The translations under genes and the position numbers were made by a program. DNA of 64,000 bases from Salinisphaera hydrothermalis C41B8 (GTDB lineage: Bacteria; Pseudomonadota; Gammaproteobacteria; Nevskiales; Salinisphaeraceae): the NCBI RefSeq assembly GCF_000732535.1, contig NZ_APNK01000001.1, forward strand, positions 186,001 to 250,000. Reading direction: 5' to 3'. Positions 1 to 64,000 of the stretch are shown here, in pieces. The notes below the pieces were generated by a model. It ran no database searches. It was not told the origin of the DNA and saw only the letters and a list, made by a program, of their open reading frames with translations. Position 1 is the first letter of the stretch, and each line of letters starts with the position of its first letter.

Positions 1-360
1 GAGCTGCCGATCATGGTGGCCACCGACGTCGCCGCGCGCGGGCTGCATATTCCGGACGTGTCGCACGTGATCAACTTCGATCTGCCGCAGGACGCTCAGG
101 ACTACGTGCACCGTATCGGCCGCACGGCCCGGGCCGGCAACACCGGCCAGGCGATTTCGTTCGCCTGCGAGGAATACGTGTACTCGCTGCCCGATATCGA
201 GGACTACATCGAGCACAAGATCGATGCCGAGATGCCGACCGAGGATGAATTCGTACACGACTTCACCCCGGCCGCGCCCCGCAAGCGCAAGCCGCGTGGC
301 GGCCCGAACCGGCGTCGGCGCAGCGGTGGCGGCAATCGCCGGTCATCGGGCAACCGATGA
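1..360 (+). CDS. rhlB: DEAD-box ATP-dependent RNA helicase RhlB, C-terminal part
   Basis: Only the last 119 codons are present; the reading frame is open from base 1, so the start lies outside the window. The visible part begins at helicase motif V ([15 protein letters not shown]) and contains motif VI ([12 protein letters not shown]), which place it in the second RecA-like domain of DEAD-box helicases. A basic Arg/Gly/Pro-rich tail ends the protein and is likely to bind RNA. The GLHIP...HVINFDLP wording is closest to RhlB, the helicase of the RNA degradosome that unwinds structured mRNA for decay. RhlE or another DEAD-box paralogue cannot be excluded without the N-terminal domain. Confidence 0.85.
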
Positions 361-438
361 TCGATTGCGCCCGGCTTGTGCGCACCCGCAAGGCCGGTAT
401 GATGCGATGTTTTACTGCGAACGCCACGGCCTAGGATC

Positions 439-1239
439 ATGGAGATCAACCGCGAACTGCTCGATGCTGTCTGCCGCATCGCCGTCGAGGCCGGCGCGAA
501 GACGCTGCCGATCTACCGCAGCGATTTCGACGTCGCGACCAAGGACGACGATAGCCCGCTGACCCAGGCCGATCTCGCGGCGCATCGCTCGATTGCCGCC
601 GGGCTGTCGGCGCTCACACCGGATACGCCGCAGCTATCCGAGGAAGGCGCCGACATCGACTACGACACGCGCTCGGAATGGCGCGAATACTGGTTGATCG
701 ACCCGTTGGACGGCACCAAGGAATTCGTCAACCGTAACGATCAGTTCACGATCAACATCGCACTGATCGAGGATGGCCGGCCTGTGCTCGGCGTGGTCTA
801 TGCCCCGGCGCTCGACCGGCTCTGGTTCGGCGCGCATGGAGTCGGCGCTTTCCGGCGCGAGGGCGACGGCGAGATCGAAGCCATACAGGTCAGCCCGGCT
901 CGAACCGAGAAGCCCCGTGTGCTGGTATCGCGCTCCCATCGTTCGGATGCCATCGAACAGCTGCTGTCGAAGATGGACGACTACGAACCCGTCAGCATGG
1001 GCTCGTCGCTGAAGTTCTGCATCATCGCCGAGGGCGAAGCCGACTTCTATCCGCGGCTCGGCCCGACCAGCGAATGGGACACCGCAGCCGGCCACGCCGT
1101 GCTCAAGGCCGCGGGCGGTTACGTCACCGATGCCCGAGGCCGCCCGCTGCGCTACAACGAAACCGACAGCCTGCTCAACGACTGGTTCATCGCCTATGGC
1201 GACGACGGTTACGACTGGCTATCGTACGTCCCCAAGTAG
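439..1239 (+). CDS. cysQ: 3'(2'),5'-bisphosphate nucleotidase CysQ
   Basis: The 266-residue protein belongs to the inositol monophosphatase-like, Mg2+-dependent and Li+-sensitive phosphatases. It hydrolyses 3'-phosphoadenosine 5'-phosphate to AMP, which removes the by-product of sulfate assimilation. The metal-binding signature is intact: E68-E69 (SEEG), D88-P-L-D91-G-T (DPLDGTKEF) and a C-terminal EWDTAAGHAV segment supplying the last aspartate. Its length matches CysQ. It is transcribed in the same direction as rhlB after a 78-bp gap and converges on the downstream stress-protein gene. An inositol-phosphatase paralogue is less likely, given the close match of the DGTKEF motif to CysQ. Confidence 0.93.
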   Translation: MEINRELLDAVCRIAVEAGAKTLPIYRSDFDVATKDDDSPLTQADLAAHRSIAAGLSALTPDTPQLSEEGADIDYDTRSEWREYWLIDPLDGTKEFVNRNDQFTINIALIEDGRPVLGVVYAPALDRLWFGAHGVGAFRREGDGEIEAIQVSPARTEKPRVLVSRSHRSDAIEQLLSKMDDYEPVSMGSSLKFCIIAEGEADFYPRLGPTSEWDTAAGHAVLKAAGGYVTDARGRPLRYNETDSLLNDWFIAYGDDGYDWLSYVPK

Positions 1240-1264
1240 CGCAAGCGCAGGCCGCACTCGATCG

Positions 1265-1293
1265 CCGCGGCGGACAAGACCGCCGCGGGCCGT
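1265..1293 (+). terminator. Candidate terminator after cysQ
   Basis: Perfect 9-bp stem CCGCGGCGG (1265-1273) / CCGCCGCGG (1280-1288) with a 6-base loop, followed by GCCGTTTTA. It sits 25 bp after the cysQ stop, between two convergent genes. The T-tract is short and interrupted, so termination may be partial. Confidence 0.5.
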
Positions 1294-1294
1294 T

Positions 1295-1744
1295 TTACGT
1301 CTCGATCGACGGGTCCTGGGCGATCAGCAAACTGCAATCCAGACGATCAAGCAACGAAGCGCCCACCGAGCCCTGCCACCAACGCGCCAGAACACCGCGG
1401 CGCTGGTGGCCGACGATCACTAGATCCACCTCCAGCTCGCCGGCGAGCTTGGCGATCTGGTGCGCCGGCTCGCCGACGCGGACATAGCCCTGGGCATCGA
1501 TCCCCTTGGCCTTGAGCATGTCCACGCCCTCGGCGAGGATCTTCTCCACCCGCTCACGCTCCGACTCGTACATGCTCTCGGTATAAAAGCCTTCCGCGGC
1601 GGCTACTGCACCGGTCAGCGGCACCACCGCCAGCAAATGTGTGCGCACCTCGCCTGCCCCCAGAAGTGGCAACGAGCGTCGCAAGGCGATACGCCCCTGT
1701 TCGCTGCCGTCATAGGCCAGAAGAATGGTGTCGAAGTTCTGCAT
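1295..1744 (-). CDS. Universal stress protein (UspA family)
   Basis: A single UspA domain of 149 residues, opening with FDTILLAYDGSEQG, the conserved beta1/Asp motif of the nucleotide-binding alpha/beta fold. The chosen ATG at 1744 is preceded by GAGGGA, a good ribosome site; the frame stays open further upstream but without homology. In ATP-binding family members the C-terminal loop reads G-2x-G-9x-G-S. Here it is GHQRRGVLARWWQGS, so the second glycine is arginine and ATP binding may be altered. Such proteins act in the cytoplasm during starvation or oxidative stress. The gene is convergent with cysQ and follows the lactonase gene on the same strand after 121 bp. Confidence 0.85.
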   Translation of the reverse strand: MQNFDTILLAYDGSEQGRIALRRSLPLLGAGEVRTHLLAVVPLTGAVAAAEGFYTESMYESERERVEKILAEGVDMLKAKGIDAQGYVRVGEPAHQIAKLAGELEVDLVIVGHQRRGVLARWWQGSVGASLLDRLDCSLLIAQDPSIET

Positions 1745-1865
1745 CGGATCCCTCGGCGAACCATCAAGTCTGCAATTTCTTGATACCACGGCCCGCCGGT
1801 ATTCGTCATCTAGCATATAGGCTTAAAACATCAGCGCTTAGCGCTGGCCGAACATCGCCATCGGC

Positions 1866-2648
1866 TCATTCCCGAAAACCCGGAAAGGCCGGCAGCGTGC
1901 GATAGAAATCGAAGTCGTGATTAGGCCAGAGCTCGGCGCCTTCTTGCGCTGCCAATTGCTTGAGCCGTCGAATGCTGTCCACCGCTTGGGTTTCGCGATC
2001 CTGCCAGCAGTAACCCGGGGCGATCTCGTCGTCCAGATTTTCCATCAGATCCGCGGCATCTCCGCATAGAATCACCGGCGGCCCCTTGGGCAGCTCGATG
2101 AACAACGACATATGACCGGCGGTATGGCCCGGCGTCTCGATCGCCTGGATGCCGGGGGCCGGCGAGTATGCCGCCGGCTGGATACGCCAGTTGTCGCGCT
2201 CGGCGATTTCATCGTCAAAGATGCCGCTGACCTCGCCGGTATCGGCCGCTTCGACCTCGTCGCGATGAATATGTACCTCGCAGCCGGGAACATCGCATAG
2301 CCCGCCGGCATGGTCGAAGTGCAGATGACTGAGAAATACCAGATCGATATCGTCCACGGTCAGGCCGAGCCGTTGCAGATATTCGGGGATGCGCTGCGTC
2401 TGGGACATCTCCGGCACGTCGAAGGTCGGGCGCATCGGTTCCAAATAACGGGCACGCAGTTCCGGCGTGGCGATCTTGTGGTAGTCGCAGCCGACATCGA
2501 ACAGGATGCGGCCATTGCGCGTTTCGATCAGATACGCCAGGATCGGCGCCTCGATATAGACCCCGTGACCACGGCCGCGCGTGGACACGGTCTTTTCATA
2601 ACGATGCGTAGCCGTCAGCAATGGCCTGATGCGTAATGCGCCGCTCAT
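1866..2648 (-). CDS. Metallo-beta-lactamase-fold hydrolase, N-acyl homoserine lactonase-like
   Basis: The 260-residue protein carries the zinc motif SH108LH110FD112H113AGG, then ETPGHTAGH, the bridging aspartate in CGDAAD and a late histidine in WPNHDFD. This is the arrangement of the AttM/AiiA lactonase branch of the metallo-beta-lactamase fold. These cytoplasmic enzymes open lactone rings, often of acyl-homoserine lactones, but some act on other lactones. The gene lies 88 bp downstream of the unknown gene that ends the guanidine operon and may be read from the same transcript. I see no luxI/luxR genes nearby, so a quorum-quenching role is only one possibility. The substrate is not determined by sequence. 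Confidence 0.85.
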   Translation of the reverse strand: MSGALRIRPLLTATHRYEKTVSTRGRGHGVYIEAPILAYLIETRNGRILFDVGCDYHKIATPELRARYLEPMRPTFDVPEMSQTQRIPEYLQRLGLTVDDIDLVFLSHLHFDHAGGLCDVPGCEVHIHRDEVEAADTGEVSGIFDDEIAERDNWRIQPAAYSPAPGIQAIETPGHTAGHMSLFIELPKGPPVILCGDAADLMENLDDEIAPGYCWQDRETQAVDSIRRLKQLAAQEGAELWPNHDFDFYRTLPAFPGFRE

Positions 2649-2736
2649 CCGTTGGCCCTCCAGGTTATTGATTCGGGAAAAACCCGATCCGCCAGTCTTG
2701 TATTTTCAAAGGCTCCACGGCCGCTGGGAGCTTTTC

Positions 2737-3414
2737 TTACCGGGCGTCCGGTACTTCGCAGAGGTCGCCGATTCGCCAAGGATGGGTCGAACGCGCGACG
2801 CGCCATCCGTCGGCGTCGCGGCACAGATAGCTGACCTCGGTCGCCGCACGCCGGGCGAGCGCGGCGCCGGCCAATGTTTCGGGCGCTTCCAGCAACTCGT
2901 GGTCGGCCTCCAGCGACGGCCGGGGGACGATACGAAACGCATGCGTGCCCTGCTGCAACCAGACCGGCAGACCGACCTCGTCGATCCGCGCCACCTCACC
3001 GGTCGCATCACCGGACGCGACCTTCTCCCAGCGCTCGAGATAACGGCCGTCCGGATGCTGTTCTTCGAGCAGACGGTCGGAGAGAAACCGCATCGCGCCG
3101 ATGTCCTTATCCAGTCCCGGCGCCATATCCACCAATCGATGCCAGGTACAGAAGCGGCCCTCGACGATCGTACGCCCGGCGAAAGCCGTCAGCCCGGCGA
3201 TCCAGATCAACTGCATACGATCGCAGTCGGCGAGGCTCCCCACACCAGTGAAATCGGGCATATCGACCGGAATGCGCAAGTCGGCATGCCAGAGGCCCGT
3301 CTGTAGCCAGTACACTTCGGTGGTCGTATCTTCGACCACGGACGGACCGGCCGCCGGCTCGACATACAGTCGGCGCCGCCACAAGCCGCGATAGCGCGCC
3401 GGTACCTCGCTCAC
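2737..3414 (-). CDS. Unknown protein co-translated with the 2OG oxygenase
   Basis: I do not recognise this 225-residue protein with certainty. It is soluble, has no signal peptide or transmembrane segment, and is rich in Trp and acidic residues. The N-terminal part (LWRRRLYVEP...TTTEVYWLQTGLWHADLRIP) reads like alternating beta strands, and several later segments do too (GRFCTWHRLVD, TEVSYLC, GWRVARS). A lipocalin-like or HRI1-like beta barrel is a weak guess. The ATG overlaps the stop of the 2OG oxygenase by 4 bp, which implies translational coupling and a shared job, for example holding or delivering the substrate or product of that enzyme. No catalytic motif is evident. Confidence 0.8.
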   Translation of the reverse strand: MSEVPARYRGLWRRRLYVEPAAGPSVVEDTTTEVYWLQTGLWHADLRIPVDMPDFTGVGSLADCDRMQLIWIAGLTAFAGRTIVEGRFCTWHRLVDMAPGLDKDIGAMRFLSDRLLEEQHPDGRYLERWEKVASGDATGEVARIDEVGLPVWLQQGTHAFRIVPRPSLEADHELLEAPETLAGAALARRAATEVSYLCRDADGWRVARSTHPWRIGDLCEVPDAR

Positions 3415-4451
3415 GAGGCGTCGCCGTGACGGGCGTGCTGGCCGAAGGTCGCCGTACCGCGGGCCCCGGCCGGCAGGGCGATCTCGCCACGCGCCAGGCG
3501 CGCCTGCAGATAATTGAAGGTCTGGATGGTCTGGGCGTAGAGATGTTCGCCGGCCTGCAGCGGCTCATAGTTCGCTGCACCATCCCGCGCGACCAGATGC
3601 GGTAGCGGCGCGACCTCGGTGTGATAGTCGCAAGCAAAGAACAACGGAAAGCTATAGCGCTCTTCCGGCACCTTGCGTACCCGGTGCGACGTGGCCACGA
3701 ACTCGCCGTTGGTCCAGATCTGGAGCATGTCGCCAATATTCACCACGAGCGCCCCCTCGCGATACGGCACGCTGATCCATTCGCCAGCGCCGTTCATCAC
3801 CTCCAGCCCGGCCGCGGTCGGCAGCAGCAGGGTGAAGCACTCATAGTCGGTATGCGCGCCAATGCCCTGAGCGTCTTCGGCCTCGGCATCGTAGGGGTAA
3901 TGGATCAGCCGGAGCTGGCTCGGCGGTTGGGTCACATGCCTGGAAAATTGATCGGCCGGCAGATCGAGCGCGACCGCGAACGCTTCCATGAGCGCGCGGC
4001 CGACCGCGAACGCGTCTTCGTAATAGCCATAGACTGCCTCGCGGAAGCCCTCCAGATCCGGCCAAACATTAGGACCGAGCATGGGCGTGCCTGCGGCCTC
4101 GGCCCAGGACATTTCGAAGGCAAGATCAAAGGCTTCCTTGCGATCCGGTTTATTCGGATCCGGCGATTCTTCGCCCGGGGGTACATAGCCACGATGATGG
4201 GTCGAGCGGCCGATGTAGTAATCCATCTTGCGGTCGTGATCGAGGGCAAAGAACCGCTGGGCCTGGCTCAGCAAAGCCGCGCGGCGCGCCTCGCCGATGC
4301 CATGCCCGACAATCTGGAAAAAACCGACCTCGCGGGCCGCACGTGCCAGTGCGTCCGCGACCTCGGCGCGAGCCGCCGGGTCGCCGCTGAACAGGCCGGC
4401 CATATCGATGGTCGGCACACTTGCGAAGTCGGCCGGTTGTCCGGGATTCAT
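3411..4451 (-). CDS. 2-oxoglutarate/Fe(II)-dependent oxygenase (isopenicillin N synthase-like)
   Basis: The protein has 346 residues. The N-terminal DIOX_N region (VPTIDMAGLFSGD...VGFFQIVGHGI) precedes the jelly-roll catalytic core. Iron ligands H200-x-D202 (IGAHTDY) and H256 (ATSHRV) and the 2-oxoglutarate anchor R265-x-S267 are present. The HTDY context and GEHLY near the end recall ethylene-forming enzyme and homoarginine-6-hydroxylase relatives, several of which release guanidine from arginine or homoarginine. I chose the ATG at 4451 because it overlaps the allophanate hydrolase stop (TGATG); the longer open frame upstream is a shadow of that gene. Its position in a guanidine operon makes a guanidino compound the natural candidate substrate, but this is inference. 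Confidence 0.85.
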   Translation of the reverse strand: MNPGQPADFASVPTIDMAGLFSGDPAARAEVADALARAAREVGFFQIVGHGIGEARRAALLSQAQRFFALDHDRKMDYYIGRSTHHRGYVPPGEESPDPNKPDRKEAFDLAFEMSWAEAAGTPMLGPNVWPDLEGFREAVYGYYEDAFAVGRALMEAFAVALDLPADQFSRHVTQPPSQLRLIHYPYDAEAEDAQGIGAHTDYECFTLLLPTAAGLEVMNGAGEWISVPYREGALVVNIGDMLQIWTNGEFVATSHRVRKVPEERYSFPLFFACDYHTEVAPLPHLVARDGAANYEPLQAGEHLYAQTIQTFNYLQARLARGEIALPAGARGTATFGQHARHGDAS

Positions 4452-6283
4452 CAACAGATCTCCTGTTCGGTGGTCGATGCCAGCCAGGCCCGCCAGCCGC
4501 CAAAGGCGCTGATTTCGATGACCTCGGCCTGGGAATCCAGGGCCCCGGCGGCACAGATGAAACCGGTCACCGAGCGATCGTCGGCCAGCGTGACCCGGCC
4601 CAGACCGAGGGGCGCTGGAATACCCGCGAGGAAACTGCCGATGCTCGCCATGGGCAGCCGCCACAATTCGACCGCGATCGCCTGCCCTGCCTCGGCGTCC
4701 TCGATCAGCGCCGGGCGCGGTGGTTGATCGGCGGTAAGCGCGAACAATCGATATCGAGGCGCCGTTTCGGTCACCGCCGTGCGCCGGCCGCCGCGTTCGA
4801 CCAGCTGATGGTTCAAGGCCAGACCGTCTAGATGCGCACCGCAGACGGCGATCTCCAGGGTCCCGTCGCCGGCCGGCGGCAGCGCCGGCAACGCCGGGCG
4901 CGGTCGCCCGGTTGCCCCGAGCGGCAGATCCAGCCGTGCCTCGAGCGCGCGCGCCAGGCTCAGCAACGACAGATCGGCAAACGCCGGGCCGAACAGCGTT
5001 ACCCCGCCCGGGCGCCCGTTTTCGCCGATCGCGATCGGCACGGCCAGCGCACTGTAGTCGAGCAGATTCATGAAATTAGTCCAGGTGCCGAGCCGCGTAT
5101 TGACCGCGACCGGCTCGGCCGCCACCGCCGCCTTGCTCGGATGCGCGACCGTCGTCGGCGCCAGCATTACGTCGACCTCGGCCAGCAGACGATCGGCCGC
5201 GCGCTTGTGCTCGGACAGGCGATAACCGGCATCGAAGGCATCCAGCGCGCTCGGCGCCCGCCCCGCTTCGATCACCTGGCGGGTAACCGGATGCAGCGCG
5301 TCCGGCGAGCGCTCGATCAGCGATCGCACGGCGTGATAGCGCTCGGCGACCCACGGACCGCCGTAAAGCAGCCGGGCCGCCTCCAGCATCGGCGTGCAAT
5401 CGATCTCGACCGGTTCGCCGCCGAGCGCGCGCAGCTCGCCGATCGCGGTCTCCATGCAACGGCTGTAGGCGGCATCGGTCTGCCATTGATTGCGCGGCGG
5501 CACCCCGAAACGAAAATGCGCCGGCGGCCGGCCATAGCGCTGGCCTGCGATCGCGAAATCATGCGCGCGTGCCTCGGCACAGTCCCCGTCGAAGACCGCC
5601 GCGACATCGAGAATCGCTTGGGCATCGTCGGCCGTCAGCGCAAACAGGCTGATCGTATCGATGCTGCGACAGGCCGGGACCACGCCGCGATTGCTCAACA
5701 AGCCGACGGTCGGCTTGAGACCGAACAGATTGTTGAAACAAGCCGGCACGCGACCGGAGCCCGCCGTGTCGGTGCCGAGCGCGAAGCTGACCTGGCCGGC
5801 CGCCGTGGCCACCGCAGAGCCGCTGCTGGAGCCGCCGGGGATGTAATCGGGATCGAAGGCATTGCCCGGCACGCCGTACTCGGCCGGCGCGCGTTCGCCA
5901 ACCAGGCCGGTGGCGAACTGATCCAGGTTGGTCTTGCCGAGCGGAATCGCCCCGGCCGCGATCAGCTGTTCGACGACGAAGGCATGCTGCGTGGGCACAT
6001 AGGCGAATGCCGGGCAGCCCGCCGTGGTCGGAATACCGGCCAGGTCGATGTTGTCCTTGATCGCGAACGGCAAACCATAGAGCGGCAAGGTCTCCGGCGA
6101 TTCGCCGTCGAGCGCGGCCAGATAGGGTTCGAGCTCGTCGACGGTCAGGCGCCGAATCCAGGTCGGATCGGAGCCGCGTGCGGCGGCCTCGGCCAGCAGC
6201 TTGGCCACCAGGGCGCGAGGCGTCAGCTCGCCGCTGCGATAGGCAGCGTGCAGCGTAAATCGGGTCAGATCGCGGCCGCTCAT
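4451..6283 (-). CDS. atzF: Allophanate hydrolase
   Basis: This cytoplasmic amidase hydrolyses allophanate to two CO2 and two NH3, the last step of guanidine, urea or biuret breakdown. The 610-residue protein has the full two-domain AtzF/DUR1 architecture. The N-terminal amidase-signature domain carries K76 (AIKDNID), the GGSSSGSA serine cluster near 151-158 and the likely nucleophile S176 (GTDTAGS). The C-terminal domain (about 440-610) is typical of allophanate hydrolases and handles the decarboxylation step. The ATG at 6283 overlaps the carboxylase stop by 4 bp; the extra 65 codons upstream in the open frame are the shadow of that gene. The family does not discriminate between sources of allophanate. 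Confidence 0.93.
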   Translation of the reverse strand: MSGRDLTRFTLHAAYRSGELTPRALVAKLLAEAAARGSDPTWIRRLTVDELEPYLAALDGESPETLPLYGLPFAIKDNIDLAGIPTTAGCPAFAYVPTQHAFVVEQLIAAGAIPLGKTNLDQFATGLVGERAPAEYGVPGNAFDPDYIPGGSSSGSAVATAAGQVSFALGTDTAGSGRVPACFNNLFGLKPTVGLLSNRGVVPACRSIDTISLFALTADDAQAILDVAAVFDGDCAEARAHDFAIAGQRYGRPPAHFRFGVPPRNQWQTDAAYSRCMETAIGELRALGGEPVEIDCTPMLEAARLLYGGPWVAERYHAVRSLIERSPDALHPVTRQVIEAGRAPSALDAFDAGYRLSEHKRAADRLLAEVDVMLAPTTVAHPSKAAVAAEPVAVNTRLGTWTNFMNLLDYSALAVPIAIGENGRPGGVTLFGPAFADLSLLSLARALEARLDLPLGATGRPRPALPALPPAGDGTLEIAVCGAHLDGLALNHQLVERGGRRTAVTETAPRYRLFALTADQPPRPALIEDAEAGQAIAVELWRLPMASIGSFLAGIPAPLGLGRVTLADDRSVTGFICAAGALDSQAEVIEISAFGGWRAWLASTTEQEIC

Positions 6284-9200
6284 ACCGAGGCCTCCGTGTT
6301 GGCGTCGACAATCACGACGGGCTGGCCGGCGGTGACCGCCCCGCCTTCCGCGATGGGCAGGCGCGCGATGCGGCCGGGCCCGCGAGCCACGATCTCGACT
6401 TCCATTTTCATGGACTCGACCAGGGCCACGACCTGGCCCTCGGCGACCTCGTCGCCGACCGCGACCTTGAGTTTCCACAGACTGCCGGCCACCGGGCTAT
6501 CGATGGCGGCTTCATCGGCTCCCAGCTCGGCGGTTTCGCTGGTTTCGGGCACGTGGTCTTCGAAAGTGAACTGCCCGTTGGCGCGCCAACGTGCCATCTC
6601 CTCGGCAAACGCGGCCTCGCGTTTTTCCTGAAAGGCCGCGATCGCGTCTTCGCTGCCGGCCAGATTGCGCTCGTACTCGGCCAGCGAGAAGCGCACGGTT
6701 TCGGTTTGCAGATCGAAGCGGCCATGCAGGAATTCGGCCCGGATCGCCATCAGCTCGTCGTGCGTGACCTCGTAGAAAGACAGCTGATCAAAAAACCGCA
6801 GCAGCCAGGGCTGGGTGAAATGCCGGGTCTCGCGATAGCGGTTCCACATCTGCAGCGTCCGGCCGACGAACTGATAGCCGCCCGGGCCTTCCATACCGTA
6901 CACACAGAGATAGGCGCCGCCGATACCCACCGAATTCTCGGCGGTCCAGGTGCGGGCCGGATTGTATTTTGTGGTCACCAGGCGCTGGCGCGGATCCAGC
7001 GGGGTCGCGACCGGCGCGCCCAGATAGACATCGCCCAGCCCCATGACCAGATAGCGGGCATTGAACAGGATCTCGCGGATCTCGGCTTCGCTGTCCAGGC
7101 CGTTGATACGCCGAATGAAATCCAGATTGCTGGGGCACCAGGGTGCATCCGGGCGCACGCTGCGCTGGTATTTCTCGATCGCTTCGTGGCAGGCCGGATC
7201 GTCCCAGGACAACGGCAGATGCACCAGCCGTGATTCGACTTCCAGATCCTCGACCTCGCGCAACTCGCGCTCGGCGGCCTCAAGATGGGCGAGCAACGCC
7301 GCCAGCGTCAACCGGTTCGGATCGTAGTGGATCTGCAGCGAGCGAATGCCCGGGGTGAGTTCAGCCATGCCGTCGATCGGATGCTCGCGCAGCCAGAGCA
7401 TCCAGGCATGGGCCCGAAAGCGCAGCGCGATATCCAGCGTCATCTCGCCGAATTCGATCAACAGGAAATCGTCGCCCGCCTGCCGATAGACCAGTTTTTC
7501 GCCGGCAGTCTCGGCGTCGAGTTCGCGCAATATCGGCGCCCCGCGCTCGATCGGCCGTTCGGGCTCGGGCACCACGGCGAGCGTTTCGATCAGACTTCGT
7601 TGGCGGGCCTCTAGCGCTCGCGCGGTCGCCTGGGAAACCGGCACGAACCGTACCGTATCGCCCGCAGCCAGCTGACCGAGCTTCCAGCGCTCGGCGCGCA
7701 CGGTCGTGGCCGGACAGACAAACCCACCGAGCGAGGGCCCGTCCGGCCCCAGGATGACCGGCATGTCGCCGGTGAAATCGATGGTGCCGAAGGCATAGGC
7801 ATTGTCGTGGATATTCGACGGATGCAGGCCGGCCTCGCCGCCGGTCTCGCGGGCCCACTCGGGGCGCGGACCGATCAGGCGGATACCGGTGCGGCTGGAA
7901 TTGAAGTGCACTTCCCAGTCGTGGCTGAAGACGGTGTCGATATCGGCTTCGGTGAAGAAATCCGGCGCGCCGTGCGGGCCGTACAGCACGGCGATCTCCC
8001 AGTGCCGCTTGCCTTCGCGGGTCTCGCCGAAAGTCGGGCGCAGTTCGGGGGCCAGGCTGCGGACCGGCACCGGCTCGACCGCCGCCAACGGCAAGGTATC
8101 GCCAGTGCGCAGAGCACGCCCGGCATGGCCGCCGAACTGACCGAGGGTGAAGGTGGACCGGGAGCCGAGATAGCGCGGGCAGTCAATGCCACCGGCGACG
8201 AGCAGGTTGCAGCGCGCCCCGCCCTGAACGCGCCCGAGCACAAGCGTGCCGCCGGCCGGCACGTCGATCACCTGCCAGGGCTCGATCCCGGCATCGTCCA
8301 GGCGCGCCTCGATCGGCGCGCCCGCGAGCACGATCTGGGTCGCTCGGTTGAAGCGGAGGGTCGGACCGGCCAGCGTGATTTCCAGACCGGCGGCATCGGG
8401 CGCGTTGCCCAGCAGTCGGTTGCCGAGCGCAAACGAGAAATCGTCGAACGGGCCGGAGGGCGGCACGCCCACATCCCAATGGCCGAGCCGGCCCGGCAGG
8501 TCCTGAATCGTGGTCAACGGGCCGGCGTCGAGCACTTCAAAAGTCGGCGGCGCCCAGTCGAGAGCGCCCAGCCAGCGGGTATGGATATCCGCTGCGGCAA
8601 AGCGCGTATCGCGCAGCACATGGGCCAGCCAGCTCAGATTGGTTTCGATGCCGTAGACCCGGCTGGCGTTCAACACCTCGGCCAGCCGCGCCCGCGCGCT
8701 CTCGCGATCGGCGCTATGTACGATCACCTTGGCCAGCATCGGGTCGAACAGCGGCGAGACTTCGAGACCGGCCTCGATCGAATGATCGATACGCAGATCC
8801 CGCGCCTCGGGGAACGCCACTTGGGTCAGCAGACCGGCGCTGGGGCGGAAATCGTGGTGCGGATCCTCGGCATAGAGCCGGGCCTGGATCGCATGTCCGG
8901 TCGGCGCCAGATCCCGCGTCATCTCGGCCAGATCGAGCGCCTCGCCGGCACCGAGCCGCAGCATCCAGTCGACGATATCGACGCCCCAGACCGCCTCGGT
9001 CACGCCGTGCTCGACCTGCAGCCGAGTATTCACCTCGAGGAAATAGAAGGCTTCGCGGGCGGCGTCGTAGATGAACTCGACCGTGCCGGCACTGCGATAT
9101 TGCACGGACTCGCCAAGGGCGACGGCCGTGGCCAGCAGATCGCGGCGTACCGGCTCGGCAAGCGCCGGCGCCGGGCACTCCTCGATCACCTTCTGATTAC

Positions 9201-9897
9201 GACGCTGGGTGGAGCAGTCGCGCTCACCGAGGGCAACGACCGTGCCGGCCCCGTCGCCGAAGATCTGGACTTCCAGATGCCGCGCCCGGGCGATATACGC
9301 TTCCAGAAACACCCCGGCATCGCCAAAGTTACGTTGGCCGAGTCCGCGTACCGAATCAAAAGCCCGTCCGAGCTCCGCCTCGTTCTCGCAGACCTGCATG
9401 CCGATACCACCCCCACCCGCGGTGGATTTGAGCATCACCGGGTAACCGATCCGCGCGGCTTCGTGCTTGGCGGTTTCGACATCGTCGAGCAGCCCCGAGC
9501 CCGGCACCAGCGGCACGCCGGCGGCCTCGGCTAGACGACGCGCCTCGTGCTTCAGCCCGAAGGCACGCACCTGCTTGGCAGTGGGGCCGAGAAAGACCAG
9601 GCCGGCATCTTCACAGGCGGTGATGAATTCTTCGTTTTCCGAGAGAAATCCATACCCCGGATGAATCGCCCCGGCGCCAGCCGAGGCCGCAATATCGAGC
9701 AGTTTGTCGCGATCGAGATAGGTGTCAGCGGCGCTGCCCTCGCCGAGCGGGTAGGCCTCGTCGGCCGTTTGCACGAACGGCGCATCGCGATCCGCCTCGG
9801 CATAGACCGCGATCGATCCGATACCGGCCGCGTGCAGGCTGCGCTGGATACGCGTGGCAATCGCGCCGCGGTTGGCGATGAGAACTTTGTTGAACAT
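6280..9897 (-). CDS. Biotin-dependent guanidine/urea carboxylase
   Basis: The 1205-residue multidomain enzyme has, in order: biotin carboxylase (about 1-450; ANRGAIATR, Gly-rich STAGGGGIGM, EVNTRLQVEH), a KipA/AHS2-like region (about 465-780; PGRLGHWDVGVPPSGP), a KipI/AHS1-like region (about 800-1020), and a C-terminal biotinyl domain with K1164 in ESMKMEVEI. Proteins of this layout are annotated urea carboxylase (urea to allophanate). Those linked to the two DUF1989 proteins were shown to prefer guanidine, giving carboxyguanidine. Two facts favour guanidine here: the two DUF1989 genes lie just upstream, and two ACGA-loop hairpins precede the start. The next gene overlaps by 4 bp. The substrate still needs biochemical proof. 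Confidence 0.95.
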   Translation of the reverse strand: MFNKVLIANRGAIATRIQRSLHAAGIGSIAVYAEADRDAPFVQTADEAYPLGEGSAADTYLDRDKLLDIAASAGAGAIHPGYGFLSENEEFITACEDAGLVFLGPTAKQVRAFGLKHEARRLAEAAGVPLVPGSGLLDDVETAKHEAARIGYPVMLKSTAGGGGIGMQVCENEAELGRAFDSVRGLGQRNFGDAGVFLEAYIARARHLEVQIFGDGAGTVVALGERDCSTQRRNQKVIEECPAPALAEPVRRDLLATAVALGESVQYRSAGTVEFIYDAAREAFYFLEVNTRLQVEHGVTEAVWGVDIVDWMLRLGAGEALDLAEMTRDLAPTGHAIQARLYAEDPHHDFRPSAGLLTQVAFPEARDLRIDHSIEAGLEVSPLFDPMLAKVIVHSADRESARARLAEVLNASRVYGIETNLSWLAHVLRDTRFAAADIHTRWLGALDWAPPTFEVLDAGPLTTIQDLPGRLGHWDVGVPPSGPFDDFSFALGNRLLGNAPDAAGLEITLAGPTLRFNRATQIVLAGAPIEARLDDAGIEPWQVIDVPAGGTLVLGRVQGGARCNLLVAGGIDCPRYLGSRSTFTLGQFGGHAGRALRTGDTLPLAAVEPVPVRSLAPELRPTFGETREGKRHWEIAVLYGPHGAPDFFTEADIDTVFSHDWEVHFNSSRTGIRLIGPRPEWARETGGEAGLHPSNIHDNAYAFGTIDFTGDMPVILGPDGPSLGGFVCPATTVRAERWKLGQLAAGDTVRFVPVSQATARALEARQRSLIETLAVVPEPERPIERGAPILRELDAETAGEKLVYRQAGDDFLLIEFGEMTLDIALRFRAHAWMLWLREHPIDGMAELTPGIRSLQIHYDPNRLTLAALLAHLEAAERELREVEDLEVESRLVHLPLSWDDPACHEAIEKYQRSVRPDAPWCPSNLDFIRRINGLDSEAEIREILFNARYLVMGLGDVYLGAPVATPLDPRQRLVTTKYNPARTWTAENSVGIGGAYLCVYGMEGPGGYQFVGRTLQMWNRYRETRHFTQPWLLRFFDQLSFYEVTHDELMAIRAEFLHGRFDLQTETVRFSLAEYERNLAGSEDAIAAFQEKREAAFAEEMARWRANGQFTFEDHVPETSETAELGADEAAIDSPVAGSLWKLKVAVGDEVAEGQVVALVESMKMEVEIVARGPGRIARLPIAEGGAVTAGQPVVIVDANTEASV

Positions 9898-9914
9898 GGC
9901 TCGATTTCGCTAGG

Positions 9915-9962
9915 CGCGGGTCGTCCCGCGGGAACTCGCAACGCCATGAGTCGTCCCATGGC
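9915..9962 (-). promoter_or_regulatory. Guanidine-II (mini-ykkC) riboswitch candidate
   Basis: Read on the minus strand, two hairpins lie in tandem 17 nt upstream of the carboxylase ATG. The first is GCCATGGG-ACGA-CTCATGGC (9962-9943; 8 pairs including one G-U). The second is CGCGGG-ACGA-CCCGCG (9930-9915; 6 pairs). They are separated by a 12-nt linker. Guanidine-II riboswitches are defined by exactly this: two small hairpins with ACGR tetraloops, GC-rich closing pairs and a short linker just before a ribosome-binding site, usually acting as ON switches for guanidine exporters or carboxylases. Guanidine would stabilise loop-loop pairing and expose the start region. No ykkC class I or III motif was found elsewhere in the locus. 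Confidence 0.85.
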
Positions 9963-9975
9963 TGTTTTTAATGGC

Positions 9976-10103
9976 CCGCCAATAAACGCGAACAAGCACA
10001 AGACAGTCCTCCGCGGATTTCGCAGATGACGCAGATTTAGGTTCTGCGAAATCGGCGGATAAACCAGGGTCCCTATTTGCGTTTAACTCGCGTTCATTGG
10101 CGG
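9976..10103. repeat. CGCAGATT-type inverted element between deiminase and carboxylase genes
   Basis: Outer arms CCGCCAATAAACGCGA (9976-9991) and the complement of TCGCGTTCATTGGCGG (10088-10103) match at 15 of 16 positions. Nested inside is a second hairpin around GATTTCGCAGA (about 10010-10026) and TCTGCGAAATC (about 10043-10053), enclosing a GCAGATT copy. The element occupies most of the 227-bp gap and lies immediately upstream of the riboswitch. It resembles the element at 40149-40393. Confidence 0.7.
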
Positions 10104-10124
10104 ACTAATCGATCGATATTCAGA

Positions 10125-10763
10125 TCAATCCCAGACCAGCACTTCCAGCGGCGTCGGATTGAAACCACTACAGGGGTTATTGAGCTGCGGGCAGTTCGAA
10201 ATCAGCACGACCACATCCATGGCGGCGACCATTTCCACATACTTGCCGGACCCGGAAATACCGTCGTCGAAGTAAAGCTCGCCGTCGGCGGTGACCGGCA
10301 CGTTCATGAAGAAGTTGATGTTGTGCGCGATATCCCGTTTGTCGATGCCGTATTCCGGATGGTTGGCGATCGCCAGCATCCAGTTGTCACGGCAGGAGTG
10401 CATGTGCCGCTTTTCCAGGTCGTAGCGCACCGTATTGGACTCGCTGGCACAGGCCCCGCCGAGGGTGTCGTGGCGGCCGACCGTATCGGCGGTGATGGTC
10501 AGCATCACGTTATTGAGATTCGAGCGCAGCTCGCTGCCGGTGGTCAGATAGACTTGGCCCTGCTCACGAAGCGTGTCCATGCAGCTATAGCGCTCGGCCG
10601 GATCGTGGGCATTGAAGAACAGCGTATCGGCGGCTTCGTTGCCGTCGACATCGACGATACGAATTGTCTGGCCGGCTTTGACCGGGCCGATGTAGTGGTC
10701 CCCGGCATCGATCAGATGGCGGGTAACGGCGTTTTCGACACGCCGGGCACTCGCGATGGTCAT
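10125..10763 (-). CDS. Carboxyguanidine deiminase subunit, UAAP2-type DUF1989 protein
   Basis: The 212-residue protein of the DUF1989 / urea-carboxylase-associated family has the segments [40 protein letters not shown] and [10 protein letters not shown] that mark the UAAP2 type. With the neighbouring UAAP1-type subunit it forms carboxyguanidine deiminase. That enzyme converts carboxyguanidine to allophanate plus ammonia and links guanidine carboxylase to allophanate hydrolase. Conserved Cys and His residues (GGACASE, HSC) are plausible metal ligands, but I cannot confirm them. AGGAG precedes the ATG. It follows its partner after 21 bp and precedes the carboxylase by 227 bp. Confidence 0.92.
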
Positions 10764-10784
10764 GATGAACTCCTGGATTCGTGT

Positions 10785-11516
10785 CTAGCGCGGCGCGCCG
10801 AGGTGATACAGGCGATTGTTGGCAAAGCCGCGCGCGTTCTCAGCGCAGTGCGCCCAACAGACATCGTTTTCGTCCGGCGGGGGCGCGGTGCCCAGCGCGA
10901 TATCCACGCCGCGCTTGGGATAGTCGGCGCTGGGGTCGAGCGGATGCGGGCAGGTATGCAGGGCCACCAGCGTATCCATCTCGAAACGCAGGGTGACCGA
11001 GGCCCCGGCCGGACAATGATCGGGCACATAACTCAGCCGTCCGGCGTCGTCGGCCACGACCTTGGAAAACAGGTTCAGATTGGCCGCCAGATCGCGGGCG
11101 CCAAGGCCATATTTGGCCAGCTCGATCAGGAAACTGTCGTGGCCGGTCTGGGTGCGGTCGTTGAGCGCCTGCTGAAAGCTGACCGGCTGCCAGCCCTTGG
11201 CGATCATATGTCCGGCATTCAGATTACCGCCGACGCTGTCGTGCCAGCCCAGATCGTCTTCGATGATCGAGGCAAAGATCCGGCCCATATCGGAATACAG
11301 GCAGTGACCTCGGGTCAGCTTGAAGGTGTGCTGGCACTTGAGCGTATCCGGCAGGTTCAGCCGCTCGAGCAGGTTTTCCGGGTTGTACATCAGCAGCCCG
11401 ACGTTGGCGCCGGCCTCGGCGGCGGTCAGCCGCATCGTGGCCCCGCGGCGCAGTCGCAGCGACCAGTGCTGGCCACCCGGCAGGTGGGTCTCGTAGTCGA
11501 TGGCGTGGATTGTCAT
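10785..11516 (-). CDS. Carboxyguanidine deiminase subunit, UAAP1-type DUF1989 protein
   Basis: The 243-residue protein contains the UAAP1 hallmarks LPGGQHWSLRLRRGATMRL, GANVGLLMYNPENLLERLN, TFKLTRGHCLYSDMGR and DDLGWHDSVGG. It is paralogous to the smaller subunit encoded next, and the pair is required together for deimination of carboxyguanidine to allophanate. No signal peptide or membrane segment is seen, so it acts in the cytoplasm. The ATG overlaps the stop of the hydrolase gene upstream (TGATG at 11516), showing that this metabolic pair is part of the transporter-hydrolase transcript. Old annotations call it urea amidolyase-associated protein 1; the DUF1989 pair argues for guanidine rather than urea as nitrogen source. 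Confidence 0.92.
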   Translation of the reverse strand: MTIHAIDYETHLPGGQHWSLRLRRGATMRLTAAEAGANVGLLMYNPENLLERLNLPDTLKCQHTFKLTRGHCLYSDMGRIFASIIEDDLGWHDSVGGNLNAGHMIAKGWQPVSFQQALNDRTQTGHDSFLIELAKYGLGARDLAANLNLFSKVVADDAGRLSYVPDHCPAGASVTLRFEMDTLVALHTCPHPLDPSADYPKRGVDIALGTAPPPDENDVCWAHCAENARGFANNRLYHLGAPR

Positions 11517-12190
11517 CAGCTCAGGGCTCCTTGATTGGCGTTGTTCAAAGCGGCGGATGGCTGGCTATCGCCCCACTCGGCCAGTACCGTCGCGGTATCG
11601 CGTACCCGGCCGAGAATCGGCCCCTCCGGGCCCTCGATCAGGCCGAGTGCGGCGGCATGAATAGACGCATCGGCCGCGGCACAGGCATTGGCGACGGTCA
11701 CGCACTCGTAACCGCGATCGACCGCCTCGCGCAGCGTCGAGTGCACGCAGATATCCGTGGTCACGCCGGTCACATAAAGATGCGTCGTGGCCCGGACCCG
11801 CAGGAGCAGTTCAAGATCGGTCTGATAGAACGCGCCGTAGCCGGGTTTATCGACGACCCGATCGCCCGCGGCCGGGGCCAGTTCGGGCACGACCTCATGC
11901 CCCGGTTCGCCGCGCACGAGAAAACGACCGAGAGCGCCGCGCGCGCCGATACCGGCGCCACACGCCGCGCTGCGCGCCCGCTTGGCCGGATGACAGTCCG
12001 CCAGATCCGGGCGGTGGCCTTCCCGGGTATAGATCACGGCGATCCCGCGCTCACGCGCTGCCGCGATCAATCGGGCGATCGGCTCGATCGGTTGTCTCAG
12101 CAGCGCGATATCCAGCCCGCAGGCGGCCGCATAGCCGCCGGCCTCGCAGAAATCGCGCTGCATATCGATAACGAGTAGTGCTCGACTCAT
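11516..12190 (-). CDS. Isochorismatase-fold cysteine hydrolase, biuret-hydrolase type
   Basis: The 224-residue isochorismatase-like hydrolase has an intact catalytic triad D9 (VIDMQRDF), K115 (DKPGYGAF) and C148 (TTDICVHST). The segment YTREGHRPDLADCHPAKR is typical of family members found next to urea/guanidine carboxylases and of biuret hydrolases. Biuret hydrolase makes allophanate and ammonia, so its product would enter the same pathway at allophanate hydrolase. Ureidoacrylate or N-carbamoyl substrates are alternatives. It is a soluble cytoplasmic enzyme. The gene lies 21 bp after the second binding-protein gene and overlaps the UAAP1 gene, so it belongs to the same operon. Confidence 0.85.
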   Translation of the reverse strand: MSRALLVIDMQRDFCEAGGYAAACGLDIALLRQPIEPIARLIAAARERGIAVIYTREGHRPDLADCHPAKRARSAACGAGIGARGALGRFLVRGEPGHEVVPELAPAAGDRVVDKPGYGAFYQTDLELLLRVRATTHLYVTGVTTDICVHSTLREAVDRGYECVTVANACAAADASIHAAALGLIEGPEGPILGRVRDTATVLAEWGDSQPSAALNNANQGALS

Positions 12191-12211
12191 GGCGATTCGG
12201 CGACCGACCGA

Positions 12212-13210
12212 TCAGTGGGCCAGCGATTGCACGATGCTCGGATCGATCGTGTCGGCGATCTTGGGCGCCGACTCGATCTGCTTCTTGCGCACCAGCACCT
12301 GGCTGATGACCTTGCCGCTGACATAGAACGACTGGCTGCTGGATCCCGGGGCGAAGGTCGTCGACATCTGATCCAGCGGCAGGTTCTTCACGCCCTTGAG
12401 CTGGACGGCGACCTGATCGGTATCGATCCGCAGCTGCTTGCCGATGATGGCGGCCGCTTCCTGCGGATGCGACTGCATGAAATCCAGGCCCTTCAGGTAA
12501 GCCTGGATCACGGCCTTGACCTGGTCGCGATGCGCCGCGATGTAGCTTTTCTTGAACACCAGCACGTCGGTGATCAGGCCCGGGGCTTGATGCGAGGAAT
12601 ACAGCACGTGGAAGCCCTTCCCGTGGTCGACGATACGCGACACGCTGGGCTCGTAGGTGACACCGACCTTGATCGAGCCGCCGAGCATGGCGCTGGGCAC
12701 ATCGTCGGGCGTCATCGACACCGGCTGGATATCGCTCGGCTTCAAACCGTTCTGTTCGAGCGCGTAGTCGAGCAGAAAAGCCGACGGCGACAGCGGATTG
12801 AAGGCGACCTTCTGGCCCTTGATCTGTTTGACCTGGGTGATCGACTGGGTCGCGACGATGGCATCGGCGCCGTCCGAGTAGTCGATCGGCATCACGACCT
12901 GCAGCTTGCGGCCTTTCGCGTCGGCATTGATCACCTGGTCGTAGGTCAACGCCGCGCCGTCAATGGCCCCGCCCGCCAGCGCCGAGGGCATGGTCGCATT
13001 ATCGCTGAAGGTCACCATATGCACCGGCACGCCCTCGGCCTTGAAATAGCCTTTCGCGTCGGCGACATAGAGCGGCCCATAGCCGATCCAGTTCACCACG
13101 GCGAGCTTGAGCGGTTTGGCGGCCAGCGCCGGGCCGGCCAGTGACACGGCGGCCAGCATGAGCATGGCGGTGAGGCCACGACGAACACGGCGCGATGAGT
13201 TCTCTTTCAT
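12212..13210 (-). CDS. ABC transporter substrate-binding protein, NitT/TauT family (second copy)
   Basis: A periplasmic binding protein of 332 residues with an N-terminal signal peptide (positively charged start, MLMLAAVSLAGPALAA). The mature part begins KPLKLAVVNWIGYGPLYVADAKGYFKAEGV, the opening of the nitrate/taurine/pyrimidine-type binding proteins (NMT1/SsuA-like). I chose the ATG at 13210 because GGAG lies just upstream; the longer frame needs a TTG. It is clearly different in sequence from the binding protein at 15083-16075, although both serve the same permease/ATPase block. Having two such proteins may widen the ligand range. The ligand is unknown; context suggests guanidine or a guanidino or ureido compound. 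Confidence 0.88.
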   Translation of the reverse strand: MKENSSRRVRRGLTAMLMLAAVSLAGPALAAKPLKLAVVNWIGYGPLYVADAKGYFKAEGVPVHMVTFSDNATMPSALAGGAIDGAALTYDQVINADAKGRKLQVVMPIDYSDGADAIVATQSITQVKQIKGQKVAFNPLSPSAFLLDYALEQNGLKPSDIQPVSMTPDDVPSAMLGGSIKVGVTYEPSVSRIVDHGKGFHVLYSSHQAPGLITDVLVFKKSYIAAHRDQVKAVIQAYLKGLDFMQSHPQEAAAIIGKQLRIDTDQVAVQLKGVKNLPLDQMSTTFAPGSSSQSFYVSGKVISQVLVRKKQIESAPKIADTIDPSIVQSLAH

Positions 13211-13296
13211 GGTCAATCTCCAGGTTCTCAAGACAGGGCCGCTCTGAACGACCGGATAGACACAACAGGACAGGCGAAACAGGTACGCACCACGAA

Positions 13297-14163
13297 TCAG
13301 CGGGCGGCGTTGCCTTGCATACGGCGCCCGAGCGCGGTCATGCGTTCGATCAACTTGTGATCGGCTTCCATGCCCGAGGTCTCGCGAATCCGCTCGGTCA
13401 GCTGCCCCTTGACCTTCGTGAACTCGGGGTCGAGCTTGAGCGCCGGCTCGCGCTCGCGGCCCCAGGCCATGTGATGGATGCCGTCGATCCGTCCCGGATG
13501 CGGCGCCAGTACCACCACCCGATCGCCGAGATAGGCGGCCTCCTCTACGTCGTGGGTAACGAACATCACGGTGGTCGGCTCCACGGCGAACAGCTGCAGG
13601 ATCAGGTCGTGCATGACTTCGCGTGTCTGGGCATCGAGGGCGCCGAACGGCTCGTCCATGAGCAGCACCCGCGGGCGCGACAACAGCGCACGCGCGATCG
13701 CCACGCGTTGCTGCATGCCGCCGGAGAGTTGGTTGGGGTAATGATCGCGGCGATCTTCCAGGCCCATCATCTCGATCAGCGCATAAGCGCGATCCACCAA
13801 CCCCGAAAGCTCGCTTTCGGTTTCGATCGCCCGCATGTTGGCGCCGAGTTCCAGCGAGAACATCACGTTCTGCTTGACCGTGAGCCAGGGAAACAGCGTG
13901 TAGTGCTGAAACACCATGCCGCGATCGGCCCCCGGCTGATCGACCACTCGATCGCCGAGACGGATGACGCCGCCCTGGGCATGCTCGAGGCCGGCGACCA
14001 GGCGCAGCAGGGTCGATTTGCCGCAGCCGGACGCCCCGATCACGGTAACGAATTCGCCCGGCTCGACGCGCAGCGAGACATTGTCGAGCACGGTCTGCTG
14101 TCCGCCGCGACCGTCGGGATAACGTTTTTCCACAGACTCGATATGCAGGATTTGATCGCTCAT
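13297..14163 (-). CDS. ABC transporter ATP-binding protein, NitT/TauT family
   Basis: The 288-residue ATPase subunit energises the importer. It has Walker A GASGCGKST (43-51), Q-loop context MVFQHYTLFPWLTV, signature LSGGMQQR, Walker B VLLMDEPFGALD and the switch histidine in FVTHDVEEAAYL, all in the usual order. The C-terminal extension past the ATPase core is common in SsuB/TauB relatives. The open frame continues far upstream in the shadow of the permease gene; the ATG at 14163 begins MSDQILHIES, where homology starts. It is transcribed with the permease (26-bp gap) and the two binding proteins. Confidence 0.93.
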   Translation of the reverse strand: MSDQILHIESVEKRYPDGRGGQQTVLDNVSLRVEPGEFVTVIGASGCGKSTLLRLVAGLEHAQGGVIRLGDRVVDQPGADRGMVFQHYTLFPWLTVKQNVMFSLELGANMRAIETESELSGLVDRAYALIEMMGLEDRRDHYPNQLSGGMQQRVAIARALLSRPRVLLMDEPFGALDAQTREVMHDLILQLFAVEPTTVMFVTHDVEEAAYLGDRVVVLAPHPGRIDGIHHMAWGREREPALKLDPEFTKVKGQLTERIRETSGMEADHKLIERMTALGRRMQGNAAR

Positions 14164-14189
14164 CTCGGCTTCCTTCGGACAGGGCGCGT

Positions 14190-15077
14190 TCAGTGCAGCC
14201 AGGGGAACAGCCGCCGATGCAGCTGGCGGAAGAACAGATCGAACAGCAACCCGATCACGCCGATGATCAGAATCCCGGCAAAGATCGTGGAGGTGTTCAT
14301 AAAGCGCTGGGCCTGCAGGATCGCGTAGCCGAGCCCCTTGTTCGCGGCCACCATCTCGGCGACCACCAGATAGGTCCAGGCCCAGCCCATGTTCACGCGC
14401 AGGATGTTGATCAGCGGCGGCAGACTGCCGCGCCAGATCACCAGTCGCAGGGCTTCGCCCCGGGTCGCGCCCAGCGTGTAGGAGGCTTCCAGCCAGCTGC
14501 CGGGCACCTGCCGGACCACGTCCGCCACCATGACGATGATCTGGAAGAAGACACCGATGAAGATGATGGCGATCTTTGAGCCTTCGCCGATGCCGACCCA
14601 CAGAATCATCAGCGGGATAAACGCGGCCGCCGGCATGTAACGCACGAAATCGTTGATCGGCTGGAAGAACCCTTCCACGGCCTTGAACGAGCCGATGAAC
14701 ACGCCCAGCGGCACGCCAAGACAGGCCGCCAGGACGAAGCCGCTCACCACGCGCACGATGCTGGCCCAAGTATCCTGCGCGAGCGAACTGTGGGCCCAGG
14801 TCCAGCCCTGCTCGATGACGTCGCCCGGCGTCGGCAGGAACATGGTGTCGATCAGGCCGCTGCGTGACAGCAGTTCCCATGCCACCAGCGGCAGTACGAA
14901 ACCGAGTATCGACAGCGTGACGTAGACCTTGCGCGGGATCGACTGCTGCAGCCGCAACAGCGGGCGACGACGAACCGCCGGCCGCGCCGTGGCCGATTTC
15001 ACGGCCCGATCCCGTGCGCGAGGTGTATCGGGGCCCGCGTGCGCGGCCGGCCCCTGTGCGATCGCCTGGCTCTTCAT
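14190..15077 (-). CDS. ABC transporter permease, NitT/TauT family
   Basis: A 295-residue inner-membrane permease with about six hydrophobic segments after a basic 45-residue cytoplasmic N-terminus. The segment VPGSWLEASYTLGATRGEALRLVIWRGSLPPLI contains the EAA-type loop (EAsytlGAtrgea...P) that contacts the ATPase. It is a BPD_transp_1 family member of the SsuC/TauC kind. The start lies 5 bp downstream of the first binding-protein stop and the gene is followed by the ATPase gene, so the transporter is one transcription unit. The substrate follows from context only: import of guanidine or of a compound broken down to it. Confidence 0.92.
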   Translation of the reverse strand: MKSQAIAQGPAAHAGPDTPRARDRAVKSATARPAVRRRPLLRLQQSIPRKVYVTLSILGFVLPLVAWELLSRSGLIDTMFLPTPGDVIEQGWTWAHSSLAQDTWASIVRVVSGFVLAACLGVPLGVFIGSFKAVEGFFQPINDFVRYMPAAAFIPLMILWVGIGEGSKIAIIFIGVFFQIIVMVADVVRQVPGSWLEASYTLGATRGEALRLVIWRGSLPPLINILRVNMGWAWTYLVVAEMVAANKGLGYAILQAQRFMNTSTIFAGILIIGVIGLLFDLFFRQLHRRLFPWLH

Positions 15078-15082
15078 GACAT

Positions 15083-16075
15083 TCAGTCCTGCGAGGCGAT
15101 GGCCTGATTGACCACGCTCGCGTTGATGAACGATGCCGGATCAGGCTCTTTGGCCAGCTTGCCGGACTTTTTCAAAAAGGCCGCGGTATCCCGCGTGCTG
15201 GTATAGAGCGACTCCGGGGCGTCGCTTTCATGCATGGCTTTCTGATTGAGTTTTTCGCCAAAGAAACGCGTGCCCTTGAGCGACAACTCGTATTCCTTGG
15301 GCTTCAGATCCACATGCGGCGCCATGATCGCGGCCGCTTCTTGCGGATGGGCCTTGATGAACCGGACCACCGCAAACCAGGCCTTGGCGATAGCCTTGTA
15401 TTGCTCGGGATTGGCTTCGAGCGATTTCTGCTGTGCCACTAGCAGGTCCGGAATAAGACCGGGCGCCGACGCACTGGTGAACAACGCATGGCCCTTGCCG
15501 CGCTGCTCGATGCGGTTGATCCACGGGTTCCAGACCCCAGCGGCCGCGACCCGCCCGGCCATCAGCGCCGAGGCCGCGCTGCCGGTGGTCATGCTCACGA
15601 TGTTGCTGTCGTCGATATCGAGCCCTTGCCGCTTGAACGCGGTATAGGCCAGATAGTTCTCGATCGAGTAACGCTCGAAGGCGATGGTCTTGCCTTTGAG
15701 TTGCTTGAGGCTTTTGATGCCTGGCTGGGCCATGAACGCGTCATTGCCGGCCGAGTTGTCGGTCACCAATACGACCTTGAGCGGGGCGCCCTTCTCGATC
15801 GGCGCGAGCGTGTCGATCAACGCCTGGCTGTTGGCATCCAGCTTATCGGCGGCCAGCGCCTGGACCGAATCGATATACGACGGGAACCAGACCAGCTTTA
15901 CGTTGGCGCCGTACTTCTTGAAATAGCCTTTTTCCTCAGCGATGTACCAAGCCACCCAGCCCGGCCAGTCGCTGATCCCGATGGTGATCGGGCCCTTGGC
16001 CATCGCCGGCGCCGCGACCTGCAGACCGACACCGAGGGTCAGGACGATCAGCATGTGTCTGAACAGTTTTCTCAT
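15083..16075 (-). CDS. ABC transporter substrate-binding protein, NitT/TauT family (first copy)
   Basis: A periplasmic protein of 330 residues with a clear signal peptide ending APAMA. The mature domain starts KGPITIGISDWPGWVAWYIAEEKGYFKKYG, an NMT1/SsuA-type fold. The segment VWFPSYIDSVQALAADKLDANSQALIDTL lines the binding cleft in relatives. It is the first structural gene after the GntR regulator (79-bp gap) and stands 5 bp before the permease. A second, divergent binding protein is encoded downstream of the ATPase. Taurine, nitrate and urea-type ligands are known for relatives; in this locus guanidine or a guanidino compound is the simplest inference. Confidence 0.88.
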   Translation of the reverse strand: MRKLFRHMLIVLTLGVGLQVAAPAMAKGPITIGISDWPGWVAWYIAEEKGYFKKYGANVKLVWFPSYIDSVQALAADKLDANSQALIDTLAPIEKGAPLKVVLVTDNSAGNDAFMAQPGIKSLKQLKGKTIAFERYSIENYLAYTAFKRQGLDIDDSNIVSMTTGSAASALMAGRVAAAGVWNPWINRIEQRGKGHALFTSASAPGLIPDLLVAQQKSLEANPEQYKAIAKAWFAVVRFIKAHPQEAAAIMAPHVDLKPKEYELSLKGTRFFGEKLNQKAMHESDAPESLYTSTRDTAAFLKKSGKLAKEPDPASFINASVVNQAIASQD

Positions 16076-16154
16076 GATGTGCTCCTAACAAAGAAAGTCA
16101 GTCGGGGCCGCTTCGAAAAAGGAATGCGGGATCGGACAACGGATCGGTGGCGAC

Positions 16155-16874
16155 TCATTCGGGGCACGGCGACTCTCCGGTGCGGGAGCGGGCGGCCACG
16201 TAATCGCTCGACACATGGGCAACCGACAGAACGTGCTGGCGCACCGCCTGCGCGGCGCGCTCGGCGTCGCCCGCCGAGATCGCCGCGACGATCTCGCTGT
16301 GCTCGGCAAAGGAGTGCTCCGGCCGGCGCGCCACCCGGAACTGGGTATGACGAAAAGGCGCCAGCCGGGCGCGGGTCGATAGCGTCAACTCGATCAGATA
16401 ATCGCTTTTCGAGCCCTGATAGATGAGCGAGTGAAAGGCATCGTTGAAGACGGCGTATTCGCTCGATCGGGTCGAAGCCCGCAGATCGCGCGAGCCTTCA
16501 TGCATGGCACTCAGCTGATGCCGTTCGGCGAGCGTCATGCGCTGGGCGCTCAGCCGCGCGCAGGCGGCTTCCAGTTCCGCCATCGCCTCGAACATGGCGA
16601 GCAGATCGGCCTGCGACACCTGCGCGGTAATCACGCCGCGATGCGGCCGGCTTTCGGCCAGACCCATGGCACAGAGCTGACTCAACGCTTCCCGAACCGG
16701 GGTTCGCGACACGGAAAACCGCTGCGCAATTTGCTGCGCTGGCAATCGACTGCCCGGCGGCCATTGCCCGGATACGATCTCCTCGGACAATACCGCCACC
16801 ATATGCTCGACGGCCTGCCCGGTTCGCAGGGACCGAGTCGGCAACGGATCTTCTTCCGAATGCGATGACGACAT
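16155..16874 (-). CDS. GntR-family transcriptional regulator, FCD subfamily
   Basis: The 239-residue regulator has an N-terminal winged helix (about 18-85; GQWPPGSRLPAQQIAQRFSVSRTPVREALSQL is the recognition region). A C-terminal FCD domain with the conserved acidic and histidine positions (FNDAFHSLI, EHSEIVAAISAGDAERA) probably binds a small carboxylate or metal. I prefer the ATG at 16874; a TTG seven codons upstream is possible. It is the promoter-proximal gene of the transporter-deiminase unit and probably controls it and itself. Two copies of ATTGCATGCAC upstream are candidate operators. The effector is unknown. Confidence 0.9.
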   Translation of the reverse strand: MSSSHSEEDPLPTRSLRTGQAVEHMVAVLSEEIVSGQWPPGSRLPAQQIAQRFSVSRTPVREALSQLCAMGLAESRPHRGVITAQVSQADLLAMFEAMAELEAACARLSAQRMTLAERHQLSAMHEGSRDLRASTRSSEYAVFNDAFHSLIYQGSKSDYLIELTLSTRARLAPFRHTQFRVARRPEHSFAEHSEIVAAISAGDAERAAQAVRQHVLSVAHVSSDYVAARSRTGESPCPE

Positions 16875-16904
16875 GAGCAAGCAGCGCAAATTCAATCGTG
16901 CTGG

Positions 16905-17012
16905 ATTGCATGCACATCGCGTGCCACACGCCGGATGGCCGTGATGACGCCTTAAAAACCGCGAATAATGCGCATCTCGCGCCGAATTGGGGCGCCGTTA
17001 AATTGCATGCAC
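16905..17012. promoter_or_regulatory. Repeated ATTGCATGCAC, candidate GntR operators
   Basis: The 11-mer ATTGCATGCAC occurs at 16905-16915 and again at 17002-17012. Each contains the palindrome TGCATGCA. They lie 31 and 128 bp upstream of the regulator start, one at a distance suited to cover the promoter. FCD-type GntR proteins bind short palindromes, so autoregulation is plausible. No binding evidence exists beyond the repetition. Confidence 0.4.
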
Positions 17013-17108
17013 TTTTGCGAAGCACGGGGAGCCCGCATGCGGATCCCGTATGAAAGAGCCGGCGCAGCCGGCTTGCACGAGGTCAAAGCCCAGCACCTTG
17101 GAATCGAC

Positions 17109-17377
17109 TTAGAGCCTATTCCAATAGGACGGCGTAGGCTGCGGCGCCCGCTCGGGCCGCAGGGGGAGGAAGGGGCGACGCGGTGTGGTGGCGCTACACA
17201 AGGAGTCCCTGACACCGCCCTGGGGCCCGAGCGGGCGCCCCGAAGGGATGGGCTGAGCGCGCACCCGGCGGTGTTGCGGCCTCCTGACGTGGCATGACCA
17301 CGCGGCGTCGGCCGCGCCTAGCCGGGCACACTCTCAGACCAGCGCAGACCCCGCTGTCCTATTGGGATAGGCTCTTA
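17109..17377. mobile_element. MITE-like element with AGAGCCTATT terminal inverted repeats
   Basis: The 20-bp end AGAGCCTATTCCAATAGGAC (17111-17130) is repeated in inverted orientation at 17356-17375 with one mismatch. A possible 3-bp target duplication TTA overlaps the ends (17109-17111 and 17375-17377). Inside, a perfect 16-bp inverted repeat GGCGCCCGCTCGGGCC pairs 17143-17158 with 17224-17239. No credible coding frame is present, so the element would need a transposase in trans. Related ends occur at 50860, 60608 and 60732. Confidence 0.65.
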
Positions 17378-17662
17378 GCACCGTACTCAGAGCACCGCGC
17401 CCGAACACAGAAACGGCAAAGCGCCTGCGTGTGGTCGATTCGAACGATCGATCAGCGTGTATCGGATCGGCCCATCCGGCTGAAATGACTCAGCATCGCG
17501 GCAATCTCAGGCCGGGCAGGCGGCCAACATCGGGCGCGCCCGGAGGCCGTCACCATGGCAAGCGGGATAGCAGCGCCCAGCCGGCGGCCCATACGCTCAG
17601 CGTGACTCGGCGTCACCTGGGCGAGGCGACGTTGGATCTCGTTCCGGGCCGGTCTCAGGCGA
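17378..17662. other. Non-coding stretch after the MITE
   Basis: No convincing gene, promoter or RNA was found here. Open frames in this stretch have compositions unlike the neighbouring genes. It separates the divergently placed regulator region from the 3' end of the putative nucleotidyltransferase gene. Confidence 0.5.
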
Positions 17663-18346
17663 TCAGAGACTGGCCAGCCGATCCTCGAACTCGGCCTGCT
17701 CGATCAACTCGACCACGCGATTGAGATTGGCTCGTTCCATGGGCGCACCGTCGACCAGGCTACGCGGGGCCTCGCGGATTTCGGTATCGGAAAACAGTGT
17801 CGCCTCGAAGCGATGTTCGCCGGCCACGAATCGAAAAGCCGGATAGAAGCGATAGCCGGTGGGAAATCGATAGCGTCGTTCGACGATCTCGAACGGGATG
17901 CCGCGTCCTTCCAGGAACAGATCGAAGCTCTCCGATTGTTCTGCGAACACATGCAGCTGAATATCGGAATGCGCGTTGGCCAGACCGGACAACACATCGC
18001 CCACCAGACGTGGCTTGAAATCGGCGAGCAGGCGCATGGCCGACAGCGCGGCTTGGCGCATATCGGCCAGTTCGGCCGGCTGATCCTCGGCCGAGAACAG
18101 GCGTTGGTGCTCGGCCAGCGCGGCCTCGATCTCGCTGTTCTTCGGCAGAATCGACTGGCGCACATCGATACCCATCTGATGCGCCGCCTTTTGCTTGGCT
18201 ACCCGAAAATCCCGGATGCCCTGCTCGGCCATCAGGCGTGCAGCGACCTGTGCCAGTTGCTGACGCTGTGCGACTTGCTTGCGGGCGCTGGCCATGATCG
18301 GCTCCGATTGGCTTGCGAGCGGCAACATAACGCTGCCGCCCTTCAT
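17663..18346 (-). CDS. Conserved protein, putative nucleotidyltransferase-like
   Basis: The 227-residue soluble protein has an N-terminal helical part (RQQLAQVAARLMAEQGIRDFRVAKQKAAHQMG) that superficially resembles a small helix-turn-helix. The later region (KPRLVGDVLSGLANAHSDIQLHVFAEQSESFDLFLEGRGIPFEIVERRYRF) reads like proteins annotated as nucleotidyltransferase-like in other Gammaproteobacteria and Betaproteobacteria. A DxD-type catalytic pair is not obvious, so activity is uncertain. The first ATG overlaps the PBP1A stop (TGATG), suggesting translational coupling; an internal ATG at 18295 (MASARKQ) is an alternative start closer to where homology seems to begin. Its function is unknown. 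Confidence 0.75.
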   Translation of the reverse strand: MKGGSVMLPLASQSEPIMASARKQVAQRQQLAQVAARLMAEQGIRDFRVAKQKAAHQMGIDVRQSILPKNSEIEAALAEHQRLFSAEDQPAELADMRQAALSAMRLLADFKPRLVGDVLSGLANAHSDIQLHVFAEQSESFDLFLEGRGIPFEIVERRYRFPTGYRFYPAFRFVAGEHRFEATLFSDTEIREAPRSLVDGAPMERANLNRVVELIEQAEFEDRLASL

Positions 18347-20733
18347 CAGAACAACTGCTGAACTTCGTTGCTCGAGTCGTGTTTACCCGAATGGCGGGCT
18401 TGCTCCACGGTCGGCGCGTGACCTTTGCGGAAGATCTCGGGGATGCCGCCACCATTGAGGGCGCGCTGACCGGTCTGGGGATTGATCTGCACCGTCTCGA
18501 TATCATCGGGCTTGGGCGGAATCGCTTCCGGCTGGCCAGACAACGCCGCGCCCATGAAGTCGGTCCACATCGGCAACGCGGCATGCGCGCCGGTCTCGGC
18601 GTGGCCCATCGGCTTGAGCTTGTCGAAGCCGACCCAGGTCACGGTCACCAGATTGGCGTTGAAGCCCGAGAACCAGGCATCGATCTGATGATTGGTGGTC
18701 CCGGTCTTGCCGGACAGATCGTTGCGGCCGAGCTTGAGCGCGCCGCGGCCGGTGCCGTGCTTGATCACGTCCCGCATCATGTCACCCACGATATACGCGT
18801 TGTCCGACTTGATCACGTGCGGCGCCAGCCGAGAGGTATCGTCGGCGCCGGACGTATCGGTGAGCGCAGGACAGTTGCTGACCTCATCACAGGCCACTTT
18901 GGGCTTGGCCTGGAACACGACCTTCCCGCGCCCGTTCGTGATCTTGCTGATGTAATACGGCTTGACCTGGTAGCCCTCATTGGCCAACACGGAATAGGCC
19001 GTGGCCATCTGCAACGGCGAGAAGGTCGCACTACCCAGGGCCAGCGACAGGTTGTGCGGCATCTGGTTGGCCGGCAGGCCGAACTTGCTGATGTAATCGA
19101 TCGCCGTTCCGATCCCCACGCGGCGCAGTACGCGAATCGACACGAGGTTGAGGGAATGCACCAGCCCCTCGCGCAGCCGCGTCGGACCGTGAATCGTCCC
19201 CGAATAATTCTGGGGGCGCCATGAATCATCCAGGCCCGAGCCCTGATACACGACCGGCGCGTCGTTGACGATCGTCGCCGCGGTAAACCCGTTGGCCAGC
19301 GCCGCGGAATAGAGAAACGGTTTGAACGACGAGCCGGGCTGACGGCGGGCCTGTACCGCGCGATTGAACTTCGACAAGCCGAAATCGAAACCACCCACCA
19401 GCGCCTCGATGCCGCCGGTATGCGGGTCCATCGCCACCAGCGCCCCCTGAACCTTCGGGATCTCGGCCAGCGTCCACTGCTTGTCCTTATCCTTGGCGCC
19501 GGTATAGGCCAGACGCACGACGTCGCCCCTGCTCACCAATGAGCTGGCGGCCTTGTTGCCATGCAGCCAAGGGATCTGACTGGCGCCAATCGAAACCTTG
19601 CCGTACTGGCCGGTCTGCAAATGAACCGTCTGGCCGTCGGTCGACAACACCACGGCCGGCACCAGCCCGCCGCGGGTGGTCATATCGTCCAGCGCGTCCT
19701 GCACCGCCTTCGAATCTTTCATGGTCGACGAATCGAGCGTCTTCTCCGGGCCGTGCCAGCCATGACGTGCGTCGTAGGCCAGCAGATCCTTGCGCAAGGC
19801 GTGATCCGCTTCGCGCTGGCGCTTGCTGCGGATCGTAGTGACCACGCTGTAGCCGCCGGTATAGGCCTTGTCGCCATAGCGCGCGACCATGTCCTGACGC
19901 ACCATCTCGGCGATATAGCGCGCCTCGTAGCGCGCCGGATTTTTCTGGTCGCTGCCTTCGCCCGCGGTAATGGGCGCGTTTCGAGCCTGCTTCCAGGCGG
20001 CGTCATCAATGAAGCCCAGCGCATGCATGCGGCGCAGGACATAATCGCGACGCTGCTTGGCGCGCGTCGGGTTGACAATCGGATTGAAAGCCGACGGCGC
20101 CTTCGGCAGCCCGGCCAGCATCGCCCGTTGCGCGAGATCGAGCTTGTCGAGCGGCTTGTTGTAATACACTTGCGCCGCCGCGCCGATGCCGTAGGCCCGC
20201 TCACCGAGATAGATCTTGTTGAGATACAGCTCCATGATCTGTTTCTTGGTCAGCTTCGACTCCAGCCGCAAGGCAAGGATCATCTCCTTGATCTTGCGGG
20301 TATACGTCTTGGCATCGGACAGATACAGATTACGCGCGAGCTGCATGGTGATGGTGGACCCGCCCTGGGTCTTGCGCCCGGTGGTCACCAGATGAATCAC
20401 CGCACGCATCAGGCCTTGATAATCCACCCCCGGATGTTCCCAGAACCGATCGTCTTCTGCCGCCACGAAGGCATCGACCTGCTGCTTCGGGATTTCGTCG
20501 TAGGTCACCGGCTTGCGACGCTCGGTGCCATACTCGCCGATCAACTTGTGATCGGCGGTATAGACCCGTAGCGGCTCGTTGAACTGGGTCTGACCGATAT
20601 CGCCGGCATCGGGCAACTGCGGCCCAAAATACAGATAGACCCCGGCGACCACGCACACCGCCAACGTAATGGCCGACAACAACCCGGCCAGCAGAACTAT
20701 GACGACGCGGACGCCGCGTGATCTTTTCTTCAT
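18346..20733 (-). CDS. mrcA: Penicillin-binding protein 1A, bifunctional
   Basis: The 795-residue class A PBP polymerises glycan strands and cross-links peptides on the periplasmic side of the inner membrane. A signal anchor spans residues 9-34. The GT51 transglycosylase domain shows E93DDRFWEHPG and GGSTITMQLARNLYL. The transpeptidase domain has the acylating serine in GSSFKP (about 468), an SLN motif in HSLNLVS and SGKTGTTN (about 675). Family length is normal. It is divergent from pilM, as in Pseudomonas where ponA faces the pilMNOPQ operon, and is coupled to the small downstream gene. The end GKHDSSNEVQQLF is hydrophilic. Confidence 0.96.
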   Translation of the reverse strand: MKKRSRGVRVVIVLLAGLLSAITLAVCVVAGVYLYFGPQLPDAGDIGQTQFNEPLRVYTADHKLIGEYGTERRKPVTYDEIPKQQVDAFVAAEDDRFWEHPGVDYQGLMRAVIHLVTTGRKTQGGSTITMQLARNLYLSDAKTYTRKIKEMILALRLESKLTKKQIMELYLNKIYLGERAYGIGAAAQVYYNKPLDKLDLAQRAMLAGLPKAPSAFNPIVNPTRAKQRRDYVLRRMHALGFIDDAAWKQARNAPITAGEGSDQKNPARYEARYIAEMVRQDMVARYGDKAYTGGYSVVTTIRSKRQREADHALRKDLLAYDARHGWHGPEKTLDSSTMKDSKAVQDALDDMTTRGGLVPAVVLSTDGQTVHLQTGQYGKVSIGASQIPWLHGNKAASSLVSRGDVVRLAYTGAKDKDKQWTLAEIPKVQGALVAMDPHTGGIEALVGGFDFGLSKFNRAVQARRQPGSSFKPFLYSAALANGFTAATIVNDAPVVYQGSGLDDSWRPQNYSGTIHGPTRLREGLVHSLNLVSIRVLRRVGIGTAIDYISKFGLPANQMPHNLSLALGSATFSPLQMATAYSVLANEGYQVKPYYISKITNGRGKVVFQAKPKVACDEVSNCPALTDTSGADDTSRLAPHVIKSDNAYIVGDMMRDVIKHGTGRGALKLGRNDLSGKTGTTNHQIDAWFSGFNANLVTVTWVGFDKLKPMGHAETGAHAALPMWTDFMGAALSGQPEAIPPKPDDIETVQINPQTGQRALNGGGIPEIFRKGHAPTVEQARHSGKHDSSNEVQQLF

Positions 20734-21215
20734 CGAGTCGCCAACCCAAGAGGGTCGTTCATCAAAACGGATTGCGCATCATACCGGCCGGGGCCGGCGG
20801 CTGTCGCACCCCGGCGCCAATGGGGCAGATGACGGCGGACTGCCCGCACACCACCGAGGCCGGAATCTAGGCCAAACCGTGCGCGGCGATCCACACGAAC
20901 GGACACGACGTGACCCGCACCTGCGTGCATCCAGTGCGAGCACGGACATCGCCTGACGTCCCGCCCGTCGTTCGCACTCCCGGCGAGAATCCGCCCCGGA
21001 CCTATCGAAGCCGCGAGCCGAAGCGGCCCGTCGTTACGCCAAATCCGTAAAATAATCCGACACCTCAATATACGCCATTCGTCGGTATTTTTCGCCGATT
21101 CAAGACTTTATCGTGTTTATGGCGTTGCCAGGCGAGACGGCTCGGGTATAGTGGCCGCGGGGGTATTCCTGGTTCGCACGCCACGGCAGCGCGGCCGACA
21201 AAATTAAAGCGGCAC
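20734..21215. other. Divergent intergenic region between mrcA and pilM
   Basis: A 482-bp gene-free spacer that must hold the mrcA and pil operon promoters. The half near mrcA is GC-rich. The half near pilM (about 21040-21125) is AT-rich and leads into the promoter at 21125-21152. No repeat or RNA motif was recognised. Confidence 0.6.
21125..21152 (+). promoter_or_regulatory. Sigma-70-type promoter for pilMNOPQ
   Basis: TTGCCA (21125-21130), a 16-bp spacer and TATAGT (21147-21152) lie 64 bp upstream of the pilM ATG. Five of six -10 bases match the consensus. It is the best promoter-like pair in the divergent spacer. Confidence 0.55.
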
Positions 21216-22295
21216 ATGGGGAGATTGACGAATCCAATGCGGCGCCGTCGCGGACTGATAGGGGTAGATATCAGCGCCACGCGGGTCAAGCTGCTCGAGC
21301 TCGATCGCACTGGCGACGAGCTGCGCGTGCTGGCCTATGCCAGCGAGGCGATGCCCGAAGGCGCCATCCGAAATTTCCAGATTCTGGATGCCGAGGCGGT
21401 GGCCCGCGCCATTCTGCGCGCGCTGGAGCGCAGCGGTAGCCGCACCCGGGATGCCGCGATCGCGGTTTCGGGACCGTCGGTGATCAGCAAGACCATTCTT
21501 ATGCCGGCAAGCCTCGACGATGCCGAGATGGAGCAACAGATCCATTTCGATGCCGAGCACCACATTCCGCATCCGATCGAGGAAGTGAATCTAGACTTCC
21601 AGGTGCTCGAACCGGATCCGGACAATGACCAGTTCAATCGTGTGCTGCTGGTCGCCTGTCGACGCGACAACATCGAGATGCGTACGGCCGCGCTCGAAAT
21701 GGCTCACATGCGCGTCCAACTCGTCGACGTCGAGGAATATGCGCTACAAAACGCCTGCGCACTGCTATCGGACCAGGTCGAAGGCATGTCGCAACGCCAC
21801 AGTATCGCTGTCTTCGATATCGGCGCCGACAACACGCGCCTGACCATTCAGCGCGACGGCCGCAGCCTGTACACCCGCGAAATCCGGTTCGGTGGCGCGA
21901 CGCTCGATGCCGCTCTGCTGGAGCGTTACGACATACAGGACTTCGATACCCTGCGCGCGCGCTTGCGTGCCGGCGAAATCGCCGCCCCGGAGACTGCGAA
22001 CGACGTCCGGGAGTTCGCCGATCGCCTGGCGGTCCATATCGATCGCGCGTTGACGTTCTATCAATCGGCTTCGGCCGGCGGCGACGAGCCGATCGACCAC
22101 GTCGTACTGGTGGGCGGCCCGACCCTGTATCCCGGTCTCGGCGAAGCGTTGCGCCAGCTTCTGCCCTGGCCGGTGAGCCTCGGTAATCCGCTGGACGGCA
22201 TGCTCGCGAGCGCGGCCGCCCGCCGCAATCATGTGGATACCGATGCCCCCAGTCTGATGGTGGCGGCCGGTCTGGCCCTGCGGGGCGTGGTATGA
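21216..22295 (+). CDS. pilM: Type IV pilus assembly protein PilM
   Basis: PilM is an actin/FtsA-like cytoplasmic ATP-binding protein that docks to the N-terminus of PilN and links the alignment complex to the pilus motor. The 359-residue sequence has phosphate-binding motifs GVDISATRVKLLEL near the N-terminus, IAVFDIGADNTRL in the middle and VVLVGGPTLYPGL near the C-terminus, the usual actin-fold set. The first ATG (21216) has a weak ribosome site; an ATG at 21237 follows GGGGA and is a good alternative. Its stop overlaps pilN (ATGA), beginning a tightly coupled five-gene operon. Confidence 0.94.
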   Translation: MGRLTNPMRRRRGLIGVDISATRVKLLELDRTGDELRVLAYASEAMPEGAIRNFQILDAEAVARAILRALERSGSRTRDAAIAVSGPSVISKTILMPASLDDAEMEQQIHFDAEHHIPHPIEEVNLDFQVLEPDPDNDQFNRVLLVACRRDNIEMRTAALEMAHMRVQLVDVEEYALQNACALLSDQVEGMSQRHSIAVFDIGADNTRLTIQRDGRSLYTREIRFGGATLDAALLERYDIQDFDTLRARLRAGEIAAPETANDVREFADRLAVHIDRALTFYQSASAGGDEPIDHVVLVGGPTLYPGLGEALRQLLPWPVSLGNPLDGMLASAAARRNHVDTDAPSLMVAAGLALRGVV

Positions 22296-22912
22296 GCGCG
22301 CCGCAAAGCCTGGCCGTACGCATCAATCTGCTCGACTGGCGAGCCGAGCAACGCGAGTACAAGCGCAAACGGTTCATCGGCCAACTGGTCGGCGCTGCGG
22401 TCGCCACCGTCGTCGTAGTCGGCGTACTGCCAGTGATCTACTACGATCACCTGATCAGCGCACAGCAAGCACGCAATAACTATCTGCAGCAACAGATCGC
22501 CACGGCCGACAAGCAGCTTGGCGAAATCCGCGAACTGAAAAAGACTCGCGAAAACCTGGTCAATCGCATGCAGGTCATCGGGGCCCTGCAAAAGTCGCGC
22601 TCGGCCATCGTGCATTACTTCGACCAGCTCACCGCCACCATCCCCGACGGGGTCTATCTCACCGCGCTGGACGAAAGCGGCGATACGACCACGCTCAACG
22701 GCGTGGCCGAATCCAACGCGCGCGTATCGCAGTACATGACCAATCTGGACAACTCGGCCTGGTTCACCAACCCGCGCCTGATCGTGATCAAGCGCGACGA
22801 CAGCAACGGCCAGCGCCGGGCGGATTTCACGCTCAAGGTGGATAGCACCTCGCCCGAACAGACAAAGCGCGCCGCGCCCGGTGACGCCGCCGACAAAGGA
22901 CAAGCGTCGTGA
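22292..22912 (+). CDS. pilN: Type IV pilus assembly protein PilN
   Basis: The 206-residue inner-membrane protein has a short cytoplasmic N-terminus carrying the PilM-binding motif INLLDWRAEQRE (about 11-22). One transmembrane helix follows (about 33-51), then a periplasmic coiled coil and a ferredoxin-like fold. It heterodimerises with PilO in the alignment complex that joins the inner-membrane motor to the PilQ secretin. It overlaps pilM and pilO by 4 bp each, so synthesis is coupled. The length and order match the family. Confidence 0.94.
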   Translation: MSAPQSLAVRINLLDWRAEQREYKRKRFIGQLVGAAVATVVVVGVLPVIYYDHLISAQQARNNYLQQQIATADKQLGEIRELKKTRENLVNRMQVIGALQKSRSAIVHYFDQLTATIPDGVYLTALDESGDTTTLNGVAESNARVSQYMTNLDNSAWFTNPRLIVIKRDDSNGQRRADFTLKVDSTSPEQTKRAAPGDAADKGQAS

Positions 22913-23583
22913 GGCCGCTTCGCGAATACATCGACGAACTGCGCAGCCTCGACCAGAACAATATCGGCAGCTGGCCGACCTGGGCGTACGGGCTCGCCAT
23001 TTCAGTGGTCTCCCTCGTGATCATGCTGATCGCCGCCTGGTATTTCGTGCTGCCCAAACGCGAGGCGCTGGCCGACGCCCGGCATCAGGAGCAACAGCTC
23101 AAGGAGTCGTTCCGGATAAAGGAAGCGATGGTCTCCAATCTCGGCGCCTATCGCGACCAGCTGGCCAGCATGCAGGCCGAATTCGGCACTCTGCTGGCGC
23201 AGCTGCCCAGTAAAACGGAAGTGCCGAGCCTGTTGCGCGACATTTCGCAGACGCGCTCGGCCAACGGGCTCGACGAGGAGCTGTTCAAGCCCGCGCCCGA
23301 ACAGACCAAGGATTTCTATGCGGTACTGCCCAACGATCTGATCGTCACGGGCGACTTTCACCACTTCGCGACGTTTGTATCCGATGTGGCCGCGCTGCCC
23401 CGGATCGTGACCATCAGTAACGTGCATATCGAACCGGTGAACAAGTCACGCGGTAGCGGCTCGTCATCCGGTCAAGCGAAGGGGCCTCTGCGCATGAGTC
23501 TCACGGCGAGCACCTATCGCTATCTCGGCGAGGACAGCGGCAGCGATCACAAAACCTCAAGCAAGGGTAAGGGCAAATCGTGA
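22909..23583 (+). CDS. pilO: Type IV pilus assembly protein PilO
   Basis: The 224-residue protein starts with GTG, overlapping the pilN stop (GTGA). The N-terminal cytoplasmic part is followed by a transmembrane helix (about 25-46: WAYGLAISVVSLVIMLIAAWYFVL), a periplasmic coiled coil and a ferredoxin-like domain. PilO pairs with PilN and contacts the lipoprotein PilP. Compared with common PilO proteins it ends in a Ser/Gly/Lys-rich tail (SGSDHKTSSKGKGKS) of no evident function. It is embedded in the pilM-pilQ operon. Confidence 0.93.
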   Translation: MRPLREYIDELRSLDQNNIGSWPTWAYGLAISVVSLVIMLIAAWYFVLPKREALADARHQEQQLKESFRIKEAMVSNLGAYRDQLASMQAEFGTLLAQLPSKTEVPSLLRDISQTRSANGLDEELFKPAPEQTKDFYAVLPNDLIVTGDFHHFATFVSDVAALPRIVTISNVHIEPVNKSRGSGSSSGQAKGPLRMSLTASTYRYLGEDSGSDHKTSSKGKGKS

Positions 23584-24107
23584 GCGGCCGGCAACGCATA
23601 CGGCGCGGCACCCGATGGGTCCCCCTGATCGGGCTGTGCGCCGTGCTGGCCGCATGCGGCTCGAACACCGACGACCTCCAGGCCTTCGTGGCCCGCACCA
23701 AGGCTCGACCGGCACCGCCGGTCGAGCCCATGCCCAAGATCGCCACGTACGAACCCTATACCTACAAACCCGACGGCCGCCGCTCGCCGTTCGCGGCGCC
23801 GGACAATAGTGGTCCGGCCCATGACAACGGGGTTCGCCCCAATCTCGATCGGCCGCTCGACCCGCTCGAACAATATCCGCTGGACGCCCTGCGGATGGTC
23901 GGCACGATCACCAGCGACGGCGTGACCTACGCCTTGATCGCCGCGCCGGATCAGGTCGTGCACCGCGTCGCACCCGGCGACCACATGGGTCGACATTATG
24001 GCCGTGTCGACACCATCAGCCCGGCCGGCGTCACGCTGACCGAGATCGTGCCAGACGGCAACGGCGGTTACGTCAAGCAAGGCGCCGCTTTGGCGCCGCC
24101 GCAATGA
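23580..24107 (+). CDS. pilP: Type IV pilus assembly lipoprotein PilP
   Basis: A 175-residue inner-membrane lipoprotein with a basic N-terminus, a hydrophobic stretch and the lipobox LAAC, which gives C26 as the lipidated residue. A flexible Pro-rich linker (RPAPPVEPMPKI) leads to the C-terminal beta domain (about 85-170; LRMVGTITSDGVTYALI, VAPGDHMGRHYGRVDTI) that contacts the N0 domain of PilQ. GTG start overlapping pilO by 4 bp. It bridges the PilMNO complex and the outer-membrane secretin. Confidence 0.94.
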   Translation: MSGRQRIRRGTRWVPLIGLCAVLAACGSNTDDLQAFVARTKARPAPPVEPMPKIATYEPYTYKPDGRRSPFAAPDNSGPAHDNGVRPNLDRPLDPLEQYPLDALRMVGTITSDGVTYALIAAPDQVVHRVAPGDHMGRHYGRVDTISPAGVTLTEIVPDGNGGYVKQGAALAPPQ

Positions 24108-24129
24108 ACCCAGGGTATTTCGACCTGCC

Positions 24130-26343
24130 ATGAAGCCAATGACCGACCGAATTCGCGCCCTCGCCGCAACCCTATGCCTGCTGGCCGCCGGCACGAGCCT
24201 GCTGATCCCGGCCGCGGCGTTGGCCCAGACGGCCAACGGGCTCGCGCTCGAATCCATCAGTACTGCGGCCGGCAGCGGCGATCGCGTGAGCCTGCGCTTC
24301 AAGCTCTCGGGGCCAGCCCCCTCGCCGTCGGTTTTCACCGTAGAGAACCCCGCCCGCCTATCGATTGATCTGCCGAATACCTCACTCGCGCTGGATAAAC
24401 GCTACCAGCGGATCGCCGAGGGTCCGGTGCAGGCGGTGACCGCGGCGTCGGCCGATCACAAGACTCGGGTCGTGGTCGAACTCACCCAGATGGTGAACTA
24501 CAACATCCAGCGGCGCGGCGACGAACTGATCGTCAGCCTGGGCGGGGCGCGGCATACGTCGACCGACAGCGAGCGCCCCGCCGCAACTTACAGCAATGCG
24601 GGCAGTACGAGCAGCACTTCGTCGAGCTCGGGGCCGGCATCGGCCATCCGCAATATCGACTTCCGTCGCGGCGATGACGGTGCCGGCCGTATCGAGATCA
24701 CGCTCAACGGCAGCAATGCGCCGGTCGACGTCAGCCGCGACGACAACAAGATCGTGGCGCGTTTATCCGGTATTTCATTGCCGGATCGCCTGGCCCGGCG
24801 CCTGGACGTGACCGACTTCGCGACACCGGTGCGCACGATCGACGCCATGTCGCGCGGCGGCAACACCCGGATCGTCATCACCCCGCGCGCGAACGCCCAG
24901 TTCCAGCGTCTGGCCTATCAGACCGGCAACCACCTCTATATCGAGCTGCAGCCGCTGACCGACGCCCAGAAGAAACAACGCGATCAAGCGCATCCGCAAT
25001 ACAACGGCAAGAAAATCTCGTTGTCGTTCCAGAACATCGACATTCGCTCGGTGCTCCAGATCATCGCCGATGTCGCCAATGTAAACATGGTGGTATCGGA
25101 TAGCGTTTCCGGCACGATCGCCCTGCAGCTGCAGGATGTGCCCTGGGATCAGGCGCTGGATATCATCCTCAACGCCAAGGGCCTGGGGATGACGCGTACC
25201 AATAACGTGATCACGGTGGCGCCGCTGACCGAAATCGCCAATCGCGAAAAGGCCAAGGCCGCCGCGCGTGAGGCAACCAATGACCTCGCGCCGCTGCATT
25301 CCGAGATCATCCAGATCAACTATGCCCGGGCCTCCGACATTGCCAATATCCTGCAATCGGATACCGCGTCACGGGCCACGCCCGGCGGGTCGGGTGGCGC
25401 ATCCGGCGCAGCCGCCACACCGGTCGCGGCCGGCGGAGCGGGCAATGACCAATCCCTGCTCTCGCCACGAGGCCATGTCACGGTCGACGATCGCACCAAC
25501 AGTCTGCTGGTCACCGACACGCGCGAAAAGCTCGACCAGATCCGCAGCCTGATCGATCGCCTCGATATTCCCGTGCGCCAGGTCCTGATCGAATCCCGCA
25601 TCGTGATCGCCAACCGCGACTTCACGCGCAACCTTGGGGTGTCGCAGACGGGCGTCGACAACTCCCATCTGAACAATGCGCTCAACGCCCAGAGTTCGGG
25701 TTCTCTGGGCAGCGCCTACAACGCCAACAATAGCGGCTATTCGGTGAGCCTCCCGGCCACCAATGCCACAAGCCTGCTGGCCACCAGCATCATCACCGAT
25801 ACGTTCAGCCTGAACCTGGAATTGTCGGCGATGGAATCGGAGAACAACGGCGAGATCATTTCCTCGCCGCGCGTGATTACGGCTGACGGTCAGGAAGCCA
25901 ATATCGAACAGGGCCAGGAAATCCCGTATCAGTCGGGCACGACGGGCAGCAACCAGGGCACCAGCGTTCAATTCAAGAAGGCCGTGCTCAGCCTCAACGT
26001 CACGCCCAAGATCACGCCGAACAAGAAAGTGATCATGAATCTGAAGGTCACCCAGGATTCCGTGGGCAAATACGTCCCCACAGCCGAAGGCGGCTCGGTG
26101 CCTTCCATCGATACCCGCAGCCTGACCACCCAGGTGCTGGTCGACAACGGCGACACCGTGGTGCTCGGCGGCATCTTCGAACAGACCAACCGCGATACGA
26201 CCAACGGCGTGCCGTTTGTCAGCAAGATCCTGCTGCTCGGTTCGCTGTTCAAAGGACACTCGCGGCAACGCGACAAGCAGGAGTTGCTCATCTTCGTCAC
26301 CCCCAAGATCCTCGATAACCATATGGCGGTTGGCAGCCGCTGA
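24130..26343 (+). CDS. pilQ: Type IV pilus secretin PilQ
   Basis: This outer-membrane secretin forms the gated pore for the pilus. The 737 residues include a signal peptide (to about 35), two peptidoglycan-binding AMIN domains (about 38-140 and 175-275), the secretin/TonB short N-terminal domain (about 297-355; FQNIDIRSVLQIIADVANVNMVV), an N1/NolW domain (about 385-490) interrupted by a Gly/Ala-rich linker, and the C-terminal secretin barrel (about 545-730; GQEIPYQSGT, LTTQVLVDNGDTVVLGGIFEQ). The order and length are those of gammaproteobacterial PilQ. It follows pilP after 22 bp and ends the pil operon. Confidence 0.95.
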   Translation: MKPMTDRIRALAATLCLLAAGTSLLIPAAALAQTANGLALESISTAAGSGDRVSLRFKLSGPAPSPSVFTVENPARLSIDLPNTSLALDKRYQRIAEGPVQAVTAASADHKTRVVVELTQMVNYNIQRRGDELIVSLGGARHTSTDSERPAATYSNAGSTSSTSSSSGPASAIRNIDFRRGDDGAGRIEITLNGSNAPVDVSRDDNKIVARLSGISLPDRLARRLDVTDFATPVRTIDAMSRGGNTRIVITPRANAQFQRLAYQTGNHLYIELQPLTDAQKKQRDQAHPQYNGKKISLSFQNIDIRSVLQIIADVANVNMVVSDSVSGTIALQLQDVPWDQALDIILNAKGLGMTRTNNVITVAPLTEIANREKAKAAAREATNDLAPLHSEIIQINYARASDIANILQSDTASRATPGGSGGASGAAATPVAAGGAGNDQSLLSPRGHVTVDDRTNSLLVTDTREKLDQIRSLIDRLDIPVRQVLIESRIVIANRDFTRNLGVSQTGVDNSHLNNALNAQSSGSLGSAYNANNSGYSVSLPATNATSLLATSIITDTFSLNLELSAMESENNGEIISSPRVITADGQEANIEQGQEIPYQSGTTGSNQGTSVQFKKAVLSLNVTPKITPNKKVIMNLKVTQDSVGKYVPTAEGGSVPSIDTRSLTTQVLVDNGDTVVLGGIFEQTNRDTTNGVPFVSKILLLGSLFKGHSRQRDKQELLIFVTPKILDNHMAVGSR

Positions 26344-27166
26344 TCGTTGCGGCCGGCCGGGTGTGGATTGATCGGCAGCGCGCCGTGCGCAGCCGGGCCG
26401 GTCTTCTCGCGCTCGCAAACAAAGACCTAGGGCGTGTTGAGGTTTCGTGCGAGTCCGCGCCAAGCGCTGTTTTGCGGCAAGACGAGGCGTAGTGCGCGCC
26501 GTGCAGTCACTCTGCATAAGCGTGCTACAACGCTGGATTGCCGCAAAACAGCGCTTGTCCCTTCGGGTTGGGCCGCAAATCGCGCCCTGCGGCGTTGCGA
26601 GTCTGGGTCGTGGCACGCCACGACGCGGCGACTCGCGCCTTGCCGGACACGATTTGCGGACGCCAACGCGGCGCTCGCACGAAACCTCAACACGCCCTAG
26701 GGTCGGCTTGAGCCGATCGTCGGCCTGAACGATGGCGTGGCATGGCGCCAGCCACGAGCACCCACGACGCCGGCGAACCCCTTGATCAGGATGGCATACT
26801 GACGTAAGGCGAGGACACCGGCACTCACGCAACGCCTGCTCCAAGCCAGATCGACCGCTTGCCGTGCATACCCAGTCCGGGCGCAATGGGACAGCGGATT
26901 TAATATAAGCTATCCAAAAAACTTCCGGGGTTGGGTTAAAGTACGGGTTCGCGCCACTGCGACCGTACACGGCAGCGAAACTGCGCAGAACGTGTTTTCC
27001 AGTTCTGCCCGCTGCCGCAAACGATGTCAGCCCCAGCAACGATGGCAATCCTCCGGGCGTCAGGAGCCCGTTCGGTACGGATGGCGTATGCGCGACAACC
27101 TGCGATCCAGACTCCAATGAAGAGAAGTGATCGTGGCTTCGTATTCAAACTATTTGTAGCGAGTAC
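26344..27166. other. Intergenic region between pilQ and aroK with an inserted MITE
   Basis: The 823-bp spacer contains the palindromic element at 26427-26700. The remaining DNA (26701-27166) has no credible gene. An AT-rich patch with TTAATATAAGC near 26900 may include the aroK promoter, but no good -35 partner is visible. In related genomes pilQ and aroK are usually close together. Confidence 0.55.
26427..26700. mobile_element. 274-bp palindromic MITE with CTAG ends
   Basis: The first 27 bases (26427-26453, beginning CTAGGGCGTGTTGAGG) are an exact inverted copy of the last 27 (26674-26700). The interior contains further imperfect inverted repeats, so both strands show mirrored small open frames ending in the same residues; these are not genes. 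CTAG at both ends could be a 4-bp target duplication. A 56-bp stretch near the right end (26630-26685) recurs at 60654-60709 with 51 identical bases. No transposase is encoded. Confidence 0.8.
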
Positions 27167-27697
27167 ATGGCAGCAAACCCGAACATCTATCTGATCGGCC
27201 CCATGGGGGCCGGCAAAACCACGGTGGGCCGGCGTATCGCCGAGCTCAAGGGCATGACCTTCGTCGACTCCGATCAGGAAGTCGAAAAACGCACGGGCGT
27301 GGATATCTCATTCATCTTCGACATGGAAGGTGAAGAAGGTTTCCGCAAGCGCGAGCGCGACATGATCGCCGAGTTGTCGGAACAGCCCAACACCGTCATG
27401 GCCACCGGCGGCGGCGCCGTGCTCGATCCGAGTACGCGCGACCTGCTATCCGCGCGTGGCGTGGTCGTCTACCTGGAGACGTCGTTGGAGCAACAGCTCG
27501 CGCGCACGCGAAAGTCCAACAGCCGCCCTCTTCTGGCCGGCAGCGACGACCTTGAGGCCACGCTCACCGAGCTCATGGAGATCCGCGACCCGTTGTATCG
27601 CTCGATAGCCGATATCGTGGTCACCACCGGCGATCAGCAGGCGCGCAAGCTGGCGCGTGAGATCGTCGAGCAACTGGAAGCCATTGGCACGGCCTGA
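27167..27697 (+). CDS. aroK: Shikimate kinase
   Basis: The 176-residue P-loop kinase phosphorylates shikimate at O3 in the cytoplasm, the fifth step of chorismate synthesis. The Walker A motif is GPMGAGKTTVG (11-21). The shikimate-binding segments FVDSDQEVEKRTG and GGGAVLD are present, together with the lid region ARTRKSNSRPLL. The length is typical of AroK/AroL; the position before aroB and after pilQ is that of aroK in Gammaproteobacteria. The stop overlaps the next start (TGATG). Confidence 0.95.
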   Translation: MAANPNIYLIGPMGAGKTTVGRRIAELKGMTFVDSDQEVEKRTGVDISFIFDMEGEEGFRKRERDMIAELSEQPNTVMATGGGAVLDPSTRDLLSARGVVVYLETSLEQQLARTRKSNSRPLLAGSDDLEATLTELMEIRDPLYRSIADIVVTTGDQQARKLAREIVEQLEAIGTA

Positions 27698-28260
27698 TGA
27701 CGAGGCCGGACAACGGCAGCGCGTGGGTCTACGCCGGATTCTGGATTCGGGTCTGGGCCTCGGTCATCGACAGCGTGCTGTTGTTGTTCCTGATCTTTCC
27801 GCTTCTCTCGCTGATCCCCGGGGCCGCGCGCGACAGCGCGGCGGCCTCGCGGCTGTTCAGCCCGTCGGGGCGCATCAACTTCGATGCCTTGACCCCGGCG
27901 CCACCGGGTCCGCTGCATATCCTGCTGTACTGGATATTGCCAGCCGCGGTCGTCATGATCTTCTGGCTAACGCGCGCTGCCACGCCGGGCAAGATGGCTA
28001 TCGGCGCGCGCGTAGTCGACGCACAAAGCGGTGAGCGCCTGCGCCCAGGGCAATCGTTGCTGCGTTATCTCGGTTATTACGTCTCGACACTACCGCTCGG
28101 ACTCGGGCTGATCTGGGTCGGTATCGATTCGCGCAAGCAAGGCTGGCACGACAAACTGGCCAACACGGTCGTGATCCGCCGACGGCGCACGGTCGAACCG
28201 GTACACTTTGAAGCCGCCGACGAATCGTCCGGCGCCCACACCGGATGGAACAATGAGTGA
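27697..28260 (+). CDS. RDD family membrane protein
   Basis: The 187-residue protein has the RDD signature: an N-terminal helix with conserved Arg and Asp residues ([22 protein letters not shown]). Further helices follow around residues 68-90 and 128-146, and the segment [33 protein letters not shown] is typical. RDD proteins are inner-membrane proteins, some implicated in Na+(Li+,K+)/H+ exchange, but most lack a known role. It is translated from an ATG overlapping the aroK stop and overlaps aroB by 8 bp, so it is firmly within the aroK-aroB operon, which is not the usual arrangement. Confidence 0.85.
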
Positions 28261-29356
28261 TCTACCCGCCGAAAGTCGCCTGCGCGTCGAACTCGACAGC
28301 CGGGCCTACGATATTCTCATCGGCCCCGGGCTGATCGGCCAGGCCGCCTCTTACGACGGAGCGATCCGCGGCCGGCAGGTTCTCATCGTCACCAACGACA
28401 CGGTCGGCCTGCACTACCGCGAGCCGGTGGAAGCCGCCTTGCGCGATGCCGGCCACGACGTCGACACGCTAATCCTGCCCGACGGCGAATCGCACAAGAA
28501 CCTGACCACACTCGATACCATCGCCGAGCATCTGCTGGACAACGCCTACGGCCGCGACACCACGATCGTCGCCCTCGGCGGCGGCGTGATCGGCGATCTC
28601 GCCGGCTTCGCGGCCGCGATCTATCAACGCGGGATCGATTTCGTGCAGGTGCCGACCACTTTGCTGGCCCAGGTCGATTCCTCGGTCGGCGGCAAGACCG
28701 GCGTGAACCATCGTCTCGGCAAGAACATGATCGGCGCGTTCCACCAGCCGAAACGCGTGCTGGCCGACGTCGACGTGCTGACCACCCTGCCCGCACGCGA
28801 GTTCGCGGCCGGCATGGCCGAAGTGATCAAGTACGGCCTGATTCGGGACGCCGGCTTCTTCGACTGGCTGGAAGCGAATATGGCCGGCATCAACGCGCGC
28901 GATCCGGCCCTGATCATCGAAATCATCCGCCGCTCTTGCGCGAACAAGGCCGAAGTCGTGGTCGCCGATGAACGCGAAGCCGGCGAGCGGGCGCTGCTCA
29001 ACCTGGGCCATACCTTCGGTCATGCGCTGGAGGCCGAACTCGGCTATGGCGCGTGGCTGCACGGGGAAGCCGTCGCGGCCGGCATGTGCATGGCCGCCGA
29101 TACCTCGCGGCGACTCGGATGGCTAAGCGAGGATCAGGTTACGCGCATCGAGGCCGTGCTCGCGGCCGCCGGCCTACCGATCGCCCCGCCGAGCGGGACC
29201 TCCGCCGCGCGCATTTTCGACCTGATGCGGCGTGACAAGAAAGTCAGCGCCGGCGCGCTGCGTCTCGTGCTGCTCAAGGATATCGGGAACGCGGTGATTT
29301 ACGAAGACTATGGCGTCGCGCTTGACGATACGCTGCACCATTATCTGGCAGCCTGA
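28253..29356 (+). CDS. aroB: 3-dehydroquinate synthase
   Basis: AroB converts DAHP to 3-dehydroquinate using NAD+ and a divalent metal, the second step of the shikimate pathway. The 367-residue protein shows [22 protein letters not shown] (NAD and phosphate binding), the [13 protein letters not shown] loop and the metal-binding HTFGHALE. I chose ATG 28253 ([10 protein letters not shown]): it overlaps the end of the RDD gene and homology begins there; the upstream in-frame start adds 15 unsupported residues. Length is normal. Confidence 0.95.
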
Positions 29357-29369
29357 CGGGTTGACAGGC

Positions 29370-29405
29370 GGCCGGCGATTGATTGTCGCTCGCTGGCCTT
29401 TTATA
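29370..29405 (+). terminator. Candidate terminator after aroB
   Basis: GGCCGGCGA (29370-29378) pairs with TCGCTGGCC (29390-29398), a 9-bp stem with one G-U pair and an 11-base loop, followed directly by TTTTATATT. It sits 14 bp past the aroB stop. Confidence 0.6.
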
Positions 29406-29596
29406 TTGAATTCAGCGGTTCCACCGCTCGCACGTCACTGAGTGGCGCTGCCCGTCGCCGCCGAAACCGCGTTTCCCCAGTTGCGTAATCTGCCTGACGG
29501 GCTGCGGCGTGCGCTGCGACGACTTCAGGGTCCGGCCGGTCCTGCGCACGGTGCGCATGGCCTAACCGGGCCGTAGCCCATCCAAGGGAATGGACT

Positions 29597-35534
<5,938 letters not shown>

Positions 35535-35560
35535 GCCCGTACTGTCCGTTACGCTGTTCC

Positions 35561-35588
35561 AAGGCCCGCCGAGTGCGGGCCTTTTTTA
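35561..35588 (+). terminator. Rho-independent terminator after gltD
   Basis: AAGGCCCGC, loop CGAGT, GCGGGCC followed by TTTTTTAT: a 7-bp GC stem and six T, 30 bp beyond the gltD stop. Confidence 0.9.
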
Positions 35589-35604
35589 TCCTTCAAACAG
35601 ACAC

Positions 35605-35635
35605 TTGCAATCGAGGCAATACACCATCCTATAGT
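35605..35635 (+). promoter_or_regulatory. Possible promoter for the ATP-grasp gene
   Basis: TTGCAA (35605-35610) and TATAGT (35630-35635) are separated by 19 bp, about 118 bp before the ATP-grasp start and just after the gltD terminator. Spacing is longer than ideal. Confidence 0.35.
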
Positions 35636-35752
35636 CGTAAACGTCCGTTGGAACCGAACGTTTTAGCAACAAGTCGAAGCATAGACTGCTGGGAAAACGA
35701 CGCGGCGAATTCGGCATGCGTCGTACATCTGCCCCCAGAAGTACAGGCTTGC

Positions 35753-37066
35753 ATGCGCTCGACCGATCATCAGGGCCGGCTACTCCGGCTTGCGAAGGCC
35801 CTCAAGCCCAACCTGCTCGTCAAGGCATTGAGCGGGGCCCCGGTGCTTTGGCTTCTGCTGCCGGAGGACGACAGCGCCGGCATGACCGTGCATCGACTGT
35901 TCGCTCGCCAGTGCTGGCAGGACGGTGACGGCAGCGAATGCGCCGTACTCGTCGCCGGCGCCGGCGCCATGCTCCCGGCCCTGTTGATCGCCGCCACGGT
36001 ATACAGTTGGCGTTGCGGCTCTCGCGTGCGACGCGAGACCGGCAAGTCGATCGTCCGGCAATGGCTGGAGCAACTGGCAGTCGGTTGCCGGGTCGGCGTA
36101 TCGCCGCCTTGGTATTACATGTTCGAATTCTACCGGCCCGAGATCCGGGAGCGCGCCCGCGACTATCTTTACCGCAGTGAAACCAAAAGCGGTATCTACG
36201 ACATGCTGCGCCGACAACGCGGCTGCACCGACAGTACGGAACGCCTGCGCGACAAGGCCGCGTTTGCCGCTCATTGCCATGCCAATGGCCTGTCGGTGGT
36301 GCGTACGCTGGCCGTGGCCCGCAACGGACAAATCGATGGCGACATCGAATTGCCTGCGGCCGACCTCTTCTTCAAGCCCATCAAGGGCGCGGGCGGCCGC
36401 GGGGCTTCGCGCTGGTTCAGCGACGGGCCCGATCATTATCTCGCCAGTGACGGGACCCGCGTAACCCGCGCCGCGCTGACCGAACATCTGCGAACGCTGT
36501 CGCAGGACGAGGCATACGTCGTACGGCTCCATCTGGCGCCGCATTCCGACATCCGGGACCTGACCGCCGGCGCCCTGCCCACGGTACGGCTGGTCACCTG
36601 CCTGAATCAGGACGAAGACCCGGAAGCCACGCATGCCGTATTCCGCATGCCACGCAGCCCGGACGTGGTGGTCGACAACTTCCATGCCGGCGGGATCGCC
36701 TCGGCGGTGGATCTGGTCAGCGGCGAGCTGGGCACGGCCACGGATATGGGACTCACCGCCGAAAGCCGCTGGTTTGAACAGCATCCGACGACCGGCGCGC
36801 AGGTCGTCGGCCGTACACTGCCGCACTGGCCGGCCGTCGTCGCGCTCGGCGCGGCGGCCCATCGTCTGTTTCCCGACCAGGTCGCCATCGGCTGGGATAT
36901 CGCGATTCTCGAAGACGGCCCGTGCCTGGTCGAAGGCAACAAGTCGCCGGATCTCGACATCCTGCAGCGGACGACGCGCAGCCCGGCCGGCGACAGTCGC
37001 CTCGGCACGCTGCTGGCGCATCACATGAAACAGGCCTTCAGCGACCGTCAAGTCACGGCATACTAG
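35753..37066 (+). CDS. Membrane-anchored ATP-grasp protein, sugar-transfer-associated type
   Basis: The 437-residue protein has a hydrophobic segment near residues 63-85 (AVLVAGAGAMLPALLIAATVYSW) and then a cytoplasmic ATP-grasp domain. The signature pieces are ADLFFKPIKGAGGRGASRWF (ATP and phosphate clamp), AYVVRLHLAPH, and a metal-binding end with WDIAILEDGPCLVEGNKSPDLD. This pattern is that of the family described as sugar-transfer-associated ATP-grasp, usually found among capsule or exopolysaccharide genes. The substrates are unknown; it would ligate a carboxylate to an amine or similar. The start is uncertain because the frame stays open upstream. It precedes kdoO, suggesting a cell-surface glycan role. 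Confidence 0.8.
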   Translation: MRSTDHQGRLLRLAKALKPNLLVKALSGAPVLWLLLPEDDSAGMTVHRLFARQCWQDGDGSECAVLVAGAGAMLPALLIAATVYSWRCGSRVRRETGKSIVRQWLEQLAVGCRVGVSPPWYYMFEFYRPEIRERARDYLYRSETKSGIYDMLRRQRGCTDSTERLRDKAAFAAHCHANGLSVVRTLAVARNGQIDGDIELPAADLFFKPIKGAGGRGASRWFSDGPDHYLASDGTRVTRAALTEHLRTLSQDEAYVVRLHLAPHSDIRDLTAGALPTVRLVTCLNQDEDPEATHAVFRMPRSPDVVVDNFHAGGIASAVDLVSGELGTATDMGLTAESRWFEQHPTTGAQVVGRTLPHWPAVVALGAAAHRLFPDQVAIGWDIAILEDGPCLVEGNKSPDLDILQRTTRSPAGDSRLGTLLAHHMKQAFSDRQVTAY

Positions 37067-37154
37067 AACCTGCTGATGCTTCAATGCGTCCTAACATCTC
37101 AACTGTTCAGCCCGGCCGCCGCATAGCGCGCCGGTTCGCAACCCGAGAACGCCC

Positions 37155-38069
37155 ATGACGACCGCATCCCATTCCGCAGCCATCGCCGACATGCTGACGC
37201 TCGACGACATGCAGAAGCTCGACGATGCCGCCCTCCGCGACCGGGCGCTATCCACGCTCGAAACCGGCGGCATCGTCTATCTGCCGCAGGCCGGTTTCGA
37301 TTTGACGCCCGACGAGCTGGCCTTCGTCTCGGATGCCAGCGCCACGCTGCCGACCAAAGCCGAGAAGAAAAGCCAGAACGGGCGCCCGACGATCATCTAC
37401 AACCCGAACAGCGGCCGGCTGGAACGCAGCCGGGTGCGCGCGCCCCAGCGTACGCAGCTGATCGCCCTGCTCGATCGCTATGCGCAATGGTCGACCGATC
37501 TCATCAACACGCTGTTTCCGGGCTATCGCGACGGCATCGTGCGCGATCGCACCACGTACCGCCCCTGCCCGCGCAACGCCACCCAAGGCCTGCACGTGGA
37601 TGCCAGCTACGGGCGGCCGACGGGCGGACAGAGCATGCTGCGGGTGTTCTGCAACATCAATCCGGACCGACAGCCGCGGGTCTGGCGGGTCGGCGAAACC
37701 TTCGAACCGTTCGCGCGCCGCTATATCGACAACGCCCGCCCGCGCAGTGCCGGCACGCTCGACCGGCTCATGGCGCGGTTGGGCATCACCAAAGGCCAGC
37801 GCACCGCTTACGACCTGCTGATGGAAGATATCCGCGGCCAGGTCAAGCGCGACCGCGACTATCAGGCCAACGGGCCGCAGCAGGTGGTGGATTTCCCCGC
37901 CGGATCGGCCTGGATCGCGCTGACCGACCTGGTGCTGCATGGCGCGATGACCGGACAGCACTCGCTCGATCAGACGTTTTTCGTCCCCGACGAGATCATG
38001 GCCGATCCGGAGCGTTCATCGCTGCGCATACTTGAGCGTCTGGCCGGCCGGCCTTTGCTGGCGGCCTGA
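37155..38069 (+). CDS. kdoO: Kdo 3-hydroxylase (KdoO), Fe(II)/2-oxoglutarate-dependent
   Basis: KdoO hydroxylates the Kdo sugar of Kdo2-lipid A at position 3 in the LPS inner core, producing the Ko-type sugar. The 304-residue protein contains the Fe(II) ligands H147-x-D149 (GLHVDASYG) and distal H262 (DLVLHGAMTGQH). It carries the conserved segments TTYRPCPRNATQ, RVFCNINPDRQPRVWRVGE and DFPAGSAWIALTDLVLH characteristic of the Kdo-hydroxylase family. It follows the ATP-grasp gene by 88 bp on the same strand and converges on a ThuA-like gene. The waaF gene at the window end shows that a heptose-containing core is made. Confidence 0.88.
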   Translation: MTTASHSAAIADMLTLDDMQKLDDAALRDRALSTLETGGIVYLPQAGFDLTPDELAFVSDASATLPTKAEKKSQNGRPTIIYNPNSGRLERSRVRAPQRTQLIALLDRYAQWSTDLINTLFPGYRDGIVRDRTTYRPCPRNATQGLHVDASYGRPTGGQSMLRVFCNINPDRQPRVWRVGETFEPFARRYIDNARPRSAGTLDRLMARLGITKGQRTAYDLLMEDIRGQVKRDRDYQANGPQQVVDFPAGSAWIALTDLVLHGAMTGQHSLDQTFFVPDEIMADPERSSLRILERLAGRPLLAA

Positions 38070-38097
38070 ACGCACCAGCGGCCCCGCCGGGCGCGCC

Positions 38098-38955
38098 TCA
38101 CCACTTGCGCTGACCGCGCAGGCTGCGCCTCACACGGCGCCCGAGCTTGCCCGCCAGGCGCGGCAATGGCGACTGACGCGGGCTGCGCCGGCCATCCACG
38201 TCGGCGTCCGACATCGCGTGCCACTCGCGCGATGCGGGGGCCGCGATGCCGGCGCTCCACAGCACGCCCGAGGCCACGAAACGGCGGGCCTCGTCATCAC
38301 GCCAGAGCCGATGATTATCGGCGCCCGTGAACACGAAACCACGCCCGCCGGCCGGCGGCTCATAGGCCCAGGCCACCATGCGCGCATGGCGCCGCTCGCG
38401 ATCCGAGGTCGGTACGTCGTCCGGCCACAACAAAGGCGTGACATCATCGGCACGATCGGCCGGCAGCGCTGCGTGATCCAGCCAGCCGTCGCGGATGGCA
38501 TGCGACTGCCAGGCGCGCGCGATCGGATGGTCAGCGCCCTGCAGGCGTACGCGCCGATGACCGCGCCGCGATACCCCGGCCTCATAGACCGCGCCGAAAT
38601 GACGCTGGCCCCAGGCACACAGTTCTGTCGGGAAACCGGCCGCCTGATGCAGCAATACCAGACCACAGCCTCGCTCGGCTTGTCGTTCGATCAGCGCGCG
38701 CCGCTCGGCGTTTGCAAGAAAACCCTGCTTGCCGCCGCCGTTGTCGTAAAACACGATCGAAGCGGCCTGCTCGAGGCTTTGCTCGTCGGTTGGCCAGCCG
38801 TTTTCCACGACCTCGCTGGTCACGCCCGGGACCCGTGAAAGCAGCTCTGCGAACAGCCGGCATCCCGCCACGTAATCGTGGTGCCCGGCGCGTCCAGCCG
38901 CGCGTACCGGCCCGGCCACCAGGACGATGTGTGGGTCTGTACCGGCAAAACTCAT
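38098..38955 (-). CDS. ThuA-like domain protein
   Basis: The 285-residue protein has a ThuA/trehalose-utilisation type, class I glutamine amidotransferase-like fold. Family segments are IVLVAGP...AGHHDY at the start, ASIVFYDNGGGKQGFL, GCGLVLLHQAAGFP (the position of the family's nucleophile-elbow-like turn, with Leu-His instead of Cys), and GRGFVFTGADNHRLWRDDEARRFVASGVLWSAG near the end. Members act on sugars or are of unknown function. The true start is the ATG at 38955; the long upstream frame is a shadow. It is divergent from the glycosyltransferase gene (132 bp) and convergent with kdoO. The role is unknown. Confidence 0.75.
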   Translation of the reverse strand: MSFAGTDPHIVLVAGPVRAAGRAGHHDYVAGCRLFAELLSRVPGVTSEVVENGWPTDEQSLEQAASIVFYDNGGGKQGFLANAERRALIERQAERGCGLVLLHQAAGFPTELCAWGQRHFGAVYEAGVSRRGHRRVRLQGADHPIARAWQSHAIRDGWLDHAALPADRADDVTPLLWPDDVPTSDRERRHARMVAWAYEPPAGGRGFVFTGADNHRLWRDDEARRFVASGVLWSAGIAAPASREWHAMSDADVDGRRSPRQSPLPRLAGKLGRRVRRSLRGQRKW

Positions 38956-39087
38956 GCGTTGTCCTCGAAGTCGTGATCGGAAGCCCTTATCATGGCCGGC
39001 TGGGCAGACCGCGGGCGCGCCAGTGTCCCCGATCCGCGTATCGGACGCGTTCGCCCGCCCTTGTGTACTGGCTGAATCATAAACGTC

Positions 39088-40128
39088 ATGCCCGAAATTT
39101 CCGTCATCATCCCGGTGTACAACCGCGAACGCTATATCGAAACCGCGGTGGCCAGTATTCTGGCCCAGACCGGCGTGCCGTCGCTGGAGCTTCTGGTGGT
39201 GGACGACGGCTCCACCGATGACAGTGTCGCCCGCGTCGAGGCGATACAAGACCCGCGAGTCCGCCTGCTTCGAGCATCCGAGAACGGCGGCATTGCGCAT
39301 GCGCGCAACCGGGGCATCGCCGCCGCCCGCGGTCGCTATGCGGCCTTTCTGGATAGCGACGACATCGCACGGCCCGACCGACTGGCGCGTCAATTCGCGT
39401 TTCTCGAACGCAATCCATCGCACGCCGCGGTCGGCGCCTGGATCGGCTGGATCGATGATCGCGGCCATCGCCTGTCGCGTATCAAGCGCAAACCGCGCCG
39501 TGCGCGCCTGATCGCCGCCGAGCGTCTGTTCCGCTCCGGCATCGAGAATTCGACGGCCATGGCGCGGCGCGACATCCTCGCCGCATACCCTCACGACGAA
39601 TCGCTGGTCGTGGGCTCGGACTACGATCTGTGGGCCCGTGTTGCGCGCGATCACGACGTCGCCAATCTGCCGCATCTGCTGGTCGACCGGCGACAACACG
39701 ACGCCCAGGCGACGGCCGAGAACGTCTCGCGCGACCGGCGGTTCCGTTGCCGCATCTTCGCCTGGCAGCTGGATGAGCTGTGTATCGAGCACAGCGAGGA
39801 CGATCGCATCCGGCATTATCGCTTGCGCCGTTTCAACAAGGCCGGCGATGCCCCCGATGCTGAATATCTCGACTGGGCCGAAGACTGGCTGCAACGGTTG
39901 CGCGCCGCCAATCAGCGCGCTAACTGCTACCCGGAGCCCGAATTCTCCCGCCTGCTGTCACTGTTCTGGGCCAGCGCCTGCGTCCACGCCCAATCCAGAA
40001 CACACGGCCTGCGCCGCCTGGCCGGCTCCTCGTTATCCAGCGCCCTGCCCGCCGGCCTGTGGCAAGGCTGGTCGCAGCGGCGGCGCCTGCCGCGCCACCG
40101 GGTCGTGCTTCCAGCCTCGTCGTCGTAG
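39088..40128 (+). CDS. Glycosyltransferase family 2
   Basis: The 346-residue GT-A enzyme transfers sugar from a nucleotide sugar. It has the N-terminal nucleotide-binding SVIIPVYNRERYIETAVASIL, VVDDGSTDDS, the ENGGIAHARNRGIAAARGRYAAFLDSDDIA segment with the DxD-like metal motif DSDD near residues 90-93, and the acceptor-side motif VVGSDYDLWARV. The C-terminal third is Arg-rich with no membrane helix. The acceptor is unknown; the location beside kdoO and the ATP-grasp gene suggests LPS or exopolysaccharide. It is followed by 521 bp of repeat-bearing DNA. Confidence 0.9.
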   Translation: MPEISVIIPVYNRERYIETAVASILAQTGVPSLELLVVDDGSTDDSVARVEAIQDPRVRLLRASENGGIAHARNRGIAAARGRYAAFLDSDDIARPDRLARQFAFLERNPSHAAVGAWIGWIDDRGHRLSRIKRKPRRARLIAAERLFRSGIENSTAMARRDILAAYPHDESLVVGSDYDLWARVARDHDVANLPHLLVDRRQHDAQATAENVSRDRRFRCRIFAWQLDELCIEHSEDDRIRHYRLRRFNKAGDAPDAEYLDWAEDWLQRLRAANQRANCYPEPEFSRLLSLFWASACVHAQSRTHGLRRLAGSSLSSALPAGLWQGWSQRRRLPRHRVVLPASSS

Positions 40129-40148
40129 CGCCGTTGTGCTTGTCGGGC

Positions 40149-40393
40149 TTCGTTCGTCGAAGAAAGGCAATCCGCAGATTTCGCAGATTACACAGATGGC
40201 GGTCCTCCTTTTGCGGCATTGTGAATTCGAGGTGCCCACCCGCTTCCGGTTGAACGCAGCTTGTGACGCGAATGATTTGTTAGGAAACGAAGCACATAGG
40301 GCCGGCCGCGCCAGGAGCGAACCAACGCCACCAACGATTAACCGCCATCTGTGTAATCCGCGAAACCTGCGGATCAATGTCTTGAGGAACGAA
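40149..40393. repeat. CGCAGATT-type element with long imperfect terminal inverted repeats
   Basis: The left arm 40149-40203 (TTCGTTCG...ACACAGATGGCGGT) matches the complement of the right arm 40341-40393 over about 50 bases with a few mismatches and small gaps. The arms contain TCCGCAGATTTCGCAGATT and its inverted counterpart. The 137-bp centre is non-coding. The element lies between the glycosyltransferase and pyrF and belongs to the same sequence family as 9976-10103. Confidence 0.75.
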
Positions 40394-40580
40394 GCCACAG
40401 GTCACGCGGCGCCCCGAAACAAAACCAGTCCGCCATTGGCGTCGTTTGCGGTCATGAGCGGACAGATATCTCGACCGGACTGTTGCTCCGCTCGTGCGAC
40501 GAGCGAACGAGGGCTTGGCCTGCGCGCCTGCCTACCCCGGTGACGGGAGCCGCTATCGTGGCTGGCATCAATCGAAGTCT

Positions 40581-40586
40581 TATAAT
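40581..40586 (+). promoter_or_regulatory. Perfect -10 element upstream of pyrF
   Basis: TATAAT at 40581-40586, 64 bp before the pyrF ATG. The -35 position at 17-bp spacing (GTGGCT) is poor, so an activator or the context may compensate. The DNA between the repeat at 40393 and this box shows no gene. Confidence 0.5.
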
Positions 40587-40649
40587 GGCCGCCCACCACC
40601 GGCCTGATCGCCGACCATTCCGTCGCCCCATTCAAAACGGATCGCCCGC

Positions 40650-41372
40650 ATGACCGAGATTCCCGACTGTCGCGACCGTCTCATCTTCGCCCTGGACGTC
40701 CCGGATACCGACGCTGCCCGCACGCTGGTCGAAACCCTCGGCGACACCGTCACCTTCTACAAGGTCGGTCTGGAACTGGCCATGTCCCCCGGCTACTTCG
40801 AGCTGGTGGACTGGCTCAAGGCCCGCGGCAAGAAGGTGTTCGTCGACGTGAAACTGTTCGACGTGCCGGCCACGGTCGCCGCCGCGGTTGCACGGCTGGA
40901 TGCGCGCGACGTGGATTTCATCACCATCCACGGCAATCAAGGGATCATGGAAGCCGCCGGCGCTGCCCGTAAGGGCAAGGCGAAAATCCTAGCAGTGACC
41001 GCCCTGACCAGCCTGGATCGCGGCGACATGACCGATCTGGGCTTCGACTGCGACATCGACGAGCTGGTATTGTCGCGCGCCCGCCGCGCGCTGGAAGCCG
41101 GCTGCGACGGCATCGTATCCTCGGGCCTGGAACTGGAACGCCTGCGCGCAGAAGCGCCCGAGACGCTGATCACCGTCACCCCCGGCATCCGTCCGGTCGA
41201 CAACGACGCCCCGCCCGACGATCAGAAACGCGTGATGACGCCCGCCCGGGCAATCGCCGCTGGCGCCGACTATCTGGTGATCGGCCGACCGATCCGCCAG
41301 GCTGCGGACCCGGCGGCCGCTGCGACGGCCATTCAGGACGAGATCGCTGCGGCAGTGGCCGAGCGCGGTTAG
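40650..41372 (+). CDS. pyrF: Orotidine 5'-phosphate decarboxylase
   Basis: PyrF converts OMP to UMP, the last step of de novo pyrimidine synthesis, in the cytoplasm. The 240-residue TIM barrel shows LIFALDVPD, TFYKVGLEL, the catalytic Asp-Lys-Asp array in DVKLFDVPATVAAAV, the phosphate-binding TPGIRP and GADYLVIGRPI. Length and motifs are typical. It stands alone with its own promoter and converges on the galactarolactone isomerase gene with 45 bp between stops. Confidence 0.96.
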   Translation: MTEIPDCRDRLIFALDVPDTDAARTLVETLGDTVTFYKVGLELAMSPGYFELVDWLKARGKKVFVDVKLFDVPATVAAAVARLDARDVDFITIHGNQGIMEAAGAARKGKAKILAVTALTSLDRGDMTDLGFDCDIDELVLSRARRALEAGCDGIVSSGLELERLRAEAPETLITVTPGIRPVDNDAPPDDQKRVMTPARAIAAGADYLVIGRPIRQAADPAAAATAIQDEIAAAVAERG

Positions 41373-41417
41373 CCCGGCATCATTCGCTCGGCCTGTACCG
41401 CCCTGCTGGCATAGGCT

Positions 41418-42293
41418 TTAAGCCGGTTCGGGAAAACCATAGAGCGCGGCCGGATTATCGACCAGGATCCGCCGGCACGTCGCCTCGTCTGCCAGATCGG
41501 CGAGATTGCCGAGCAGGACCGCGTCGTCCGGATAGTGTTCACGGGCCACACCCACGTGCGGCCAGTTGGAGCCCCAGATCACGCGTTCGGGCGCGTGCGC
41601 GATCACGCGACGCGCGATGCCCGCCACATCGGCGAAATCCGGCGCGCCGGCCCGGCTGGTCTCGTACAGCCCGGCGACCTTGAACCAGGCATTGCCCCGG
41701 TCGATCAGGCGCAGCAGCGTATCCACGCGGGCATCGTCGGCCGCCACCGGTTCCAGGAACTTGCCGGTATGGTCGATGATGTAGTCGGTTTCGATGGCCT
41801 CCAGCGCCACCCGATGGCGTTCGATCTCGCGGCCGTCGAACTGGACCATGAGATGCCAGCCGAAGGGCCGGATACGCGCCTCGACGTTCGGAATGCCGTC
41901 GACCCCGACCGCTCCGCCAGGCAGATTCATGATGCGCGCACCACGTACGCCAAGGGCGTGGTAGTCGGCCAGCTCGGCTTCGGTGGTGTCCGGGCCGACG
42001 ACGACCACGCCGCGCGCGGTCTCCGAGCCCATCGCCTTCAGCCCGGCGATGGTCGCGCCATTGTCGAACTGGTAGGCGTTCGACTGGGTGATCACCACCC
42101 GTTCAAGGCCGAGCCGGCGCTGCACCACCGCATAGTCCGCCGGCGTCGCCAGCTCCGCGATCGGCGGTCCGCCCGGCTGCGGCGCATGGCCGTCGAGATA
42201 CACATGGATATGACAGTCGGTTGCGCCTTTCGGCATGGCGAGCTTCGGCGCCGGGCCGTCCAGCTGACGGGTATTGGCCGGAATATCGCCCAT
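41418..42293 (-). CDS. gli: D-galactarolactone isomerase-like amidohydrolase
   Basis: A TIM-barrel amidohydrolase-superfamily protein of 291 residues with the metal motif H28-x-H30 (ATDCHIHVYLDGH), IIDHTGKF in the middle and VIWGSNWPH near the end. In Agrobacterium, Gli isomerises the lactone formed by uronate dehydrogenase so that the cycloisomerase Gci can act on it. Gene order here (kdgD-gci-gli) matches that known cluster. The ATG overlaps the gci stop (TGATG); the open frame upstream is a shadow. A related 2-pyrone-4,6-dicarboxylate lactonase is the main alternative, but the neighbours make Gli much more likely. Confidence 0.87.
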   Translation of the reverse strand: MGDIPANTRQLDGPAPKLAMPKGATDCHIHVYLDGHAPQPGGPPIAELATPADYAVVQRRLGLERVVITQSNAYQFDNGATIAGLKAMGSETARGVVVVGPDTTEAELADYHALGVRGARIMNLPGGAVGVDGIPNVEARIRPFGWHLMVQFDGREIERHRVALEAIETDYIIDHTGKFLEPVAADDARVDTLLRLIDRGNAWFKVAGLYETSRAGAPDFADVAGIARRVIAHAPERVIWGSNWPHVGVAREHYPDDAVLLGNLADLADEATCRRILVDNPAALYGFPEPA

Positions 42294-43431
42294 CAGCCGT
42301 GCTCCGCCAGCGCGTAGCGGGTCAGCGCCTCGCGATCGACCTTGATGCCGAGCCCGGGCGCCTCCGGCACGTCGACCCAGCCGCCGTCGTGCTCGATCGG
42401 CGTGCCGAGTATGGCCTGGCGGATCGGGTTCACCGTACGGTCGAATTCCAGCATCGGGGCCCGCGGCGTCGGGCGCGGCGGCGCGAACGGAATGCTCGCC
42501 AGACAATGCAAGCTGGCAGCCAGCGCGATGCCACTGCCCCAGACGTGGGGCACGACACGCACGCCGTAGAGTCCGGCCATGTCGACGATGCGCCGCATTT
42601 CGCTGAAGCCGCCGGTGCCACAGACGTCCGGCTGCAGGATATCCACCGCCCCGGCCTCCAGAGCCTGGCGCATGCCGTGGCGGCCGTGCCAGGTCTCGCC
42701 CCCGGCCAGGGCCAACGGCTGGCCGGCCCGGACCCGGGCATAGACGGCCGGCTCCTCGGGGATCACCGGCTCTTCGAACCAGTCGATATCAAAGCGCGCC
42801 GCGGCGCGCCCGAGCTCGATCGCCTCGAGCGCGTCGTAACCGTGGTTGGCGTCGATCATCAATCGCACATCGGGCCCGATCGCCTCGCGCACGGCCTCGA
42901 TGGTGGCCAGGTCCTCGGCGTGGCCGAAACCGATCTTGATCTTGACCGCCGCGAAGCCTTCCACGACATAGCCGGCCATTTCGCTGGCGGTAGCCGCGGT
43001 ACGATCCGGGCCGTCCGGTCGAAAGCCCCCGGTGGCATAGGCCTGGATCGCGTCGCGGAATCGCCCGCCCATCAAGGTGGAGACCGGCGCGCCAAAATGC
43101 TTGCCCTTGATATCCCAGAGCGCGATATCGATACCGGACAACGCAGTCATCGTCACGCCGCGCTGCCCCTGATCGCGCAGCGCGTGATACAGCTCCAGCC
43201 AACGCACATCGGTGGCCAGCGGATCGCGGCCGACCAGCAGTCGGCCGTAGGTCGCGACCGCCGCGGCGTTGATGCGCGGCGGGCCGAGGCATTCGCCCCA
43301 GCCAGTGGTGCCGTCCTCGCAGACCACTTCGACCAAACAGTGCTGGCGCCGCTCGAAGCGGCCGGAGGCACTCTCGAACGGTTCGGCGAGCTCATGATCC
43401 AGACAGTGGGTACGAACTTCGGCGATGCGCA

Positions 43432-43432
<1 letters not shown>
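42293..43432 (-). CDS. gci: D-galactarolactone cycloisomerase (enolase superfamily)
   Basis: The 379-residue mandelate-racemase-type enolase-superfamily enzyme opens galactarolactone to 3-deoxy-2-keto-hexarate. It has the catalytic KIK pair K164/K166, metal ligands D194 (MIDANHG), E220 (WFEEP) and E246 (AGGETW), and the base H296 (VPHVWG). Segments such as PFESASGRFERRQHCLVEV, GWGECLGPPR, ALRDQGQRG and TALSGIDIALWDIKGKH agree closely with what I recall of Agrobacterium Gci. Overlaps both neighbours by TGATG junctions. Galactarate or glucarate dehydratase activity is a less likely alternative. Confidence 0.9.
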
Positions 43433-44423
<991 letters not shown>

Positions 44424-45218
44424 CTAAGTTCCGCGAATCAATCGCCGGTAACGATCCTGACTGCCCTTGAGATGAGCCCGCATCGCCTCGCGCGCGCCGG
44501 CGATATCGCGTTCCGATATAGCCTGGATGATGGCGCGGTGCTCGGACTGGATCTGCGCCATGTAGTTTTCCGGTGCGGTGTTTTCGACGCTTTCCGGCAA
44601 GGCCGAGCGCGGAATGAGATGCTCGCCCATCAACGTGAGAAACTCGCGAAAACGCGGGTTGTTGGTGGCATCGGCCACGGCCAGATGCAGGGCCATGTCG
44701 GCCGCGACCGTCGGCTCGTTCGTCTCGATCAGCCGATTCAGATCGTCGAAGCGTTCGAACAGGATCTCTTCCTGCGCCGGCGATCGCCGCTCGGCCGCCA
44801 GGCCGGCCGCCTCGATCTCGATCGCCGAGCGCAGTTCCAGCACTTCGATCATCGAGGATATCCGCGCCCGGTCCACCGGCTTGAAAACCGACGCCGGCTC
44901 GGTGGGCTCACGCACGAACACGCCGACCCCGTGGCGCACATCCACCAGCCCGTCGGCCCGCAGCGAGGCGATGGCCTCGCGCACGACCGTACGACTGACG
45001 TTGTATTCCCGGGTCAGGCCCGCTTCGCTGGGCAGCTTGTCGCCGGGCTGCAAGTCGCCGCCGGCAATGAATTCGCGCAATCGACCGCTGACCTCGGCCA
45101 CCAGATTGCGGCGATTCTTGTTCTTCTTCGGCGGCGTATCTGTCCGGGTTTCCGAATCGTTCACGTCGCTATTCCCCCTTGCATGGTTCGAGCCCTTTCC
45201 GGCGTTGGATCCACCCAT
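44424..45218 (-). CDS. GntR/FadR-family regulator of the uronate genes
   Basis: The 264-residue regulator has a disordered acidic and basic N-terminus and a winged helix-turn-helix (about 40-105; LQPGDKLPSEAGLTREYNVSRTVVREAIASLRADGLVDVRHGVGVFV). A C-terminal FCD domain follows (about 125-255; ADMALHLAVADATNN, SEHRAIIQAISERDIAGAREAMRAHL) with His and Asp residues for a metal. The ATG 45218 has GAGGTGAG upstream, so it is preferred over the GTG two codons earlier. Divergent from the TRAP transporter and upstream of kdgD, it probably represses the whole hexuronate regulon until a pathway intermediate binds. Confidence 0.9.
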   Translation of the reverse strand: MGGSNAGKGSNHARGNSDVNDSETRTDTPPKKNKNRRNLVAEVSGRLREFIAGGDLQPGDKLPSEAGLTREYNVSRTVVREAIASLRADGLVDVRHGVGVFVREPTEPASVFKPVDRARISSMIEVLELRSAIEIEAAGLAAERRSPAQEEILFERFDDLNRLIETNEPTVAADMALHLAVADATNNPRFREFLTLMGEHLIPRSALPESVENTAPENYMAQIQSEHRAIIQAISERDIAGAREAMRAHLKGSQDRYRRLIRGT

Positions 45219-45262
45219 TCTCACCTCTGCCGATTACTCGAATGTTTTCGACCAACGTCTCA

Positions 45263-45297
45263 GTTGTATGAGCACTATCGCTCTGTCATCTTACAAC
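45263..45297. promoter_or_regulatory. Inverted repeat in the divergent gntR-TRAP promoter region
   Basis: GTTGTA (45263-45268) and TACAAC (45292-45297) face each other across 23 bp in the 113-bp spacer between the regulator and the TRAP genes. GntR-type operators often contain TTGTA/TACAA halves. A candidate only. Confidence 0.35.
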
Positions 45298-45331
45298 AAC
45301 TGCGATCGGCACGCACCGAGGAAGGAATAGC

Positions 45332-46327
45332 ATGAAGACACTGAGAACAATCACCCACCGTACGCTGCTCGCCGCCGGTTTGGCCGTCGGTCTGTCAGTC
45401 GCTGCATCGGCCTCCGCGACGACCTGGCGCGGCTGGAATATCCACAGTCCGGGCTATCCCAACTCGGTAGCGCTCAAGCATTTCGCCCAGACCATCACGA
45501 AGAAAACGCACGGCGACATCCAGGCCACGGTATACAACAACGCCGTGCTGGGCGATCAGACTGACGCGATCCAGCAGGTCAGCAACGGCGCGATCAATTT
45601 CGCCAACTTCAACATGAGTCCGATGGGCCAGTACGTGCCCAAGACCGACATCCTGTCGCTGCCCTATCTGTTCAACAGCGTGAAACAGATGCATCACGTC
45701 ATGGACGGGCCGATCGGTGATCAGTTCGCCGCCGACATGAAGAAAAAGGGCCTGGTCGTGCTGTCCTGGTTCGACTCCGGCGCGCGCAGCTTTTACAACT
45801 CGAAGCACCCGATCACCAAGCCGTCGGACCTCAAGGGCATGAAGATCCGCGTACAGGACAACGACCTGTACGTCGACATGGTCGAAGCACTCGGCGGCAA
45901 CGCCACGCCTATGCCGTTCAGCGATGTCTATCAAGCGCTCAAGAACGGCGTGATCGACGGTGCCGAGAACAATTACCCGTCCTACAAGGAAACCAACCAC
46001 TACGAAGTGGCCAAGTACTACTCCGAGGACGATCACCTGATCATTCCCGAGTGCCTGTGCATCTCGAAGATTAGCTGGGACGCGCTGTCGGCCAAGGATC
46101 AGAAGATCGTGCGCCAGGCTGCAGTCGCCGCCGCCAAGGAACAGCGTCGGCTCTGGGCCAAGGATTCGCGCGAAGCCAAGAAATATGTGGCGAACCACGG
46201 CGCCAAGATCAACAAGATCAAGAACCTCAAGCCGTTCCAGGATGCCATGAAGCCGGTTTACGCCAAGTTCTACAAGGCGCACCCGGACCAGAAGGCCCTG
46301 GTACAGAAGATCCGCAACACGCAGTGA
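45332..46327 (+). CDS. TRAP transporter substrate-binding protein DctP, uronate-type
   Basis: A periplasmic DctP/TeaA-type binding protein of 331 residues with a signal peptide ending ASASA. The mature part starts TTWRGWNIHSPGYPNSVALKHFAQTI. The family signature region around residues 165-220 (SDLKGMKIRVQDNDLYVDMVEALGGNATPMPFSDVYQALKNGVIDGAENNYPSY) includes the arginine (KIRVQ) that salt-bridges the ligand carboxylate. GAGGAAGG precedes the ATG. It is the first gene of a five-gene uronate unit and probably binds D-galacturonate or D-glucuronate, as in the Agrobacterium and Bradyrhizobium clusters. Confidence 0.92.
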   Translation: MKTLRTITHRTLLAAGLAVGLSVAASASATTWRGWNIHSPGYPNSVALKHFAQTITKKTHGDIQATVYNNAVLGDQTDAIQQVSNGAINFANFNMSPMGQYVPKTDILSLPYLFNSVKQMHHVMDGPIGDQFAADMKKKGLVVLSWFDSGARSFYNSKHPITKPSDLKGMKIRVQDNDLYVDMVEALGGNATPMPFSDVYQALKNGVIDGAENNYPSYKETNHYEVAKYYSEDDHLIIPECLCISKISWDALSAKDQKIVRQAAVAAAKEQRRLWAKDSREAKKYVANHGAKINKIKNLKPFQDAMKPVYAKFYKAHPDQKALVQKIRNTQ

Positions 46328-46336
46328 TCGGTCGCC

Positions 46337-46954
46337 ATGAGCGTACGACCCGTTGCTGATGCACGCGCCGAGCCGGCCGATTCGGGTCGAGGATCGGCCG
46401 GCTTGGATCGCCAGGGTTCGTCGAATTCCGCCGAAGCGTCGACCGGACATACCGTGCCGGCCGGCCTGGCCGTCGCCCGTCGGGTACTCGACGGCATCGC
46501 TTGGCTTTGCATGCTGGCCGCCGGGCTCGGCCTGGTGTTTATCGTCGCCAGCTTCGGCTGGCTGGTCTACGGCCGCTACATACTCAACAACACGCCGACC
46601 TGGATCGAGCAGCTCTCGCTGCTGCTGATCATCTACATCGTGTGTCTGGGTACCGCGGTCGGCGTACATCGCCATACCCATCTGAGCATCGACTTCGTGC
46701 GCGATGGCCTGCCCCGCTGGCCGCGCCGCATCCTGCATGTCCTGGCCGATCTGATGGTCGTCGCCTTCGGCGTGATCATGCTCTGGCAGGGCTGGGTGCT
46801 GACGCTGACCAACGCCGACCACCAGCTGCCGATGCTCGGCGTCACTGCCTCCTGGCGCGCTGCGCCGCTCGTGCTCTGCGGCGCGCTGATCGTCGTCTTC
46901 ACGGTCTTCGACTTCATCGAACGCCTGTTCACCAACCCGGGAGAGCTACACTGA
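46337..46954 (+). CDS. TRAP transporter small membrane subunit DctQ
   Basis: The 205-residue protein has an unusually long, Ser/Ala/Gly-rich N-terminus (about 45 residues) ahead of four transmembrane helices. The motif YILNNTPTWIEQLSLLLIIYIVCLGTAVGVHRHTHLSIDF is typical of DctQ proteins. It pairs with the large permease encoded immediately downstream. Translation is coupled: the stop overlaps the dctM start (TGATG). No charge or codon oddities beyond the extended N-terminus. Confidence 0.92.
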   Translation: MSVRPVADARAEPADSGRGSAGLDRQGSSNSAEASTGHTVPAGLAVARRVLDGIAWLCMLAAGLGLVFIVASFGWLVYGRYILNNTPTWIEQLSLLLIIYIVCLGTAVGVHRHTHLSIDFVRDGLPRWPRRILHVLADLMVVAFGVIMLWQGWVLTLTNADHQLPMLGVTASWRAAPLVLCGALIVVFTVFDFIERLFTNPGELH

Positions 46955-48234
46955 TGGGGCTGACCATTCTCTTCGGCTTGTTCTTTCTCGGCCTGATCGC
47001 CGGTGCGCCTGTGGCCTTCGCCCTCGGGCTGGCCTCGATTGCGACTTTCATCTATGAAGGGCTGCCGCTGTTCGTGGCCTTCCAGCGCATTCTGTCCGGC
47101 ATTGCGAGTTTTTCGCTGCTGGCGATCCCGTTCTTCATCTTTGCCGGCGAACTCATGCTGCACGGCGGTATCGCCAATCGGCTGGTCCGCTTTGCCGCCG
47201 CGGCGGTGGGCCGCATGCGCGGCGGGCTCGGCATGGTGGACGTGGTGTCCTCGATGCTGTTTGGCGGCATCTCCGGTTCGGCCGTAGCGGATACCTCCGC
47301 GCTCGGTTCGATCCTGATGCCGGTGATGAAGGAAAAAGGCTACGACGCAGACTACGCGGTCAACGTCACCGTCACCTCGTCGACCGCGGGCGTGGTGATC
47401 CCGCCGAGCCACAACATGCTGCTCTATGTCGTGGCCGCGGGCGGCGGCATTTCCGTAGGCAAGCTGTTCATCGCCGGCATCGTGCCGGGCATCCTGATGT
47501 GCCTGTGTCTGGCGGTGGCGGCTTATCTGGTTGCAGTCAAGCGCGGCTATGGTTCCGAGCCGTTTCCGGGCTGGATGGCCCTGCTGGTGAGTTTCATCGT
47601 CTCGCTGCCGGGCCTGCTCACGGCGGTGATCATCGTCGGTGGCGTGCTCTCCGGCGTGCTCACCGTGACCGAATCCGGTGCCTTCGGGGCCATCTATGCC
47701 GTCGTGGTCACCCTGCTCGTCTATCGCGAGCTAACCTGGGATGCGTTCAAGACCGCCGTGGCCCGCGCGGTGCGCACCACGTCGCTGGTCATGATCCTGG
47801 TCGGCTGTGCGTCGGCGTTCGCCTATCTGCTCGCGCTCTACCGGGTGCCGGATCATCTGGCGACGTTCCTGACCTCGGTCTCCAGCAATCCGTACGTGAT
47901 TCTGCTGCTGCTTAATCTCATGCTGCTGGTGCTCGGCATGATCATGGATATGGCAGCCCTCATTCTGATCTGTACGCCGATCTTTCTGCCGGTGGTGTCC
48001 GATATCGGCATGGACCCGATCCAGTTCGGCGTGGTGATGATGATGAATCTGGGCCTCGGGCTGTGCACGCCACCGGTCGGCTCCTGTCTGTTCGTGGGCT
48101 GCGTGATCGGCGATATCCGCATCGAGCAGGCGGCCAAGACCATCTGGCCGTTCTATCTGGCGATCTTCGTGGCGCTGATGCTGACGACCTATATCGCGCC
48201 GATCTCCATGACGCTGCCCCATCTGCTGAATTGA
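46954..48234 (+). CDS. TRAP transporter large permease DctM
   Basis: The 426-residue integral membrane protein has about twelve hydrophobic segments and drives Na+-coupled solute uptake. Conserved DctM pieces are GAPVAFALGLASIATFIYEG, GIASFSLLAIPFFIFAGELML, FGGISGSAVADTSALGSILMPVM, SSTAGVVIPPSHNMLLY and NLGLGLCTPPVGSCLFVGC. ATG 46954 overlaps the dctQ stop; the earlier open frame is a shadow of dctQ. With DctP and DctQ it forms the hexuronate importer. Confidence 0.94.
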   Translation: MGLTILFGLFFLGLIAGAPVAFALGLASIATFIYEGLPLFVAFQRILSGIASFSLLAIPFFIFAGELMLHGGIANRLVRFAAAAVGRMRGGLGMVDVVSSMLFGGISGSAVADTSALGSILMPVMKEKGYDADYAVNVTVTSSTAGVVIPPSHNMLLYVVAAGGGISVGKLFIAGIVPGILMCLCLAVAAYLVAVKRGYGSEPFPGWMALLVSFIVSLPGLLTAVIIVGGVLSGVLTVTESGAFGAIYAVVVTLLVYRELTWDAFKTAVARAVRTTSLVMILVGCASAFAYLLALYRVPDHLATFLTSVSSNPYVILLLLNLMLLVLGMIMDMAALILICTPIFLPVVSDIGMDPIQFGVVMMMNLGLGLCTPPVGSCLFVGCVIGDIRIEQAAKTIWPFYLAIFVALMLTTYIAPISMTLPHLLN

Positions 48235-48259
48235 TTCGCAACGTTTGAAGGAAACAGCC

Positions 48260-49063
48260 ATGCTCGAACGGCTTCTGCTGACCGGCGCTGCGGGCGGTGT
48301 GGGCACCGCGATCCGACCGCTCGTCTCGCGCTTCGCGAACCACGTCGTGCTCTCGGACCGGCAACCGATCACCGACACGGCCGATCACGAAAGCTCGGCC
48401 GCCTGCGATCTGGCCGATCGCTCGGCCGTGGCCGATCTGGTCGCCGGCTGCGACGGTATAATCCATCTCGGCGGCGTGTCGGTGGAAAAACCCTTCGACC
48501 AGATCCTCGACGCCAACATCGTCGGCGCCTATAACCTGTTCGAGGCCGCCCGCGCCCAAGGCCAGCCGCGCATCGTGTTCGCCAGCTCCAACCACGTGAT
48601 CGGCTACTACCGGCGCGACCAGCGGCTGGATGCCCACGCACTGCCGCGCCCCGATTCGCTATACGGTGTCTCCAAGGCCTTCGGCGAGAATCTGGCCAGC
48701 CTGTATTTCGACAAGTTCGGCCAGGAATGTCTGTCGATTCGTATCGGCTCCTGTTTCGAGCAGCCGAAGAATCCGCGCATGCTCGCGACCTGGCTGGCGG
48801 CCGAGGATCTCGCCGATCTCTGCGCCCGCGCGTTCGAAGCGCCCCGACTGGGCAACGCCGTGGTCTATGGCGCTTCCGACAACGACGAGATCTGGTGGGA
48901 CAACTCGGCCGTGGCCTTTCTTGGGTGGCGGCCCCGCTACAGCTCGAACCGCTGGCGCGAAACCGTGCTGGCCAACGCCGCCCCCGAGGATCCGAACGAT
49001 CCCGCCGTGATCTACCAGGGCGGCGGCTTCGCGGCCGCCGGCCATCCCGACGACGACGCCTGA
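48260..49063 (+). CDS. udh: Uronate dehydrogenase (NAD+)
   Basis: Udh oxidises D-galacturonate or D-glucuronate at C1 to the aldaro-lactone, the first committed step of the oxidative uronate pathway. The 267-residue extended SDR has the N-terminal TGAAGGVGTAIRP nucleotide loop, HLGGVSVEKPFDQILDANIVGAYNLFEAA and the catalytic Y135GVSK139. Glu-Ser-rich acidic stretches are typical of its family. The ATG 48260 follows AAGGAAA; a TTG five codons earlier is unlikely. It is co-transcribed with the TRAP genes (25-bp gap) and upstream of the semialdehyde dehydrogenase. Confidence 0.92.
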   Translation: MLERLLLTGAAGGVGTAIRPLVSRFANHVVLSDRQPITDTADHESSAACDLADRSAVADLVAGCDGIIHLGGVSVEKPFDQILDANIVGAYNLFEAARAQGQPRIVFASSNHVIGYYRRDQRLDAHALPRPDSLYGVSKAFGENLASLYFDKFGQECLSIRIGSCFEQPKNPRMLATWLAAEDLADLCARAFEAPRLGNAVVYGASDNDEIWWDNSAVAFLGWRPRYSSNRWRETVLANAAPEDPNDPAVIYQGGGFAAAGHPDDDA

Positions 49064-49212
49064 GCCCATCGCCGTCATCGCTTGCCGGGGTTGTATTCAA
49101 GCCCGGCAGTCAATATCTATTGTCCAGCAATCAAAAACTATAGGGCGATTCGTCCCGCTATCCGGGATGATCGTCGTCTTGTCACGTCTTTCGTCAGTGA
49201 AAGGAGTCCCCC

Positions 49213-50778
49213 ATGCCCGAACTCACCGGCCAGCAATTCATCGGCGGCGCCCGCGTGGCAGCCGGCCAGAACACGCTTGCCAGCCGTGCAGCCGAGGACA
49301 ACGCCCCCTACAAGCAGGATTTCTTCGAAGCCACCCCGGCCGAAGTCACCGCGGCCGCTAAAGCCGCCCATGACGCCTTCGACAGCTTCTCCACCACCGA
49401 TCCCGAGACCCGGGCGCAGTTTCTCGAAGCCTGTGCCGACGAGATCGAGGCGCTGGGCGATGCCGTCATCCGCGAGGCCATGCGCGAGACCGCCCTGCCG
49501 GAAGCCCGGCTGACCGGCGAAGTCGGCCGTACCACCGGCCAGCTGCGGCTATTCGCCAAGGTGTTGCGTCGCGGCGATTATCTGGGCGTACGCATCGATA
49601 CGGCCACCGACGCCGCCCCGGATCTGCGCCAGATCCAGCAGGCGATCGGCCCGGTCGCCGTATTCGGCGCCTCCAACTTCCCGTTTGCCTTCTCGGTCGC
49701 CGGTGGCGATACGGCTTCTGCTTTTGCGGCCGGTTGCCCGGTGGTGGTGAAAGCCCATCCGGGGCATATGGTGACCTCGGAGATGGTCGGCAACGCAATC
49801 GAAGCCGCGGTGGCCAAGACCGGCATGCCGGCCGGGACCTTCAACATGATCTTCGGCGACAAGGTCGGCGCCCAGCTGGTGCAGGAACCGGCGATCAAGG
49901 CGGTCGGCTTCACCGGGTCGCAGAACGGCGGGCGCGCCCTGTTCGATATGGCCTCGCAGCGGCCCGAGCCGATCCCGGTCTATGCCGAGATGTCGAGCGT
50001 GAACCCGATGTTCATGCTGCCGGAAGCCATCGAGAGCCGCGGCGAGCAGCTGGCCGAAGGCCTGGCCGGTTCGGTGTGCCTGGGCGTGGGCCAGTTCTGT
50101 ACCGGCCCGGGGGTGATCATCGGCGTGAAGTCGCCGGCGATGACGCGTTTTGTCGAGACGCTGGGCGAACAGCTCAAGGCCAAGCCCGGTCAGGTGATGC
50201 TCAACCACGGCCTGCTGGAGAATTATCAGCGCGGCGTCGACCGGTTGAAGGGTCTGTCGGGTGTGACGGAAGTCGTGGTCGGCGCGGCCGAGTCCAACCA
50301 GGCAGCGGCTCGACTGTTCAGCGCCGACAAGTCGGTGTTGTTCGATGACGCCCAGCCGCTGATGGAAGAAGTGTTCGGTCCGAGCACGGTGGTGGTCGAG
50401 TTGGACAGCGAAGACGAGCTGGAAGCTGCGGCCCGAGCGATCAACGGCCAGCTGACGGCGACGGTCACCGGCGAGGACGCCGAGGTGGCCCAGCACAAGG
50501 CGCTCGTCACCGAGCTGACGCGTCGCGCCGGCCGGGTGTTGTTCAACGGCTTCCCGACCGGGGTGGCGGTCAACGATGCGATGGTCCACGGCGGGCCGTA
50601 TCCGGCCACCACCGATTTCCACAGCACGTCGGTGGGCACGCTGGCGATCAATCGTTATCTGCGCGCCGTGTGCTACCAGAATGCACCCGCCGCCGTGCTG
50701 CCCAAGGCGCTCGCCGATGACAATCCGCTGGGCATCCGGCGGTTGGTCAATGGCGATATGACGACGGCGGCACTCTGA
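49213..50778 (+). CDS. 2,5-dioxovalerate (2-oxoglutarate semialdehyde) dehydrogenase
   Basis: A 521-residue aldehyde dehydrogenase of the branch that oxidises 2-oxoglutarate semialdehyde to 2-oxoglutarate. It shows the oxyanion asparagine in FGASNFPFAFSVAGGDTASA, the glycine motif GFTGSQNGGRALFD, the catalytic glutamate in VYAEMSSVNP and the nucleophile C296 (GQFCTGPG). AAGGAG precedes the ATG. A 149-bp spacer separates it from udh, so it may have its own promoter. It completes the pathway from uronate to the TCA cycle. A strong terminator follows. Confidence 0.93.
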   Translation: MPELTGQQFIGGARVAAGQNTLASRAAEDNAPYKQDFFEATPAEVTAAAKAAHDAFDSFSTTDPETRAQFLEACADEIEALGDAVIREAMRETALPEARLTGEVGRTTGQLRLFAKVLRRGDYLGVRIDTATDAAPDLRQIQQAIGPVAVFGASNFPFAFSVAGGDTASAFAAGCPVVVKAHPGHMVTSEMVGNAIEAAVAKTGMPAGTFNMIFGDKVGAQLVQEPAIKAVGFTGSQNGGRALFDMASQRPEPIPVYAEMSSVNPMFMLPEAIESRGEQLAEGLAGSVCLGVGQFCTGPGVIIGVKSPAMTRFVETLGEQLKAKPGQVMLNHGLLENYQRGVDRLKGLSGVTEVVVGAAESNQAAARLFSADKSVLFDDAQPLMEEVFGPSTVVVELDSEDELEAAARAINGQLTATVTGEDAEVAQHKALVTELTRRAGRVLFNGFPTGVAVNDAMVHGGPYPATTDFHSTSVGTLAINRYLRAVCYQNAPAAVLPKALADDNPLGIRRLVNGDMTTAAL

Positions 50779-50806
50779 TCCCGCAACGCAATAGGCGTAT
50801 TGAAAC

Positions 50807-50834
50807 GGCCGGCATTCTTGCCGGCCTTTTCTTT
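50807..50834 (+). terminator. Rho-independent terminator after the dioxovalerate dehydrogenase gene
   Basis: GGCCGGCA (50807-50814), loop TTCT, TGCCGGCC (50819-50826) and TTTTCTTT: an 8-bp perfect GC-rich stem and T-tract 28 bp after the stop. Confidence 0.88.
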
Positions 50835-50859
50835 ATGCGTCCATCGTCTCCAGCTCCTG

Positions 50860-50883
50860 AGAGCCTATTGCAATAGGACGGCG
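50860..50883. repeat. Single copy of the AGAGCCTATT palindrome
   Basis: AGAGCCTATTGCAATAGGAC plus GGCG matches the left end of the MITE at 17111-17134 over 24 bases except the central N. No partner end is seen before hemE, so this may be a decayed or solo end. Confidence 0.7.
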
Positions 50884-50984
50884 GTCGGCCCGCCCGGAAT
50901 TCGCGCCTGCGCCAGGCCGCGCTATCGCCGGCCCCGCGGCAGTCGGTAGAATCGCGGGATCACTTATTGGCGGCCTCGTTACCC

Positions 50985-52028
50985 ATGTCCCACGATCGTT
51001 TGCTGCGGGCGCTCAGACGAGAGCCGGTGGATGCCACCCCGGTATGGCTGATGCGTCAGGCCGGGCGTTATCTGCCCGAATACCGCAAGCTGCGCGAGGA
51101 AGCCGGCAGTTTTCTCGATCTCTGCCAGAACCCCGAACTGGCCTGCGAAGTCACGCTACAACCGCTGCGCCGTTTTGATCTGGACGCTGCCATCCTGTTC
51201 TCGGACATCCTCACGGTGCCGGAGGCCATGGGTCTCGGGCTGCATTTCGTCGCCGGCGAAGGCCCGCACTTCGCGCACCCGGTGCGCACGCCGGGGGCGA
51301 TCGACCGGCTGGTCATGCCCGACATCGAGGAAGAGCTCGGCTACGTGCCGGCCGCGGTGCGCCTGATCCGACGCGAGCTGGACGGCAAGACGCCGCTGAT
51401 CGGCTTCGCGGGCAGCCCGTGGACGCTCGCGACCTATATGGTCGAAGGCGGGCCGTCGAAGAACTACCAGCACATCAAGGCCCTGATGTTCAACGCGCCG
51501 GACGCGCTGCATCGGCTGCTCGATCTGCTGGCGCGCGCCACGGCGGCCTATCTCAATGCCCAGATCGCGGCTGGCGCCCAGGCCGTGCAGATCTTCGATA
51601 CCTGGGGCGGCGTGTTATCGCCGGCCAACTATCGGGCATTCTCGCTGGCCTATATGGAAAAGATCGTGGCGCAGCTCGAACCCGGGCCCGACGGCGCGGT
51701 GCCGACGATTCTGTTCACCAAGGGCGGCGGCCCGTGGCTGGAAGACATCGCGGCCACCGGCACCTCGGCGATCGGCCTGGACTGGACCATCGACATCGAT
51801 GATGCCGCGGCCCGCGTGGGCGACCGCGTCGCGCTGCAAGGTAATGCCGATCCGGCCATTCTATTCGCCCGGCCCGAGCGTATTCGCGCGGAGGTGCGCG
51901 ATATTCTCGATCGCTTCGGTGATCGGCCCGGTCATGTGTTCAATCTGGGCCACGGCGTCACGCCGCAGGTCGAGCCCGATCACGTGGCCGCGCTGGTCGA
52001 CGCCGTGCACGAGTTCTCGGCACGTTGA
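50985..52028 (+). CDS. hemE: Uroporphyrinogen decarboxylase
   Basis: HemE decarboxylates the four acetate side chains of uroporphyrinogen III to give coproporphyrinogen III. The 347-residue TIM barrel has the N-terminal signature [30 protein letters not shown] with the catalytic aspartate, [17 protein letters not shown] and [20 protein letters not shown] at the end. ATG 50985 ([10 protein letters not shown]) starts homology; a TTG six codons earlier is not needed. In Pseudomonas hemE directly follows gltD; here 15 kb separates them. The stop overlaps the acyltransferase start (TGATG). Confidence 0.96.
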
Positions 52029-52969
52029 TGGCCATGCCGGGGCCCATCCGGGGTGTCGCGATTATCGTGGGCCTGATCGGGCTGACGATCATCGGCGGCA
52101 TTCCGCTGGTTCCGGCCAGCGTCATCAAATTGTCTCTGCCCGAAGGGCGCGCGCGGGATCGCATGACCGCCGTGGTGCTCGGCATTGCCAAGACCTGGGC
52201 CCGCAGCGCCAACGGCCTCATCTTCGGCATTAGCGGGACGCGCCTGCGTTACCAACAGCAGATGGCCGACGATCCGAACGGGCGCTACGTGCTGATCTCG
52301 AATCATCAGTGCTGGGCCGACGTGATGGCCCTGATCAAGGCGATCGACCCGCAGCTGCCCTTCCCGCGCTTCTTCATCAAGGAACAGCTGCGCTGGCTGC
52401 CGGTGATCGGGCTGGCCTGCTGGGCGCTCGATTTTCCGTTCATGAAGCGCCACAGCCGGGCCGCCATCCAGAAGAATCCGCAGCTGCGCGACGAGGACAT
52501 GAACACCGTGCGCCGCGCGTGCCAGGTATTTCGTCGCCTGCCGGTCTCGCTGGTCAACTATGCCGAGGGCACCCGCTCCACGCCGGCCAAGCGCGCCGCC
52601 GCGAACTCGCCCTATCGCACGATGCTGCCGCCCAAGGCCGGCGGCACCGCGTTCGCCGTCAACGCCATGCGTGACGTGCTCGACGGCATTCTGGACATGA
52701 CCGTCGCCTATATCGATACCCCCGAGCCGCAGTTCTGGGATCTGCTGTGCGGGCGTATCCCGGAAGTCGCGGTGCGCGTGCGTTACCTGCCCGTACCACA
52801 GGGGCTGGCCGAGGGCGACTACGGCGCCGATCCGGAATATCGGGAACGGTTCAAGGCCTGGCTGGGCGAGCTCTGGGCCGAAAAAGACGCCGAAGTCGCG
52901 GCGATCCAGAACCCGGACAATCCACAACGCACGTTCGTCGACTTGAGAACGGAGGCGGCCCATGCCTGA
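52028..52969 (+). CDS. 1-acylglycerol-3-phosphate acyltransferase-like protein
   Basis: The 313-residue PlsC-family acyltransferase has the HX4D-type motif N-H-Q-CWA-D (ISNHQCWADV), the FIKEQLRWLPVIG and FMKRHSR acceptor region and the EGTR motif (NYAEGTRSTPAK). The first 30 residues are hydrophobic and probably anchor it to the inner membrane, where it would acylate lysophosphatidic acid or a similar acceptor. The sequence is closest to the YihG/OlsA-like branch rather than core PlsC. ATG 52028 overlaps hemE and an ATG two codons on is also possible. It overlaps the downstream SDR gene by 8 bp. Confidence 0.88.
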   Translation: MAMPGPIRGVAIIVGLIGLTIIGGIPLVPASVIKLSLPEGRARDRMTAVVLGIAKTWARSANGLIFGISGTRLRYQQQMADDPNGRYVLISNHQCWADVMALIKAIDPQLPFPRFFIKEQLRWLPVIGLACWALDFPFMKRHSRAAIQKNPQLRDEDMNTVRRACQVFRRLPVSLVNYAEGTRSTPAKRAAANSPYRTMLPPKAGGTAFAVNAMRDVLDGILDMTVAYIDTPEPQFWDLLCGRIPEVAVRVRYLPVPQGLAEGDYGADPEYRERFKAWLGELWAEKDAEVAAIQNPDNPQRTFVDLRTEAAHA

Positions 52970-53711
52970 ACGCATTGCCTGGATCACCGGCGCCAGCTCC
53001 GGCATCGGCGCCGCGCTGGCGTTGGAACTGGCCGATCACGGCTGGCGTGTTGCGGTGTCGGCCCGACGCAGCGACGCCCTGGCCGAGCTCTGTGCCCGGC
53101 GCCCCGAACAACTCGTCGCTTACGCCCTCGACGTGACCGATGCAGCGGCCTGCGAAGACGTCGCCGGGCGGATCGCCGCGGACATGGGCCCGATCGATCT
53201 GGCCGTGTTCAATGCGGGCATCGGGGCAAGCTTCGATATCCGGCATTTCGATGCCGCGGACGTGAACCGGCGCATGAGCGTCAACTACGGCGGCACGGTC
53301 AACGGTATCGGCGCCGTCCTGCCGGCCATGCACGCCCGCGGCGCCGGTCGCATTGCCATGACCGCCAGTGTGGCCGGCTATCGCGGCCTGCCCGGTGCCG
53401 CGCCCTATGCGGCTTCCAAGGCCGCCATGATCTCGCTGGCCGAAAGCCTGCATCTGGATCTGGCCGGCAGTGGCGTGGACGTGAGCGTGATCTGCCCCGG
53501 CTATGTCACGACACCGCTGACCGCGGACAACAAGCACCCCATGCCGTTCGTGATCAGCGCCGAGGCCGCCGCCCGCCGTATTCGCCAGGGCCTGGAGGCC
53601 GGCCGGTTCGAGATCGCCTTCCCGCGGCGTCTCGTCTGGTTGCTGAAAACTTTCCAACGCCTGCCCTACGCGGCGTATTTTCCGATCATCCGCCGCGTGA
53701 CCGGCGCCTGA
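52962..53711 (+). CDS. Short-chain dehydrogenase/reductase
   Basis: A 249-residue classical SDR, soluble, with NAD(P)-binding TGASSGIGAALA (9-20), NAG motif (FNAGIG), catalytic S136 (TASVAG) and Y149-x3-K153 (PYAASKAA). An Arg/Ser after the glycine loop (SARRSDAL) suggests NADP(H). It is translated with the acyltransferase gene (8-bp overlap), which suggests a lipid-related substrate, and converges on the GPH-type transporter with 12 bp between stops. SDR genes also occur in the conserved CFA/DUF1365/FAD neighbourhoods. The exact substrate cannot be inferred. Confidence 0.9.
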   Translation: MPERIAWITGASSGIGAALALELADHGWRVAVSARRSDALAELCARRPEQLVAYALDVTDAAACEDVAGRIAADMGPIDLAVFNAGIGASFDIRHFDAADVNRRMSVNYGGTVNGIGAVLPAMHARGAGRIAMTASVAGYRGLPGAAPYAASKAAMISLAESLHLDLAGSGVDVSVICPGYVTTPLTADNKHPMPFVISAEAAARRIRQGLEAGRFEIAFPRRLVWLLKTFQRLPYAAYFPIIRRVTGA

Positions 53712-53723
53712 GACCCGGGCCGG

Positions 53724-55049
53724 TCAGCCGTTGCGGCGGCCGATCGTGCGCTGCAATTCGGCATGGCGGCTGCGATCGAGCGGAAAATCCCACATCAGGA
53801 TGATGACGCCGATCTTGATCACGACCGGCAACAAGCCATAGAGCGCGGCCAACGTCCATAGTGCGGTCGCGTCGTTGGGCTGGCCGGCATCGAAACCGGC
53901 CAGCCACAGCACCGGATACGCGATACCGAGCGCGACCGCGAACGCCAGCTTGGTCGCCATACCCCAGAGCCCGAAATACAGCCCGGCCCGGCCGTCGCCG
54001 CCGGCCGCCGTGTCTTCGTCGACCACATCGGCCTGGATCGAGGCGGCCGCTGCCTGATCCACGCCCAGGCAGGAGCCGCCCAGAATACAGATCAGCGTAT
54101 AGGCCGCGTAACTGTAAGTATTGTCGGACAACGTGATCGTAAAGACGAAGACACCCGCCACGAACGCCATCGAGGCACACCAGAGCCGATGCTTGGACCA
54201 GCGACGGCCGATCCGGAACCAGACCGGTAATCCGGCCACGGCGGACAGGAAGTAGATCGCCAGGAATATCCCCGCTGTCGCCTGGCTGGCCCCCAGCACG
54301 GACTGCACGAAGAACAGGAACAGCGCGGCCGGCAGGCCATTGGCGGCGCCGTTGAGCAGATAAGCGGTCACGAGCCGGCGAAACGGCTGATTCGCGGCCA
54401 GCAGTCGCACACTGTCCGCCCAGGGTACGTGGGAGGGTGCTCCGCCCGGCTCCGGCACGCGCCAGAGAAACAAGCCGACCGCCACCGGTAGCGCGACCAG
54501 CAAGAACATTGCGATCGCCTCCAGCCCGGCGGCCTGGCCGCCGGCCAGTTTGCCGACGCCCGCCGGCAGCACAATCGCCGCCATGGTGCCGAGCACGAAA
54601 AACCCTTCGCGCCAGGCGGTGATACGCGTGCGCTCATCGTAGTCGGACGACAGCTCGGCGCCCATCGTCGTGTACGGCAGATAGATGAGCGTCCAGCCGA
54701 GATAGGCCGTCATGCTCCAGATCAGCAGATAGGCCGCGCTGGCGCGCTCGCCGGGCACGAACAGAAACCAGGCCGCTAGCATGAGGATCGGCGTGCCCAC
54801 GGCGATGTACGGCCGACGGCGGCCGAAGCGTGCCGGGGTACGATCGGACATCGTGCCGATTAACGGATCGGTGATCACATCGAACAAACGCGCCGCGAAG
54901 ATGAGAATACCCACGATGCCGGTATTGAGTCCCGGCATCTGCGAATAGAACGGCGGCAGAAACACCGTCAGCGGCAGGCCCAACGCCGCAAGCGGCAGGC
55001 CGAGCCCGCCGTAGGGCGCCAGCCGCGACAGCGGATAGCGCGTGCTCAT
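53724..55049 (-). CDS. MFS transporter, GPH (MelB-like) family
   Basis: An inner-membrane transporter of 441 residues with about 12 helices, resembling glycoside-pentoside-hexuronide:cation symporters. Segments are ARLFDVITDPLIGTMSDRTPARFGRRRPYIAVGTPILMLAAW (family signature), WTLIYLPYTTMGAEL and TLICILGGSCLGVDQAAAASIQADVVDED. It overlaps the CFA-like gene by 4 bp (ATGA), so it belongs to the lipid-modification operon. In that setting it more likely moves a lipid or an unknown solute than a sugar. Real start 55049; the frame upstream is a shadow. Confidence 0.9.
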   Translation of the reverse strand: MSTRYPLSRLAPYGGLGLPLAALGLPLTVFLPPFYSQMPGLNTGIVGILIFAARLFDVITDPLIGTMSDRTPARFGRRRPYIAVGTPILMLAAWFLFVPGERASAAYLLIWSMTAYLGWTLIYLPYTTMGAELSSDYDERTRITAWREGFFVLGTMAAIVLPAGVGKLAGGQAAGLEAIAMFLLVALPVAVGLFLWRVPEPGGAPSHVPWADSVRLLAANQPFRRLVTAYLLNGAANGLPAALFLFFVQSVLGASQATAGIFLAIYFLSAVAGLPVWFRIGRRWSKHRLWCASMAFVAGVFVFTITLSDNTYSYAAYTLICILGGSCLGVDQAAAASIQADVVDEDTAAGGDGRAGLYFGLWGMATKLAFAVALGIAYPVLWLAGFDAGQPNDATALWTLAALYGLLPVVIKIGVIILMWDFPLDRSRHAELQRTIGRRNG

Positions 55050-56266
55050 TGCGGCCGTTGTAGACCGATCTGCATCAGATCGATATTGCCGGAGGTGAAA
55101 CCGGCGGCGCAGTAGGCCAGGTAGTAGCGCCACATACGATAGAAGGATTCGCCGCGCCGGGCGCGGATCTCGGCGCCGGCCGCGACCACGGCCTGGTCCC
55201 AGCGCATGAGCGTACGCGCATAGTCCGCACCGTAGAACGCTCGATTGCGTTCGGCCAGCCCCGCAGCCTCGGCGTGCTCGATGAAGATCGCGGGCGACGC
55301 CAGCATGCCGCCGGGAAAAATGTATTCCTGGATGAAATCCACGTTCCGGCGATAATAGTCGAAGCGCGCATCTTCGATGGTGATCGCCTGGATCGCGGCA
55401 CGACCGCCGGGCTTGAGCGCATCGTGAATAGCCTTGAAATAAGTCGGCCAATAGGCCTCGCCGACCGCCTCGTACATTTCGATCGAGACCACGTGATCGT
55501 AGCGGCCGCTGACGTCGCGATAGTCGCAGAGCTGAAAATCGACGCGATCGGCCAATCCGGTCATTTCGGCCCGCTCACGTGCGAAATTCAGCTGTTCCTT
55601 CGACAGGGTGATACCCGTAACGCGGACATCGCGCGTCGTCGCGGCATGCCGCGCGAAGCCGCCCCAACCACAACCGATCTCGAGAATATGCTCGCCCGGC
55701 GCGGGGTCGATCCGGTCGAGCAGCACGTCGTACTTGCGTCGCTGAGCTGCGGCCAGCGGTTCGTCGGCCGAGGCGAAAACCGCCGCGGAATAAGTCCAGG
55801 TTTCGTCCAGCCAGCGGGCATAAAAATCGTTACCCAGATCGTAGTGATAGGCGACATTGCGCTGTGAGCCGGCTCGACTGTTGGCGCGCAGACGATGCCG
55901 CACGGCCGACAACAGCGTGTAGACCCACTGCAACCGCGAGAAGTCGGGCTCGAGCGCGGCCGTGTTCAGATGCAGCAAATAAATCAGTCCCGGGAGATCG
56001 TCACAGTCCCACTCGCCGGCCATATAGCCTTCGGCAAAGCCGACCGACCCGGCCTTGAACAGACGCGTCACCATGCGCGGCGAATGAATGGTCAGTGTCG
56101 CCGTCGGCCCGGGCGCCTCGCCCTGGAAACGCGCCACGCTGCCGCTGGGCAGCGTCACGTCCAACCGGCCGCAAATCAGCCGGTCCAGCCGTTTGACCAC
56201 GGCGCGCTCGCGCCATCCGACGGGGCAACCGGAATTTACGGTCGCGTGGTAGGAAGTCGAATTCAT
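55046..56266 (-). CDS. Cyclopropane-fatty-acyl-phospholipid synthase-like methyltransferase
   Basis: A 406-residue SAM-dependent enzyme of the CFA synthase family. The N-terminal domain is followed by NVAYHYDLGNDFYARWLDETWTYSAAVF, SAM-binding ILEIGCGWGGFARHAA, GITLSKEQLNFARERA, and VSIEMYEAVGEAYWPTYF, which carries the conserved Glu/Tyr set. It modifies unsaturated acyl chains of membrane lipids, either by cyclopropanation or methylation. It sits in one transcription unit with the DUF1365 and FAD oxidoreductase genes; the same trio is found next to mycobacterial sigK (ufaA1 region). Whether it is a true CFA synthase is open. Confidence 0.9.
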   Translation of the reverse strand: MNSTSYHATVNSGCPVGWRERAVVKRLDRLICGRLDVTLPSGSVARFQGEAPGPTATLTIHSPRMVTRLFKAGSVGFAEGYMAGEWDCDDLPGLIYLLHLNTAALEPDFSRLQWVYTLLSAVRHRLRANSRAGSQRNVAYHYDLGNDFYARWLDETWTYSAAVFASADEPLAAAQRRKYDVLLDRIDPAPGEHILEIGCGWGGFARHAATTRDVRVTGITLSKEQLNFARERAEMTGLADRVDFQLCDYRDVSGRYDHVVSIEMYEAVGEAYWPTYFKAIHDALKPGGRAAIQAITIEDARFDYYRRNVDFIQEYIFPGGMLASPAIFIEHAEAAGLAERNRAFYGADYARTLMRWDQAVVAAGAEIRARRGESFYRMWRYYLAYCAAGFTSGNIDLMQIGLQRPQ

Positions 56267-56276
56267 GTTGTTGTTC

Positions 56277-57041
56277 TTACGATCGGTTCGGCCGCCGCGG
56301 CTTGGGCTTGGTATGGAATGTCGCCCCGCGCAACCAGATCTTTAGAGCCTGCCAATGGATTGCCGCCGTGACCTTGAGTGTCATCAGAGGTACGAGGCAG
56401 GCGGCGATTCCGATGCTTCGCGTGTTCAATGGCCGGTGCGTGCCCGATAACGCGGTCGCGATACGCAACGTTCCGGCCTCGTCGTAGAGCCGAATGCCGA
56501 GTCCCACGCGCTCGCCCGGCGCCATGACGTGAAACCGATACGTGCCACTGCGATCGAAGAACGGCGAGACATGAAACTGCTTCGCTTTCTCGCGAGTCGC
56601 GCGCCAGTCCATGGCCTCGCCGTTCTCATGCAGCACGTAGACATGGTGCTCGCCGAAGGTGTTGTGTACCTCGGCGACGATGGCCCGCAGCGTACCGTCG
56701 CGATGTTCGGCGTAGTACAGGCTGATCGGGTTGAAGCCATAGCCCAGCACGCGCGGCATCGAAAGTAGTCGAACACGGCCGCCGGCCAGTGCGACGCCGT
56801 GTTCGGCGAGCACGCCGTCGATCCAAGTCCGCAGATCGCTGCCGTCGTGCGGGCCGTGGTCAGCGTCATAAAACGACAGCAGATTGAACCGATTACGCGA
56901 GATCAGTGGCGATACGCCACAGGCCGCATCGATCGCATCAATGTCGAGCAGCAAGAAGAACGCCCGATAAGCGAAGCGATAGCGCGGCGGGCCGGGCCGC
57001 CGGTGCATGATCCGGCAGCGATACAGCGCCGGCGTATTCAC
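56277..57041 (-). CDS. DUF1365 family protein
   Basis: A 254-residue protein of the COG3496/DUF1365 family, starting ALYRCRIMHRRPGPPRYRFAYRAFFLLLDID, with the family segments SMPRVLGYGFNPISLYY and HNTFGEHHVYVL and the FHVSPFF motif. The biochemical role is unknown; the gene is nearly always beside an FAD oxidoreductase and a CFA-like methyltransferase, so a step in fatty-acid modification is inferred. The start is GTG at 57041, overlapping the upstream stop by 4 bp (GTGA); an ATG 11 codons in is less likely because homology begins before it. Confidence 0.88.
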   Translation of the reverse strand: MNTPALYRCRIMHRRPGPPRYRFAYRAFFLLLDIDAIDAACGVSPLISRNRFNLLSFYDADHGPHDGSDLRTWIDGVLAEHGVALAGGRVRLLSMPRVLGYGFNPISLYYAEHRDGTLRAIVAEVHNTFGEHHVYVLHENGEAMDWRATREKAKQFHVSPFFDRSGTYRFHVMAPGERVGLGIRLYDEAGTLRIATALSGTHRPLNTRSIGIAACLVPLMTLKVTAAIHWQALKIWLRGATFHTKPKPRRPNRS

Positions 57042-58294
57042 CCCAACCACGGCGCCCGGACGCCCAGGGCCTCGGCGACACGGGTCGCCGACGCGAGCCC
57101 ATCCTCGTGGAAGCCATAGCCAGACCACGCACCCACATGCCAGACGCCGCCGTTGCCCTGGATCGTCGACAGGCGCTTCTGGGCCGCCAGCGCCGCGCGA
57201 TCGAACACCGGATGCGAATAGCCGATGTCGGCAATCACCCGGGCCGAATCCGGCTCGGTGAGCGGATTGAGGCTGACGAAATACTCGCGCGGGCCGCGTA
57301 TCGACTGTAGCCGGTTCATCCAGTAGGTCACGGCCACCCGCTGATCGGACACCTCGGCCCGATCCGCCATGTAGTTCCACGACGACCACACGCGCCGGCG
57401 CTTGGGCATCAGGCTGGCATCGCTGTGCAGCACCGCCCGGTTCGGCTGGAACGCGAACGCCCCGAGCAGCTCGCGTTCCAGTGGTTCGGCATCCACCAGC
57501 AGACGCACGGTCGTATCGGCGTGGCAAGCAAAGATGACCTGATCGAAATGCAGGGTCCGACCGCGCGCAGTGATGAGGGTGACGCCATCGGCCTGGCGGC
57601 GTACGCGCTGAATGGGCGTGGCACAGCGCACCCGGTCGCCCAGCACCGCCGCCACGGCGTGAACATAAGCATGGCTGCCGCCCACCACCGTATGCCACTG
57701 CGGCCGGTTCTGAACGTCGAGCAGCCCGTGGTTGTCGAAAAAGCGCAGAAATGCGGCCAGCGGGAAAAGCCGGATGCCGGCCGTCGGCGTGGACCAGATC
57801 GCCGCCGCCATCGGCAACAGATAGCGCGCCGCGAACGCTTCGCTGAACCGATAGGTACTGAGAAACTCGCCCAGCGCCATATCCGGCACCTGATCGGTCG
57901 CCAGCATGCGCTTGGCCCGGCGGTTGAAGCGCAGAATATCGATAATCATGCGCCAGTGGCCGGGATCGCGCACAAGGCCGGGCTGGGCGAACAGCTTGGC
58001 CGGATTGTCGCCGGCCCATTCGATTGCGCCATCGCCGATCGAAACCCCGAACGACATGTCGCTGGGCTGCGTGGCCACGCCGAGCTCGTCAAGAAAGCGA
58101 TTGAAGTACGGGTAATTGCGATCGTTGGCCACGATGAAACCCGTATCCACCGGCTGCTCGCCGTCCATGATCGTGCAGACATGACCGCCCAGCTCGTCGG
58201 CGGCCTCGAACAACGTGACGTCGGCTGTATCGCGCAGCAGCCAGGCTGCCCCCATGCCCGCGATGCCACCGCCGATAATCGCGATTGTCTGCAT
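57038..58294 (-). CDS. FAD-dependent amine-oxidase-like oxidoreductase (COG2907 type)
   Basis: A 418-residue flavoprotein with the N-terminal dinucleotide motif IAIIGGGIAGMGAAWLL and ELGGHVCTI. The segments DTGFIVANDRNYPYFNRFLDELGV, YLLPMAAAIWSTP and NRAVLHSDASLMPKRRRVWSSWNY are characteristic of the group coupled to DUF1365 and CFA synthase. It may desaturate or oxidise an acyl chain before or after methylation; this is inference. It is the first gene of the unit, with ATG 58294 preferred over a TTG five codons upstream. It is divergent from mdh (235 bp). Confidence 0.9.
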   Translation of the reverse strand: MQTIAIIGGGIAGMGAAWLLRDTADVTLFEAADELGGHVCTIMDGEQPVDTGFIVANDRNYPYFNRFLDELGVATQPSDMSFGVSIGDGAIEWAGDNPAKLFAQPGLVRDPGHWRMIIDILRFNRRAKRMLATDQVPDMALGEFLSTYRFSEAFAARYLLPMAAAIWSTPTAGIRLFPLAAFLRFFDNHGLLDVQNRPQWHTVVGGSHAYVHAVAAVLGDRVRCATPIQRVRRQADGVTLITARGRTLHFDQVIFACHADTTVRLLVDAEPLERELLGAFAFQPNRAVLHSDASLMPKRRRVWSSWNYMADRAEVSDQRVAVTYWMNRLQSIRGPREYFVSLNPLTEPDSARVIADIGYSHPVFDRAALAAQKRLSTIQGNGGVWHVGAWSGYGFHEDGLASATRVAEALGVRAPWLG

Positions 58295-58368
58295 GCTCTG
58301 CGTTCCCAAGATTGAATTGTGCTCATAGTGCCACGAGCGGGTACGTCACCGAGCCGAAGGCGGAGGCT

Positions 58369-58398
58369 TTGGACCGTATTTTGGGTTTGGGCTATGCT
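58369..58398 (+). promoter_or_regulatory. Possible mdh promoter
   Basis: TTGGAC (58369-58374), an 18-bp spacer and TATGCT (58393-58398), 132 bp before the mdh ATG in the divergent spacer. Both boxes are imperfect. Confidence 0.35.
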
Positions 58399-58529
58399 CT
58401 GTCGCGCATTATGGGCAAGACGCGGCCCGTTTCCGGGCGCCTCGGCTTGCCGTTCATTGCCGTGGCCGGCTTCGCGATGCCGGCCCGCCGATTCGCAACC
58501 ACGCCAAGTCGTTCAATCAAGGAGCCGCC

Positions 58530-59504
58530 ATGAAAGATCCCGTACGCGTTGCCGTGACCGGGGGCGCCGGCCAGATCAGCTATTCCCTGATCTTTCGTAT
58601 CGCCACCGGCGAAATGCTCGGGCACGACCAGCCGATCATCCTGCAACTGCTGGAAATCCCGCCGGCCATGGACGCGCTCAAGGGCGTGATCATGGAACTC
58701 AACGACTGTGCGTTCCCGCTGGTGACCGAAATCCACGGCACCGACAACCCCGAAGAAGCGTTCTATGACGCCAACTATGCCCTGCTGGTCGGCTCCAAGC
58801 CGCGCGGCAAGGGCATGGAGCGCTCGGACCTGCTCAAGGCCAACGGCGATATTTTCTCGGTGCAGGGCAAGGCGCTGAACGACTACGCCGCGCGCGACGT
58901 GAAGGTGCTGGTGGTCGGCAATCCAGCCAACACCAACGCGCTGATCGCGGCCGAAAACGCGCCCGATCTGAATCGCAATCAGTTCACGGCCATGATGCGC
59001 CTGGACCACAACCGTTCGTTGTCCCAGCTGGCGCAAAAGACCGGCACGCTGGTGACCGACATCGACGGCATGATGGTCTGGGGCAACCACAGCTCGACCC
59101 AGTTCCCCGATCTGTCGCACGCCACGGTCAAGGGTCAGGCCGCGCTCGATCTGGTCGATCAGGACTGGTACGAGAACGACTTCATCCCAACCGTGCAAAA
59201 ACGGGGGGCGGCGATCATCGAAGCCCGCGGCGCCTCCAGTGCCGCATCGGCCGCGAGTGCCGCCATCGACCACATGCGCAACTGGGTGTCCGGCACCAAT
59301 GGCCAGATCGTGAGCATGGGCATTCCGGCCGACGGCAGCTACGGCATCGAGCCGGGCATCATGTATTCGTTCCCGGTCACCTGCGACAACGGCGAGTTCA
59401 AGATCGTCCAGGATCTGGAGATCAACGACTTCGCCCGCGAACGCATGCAGGCGACCGAGGACGAACTGCGCAGCGAGCGCGAAGCGGTCGCCCATCTGCT
59501 GTAA
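58530..59504 (+). CDS. mdh: Malate dehydrogenase
   Basis: A 324-residue NAD-dependent TCA-cycle enzyme of the cytosolic-type MDH group (the form that replaces the E. coli-type enzyme in many bacteria). Evidence: [23 protein letters not shown] at the start, [17 protein letters not shown] (substrate arginine loop), [23 protein letters not shown] and the catalytic histidine in [18 protein letters not shown] precedes the ATG. It stands alone between the divergent FAD gene and a strong terminator and splits the lipid operon from the sigma/anti-sigma genes. Confidence 0.96.
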
Positions 59505-59529
59505 GCACGGGTATCCGTTGCGTTAGACA

Positions 59530-59556
59530 AAGCCGGCCTCGCGCCGGCTTTTTTTA
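59530..59556 (+). terminator. Rho-independent terminator after mdh
   Basis: AAGCCGGC (59530-59537), loop CTCGC, GCCGGCTT (59543-59550) and a run of T to 59555: 8-bp stem with T-tract, 25 bp after the stop. Confidence 0.9.
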
Positions 59557-59668
59557 TCGATATCAAAACGTTGGCACACTATTTCTGCAATTTGTAAGCC
59601 GCGCGTCGCCCGGCTAATCTGGGTTACACCCGACGTGTTCCTGCCTTGTTTTTTTACCGGAGACCTTC

Positions 59669-60517
59669 ATGCGCCGCCTGTTCTGGATCGTTACATTCGG
59701 CCTGAGCCTGATCAGTGTCGCAGCCCAGGCACAATCCGAATCCAAGGCCGATCTATGGGCGCGCTGGAAAGCCCACGATGACAAATCGACGGCCACGATC
59801 GACAACAGCGCCTACGATGCTTTCCTGAAGAAGTACGTGGTGGTGCATCAGGACGGCCCGAACGGCGTGCGTTACGGCGACGTCTCCGCTGCCGATCGAC
59901 AAAAGCTCGAGCAATACATCCAGACGCTGGAGAAGGTCGATATCGATCACTACAACCGCCAGGTGCAGCGGGCGTATTGGCTGAATCTCTACAACGCGGA
60001 AACGATCGATCTGGTGCTACAGCACTACCCGGTCGATTCGATCCGCGATGTCGGCACGCTGCTACACCACGGACCGTGGCAGAAAAAGGTTTTGAAGGTC
60101 GAAGGCCAGAAGCTGACACTCAACGACATCGCCCGGCGTATCCTGCGCCCGATCTGGACCGACGGTCTGACGCTCTATGGTCTGAGCTGCGGCGCTATAT
60201 CCTGTCCCAGTATCCGCCAGAGCGCCTATACCGGCAGCAATGTCTACACAGCGCTTTACTTGAACGCCGAGGACTACGTCGACTCACCGGAAGGCGTGCA
60301 TTTCGACAATGGCCAGCTGAAGCTTTCGAAAATCTACGACTGGTACAAGCAAGACTTCGGCGGCGACCCGCGTGGCGTGATCAATCAGATCCGTCGCTAC
60401 GCTTCGCCGGGCCTGTCGGCGCATCTGGAAGTGACGCAGCATATTGATGGCTACGACTTCGACTGGGCGCTAAACTCCGAAGCCAATATCTCCCACCAAC
60501 AGGCCGGCACCGATTAG
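59669..60517 (+). CDS. Exported DUF547 protein
   Basis: A 282-residue protein with a signal peptide (RLFWIVTFGLSLISVAAQA) followed by a DUF547 domain: VRYGDVSAADRQKLEQYI, RAYWLNLYNAETIDLVLQHYP, LTLNDIARRILRP, YGLSCGAISCPSIRQSAYTG and FDNGQLKLSKIYDWYKQDFGG. DUF547 proteins are periplasmic or secreted and of unknown function, with a papain-like or transglutaminase-like fold proposed from the Cys and His positions. Two nearby cysteines (SCGAISC) could be the active or a disulfide pair. It lies beside the ECF sigma pair but on the opposite strand. Confidence 0.85.
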   Translation: MRRLFWIVTFGLSLISVAAQAQSESKADLWARWKAHDDKSTATIDNSAYDAFLKKYVVVHQDGPNGVRYGDVSAADRQKLEQYIQTLEKVDIDHYNRQVQRAYWLNLYNAETIDLVLQHYPVDSIRDVGTLLHHGPWQKKVLKVEGQKLTLNDIARRILRPIWTDGLTLYGLSCGAISCPSIRQSAYTGSNVYTALYLNAEDYVDSPEGVHFDNGQLKLSKIYDWYKQDFGGDPRGVINQIRRYASPGLSAHLEVTQHIDGYDFDWALNSEANISHQQAGTD

Positions 60518-60605
60518 GATCTGCTGACACGCCCCGCGCCGGTCGCGTTGCTGCCCCAATGGTGATCCGGCAAGGCGCGTAGCGCGGGCTTTGTTATTCG
60601 CAGAC

Positions 60606-60753
60606 TAAGAGCCTATTTCAATAGGCTCTAAGCCGCGCAACGCCGCAGGGCGCGACTCGCGCCTTGCCGGGCGCGATTTGCGGGCTCCAACGCGGCGCGC
60701 GCACGAAACGGCAACAGTCCCTAACAGGCCCAGAGCCCATTCCAATAGGCTCT
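60606..60753. repeat. Pair of AGAGCC palindromes flanking a MITE remnant
   Basis: A near-perfect palindrome AGAGCCTATT-TC-AATAGGCTCT (60608-60629) and a second AGAGCCCATT-CC-AATAGGCTCT (60732-60753) bracket a segment (60654-60709) that matches 51 of 56 bases of the MITE at 26630-26685. Two repeat families are therefore combined here, in the 258-bp spacer between DUF547 and the anti-sigma gene. No coding frame is credible. Confidence 0.75.
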
Positions 60754-60775
60754 GGACCACTCGGCGCTGGACCGA

Positions 60776-61528
60776 TCAACCGGTGCGATGCGCCACCGGT
60801 GCCACCCACATCAGCTTGCCGCCCGGCGTAGTGGTACCGGCGCGCGAGGTGTCTTCCATCGAGACCATGATCTCGCTGTGATCGCCGAGCTGCGCCCGCA
60901 GCTTGGCCGACAGCGGCATCGTGTAGTGCCCGCGCGTATGCGGCAACTGACCAATCAGCTCCGGTTTACCATTCGCCGACTTGATCCACATGCGCAGCAT
61001 CTTGCCGGAGGGCACGTTGAAATCGCCCATGGCCTCCACCGACAGTTTGCGTCCGTCGGCGGTGGAGGTCACCAGCCAGCTCATGCCCGTAGGCTTGTCG
61101 TAGATGACGCTGGCATAGCTGGGAGCGGACGTAGCGCCTTCGTGCCAGAGCGGCAGTTCGTAGACCGCCAGTCCGGCGAGCAGTACCGCCGCCACCGAGG
61201 CCGCCATGGCCAAGCGCCGCCAACGCCGCACCCGAGGTGCGTCGTTGGCCGCCGCCGCAGGTGCCACGGCCGGGCTCGACACGGCAGATTCCGTCCGGGC
61301 GATACCGGTATGACGCGCTACGCCTTCCCAGACATGCGCGGGCGGCTCGACCGGCTCCAAATCCAGACCGAGGCGGGCCAGGCGCTGCTCCCAGGCGGCC
61401 AGGCGAGTACGCGCCGCGGCGTCGTCCACCAGACGCTGCTGGAAGGCGCGGGCCTCTTCCGGATCGAGCGTGCCGAGGACATACTCGGCCGCGATCAGAT
61501 CCAGCTCGTCGTGCTCGGGCATCGTCAT
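60776..61528 (-). CDS. Anti-sigma factor, RskA-like
   Basis: A 250-residue single-pass membrane protein. The N-terminal cytoplasmic part has the RskA-type helical opening HDELDLIAAEYVLGTLDPEEARAFQQRLVDD. One transmembrane helix (about 107-130, LAMAASVAAVLLAGLAVYELPLW) precedes a C-terminal periplasmic beta-rich domain (PSYASVIYDKPTGMSWLV...LRMWIKSANGKPELIGQL) typical of the anti-sigma-K factor family. It should hold the partner sigma factor until a periplasmic signal triggers proteolysis. The ATG overlaps the sigma stop (ATGA), proving the pairing. Confidence 0.9.
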   Translation of the reverse strand: MTMPEHDELDLIAAEYVLGTLDPEEARAFQQRLVDDAAARTRLAAWEQRLARLGLDLEPVEPPAHVWEGVARHTGIARTESAVSSPAVAPAAAANDAPRVRRWRRLAMAASVAAVLLAGLAVYELPLWHEGATSAPSYASVIYDKPTGMSWLVTSTADGRKLSVEAMGDFNVPSGKMLRMWIKSANGKPELIGQLPHTRGHYTMPLSAKLRAQLGDHSEIMVSMEDTSRAGTTTPGGKLMWVAPVAHRTG

Positions 61529-62091
61529 GACGAACCCTCCGCCAGACAATCACGCAGACGCAGAAGGCCACGTCGGATCCAACTCTTGACCGTGCCGAGT
61601 GGCGCATTCATACGCTCGGCCAGTTCCTGGTGCGTCAATCCCTCGTAATAAGCCAGAAGCACGCTCTCGCGCTGCTCGTCGGACAGCTGTGCCAGACAGG
61701 CATTGATCGCAGCCAACGACTGCTGATTCTCGTTTTCCTGTGCGGGCGACAAGCTCTGTTCGTCCTCCAGAAGCGTGGCGACGCGGTCCGGCTCCTCCGG
61801 CATGGCGACTTCCGGCCGCCGACGCCGCAGCAGGTCCAGCGCCCGATAACGCGCAATCGACAACAGCCAGGTCAAGGGCGCGCCACGCTCCGGCGAGTAG
61901 GTATCGGCTTTCTGCCAGATACGCACATACGCATCCTGCAGTGCATCCTGTGCCCTTTCCGGGCTACGAAGAATACGCAGCAGCAACGCATAGAGTTGCG
62001 GCGACGTCGCGGCATACAAGCGCTTGAACGCCTGCTCGTCGCCACGCGCCGTAGCCGCGAGCCATTCGGCCAGCTGTTCGCGTTCAGCCAT
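61525..62091 (-). CDS. ECF sigma factor, SigK/RpoE type
   Basis: A 188-residue extracytoplasmic-function sigma factor. Region 2 is seen in YALLLRILRSPERAQDALQDAYVRIWQKADTY (DNA melting and -10 recognition) and region 4 in LSDEQRESVLLAYYEGLTHQELAERMNAPLGTVKSWIRRGLLRLRDCL (helix-turn-helix for the -35). The ATG 62091 begins MAEREQL; an upstream in-frame TTG would add 11 residues. Cotranscribed with its anti-sigma factor. By analogy with mycobacterial SigK, the nearby FAD/DUF1365/CFA operon is a plausible target, but no shared promoter motif was confirmed. Confidence 0.93.
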   Translation of the reverse strand: MAEREQLAEWLAATARGDEQAFKRLYAATSPQLYALLLRILRSPERAQDALQDAYVRIWQKADTYSPERGAPLTWLLSIARYRALDLLRRRRPEVAMPEEPDRVATLLEDEQSLSPAQENENQQSLAAINACLAQLSDEQRESVLLAYYEGLTHQELAERMNAPLGTVKSWIRRGLLRLRDCLAEGSS

Positions 62092-62134
62092 CCTGCCGCC
62101 CTGCACCAGCGGAGCGCACTTCAAACAAATATAG

Positions 62135-63340
<1,206 letters not shown>

Positions 63341-63347
63341 CGTCGCG

Positions 63348-64000
63348 ATGATTCGGCAGCCGGAGCGTGTTCTGGTCGTCGGTCCATCCTGGATCGGCGA
63401 TATGGTGATGGCCCAGAGCCTGTTCATGGGTCTGCGCGCGCGGCTACCCTCGGCAACCCTGGATGTCTTGGCACCGGCATCGACCGCACAGCTCGTTGCG
63501 CGCATGCCGGAAGTCGATGACGCCGTGATCATGAACATCGAACACGGCGAATTGGCCTGGCGCCGGCGCCGCGAAGCCGCGCGGGCACTACGCGAACGCC
63601 GCTACGACCAGGCCATCGTGCTTCAGCGCAGCGCCAAGGCCGCGCTCGTGCCGTGGCTCGCCGGGATCCCCTGGCGTACCGGCTATCGTGGCGAACTGCG
63701 CTTTGGCCTGATCAACGATGTCCGCACGCTCGACAACACCCGTTATCCGCTCAAGGCCGAGCATTACGCCCTGCTCGGTCTGGCGGCCGACGGCGACTCG
63801 CTCGATACGATGCACTGGCCGCGTCTGACCGTCGATGCCGCGCGCCAGCAGGAACTCGTGGCTGAGCTGGGGCTGAGTCTCGAGCGGCCGACCGTCGGTT
63901 TTGCCCCAGGCGCGGCTTATGGCGGCGCCAAGGCCTGGCCGATGCGTCACTACGCCGCGCTCGCCGCCCGCCTCGATGCGGCCGGCCAGGCTTGCTGGAT
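63348..64000 (+). CDS. waaF: ADP-heptose:LPS heptosyltransferase II, N-terminal part
   Basis: A GT9-family glycosyltransferase running off the window after 217 codons. The start MIRQPERVLVVGPSWIGDMVMAQSLF carries the family N-terminal signature, LQRSAKAALVPWLAGIPWRTGYRGE is the conserved acceptor-side region, and FAPGAAYGGAKAWP is the start of the ADP-heptose-binding domain as in WaaF. It adds the second heptose to the LPS inner core at the cytoplasmic face of the inner membrane. It starts 7 bp after hemB. WaaC or WaaQ are less likely given the APGAAYG..KAWP motif. Confidence 0.9.
   Translation, partial: MIRQPERVLVVGPSWIGDMVMAQSLFMGLRARLPSATLDVLAPASTAQLVARMPEVDDAVIMNIEHGELAWRRRREAARALRERRYDQAIVLQRSAKAALVPWLAGIPWRTGYRGELRFGLINDVRTLDNTRYPLKAEHYALLGLAADGDSLDTMHWPRLTVDAARQQELVAELGLSLERPTVGFAPGAAYGGAKAWPMRHYAALAARLDAAGQACW

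Follow-up and report, generated by a model that had tools for sequence, protein, structure and literature searches.

The locus raises the question of whether two small hairpins in front of a gene that profile annotation names urea carboxylase form a guanidine riboswitch, and whether the enzyme and its neighbours serve guanidine and not urea. In the window, by which we mean the whole stretch of 64,000 nucleotides of a Salinisphaera genome analysed here, the sequence-only reading had noted a pair of hairpins on the minus strand at 9915-9962, each with an ACGA loop, and had taken them for a Guanidine-II riboswitch. The description proved exact to the base, both in the sequence and in the fold. 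The aptamer (9915-9962) consists, read on the minus strand, of a hairpin P1 (9962-9943; GCCATGGG-ACGA-CTCATGGC) with 8 pairs including one G-U, a linker of 12 nt (9942-9931; GTTGCGAGTTCC), and a hairpin P2 (9930-9915; CGCGGG-ACGA-CCCGCG) with 6 pairs. A leader of 17 nt (9898-9914, minus strand; CCTAGCGAAATCGAGCC) separates P2 from the ATG start codon of the carboxylase gene, gca, at 9897. No strong Shine-Dalgarno sequence was seen in this leader by eye.

The covariance-model check confirmed the identity of the RNA. RF01068 (Guanidine-II) matched positions 9916-9962 of the minus strand with 36.8 bits, above its gathering score of 32 (Rfam 15, cmscan of the 64-kb window). With the whole window scanned against 4227 families the E value was 0.001, and with positions 1-20000 it was 0.00031; no further Rfam family reached its gathering score in the 64 kb. 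A single Guanidine-II match (E = 1.5e-5) was found in the 4.28-Mb genome. Since at most 150 first-look candidates were scored per genome (150 of 753 here), "only match" and "no match" refer, for this family, to the candidates scored. Like the Guanidine-II (mini-ykkC) family, the RNA has two ACGA-loop hairpins joined by a short linker close to the 5′ side of a start codon; the stretch between its hairpins is a base shorter than in the model and, unlike the family, the RNA shows no clear ribosome-binding sequence. The minimum-energy fold holds both hairpins (-29.7 kcal/mol, z = -1.91; 9 of 200 shuffled sequences were equal or better), a folding energy which by itself would not prove a riboswitch. 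No clear partner for an off-state pairing was found. Scanning of 9890-10150 revealed nothing promoter-like, and the single terminator-like site there belongs to the opposite strand and corresponds to P1 in reverse. Judged by its sequence, the hairpin pair is a member of the Guanidine-II family.

The genes around the RNA are all encoded on the minus strand. Immediately upstream stand cgdB (10125-10763; UAAP2; TIGR03424, 318.1 bits) and cgdA (10785-11516; UAAP1; TIGR03425, 298.4 bits), names used here for the DUF1989 subunits of carboxyguanidine deiminase. Downstream, gca (6280-9897) is followed by atzF for allophanate hydrolase (4451-6283; TIGR02713, 711.3 bits, above cut-off), mgdH (3411-4451) and mgdL (2737-3414), with successive overlaps of 1-4 bases. 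A metallo-beta-lactamase-fold lactonase-like gene (1866-2648) begins 88 bp past mgdL; its membership in the operon is uncertain, and its orientation is opposite in the sister species.

The last two genes of the overlapping series had been read as a 2OG oxygenase and an unknown gene; by homology they would encode a methylguanidine hydroxylase, a 2OG/Fe(II) oxygenase, and an N-(hydroxymethyl)guanidine lyase. MgdH is 69.7% identical to the Vreelandella boliviensis protein over 346 residues. The residues H200, D202, H256 and R265 were located in it, and the HxD...H motif (H200, D202, H256) is what we take to be the iron site. The unknown gene corresponds to mgdL because its product is homologous to V. 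boliviensis MgdL (46.0% identity over 224 residues), D49 and R51 aligning with D45 and R47, the catalytic residues as found in the window. MgdL gave no Pfam or NCBIfam match. Its predicted fold is beta-rich (pLDDT 92); the model matched no PDB structure at E <= 0.001 and the sequence none at E <= 1. These homologies imply that the substrates of the operon should include methylguanidine. The genome also encodes a class III alcohol/formaldehyde dehydrogenase above cut-off (TIGR02818). Within the fetched stretches, mgdH and mgdL were both intact in 6 of 11 Salinisphaera loci and both missing in G001, G005 and G010; the G006 locus ends at a contig end. The sister genome G009 is a natural case of mgdL without mgdH: a remnant of 88 open codons holding both ends of mgdH (L027:4278-4544) is left, while mgdL stays, 80% identical to that of the window.

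An operon of this type was described in V. boliviensis in 2025 (PMC12508155). According to that report, a Guanidine-I riboswitch stands at the operon head and a Guanidine-II riboswitch before gca, guanidine was shown experimentally to be used as nitrogen source, all operon proteins go up on guanidine or methylguanidine, and MgdH and MgdL demethylate methylguanidine. The apparent KD values given there for the Guanidine-II RNA, 93 µM for guanidine and 83 µM for methylguanidine, are about equal. The genome used here for comparison carries all four primer sites of the report, and its Guanidine-II RNA likewise lies between cgdB and gca. The published operon shares with the window this position of the RNA, the genes gca, cgdAB, atzF, mgdH and mgdL, and an ABC importer. 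The window differs from it by having no Guanidine-I at the head, by carrying genes for a GntR regulator, another transporter, an additional binding protein and an enzyme resembling biuret hydrolases, and by the place of mgdH and mgdL, which follow atzF in the window and lie between gca and atzF in V. boliviensis. Compared with the pathway of guanidine carboxylase, carboxyguanidine deiminase and allophanate hydrolase, the window holds the genes for all three steps and the signature residues of the carboxylase, to which it adds the genes for GntR, the transporter, the binding protein, the hydrolase and mgdH/mgdL. Salinisphaera is named in the report among the bearers of similarly expanded operons (PMC12508155), and this was the only account found that links the genus with a guanidine riboswitch.

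One of the added genes bears on the nature of the substrate. The isochorismatase-like hydrolase (11516-12190) shares one base with cgdA and adjoins the gene of the second binding protein, and its best PDB match is a biuret hydrolase. It belongs to the same family as the biuret, triuret and guanylurea hydrolases but falls below the BiuH equivalog cut-off (NF050097, 256.3 against 370 bits), and its assignment as BiuH was not accepted. Guanylurea hydrolase, of this family, acts ahead of guanidine carboxylase in a proposed metformin pathway, according to PMC9800807. The RNA could thus be a guanidine switch while the main natural substrate is a different ureide or guanidino compound, guanylurea or biuret, degraded by this hydrolase, and guanidine serves only as intermediate and inducer. 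We consider this unlikely, though by no means negligible, given that the hydrolase scores well below the cut-off and that the intact MgdH and MgdL indicate methylguanidine. Use of guanidine and methylguanidine by the operon is the reading that we prefer.

The conservation of the RNA was evaluated within and beyond the genus. Guanidine-II was found above cut-off in 11 of 14 genomes of the genus, with one match each among the at most 150 candidates scored per genome. Of the other three, G007 and G012 lack a carboxylase scoring above the TIGR02712 cut-off, and G013 has only one that carries Asn at the site discussed below. Fifteen loci were aligned: the window, 10 other Salinisphaera copies and 4 from Halomonadaceae or close kin. 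In all of them the RNA is flanked by cgdB and the carboxylase gene. All 15 have ACGA as their first loop; the second loop is ACGA in 13 and ACGG in 2, which fits ACGR. The P2 stem GCGGG/CCCGC is identical in all 15 loci and, since it never varies, yields no covariation signal; the P2 core GCGGGACGACCCGC is the same in the window and in the V. boliviensis RNA. For P1, two-sided changes occurred in at least one sequence at 6 of 8 pairs. The alignment held 25 cells of two-sided change, against a shuffled mean of 13.1, and none of 500 shuffles reached that number. Furthermore, 88.2% of the cells were paired, against 35-59% when the partners were shifted by 1-3 columns. Of the five covariation measures, two did not rise above the shuffles (281/500 for the number of covarying pairs, 220/500 for pair types), and the outermost pairs of P1 are often open (C12-G29 unpaired in 7/15 and G11-C35 in 9/15).

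These patterns argue against the hairpins being a chance match or a non-working relic, a view which could draw on an RF01068 score just 4.8 bits above gathering and on an insert that landed directly upstream of the riboswitch. With both loops and the P2 stem kept, P1 covarying and a copy of 35.7 bits retained in the sister genome G009, we regard it as very improbable. The insert itself (9963-10124, minus strand) is palindromic and repeat-like, fills the gap between cgdB and the riboswitch, and could carry other signals. Related inserts occupy the same place in three other species (L026:9742-10002, L027:10050-10242 and L029:10004-10259), and short pieces (26-39 bases) of the copy in the window gave nine further matches in the window's genome.

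The substrate of the carboxylase was addressed through its residues. TIGR02712 names the enzyme urea carboxylase (1753.5 bits). According to PMC11410670, guanidine and urea carboxylases differ by Asp against Asn at position 1330 of the K. lactis enzyme, and Asp is required at 1584; a review states the Asp/Asn rule likewise (PMC12186494). In an alignment with the K. lactis enzyme from the PDB, residue 707 of the window's carboxylase aligns with Asn1330 and is Asp, and the Asp at the position of 1584 is present as D956. We then compared distinct genes, the duplicate fetches L027/L064, L028/L061 and L063/window being merged. All 16 distinct carboxylases read that are linked to a riboswitch, V. 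boliviensis included, carry Asp at the 1330 site. The genus also has five carboxylases of the other type, all with Asn at this site, namely the second copies of G002, G003, G004 and G008 and the sole copy of G013; the second carboxylase of G003 (L071) is split into two frames. The fetched stretches of these five loci gave no Rfam riboswitch match at gathering level. The pairing of Asp with a riboswitch is not without exception: the 20-kb locus of an Asp-type carboxylase in Xanthobacter (L044), which lies beside cgdAB, gave no Rfam riboswitch match. The Guanidine-II match and the Asp residue together support the earlier claim that the substrate is guanidine and not urea, and the "urea carboxylase" of this locus would accordingly be named guanidine carboxylase on the strength of its sequence. 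That gca encodes a true urea carboxylase, as the TIGR02712 name suggests, behind a riboswitch merely reporting guanidine stress is very improbable and was rejected, in view of the Asp at the discriminating site, the Asn of the five other carboxylases of the genus, whose fetched loci gave no Rfam riboswitch match, the adjoining DUF1989 carboxyguanidine deiminase genes, and what has been published on the enzymology of related enzymes.

The head of the operon begins with a GntR-family regulator with an FCD domain (16155-16895; PF00392 and PF07729), followed by an SsuA-type ABC substrate-binding protein (15083-16075), an ABC permease (14190-15077), an ABC ATPase (13297-14163), a second binding protein of NMT1/SsuA type (12212-13231) and the isochorismatase-like hydrolase. 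The same order is found in G009, with 88-96% identity between both. Where matched, the transporter genes present at Guanidine-I loci in the genus share 26-48% identity with these. Guanidine-I (RF00442) had no match in the window's genome at E <= 0.001, all 128 candidates being scored, and none in positions 1-20000 of the window at E <= 1. It was above cut-off in 8 of the 11 Guanidine-II-bearing Salinisphaera genomes, directly at the operon head in 7 of the 8 loci; the match of G003 lies on a different contig from gca, and a match of G013 below cut-off (49.4 bits) was left out of the count. The Guanidine-II genomes without Guanidine-I are G010, the window strain and its sister G009. A sodium-solute symporter gene precedes cgdA by about 30 bp in G010, and a gntR 69% identical to that of the window lies directly upstream of atzF; gntR and atzF run divergently from the symporter, cgdAB and gca. 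The stretches fetched for the 8 Guanidine-I loci, some of them ending early, revealed no relative of GntR, whereas G376, which is outside the genus, combines Guanidine-I with a GntR.

The carboxylase tree groups the window with G009 and places G010 in a separate clade, beside G001 and G005; both clades have a support of 1.0. Because of these places, and because Guanidine-I is also present in G376 and in V. boliviensis (PMC12508155), two losses of Guanidine-I are the simplest reading, with horizontal transfer as an alternative. The operon head is here probably under the GntR/FCD regulator, which would control transcription, with Guanidine-II presumably acting on translation. All these features could be joined if one lineage lost Guanidine-I and its old transporter and gained GntR/FCD, the ABC importer with two binding proteins and the biuret/guanylurea-type hydrolase, giving a two-input gate, with a separate loss in G010. 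We put this forward tentatively, as a real but minority possibility. If true, GntR would sense an imported ureide or guanidino compound at the level of transcription and the RNA would sense the guanidine derived from it at the level of translation; in one Salinisphaera lineage, a protein regulator would then have taken the place of the riboswitch that headed its guanidine operon. In the literature searched, mostly openly accessible, no account of the GntR and Guanidine-II arrangement was found. One genome paper reports a LysR regulator for a uca operon linked to guanidine-I, and a GntR that lies beside a separate urease-linked cluster.

The data very probably describe a Guanidine-II riboswitch that controls translation of gca in an operon living on guanidine and methylguanidine. 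Crystals of Guanidine-II RNAs show two guanidines bound via loop-loop pairing, in a pocket open enough for methylguanidine (PMC5486947). By analogy, guanidinium or methylguanidinium would bind both ACGA loops of the window's RNA and hold a loop-loop complex, which is thought to permit ribosome start at gca; this release step is taken from the literature, and the ribosome-binding sequence is weak. The downstream atzF, mgdH and mgdL would probably be translated by coupling, which is plausible because the four genes overlap by 1-4 bases. MgdH is then predicted to hydroxylate methylguanidine and MgdL to cleave the product to guanidine and formaldehyde. Next, Gca and CgdAB would convert guanidine to allophanate, and AtzF would release ammonia. 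Transcription from the operon head would depend on the GntR/FCD regulator, as opposed to the Guanidine-I riboswitch of most congeners, and the window strain would be expected to induce these genes on guanidine.

Neither the riboswitch nor the operon type is new, and the find is largely known and mostly ordinary because the operon type was already described in 2025; the upstream gene set is unusual. The regulatory and transport variation at the operon head is worth a short report. The locus is also a clear case in which genes labelled urea carboxylase, UAAP1/2, 2OG oxygenase and "hypothetical" point to guanidine and methylguanidine use. The genus offers species with Guanidine-I and Guanidine-II, species with GntR and Guanidine-II, and a sister with mgdH deleted and mgdL kept, and their comparison could reveal the contribution of each regulator.

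Relatives of these genes were also seen elsewhere. In four genomes from other families of the class (L033, L032, L091 and L105), a different cluster combines a fatty-acid-desaturase-like oxygenase with an MBL-fold gene like that of the window, together with creatininase-like (L033, L091, L105), isochorismatase-like (L033, L091) and MgdL-like genes (L033, L032). We speculate that MgdL relatives may be hemiaminal lyases paired with another oxygenase. The desaturase-like gene was not found in the window's genome, in a search run without a positive control, and no published account matching the module of desaturase, creatininase, isochorismatase-like and MBL genes was found. In L030 (G097), positions 9349-19999 carry MgdL-like, EamA, ABC importer, creatininase-like and glutamine-synthetase-like genes upstream of cgdAB and gca, which makes it another expanded guanidine locus.

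Several further repeats were observed in the window. An inverted repeat at 40170-40374, with 52-nt arms that are 81% complementary and similar "ATCCGCAGATTTCGCAGATTACACAGATG" text, is probably of the same class as the insert at 9963-10124. The inverted ends of a MITE-like element at 26426-26701 are perfect over 28 nt and stand 220 nt apart; 34 kb away, at 60652-60723, lies a partial copy of the element (88% identical over 72 nt). Upstream of gntR, the segment 17111-17375 starts and ends, by eye, with similar inverted "GAGCCTAT(C/T)CCAATAGGA" text and is possibly a small mobile element.
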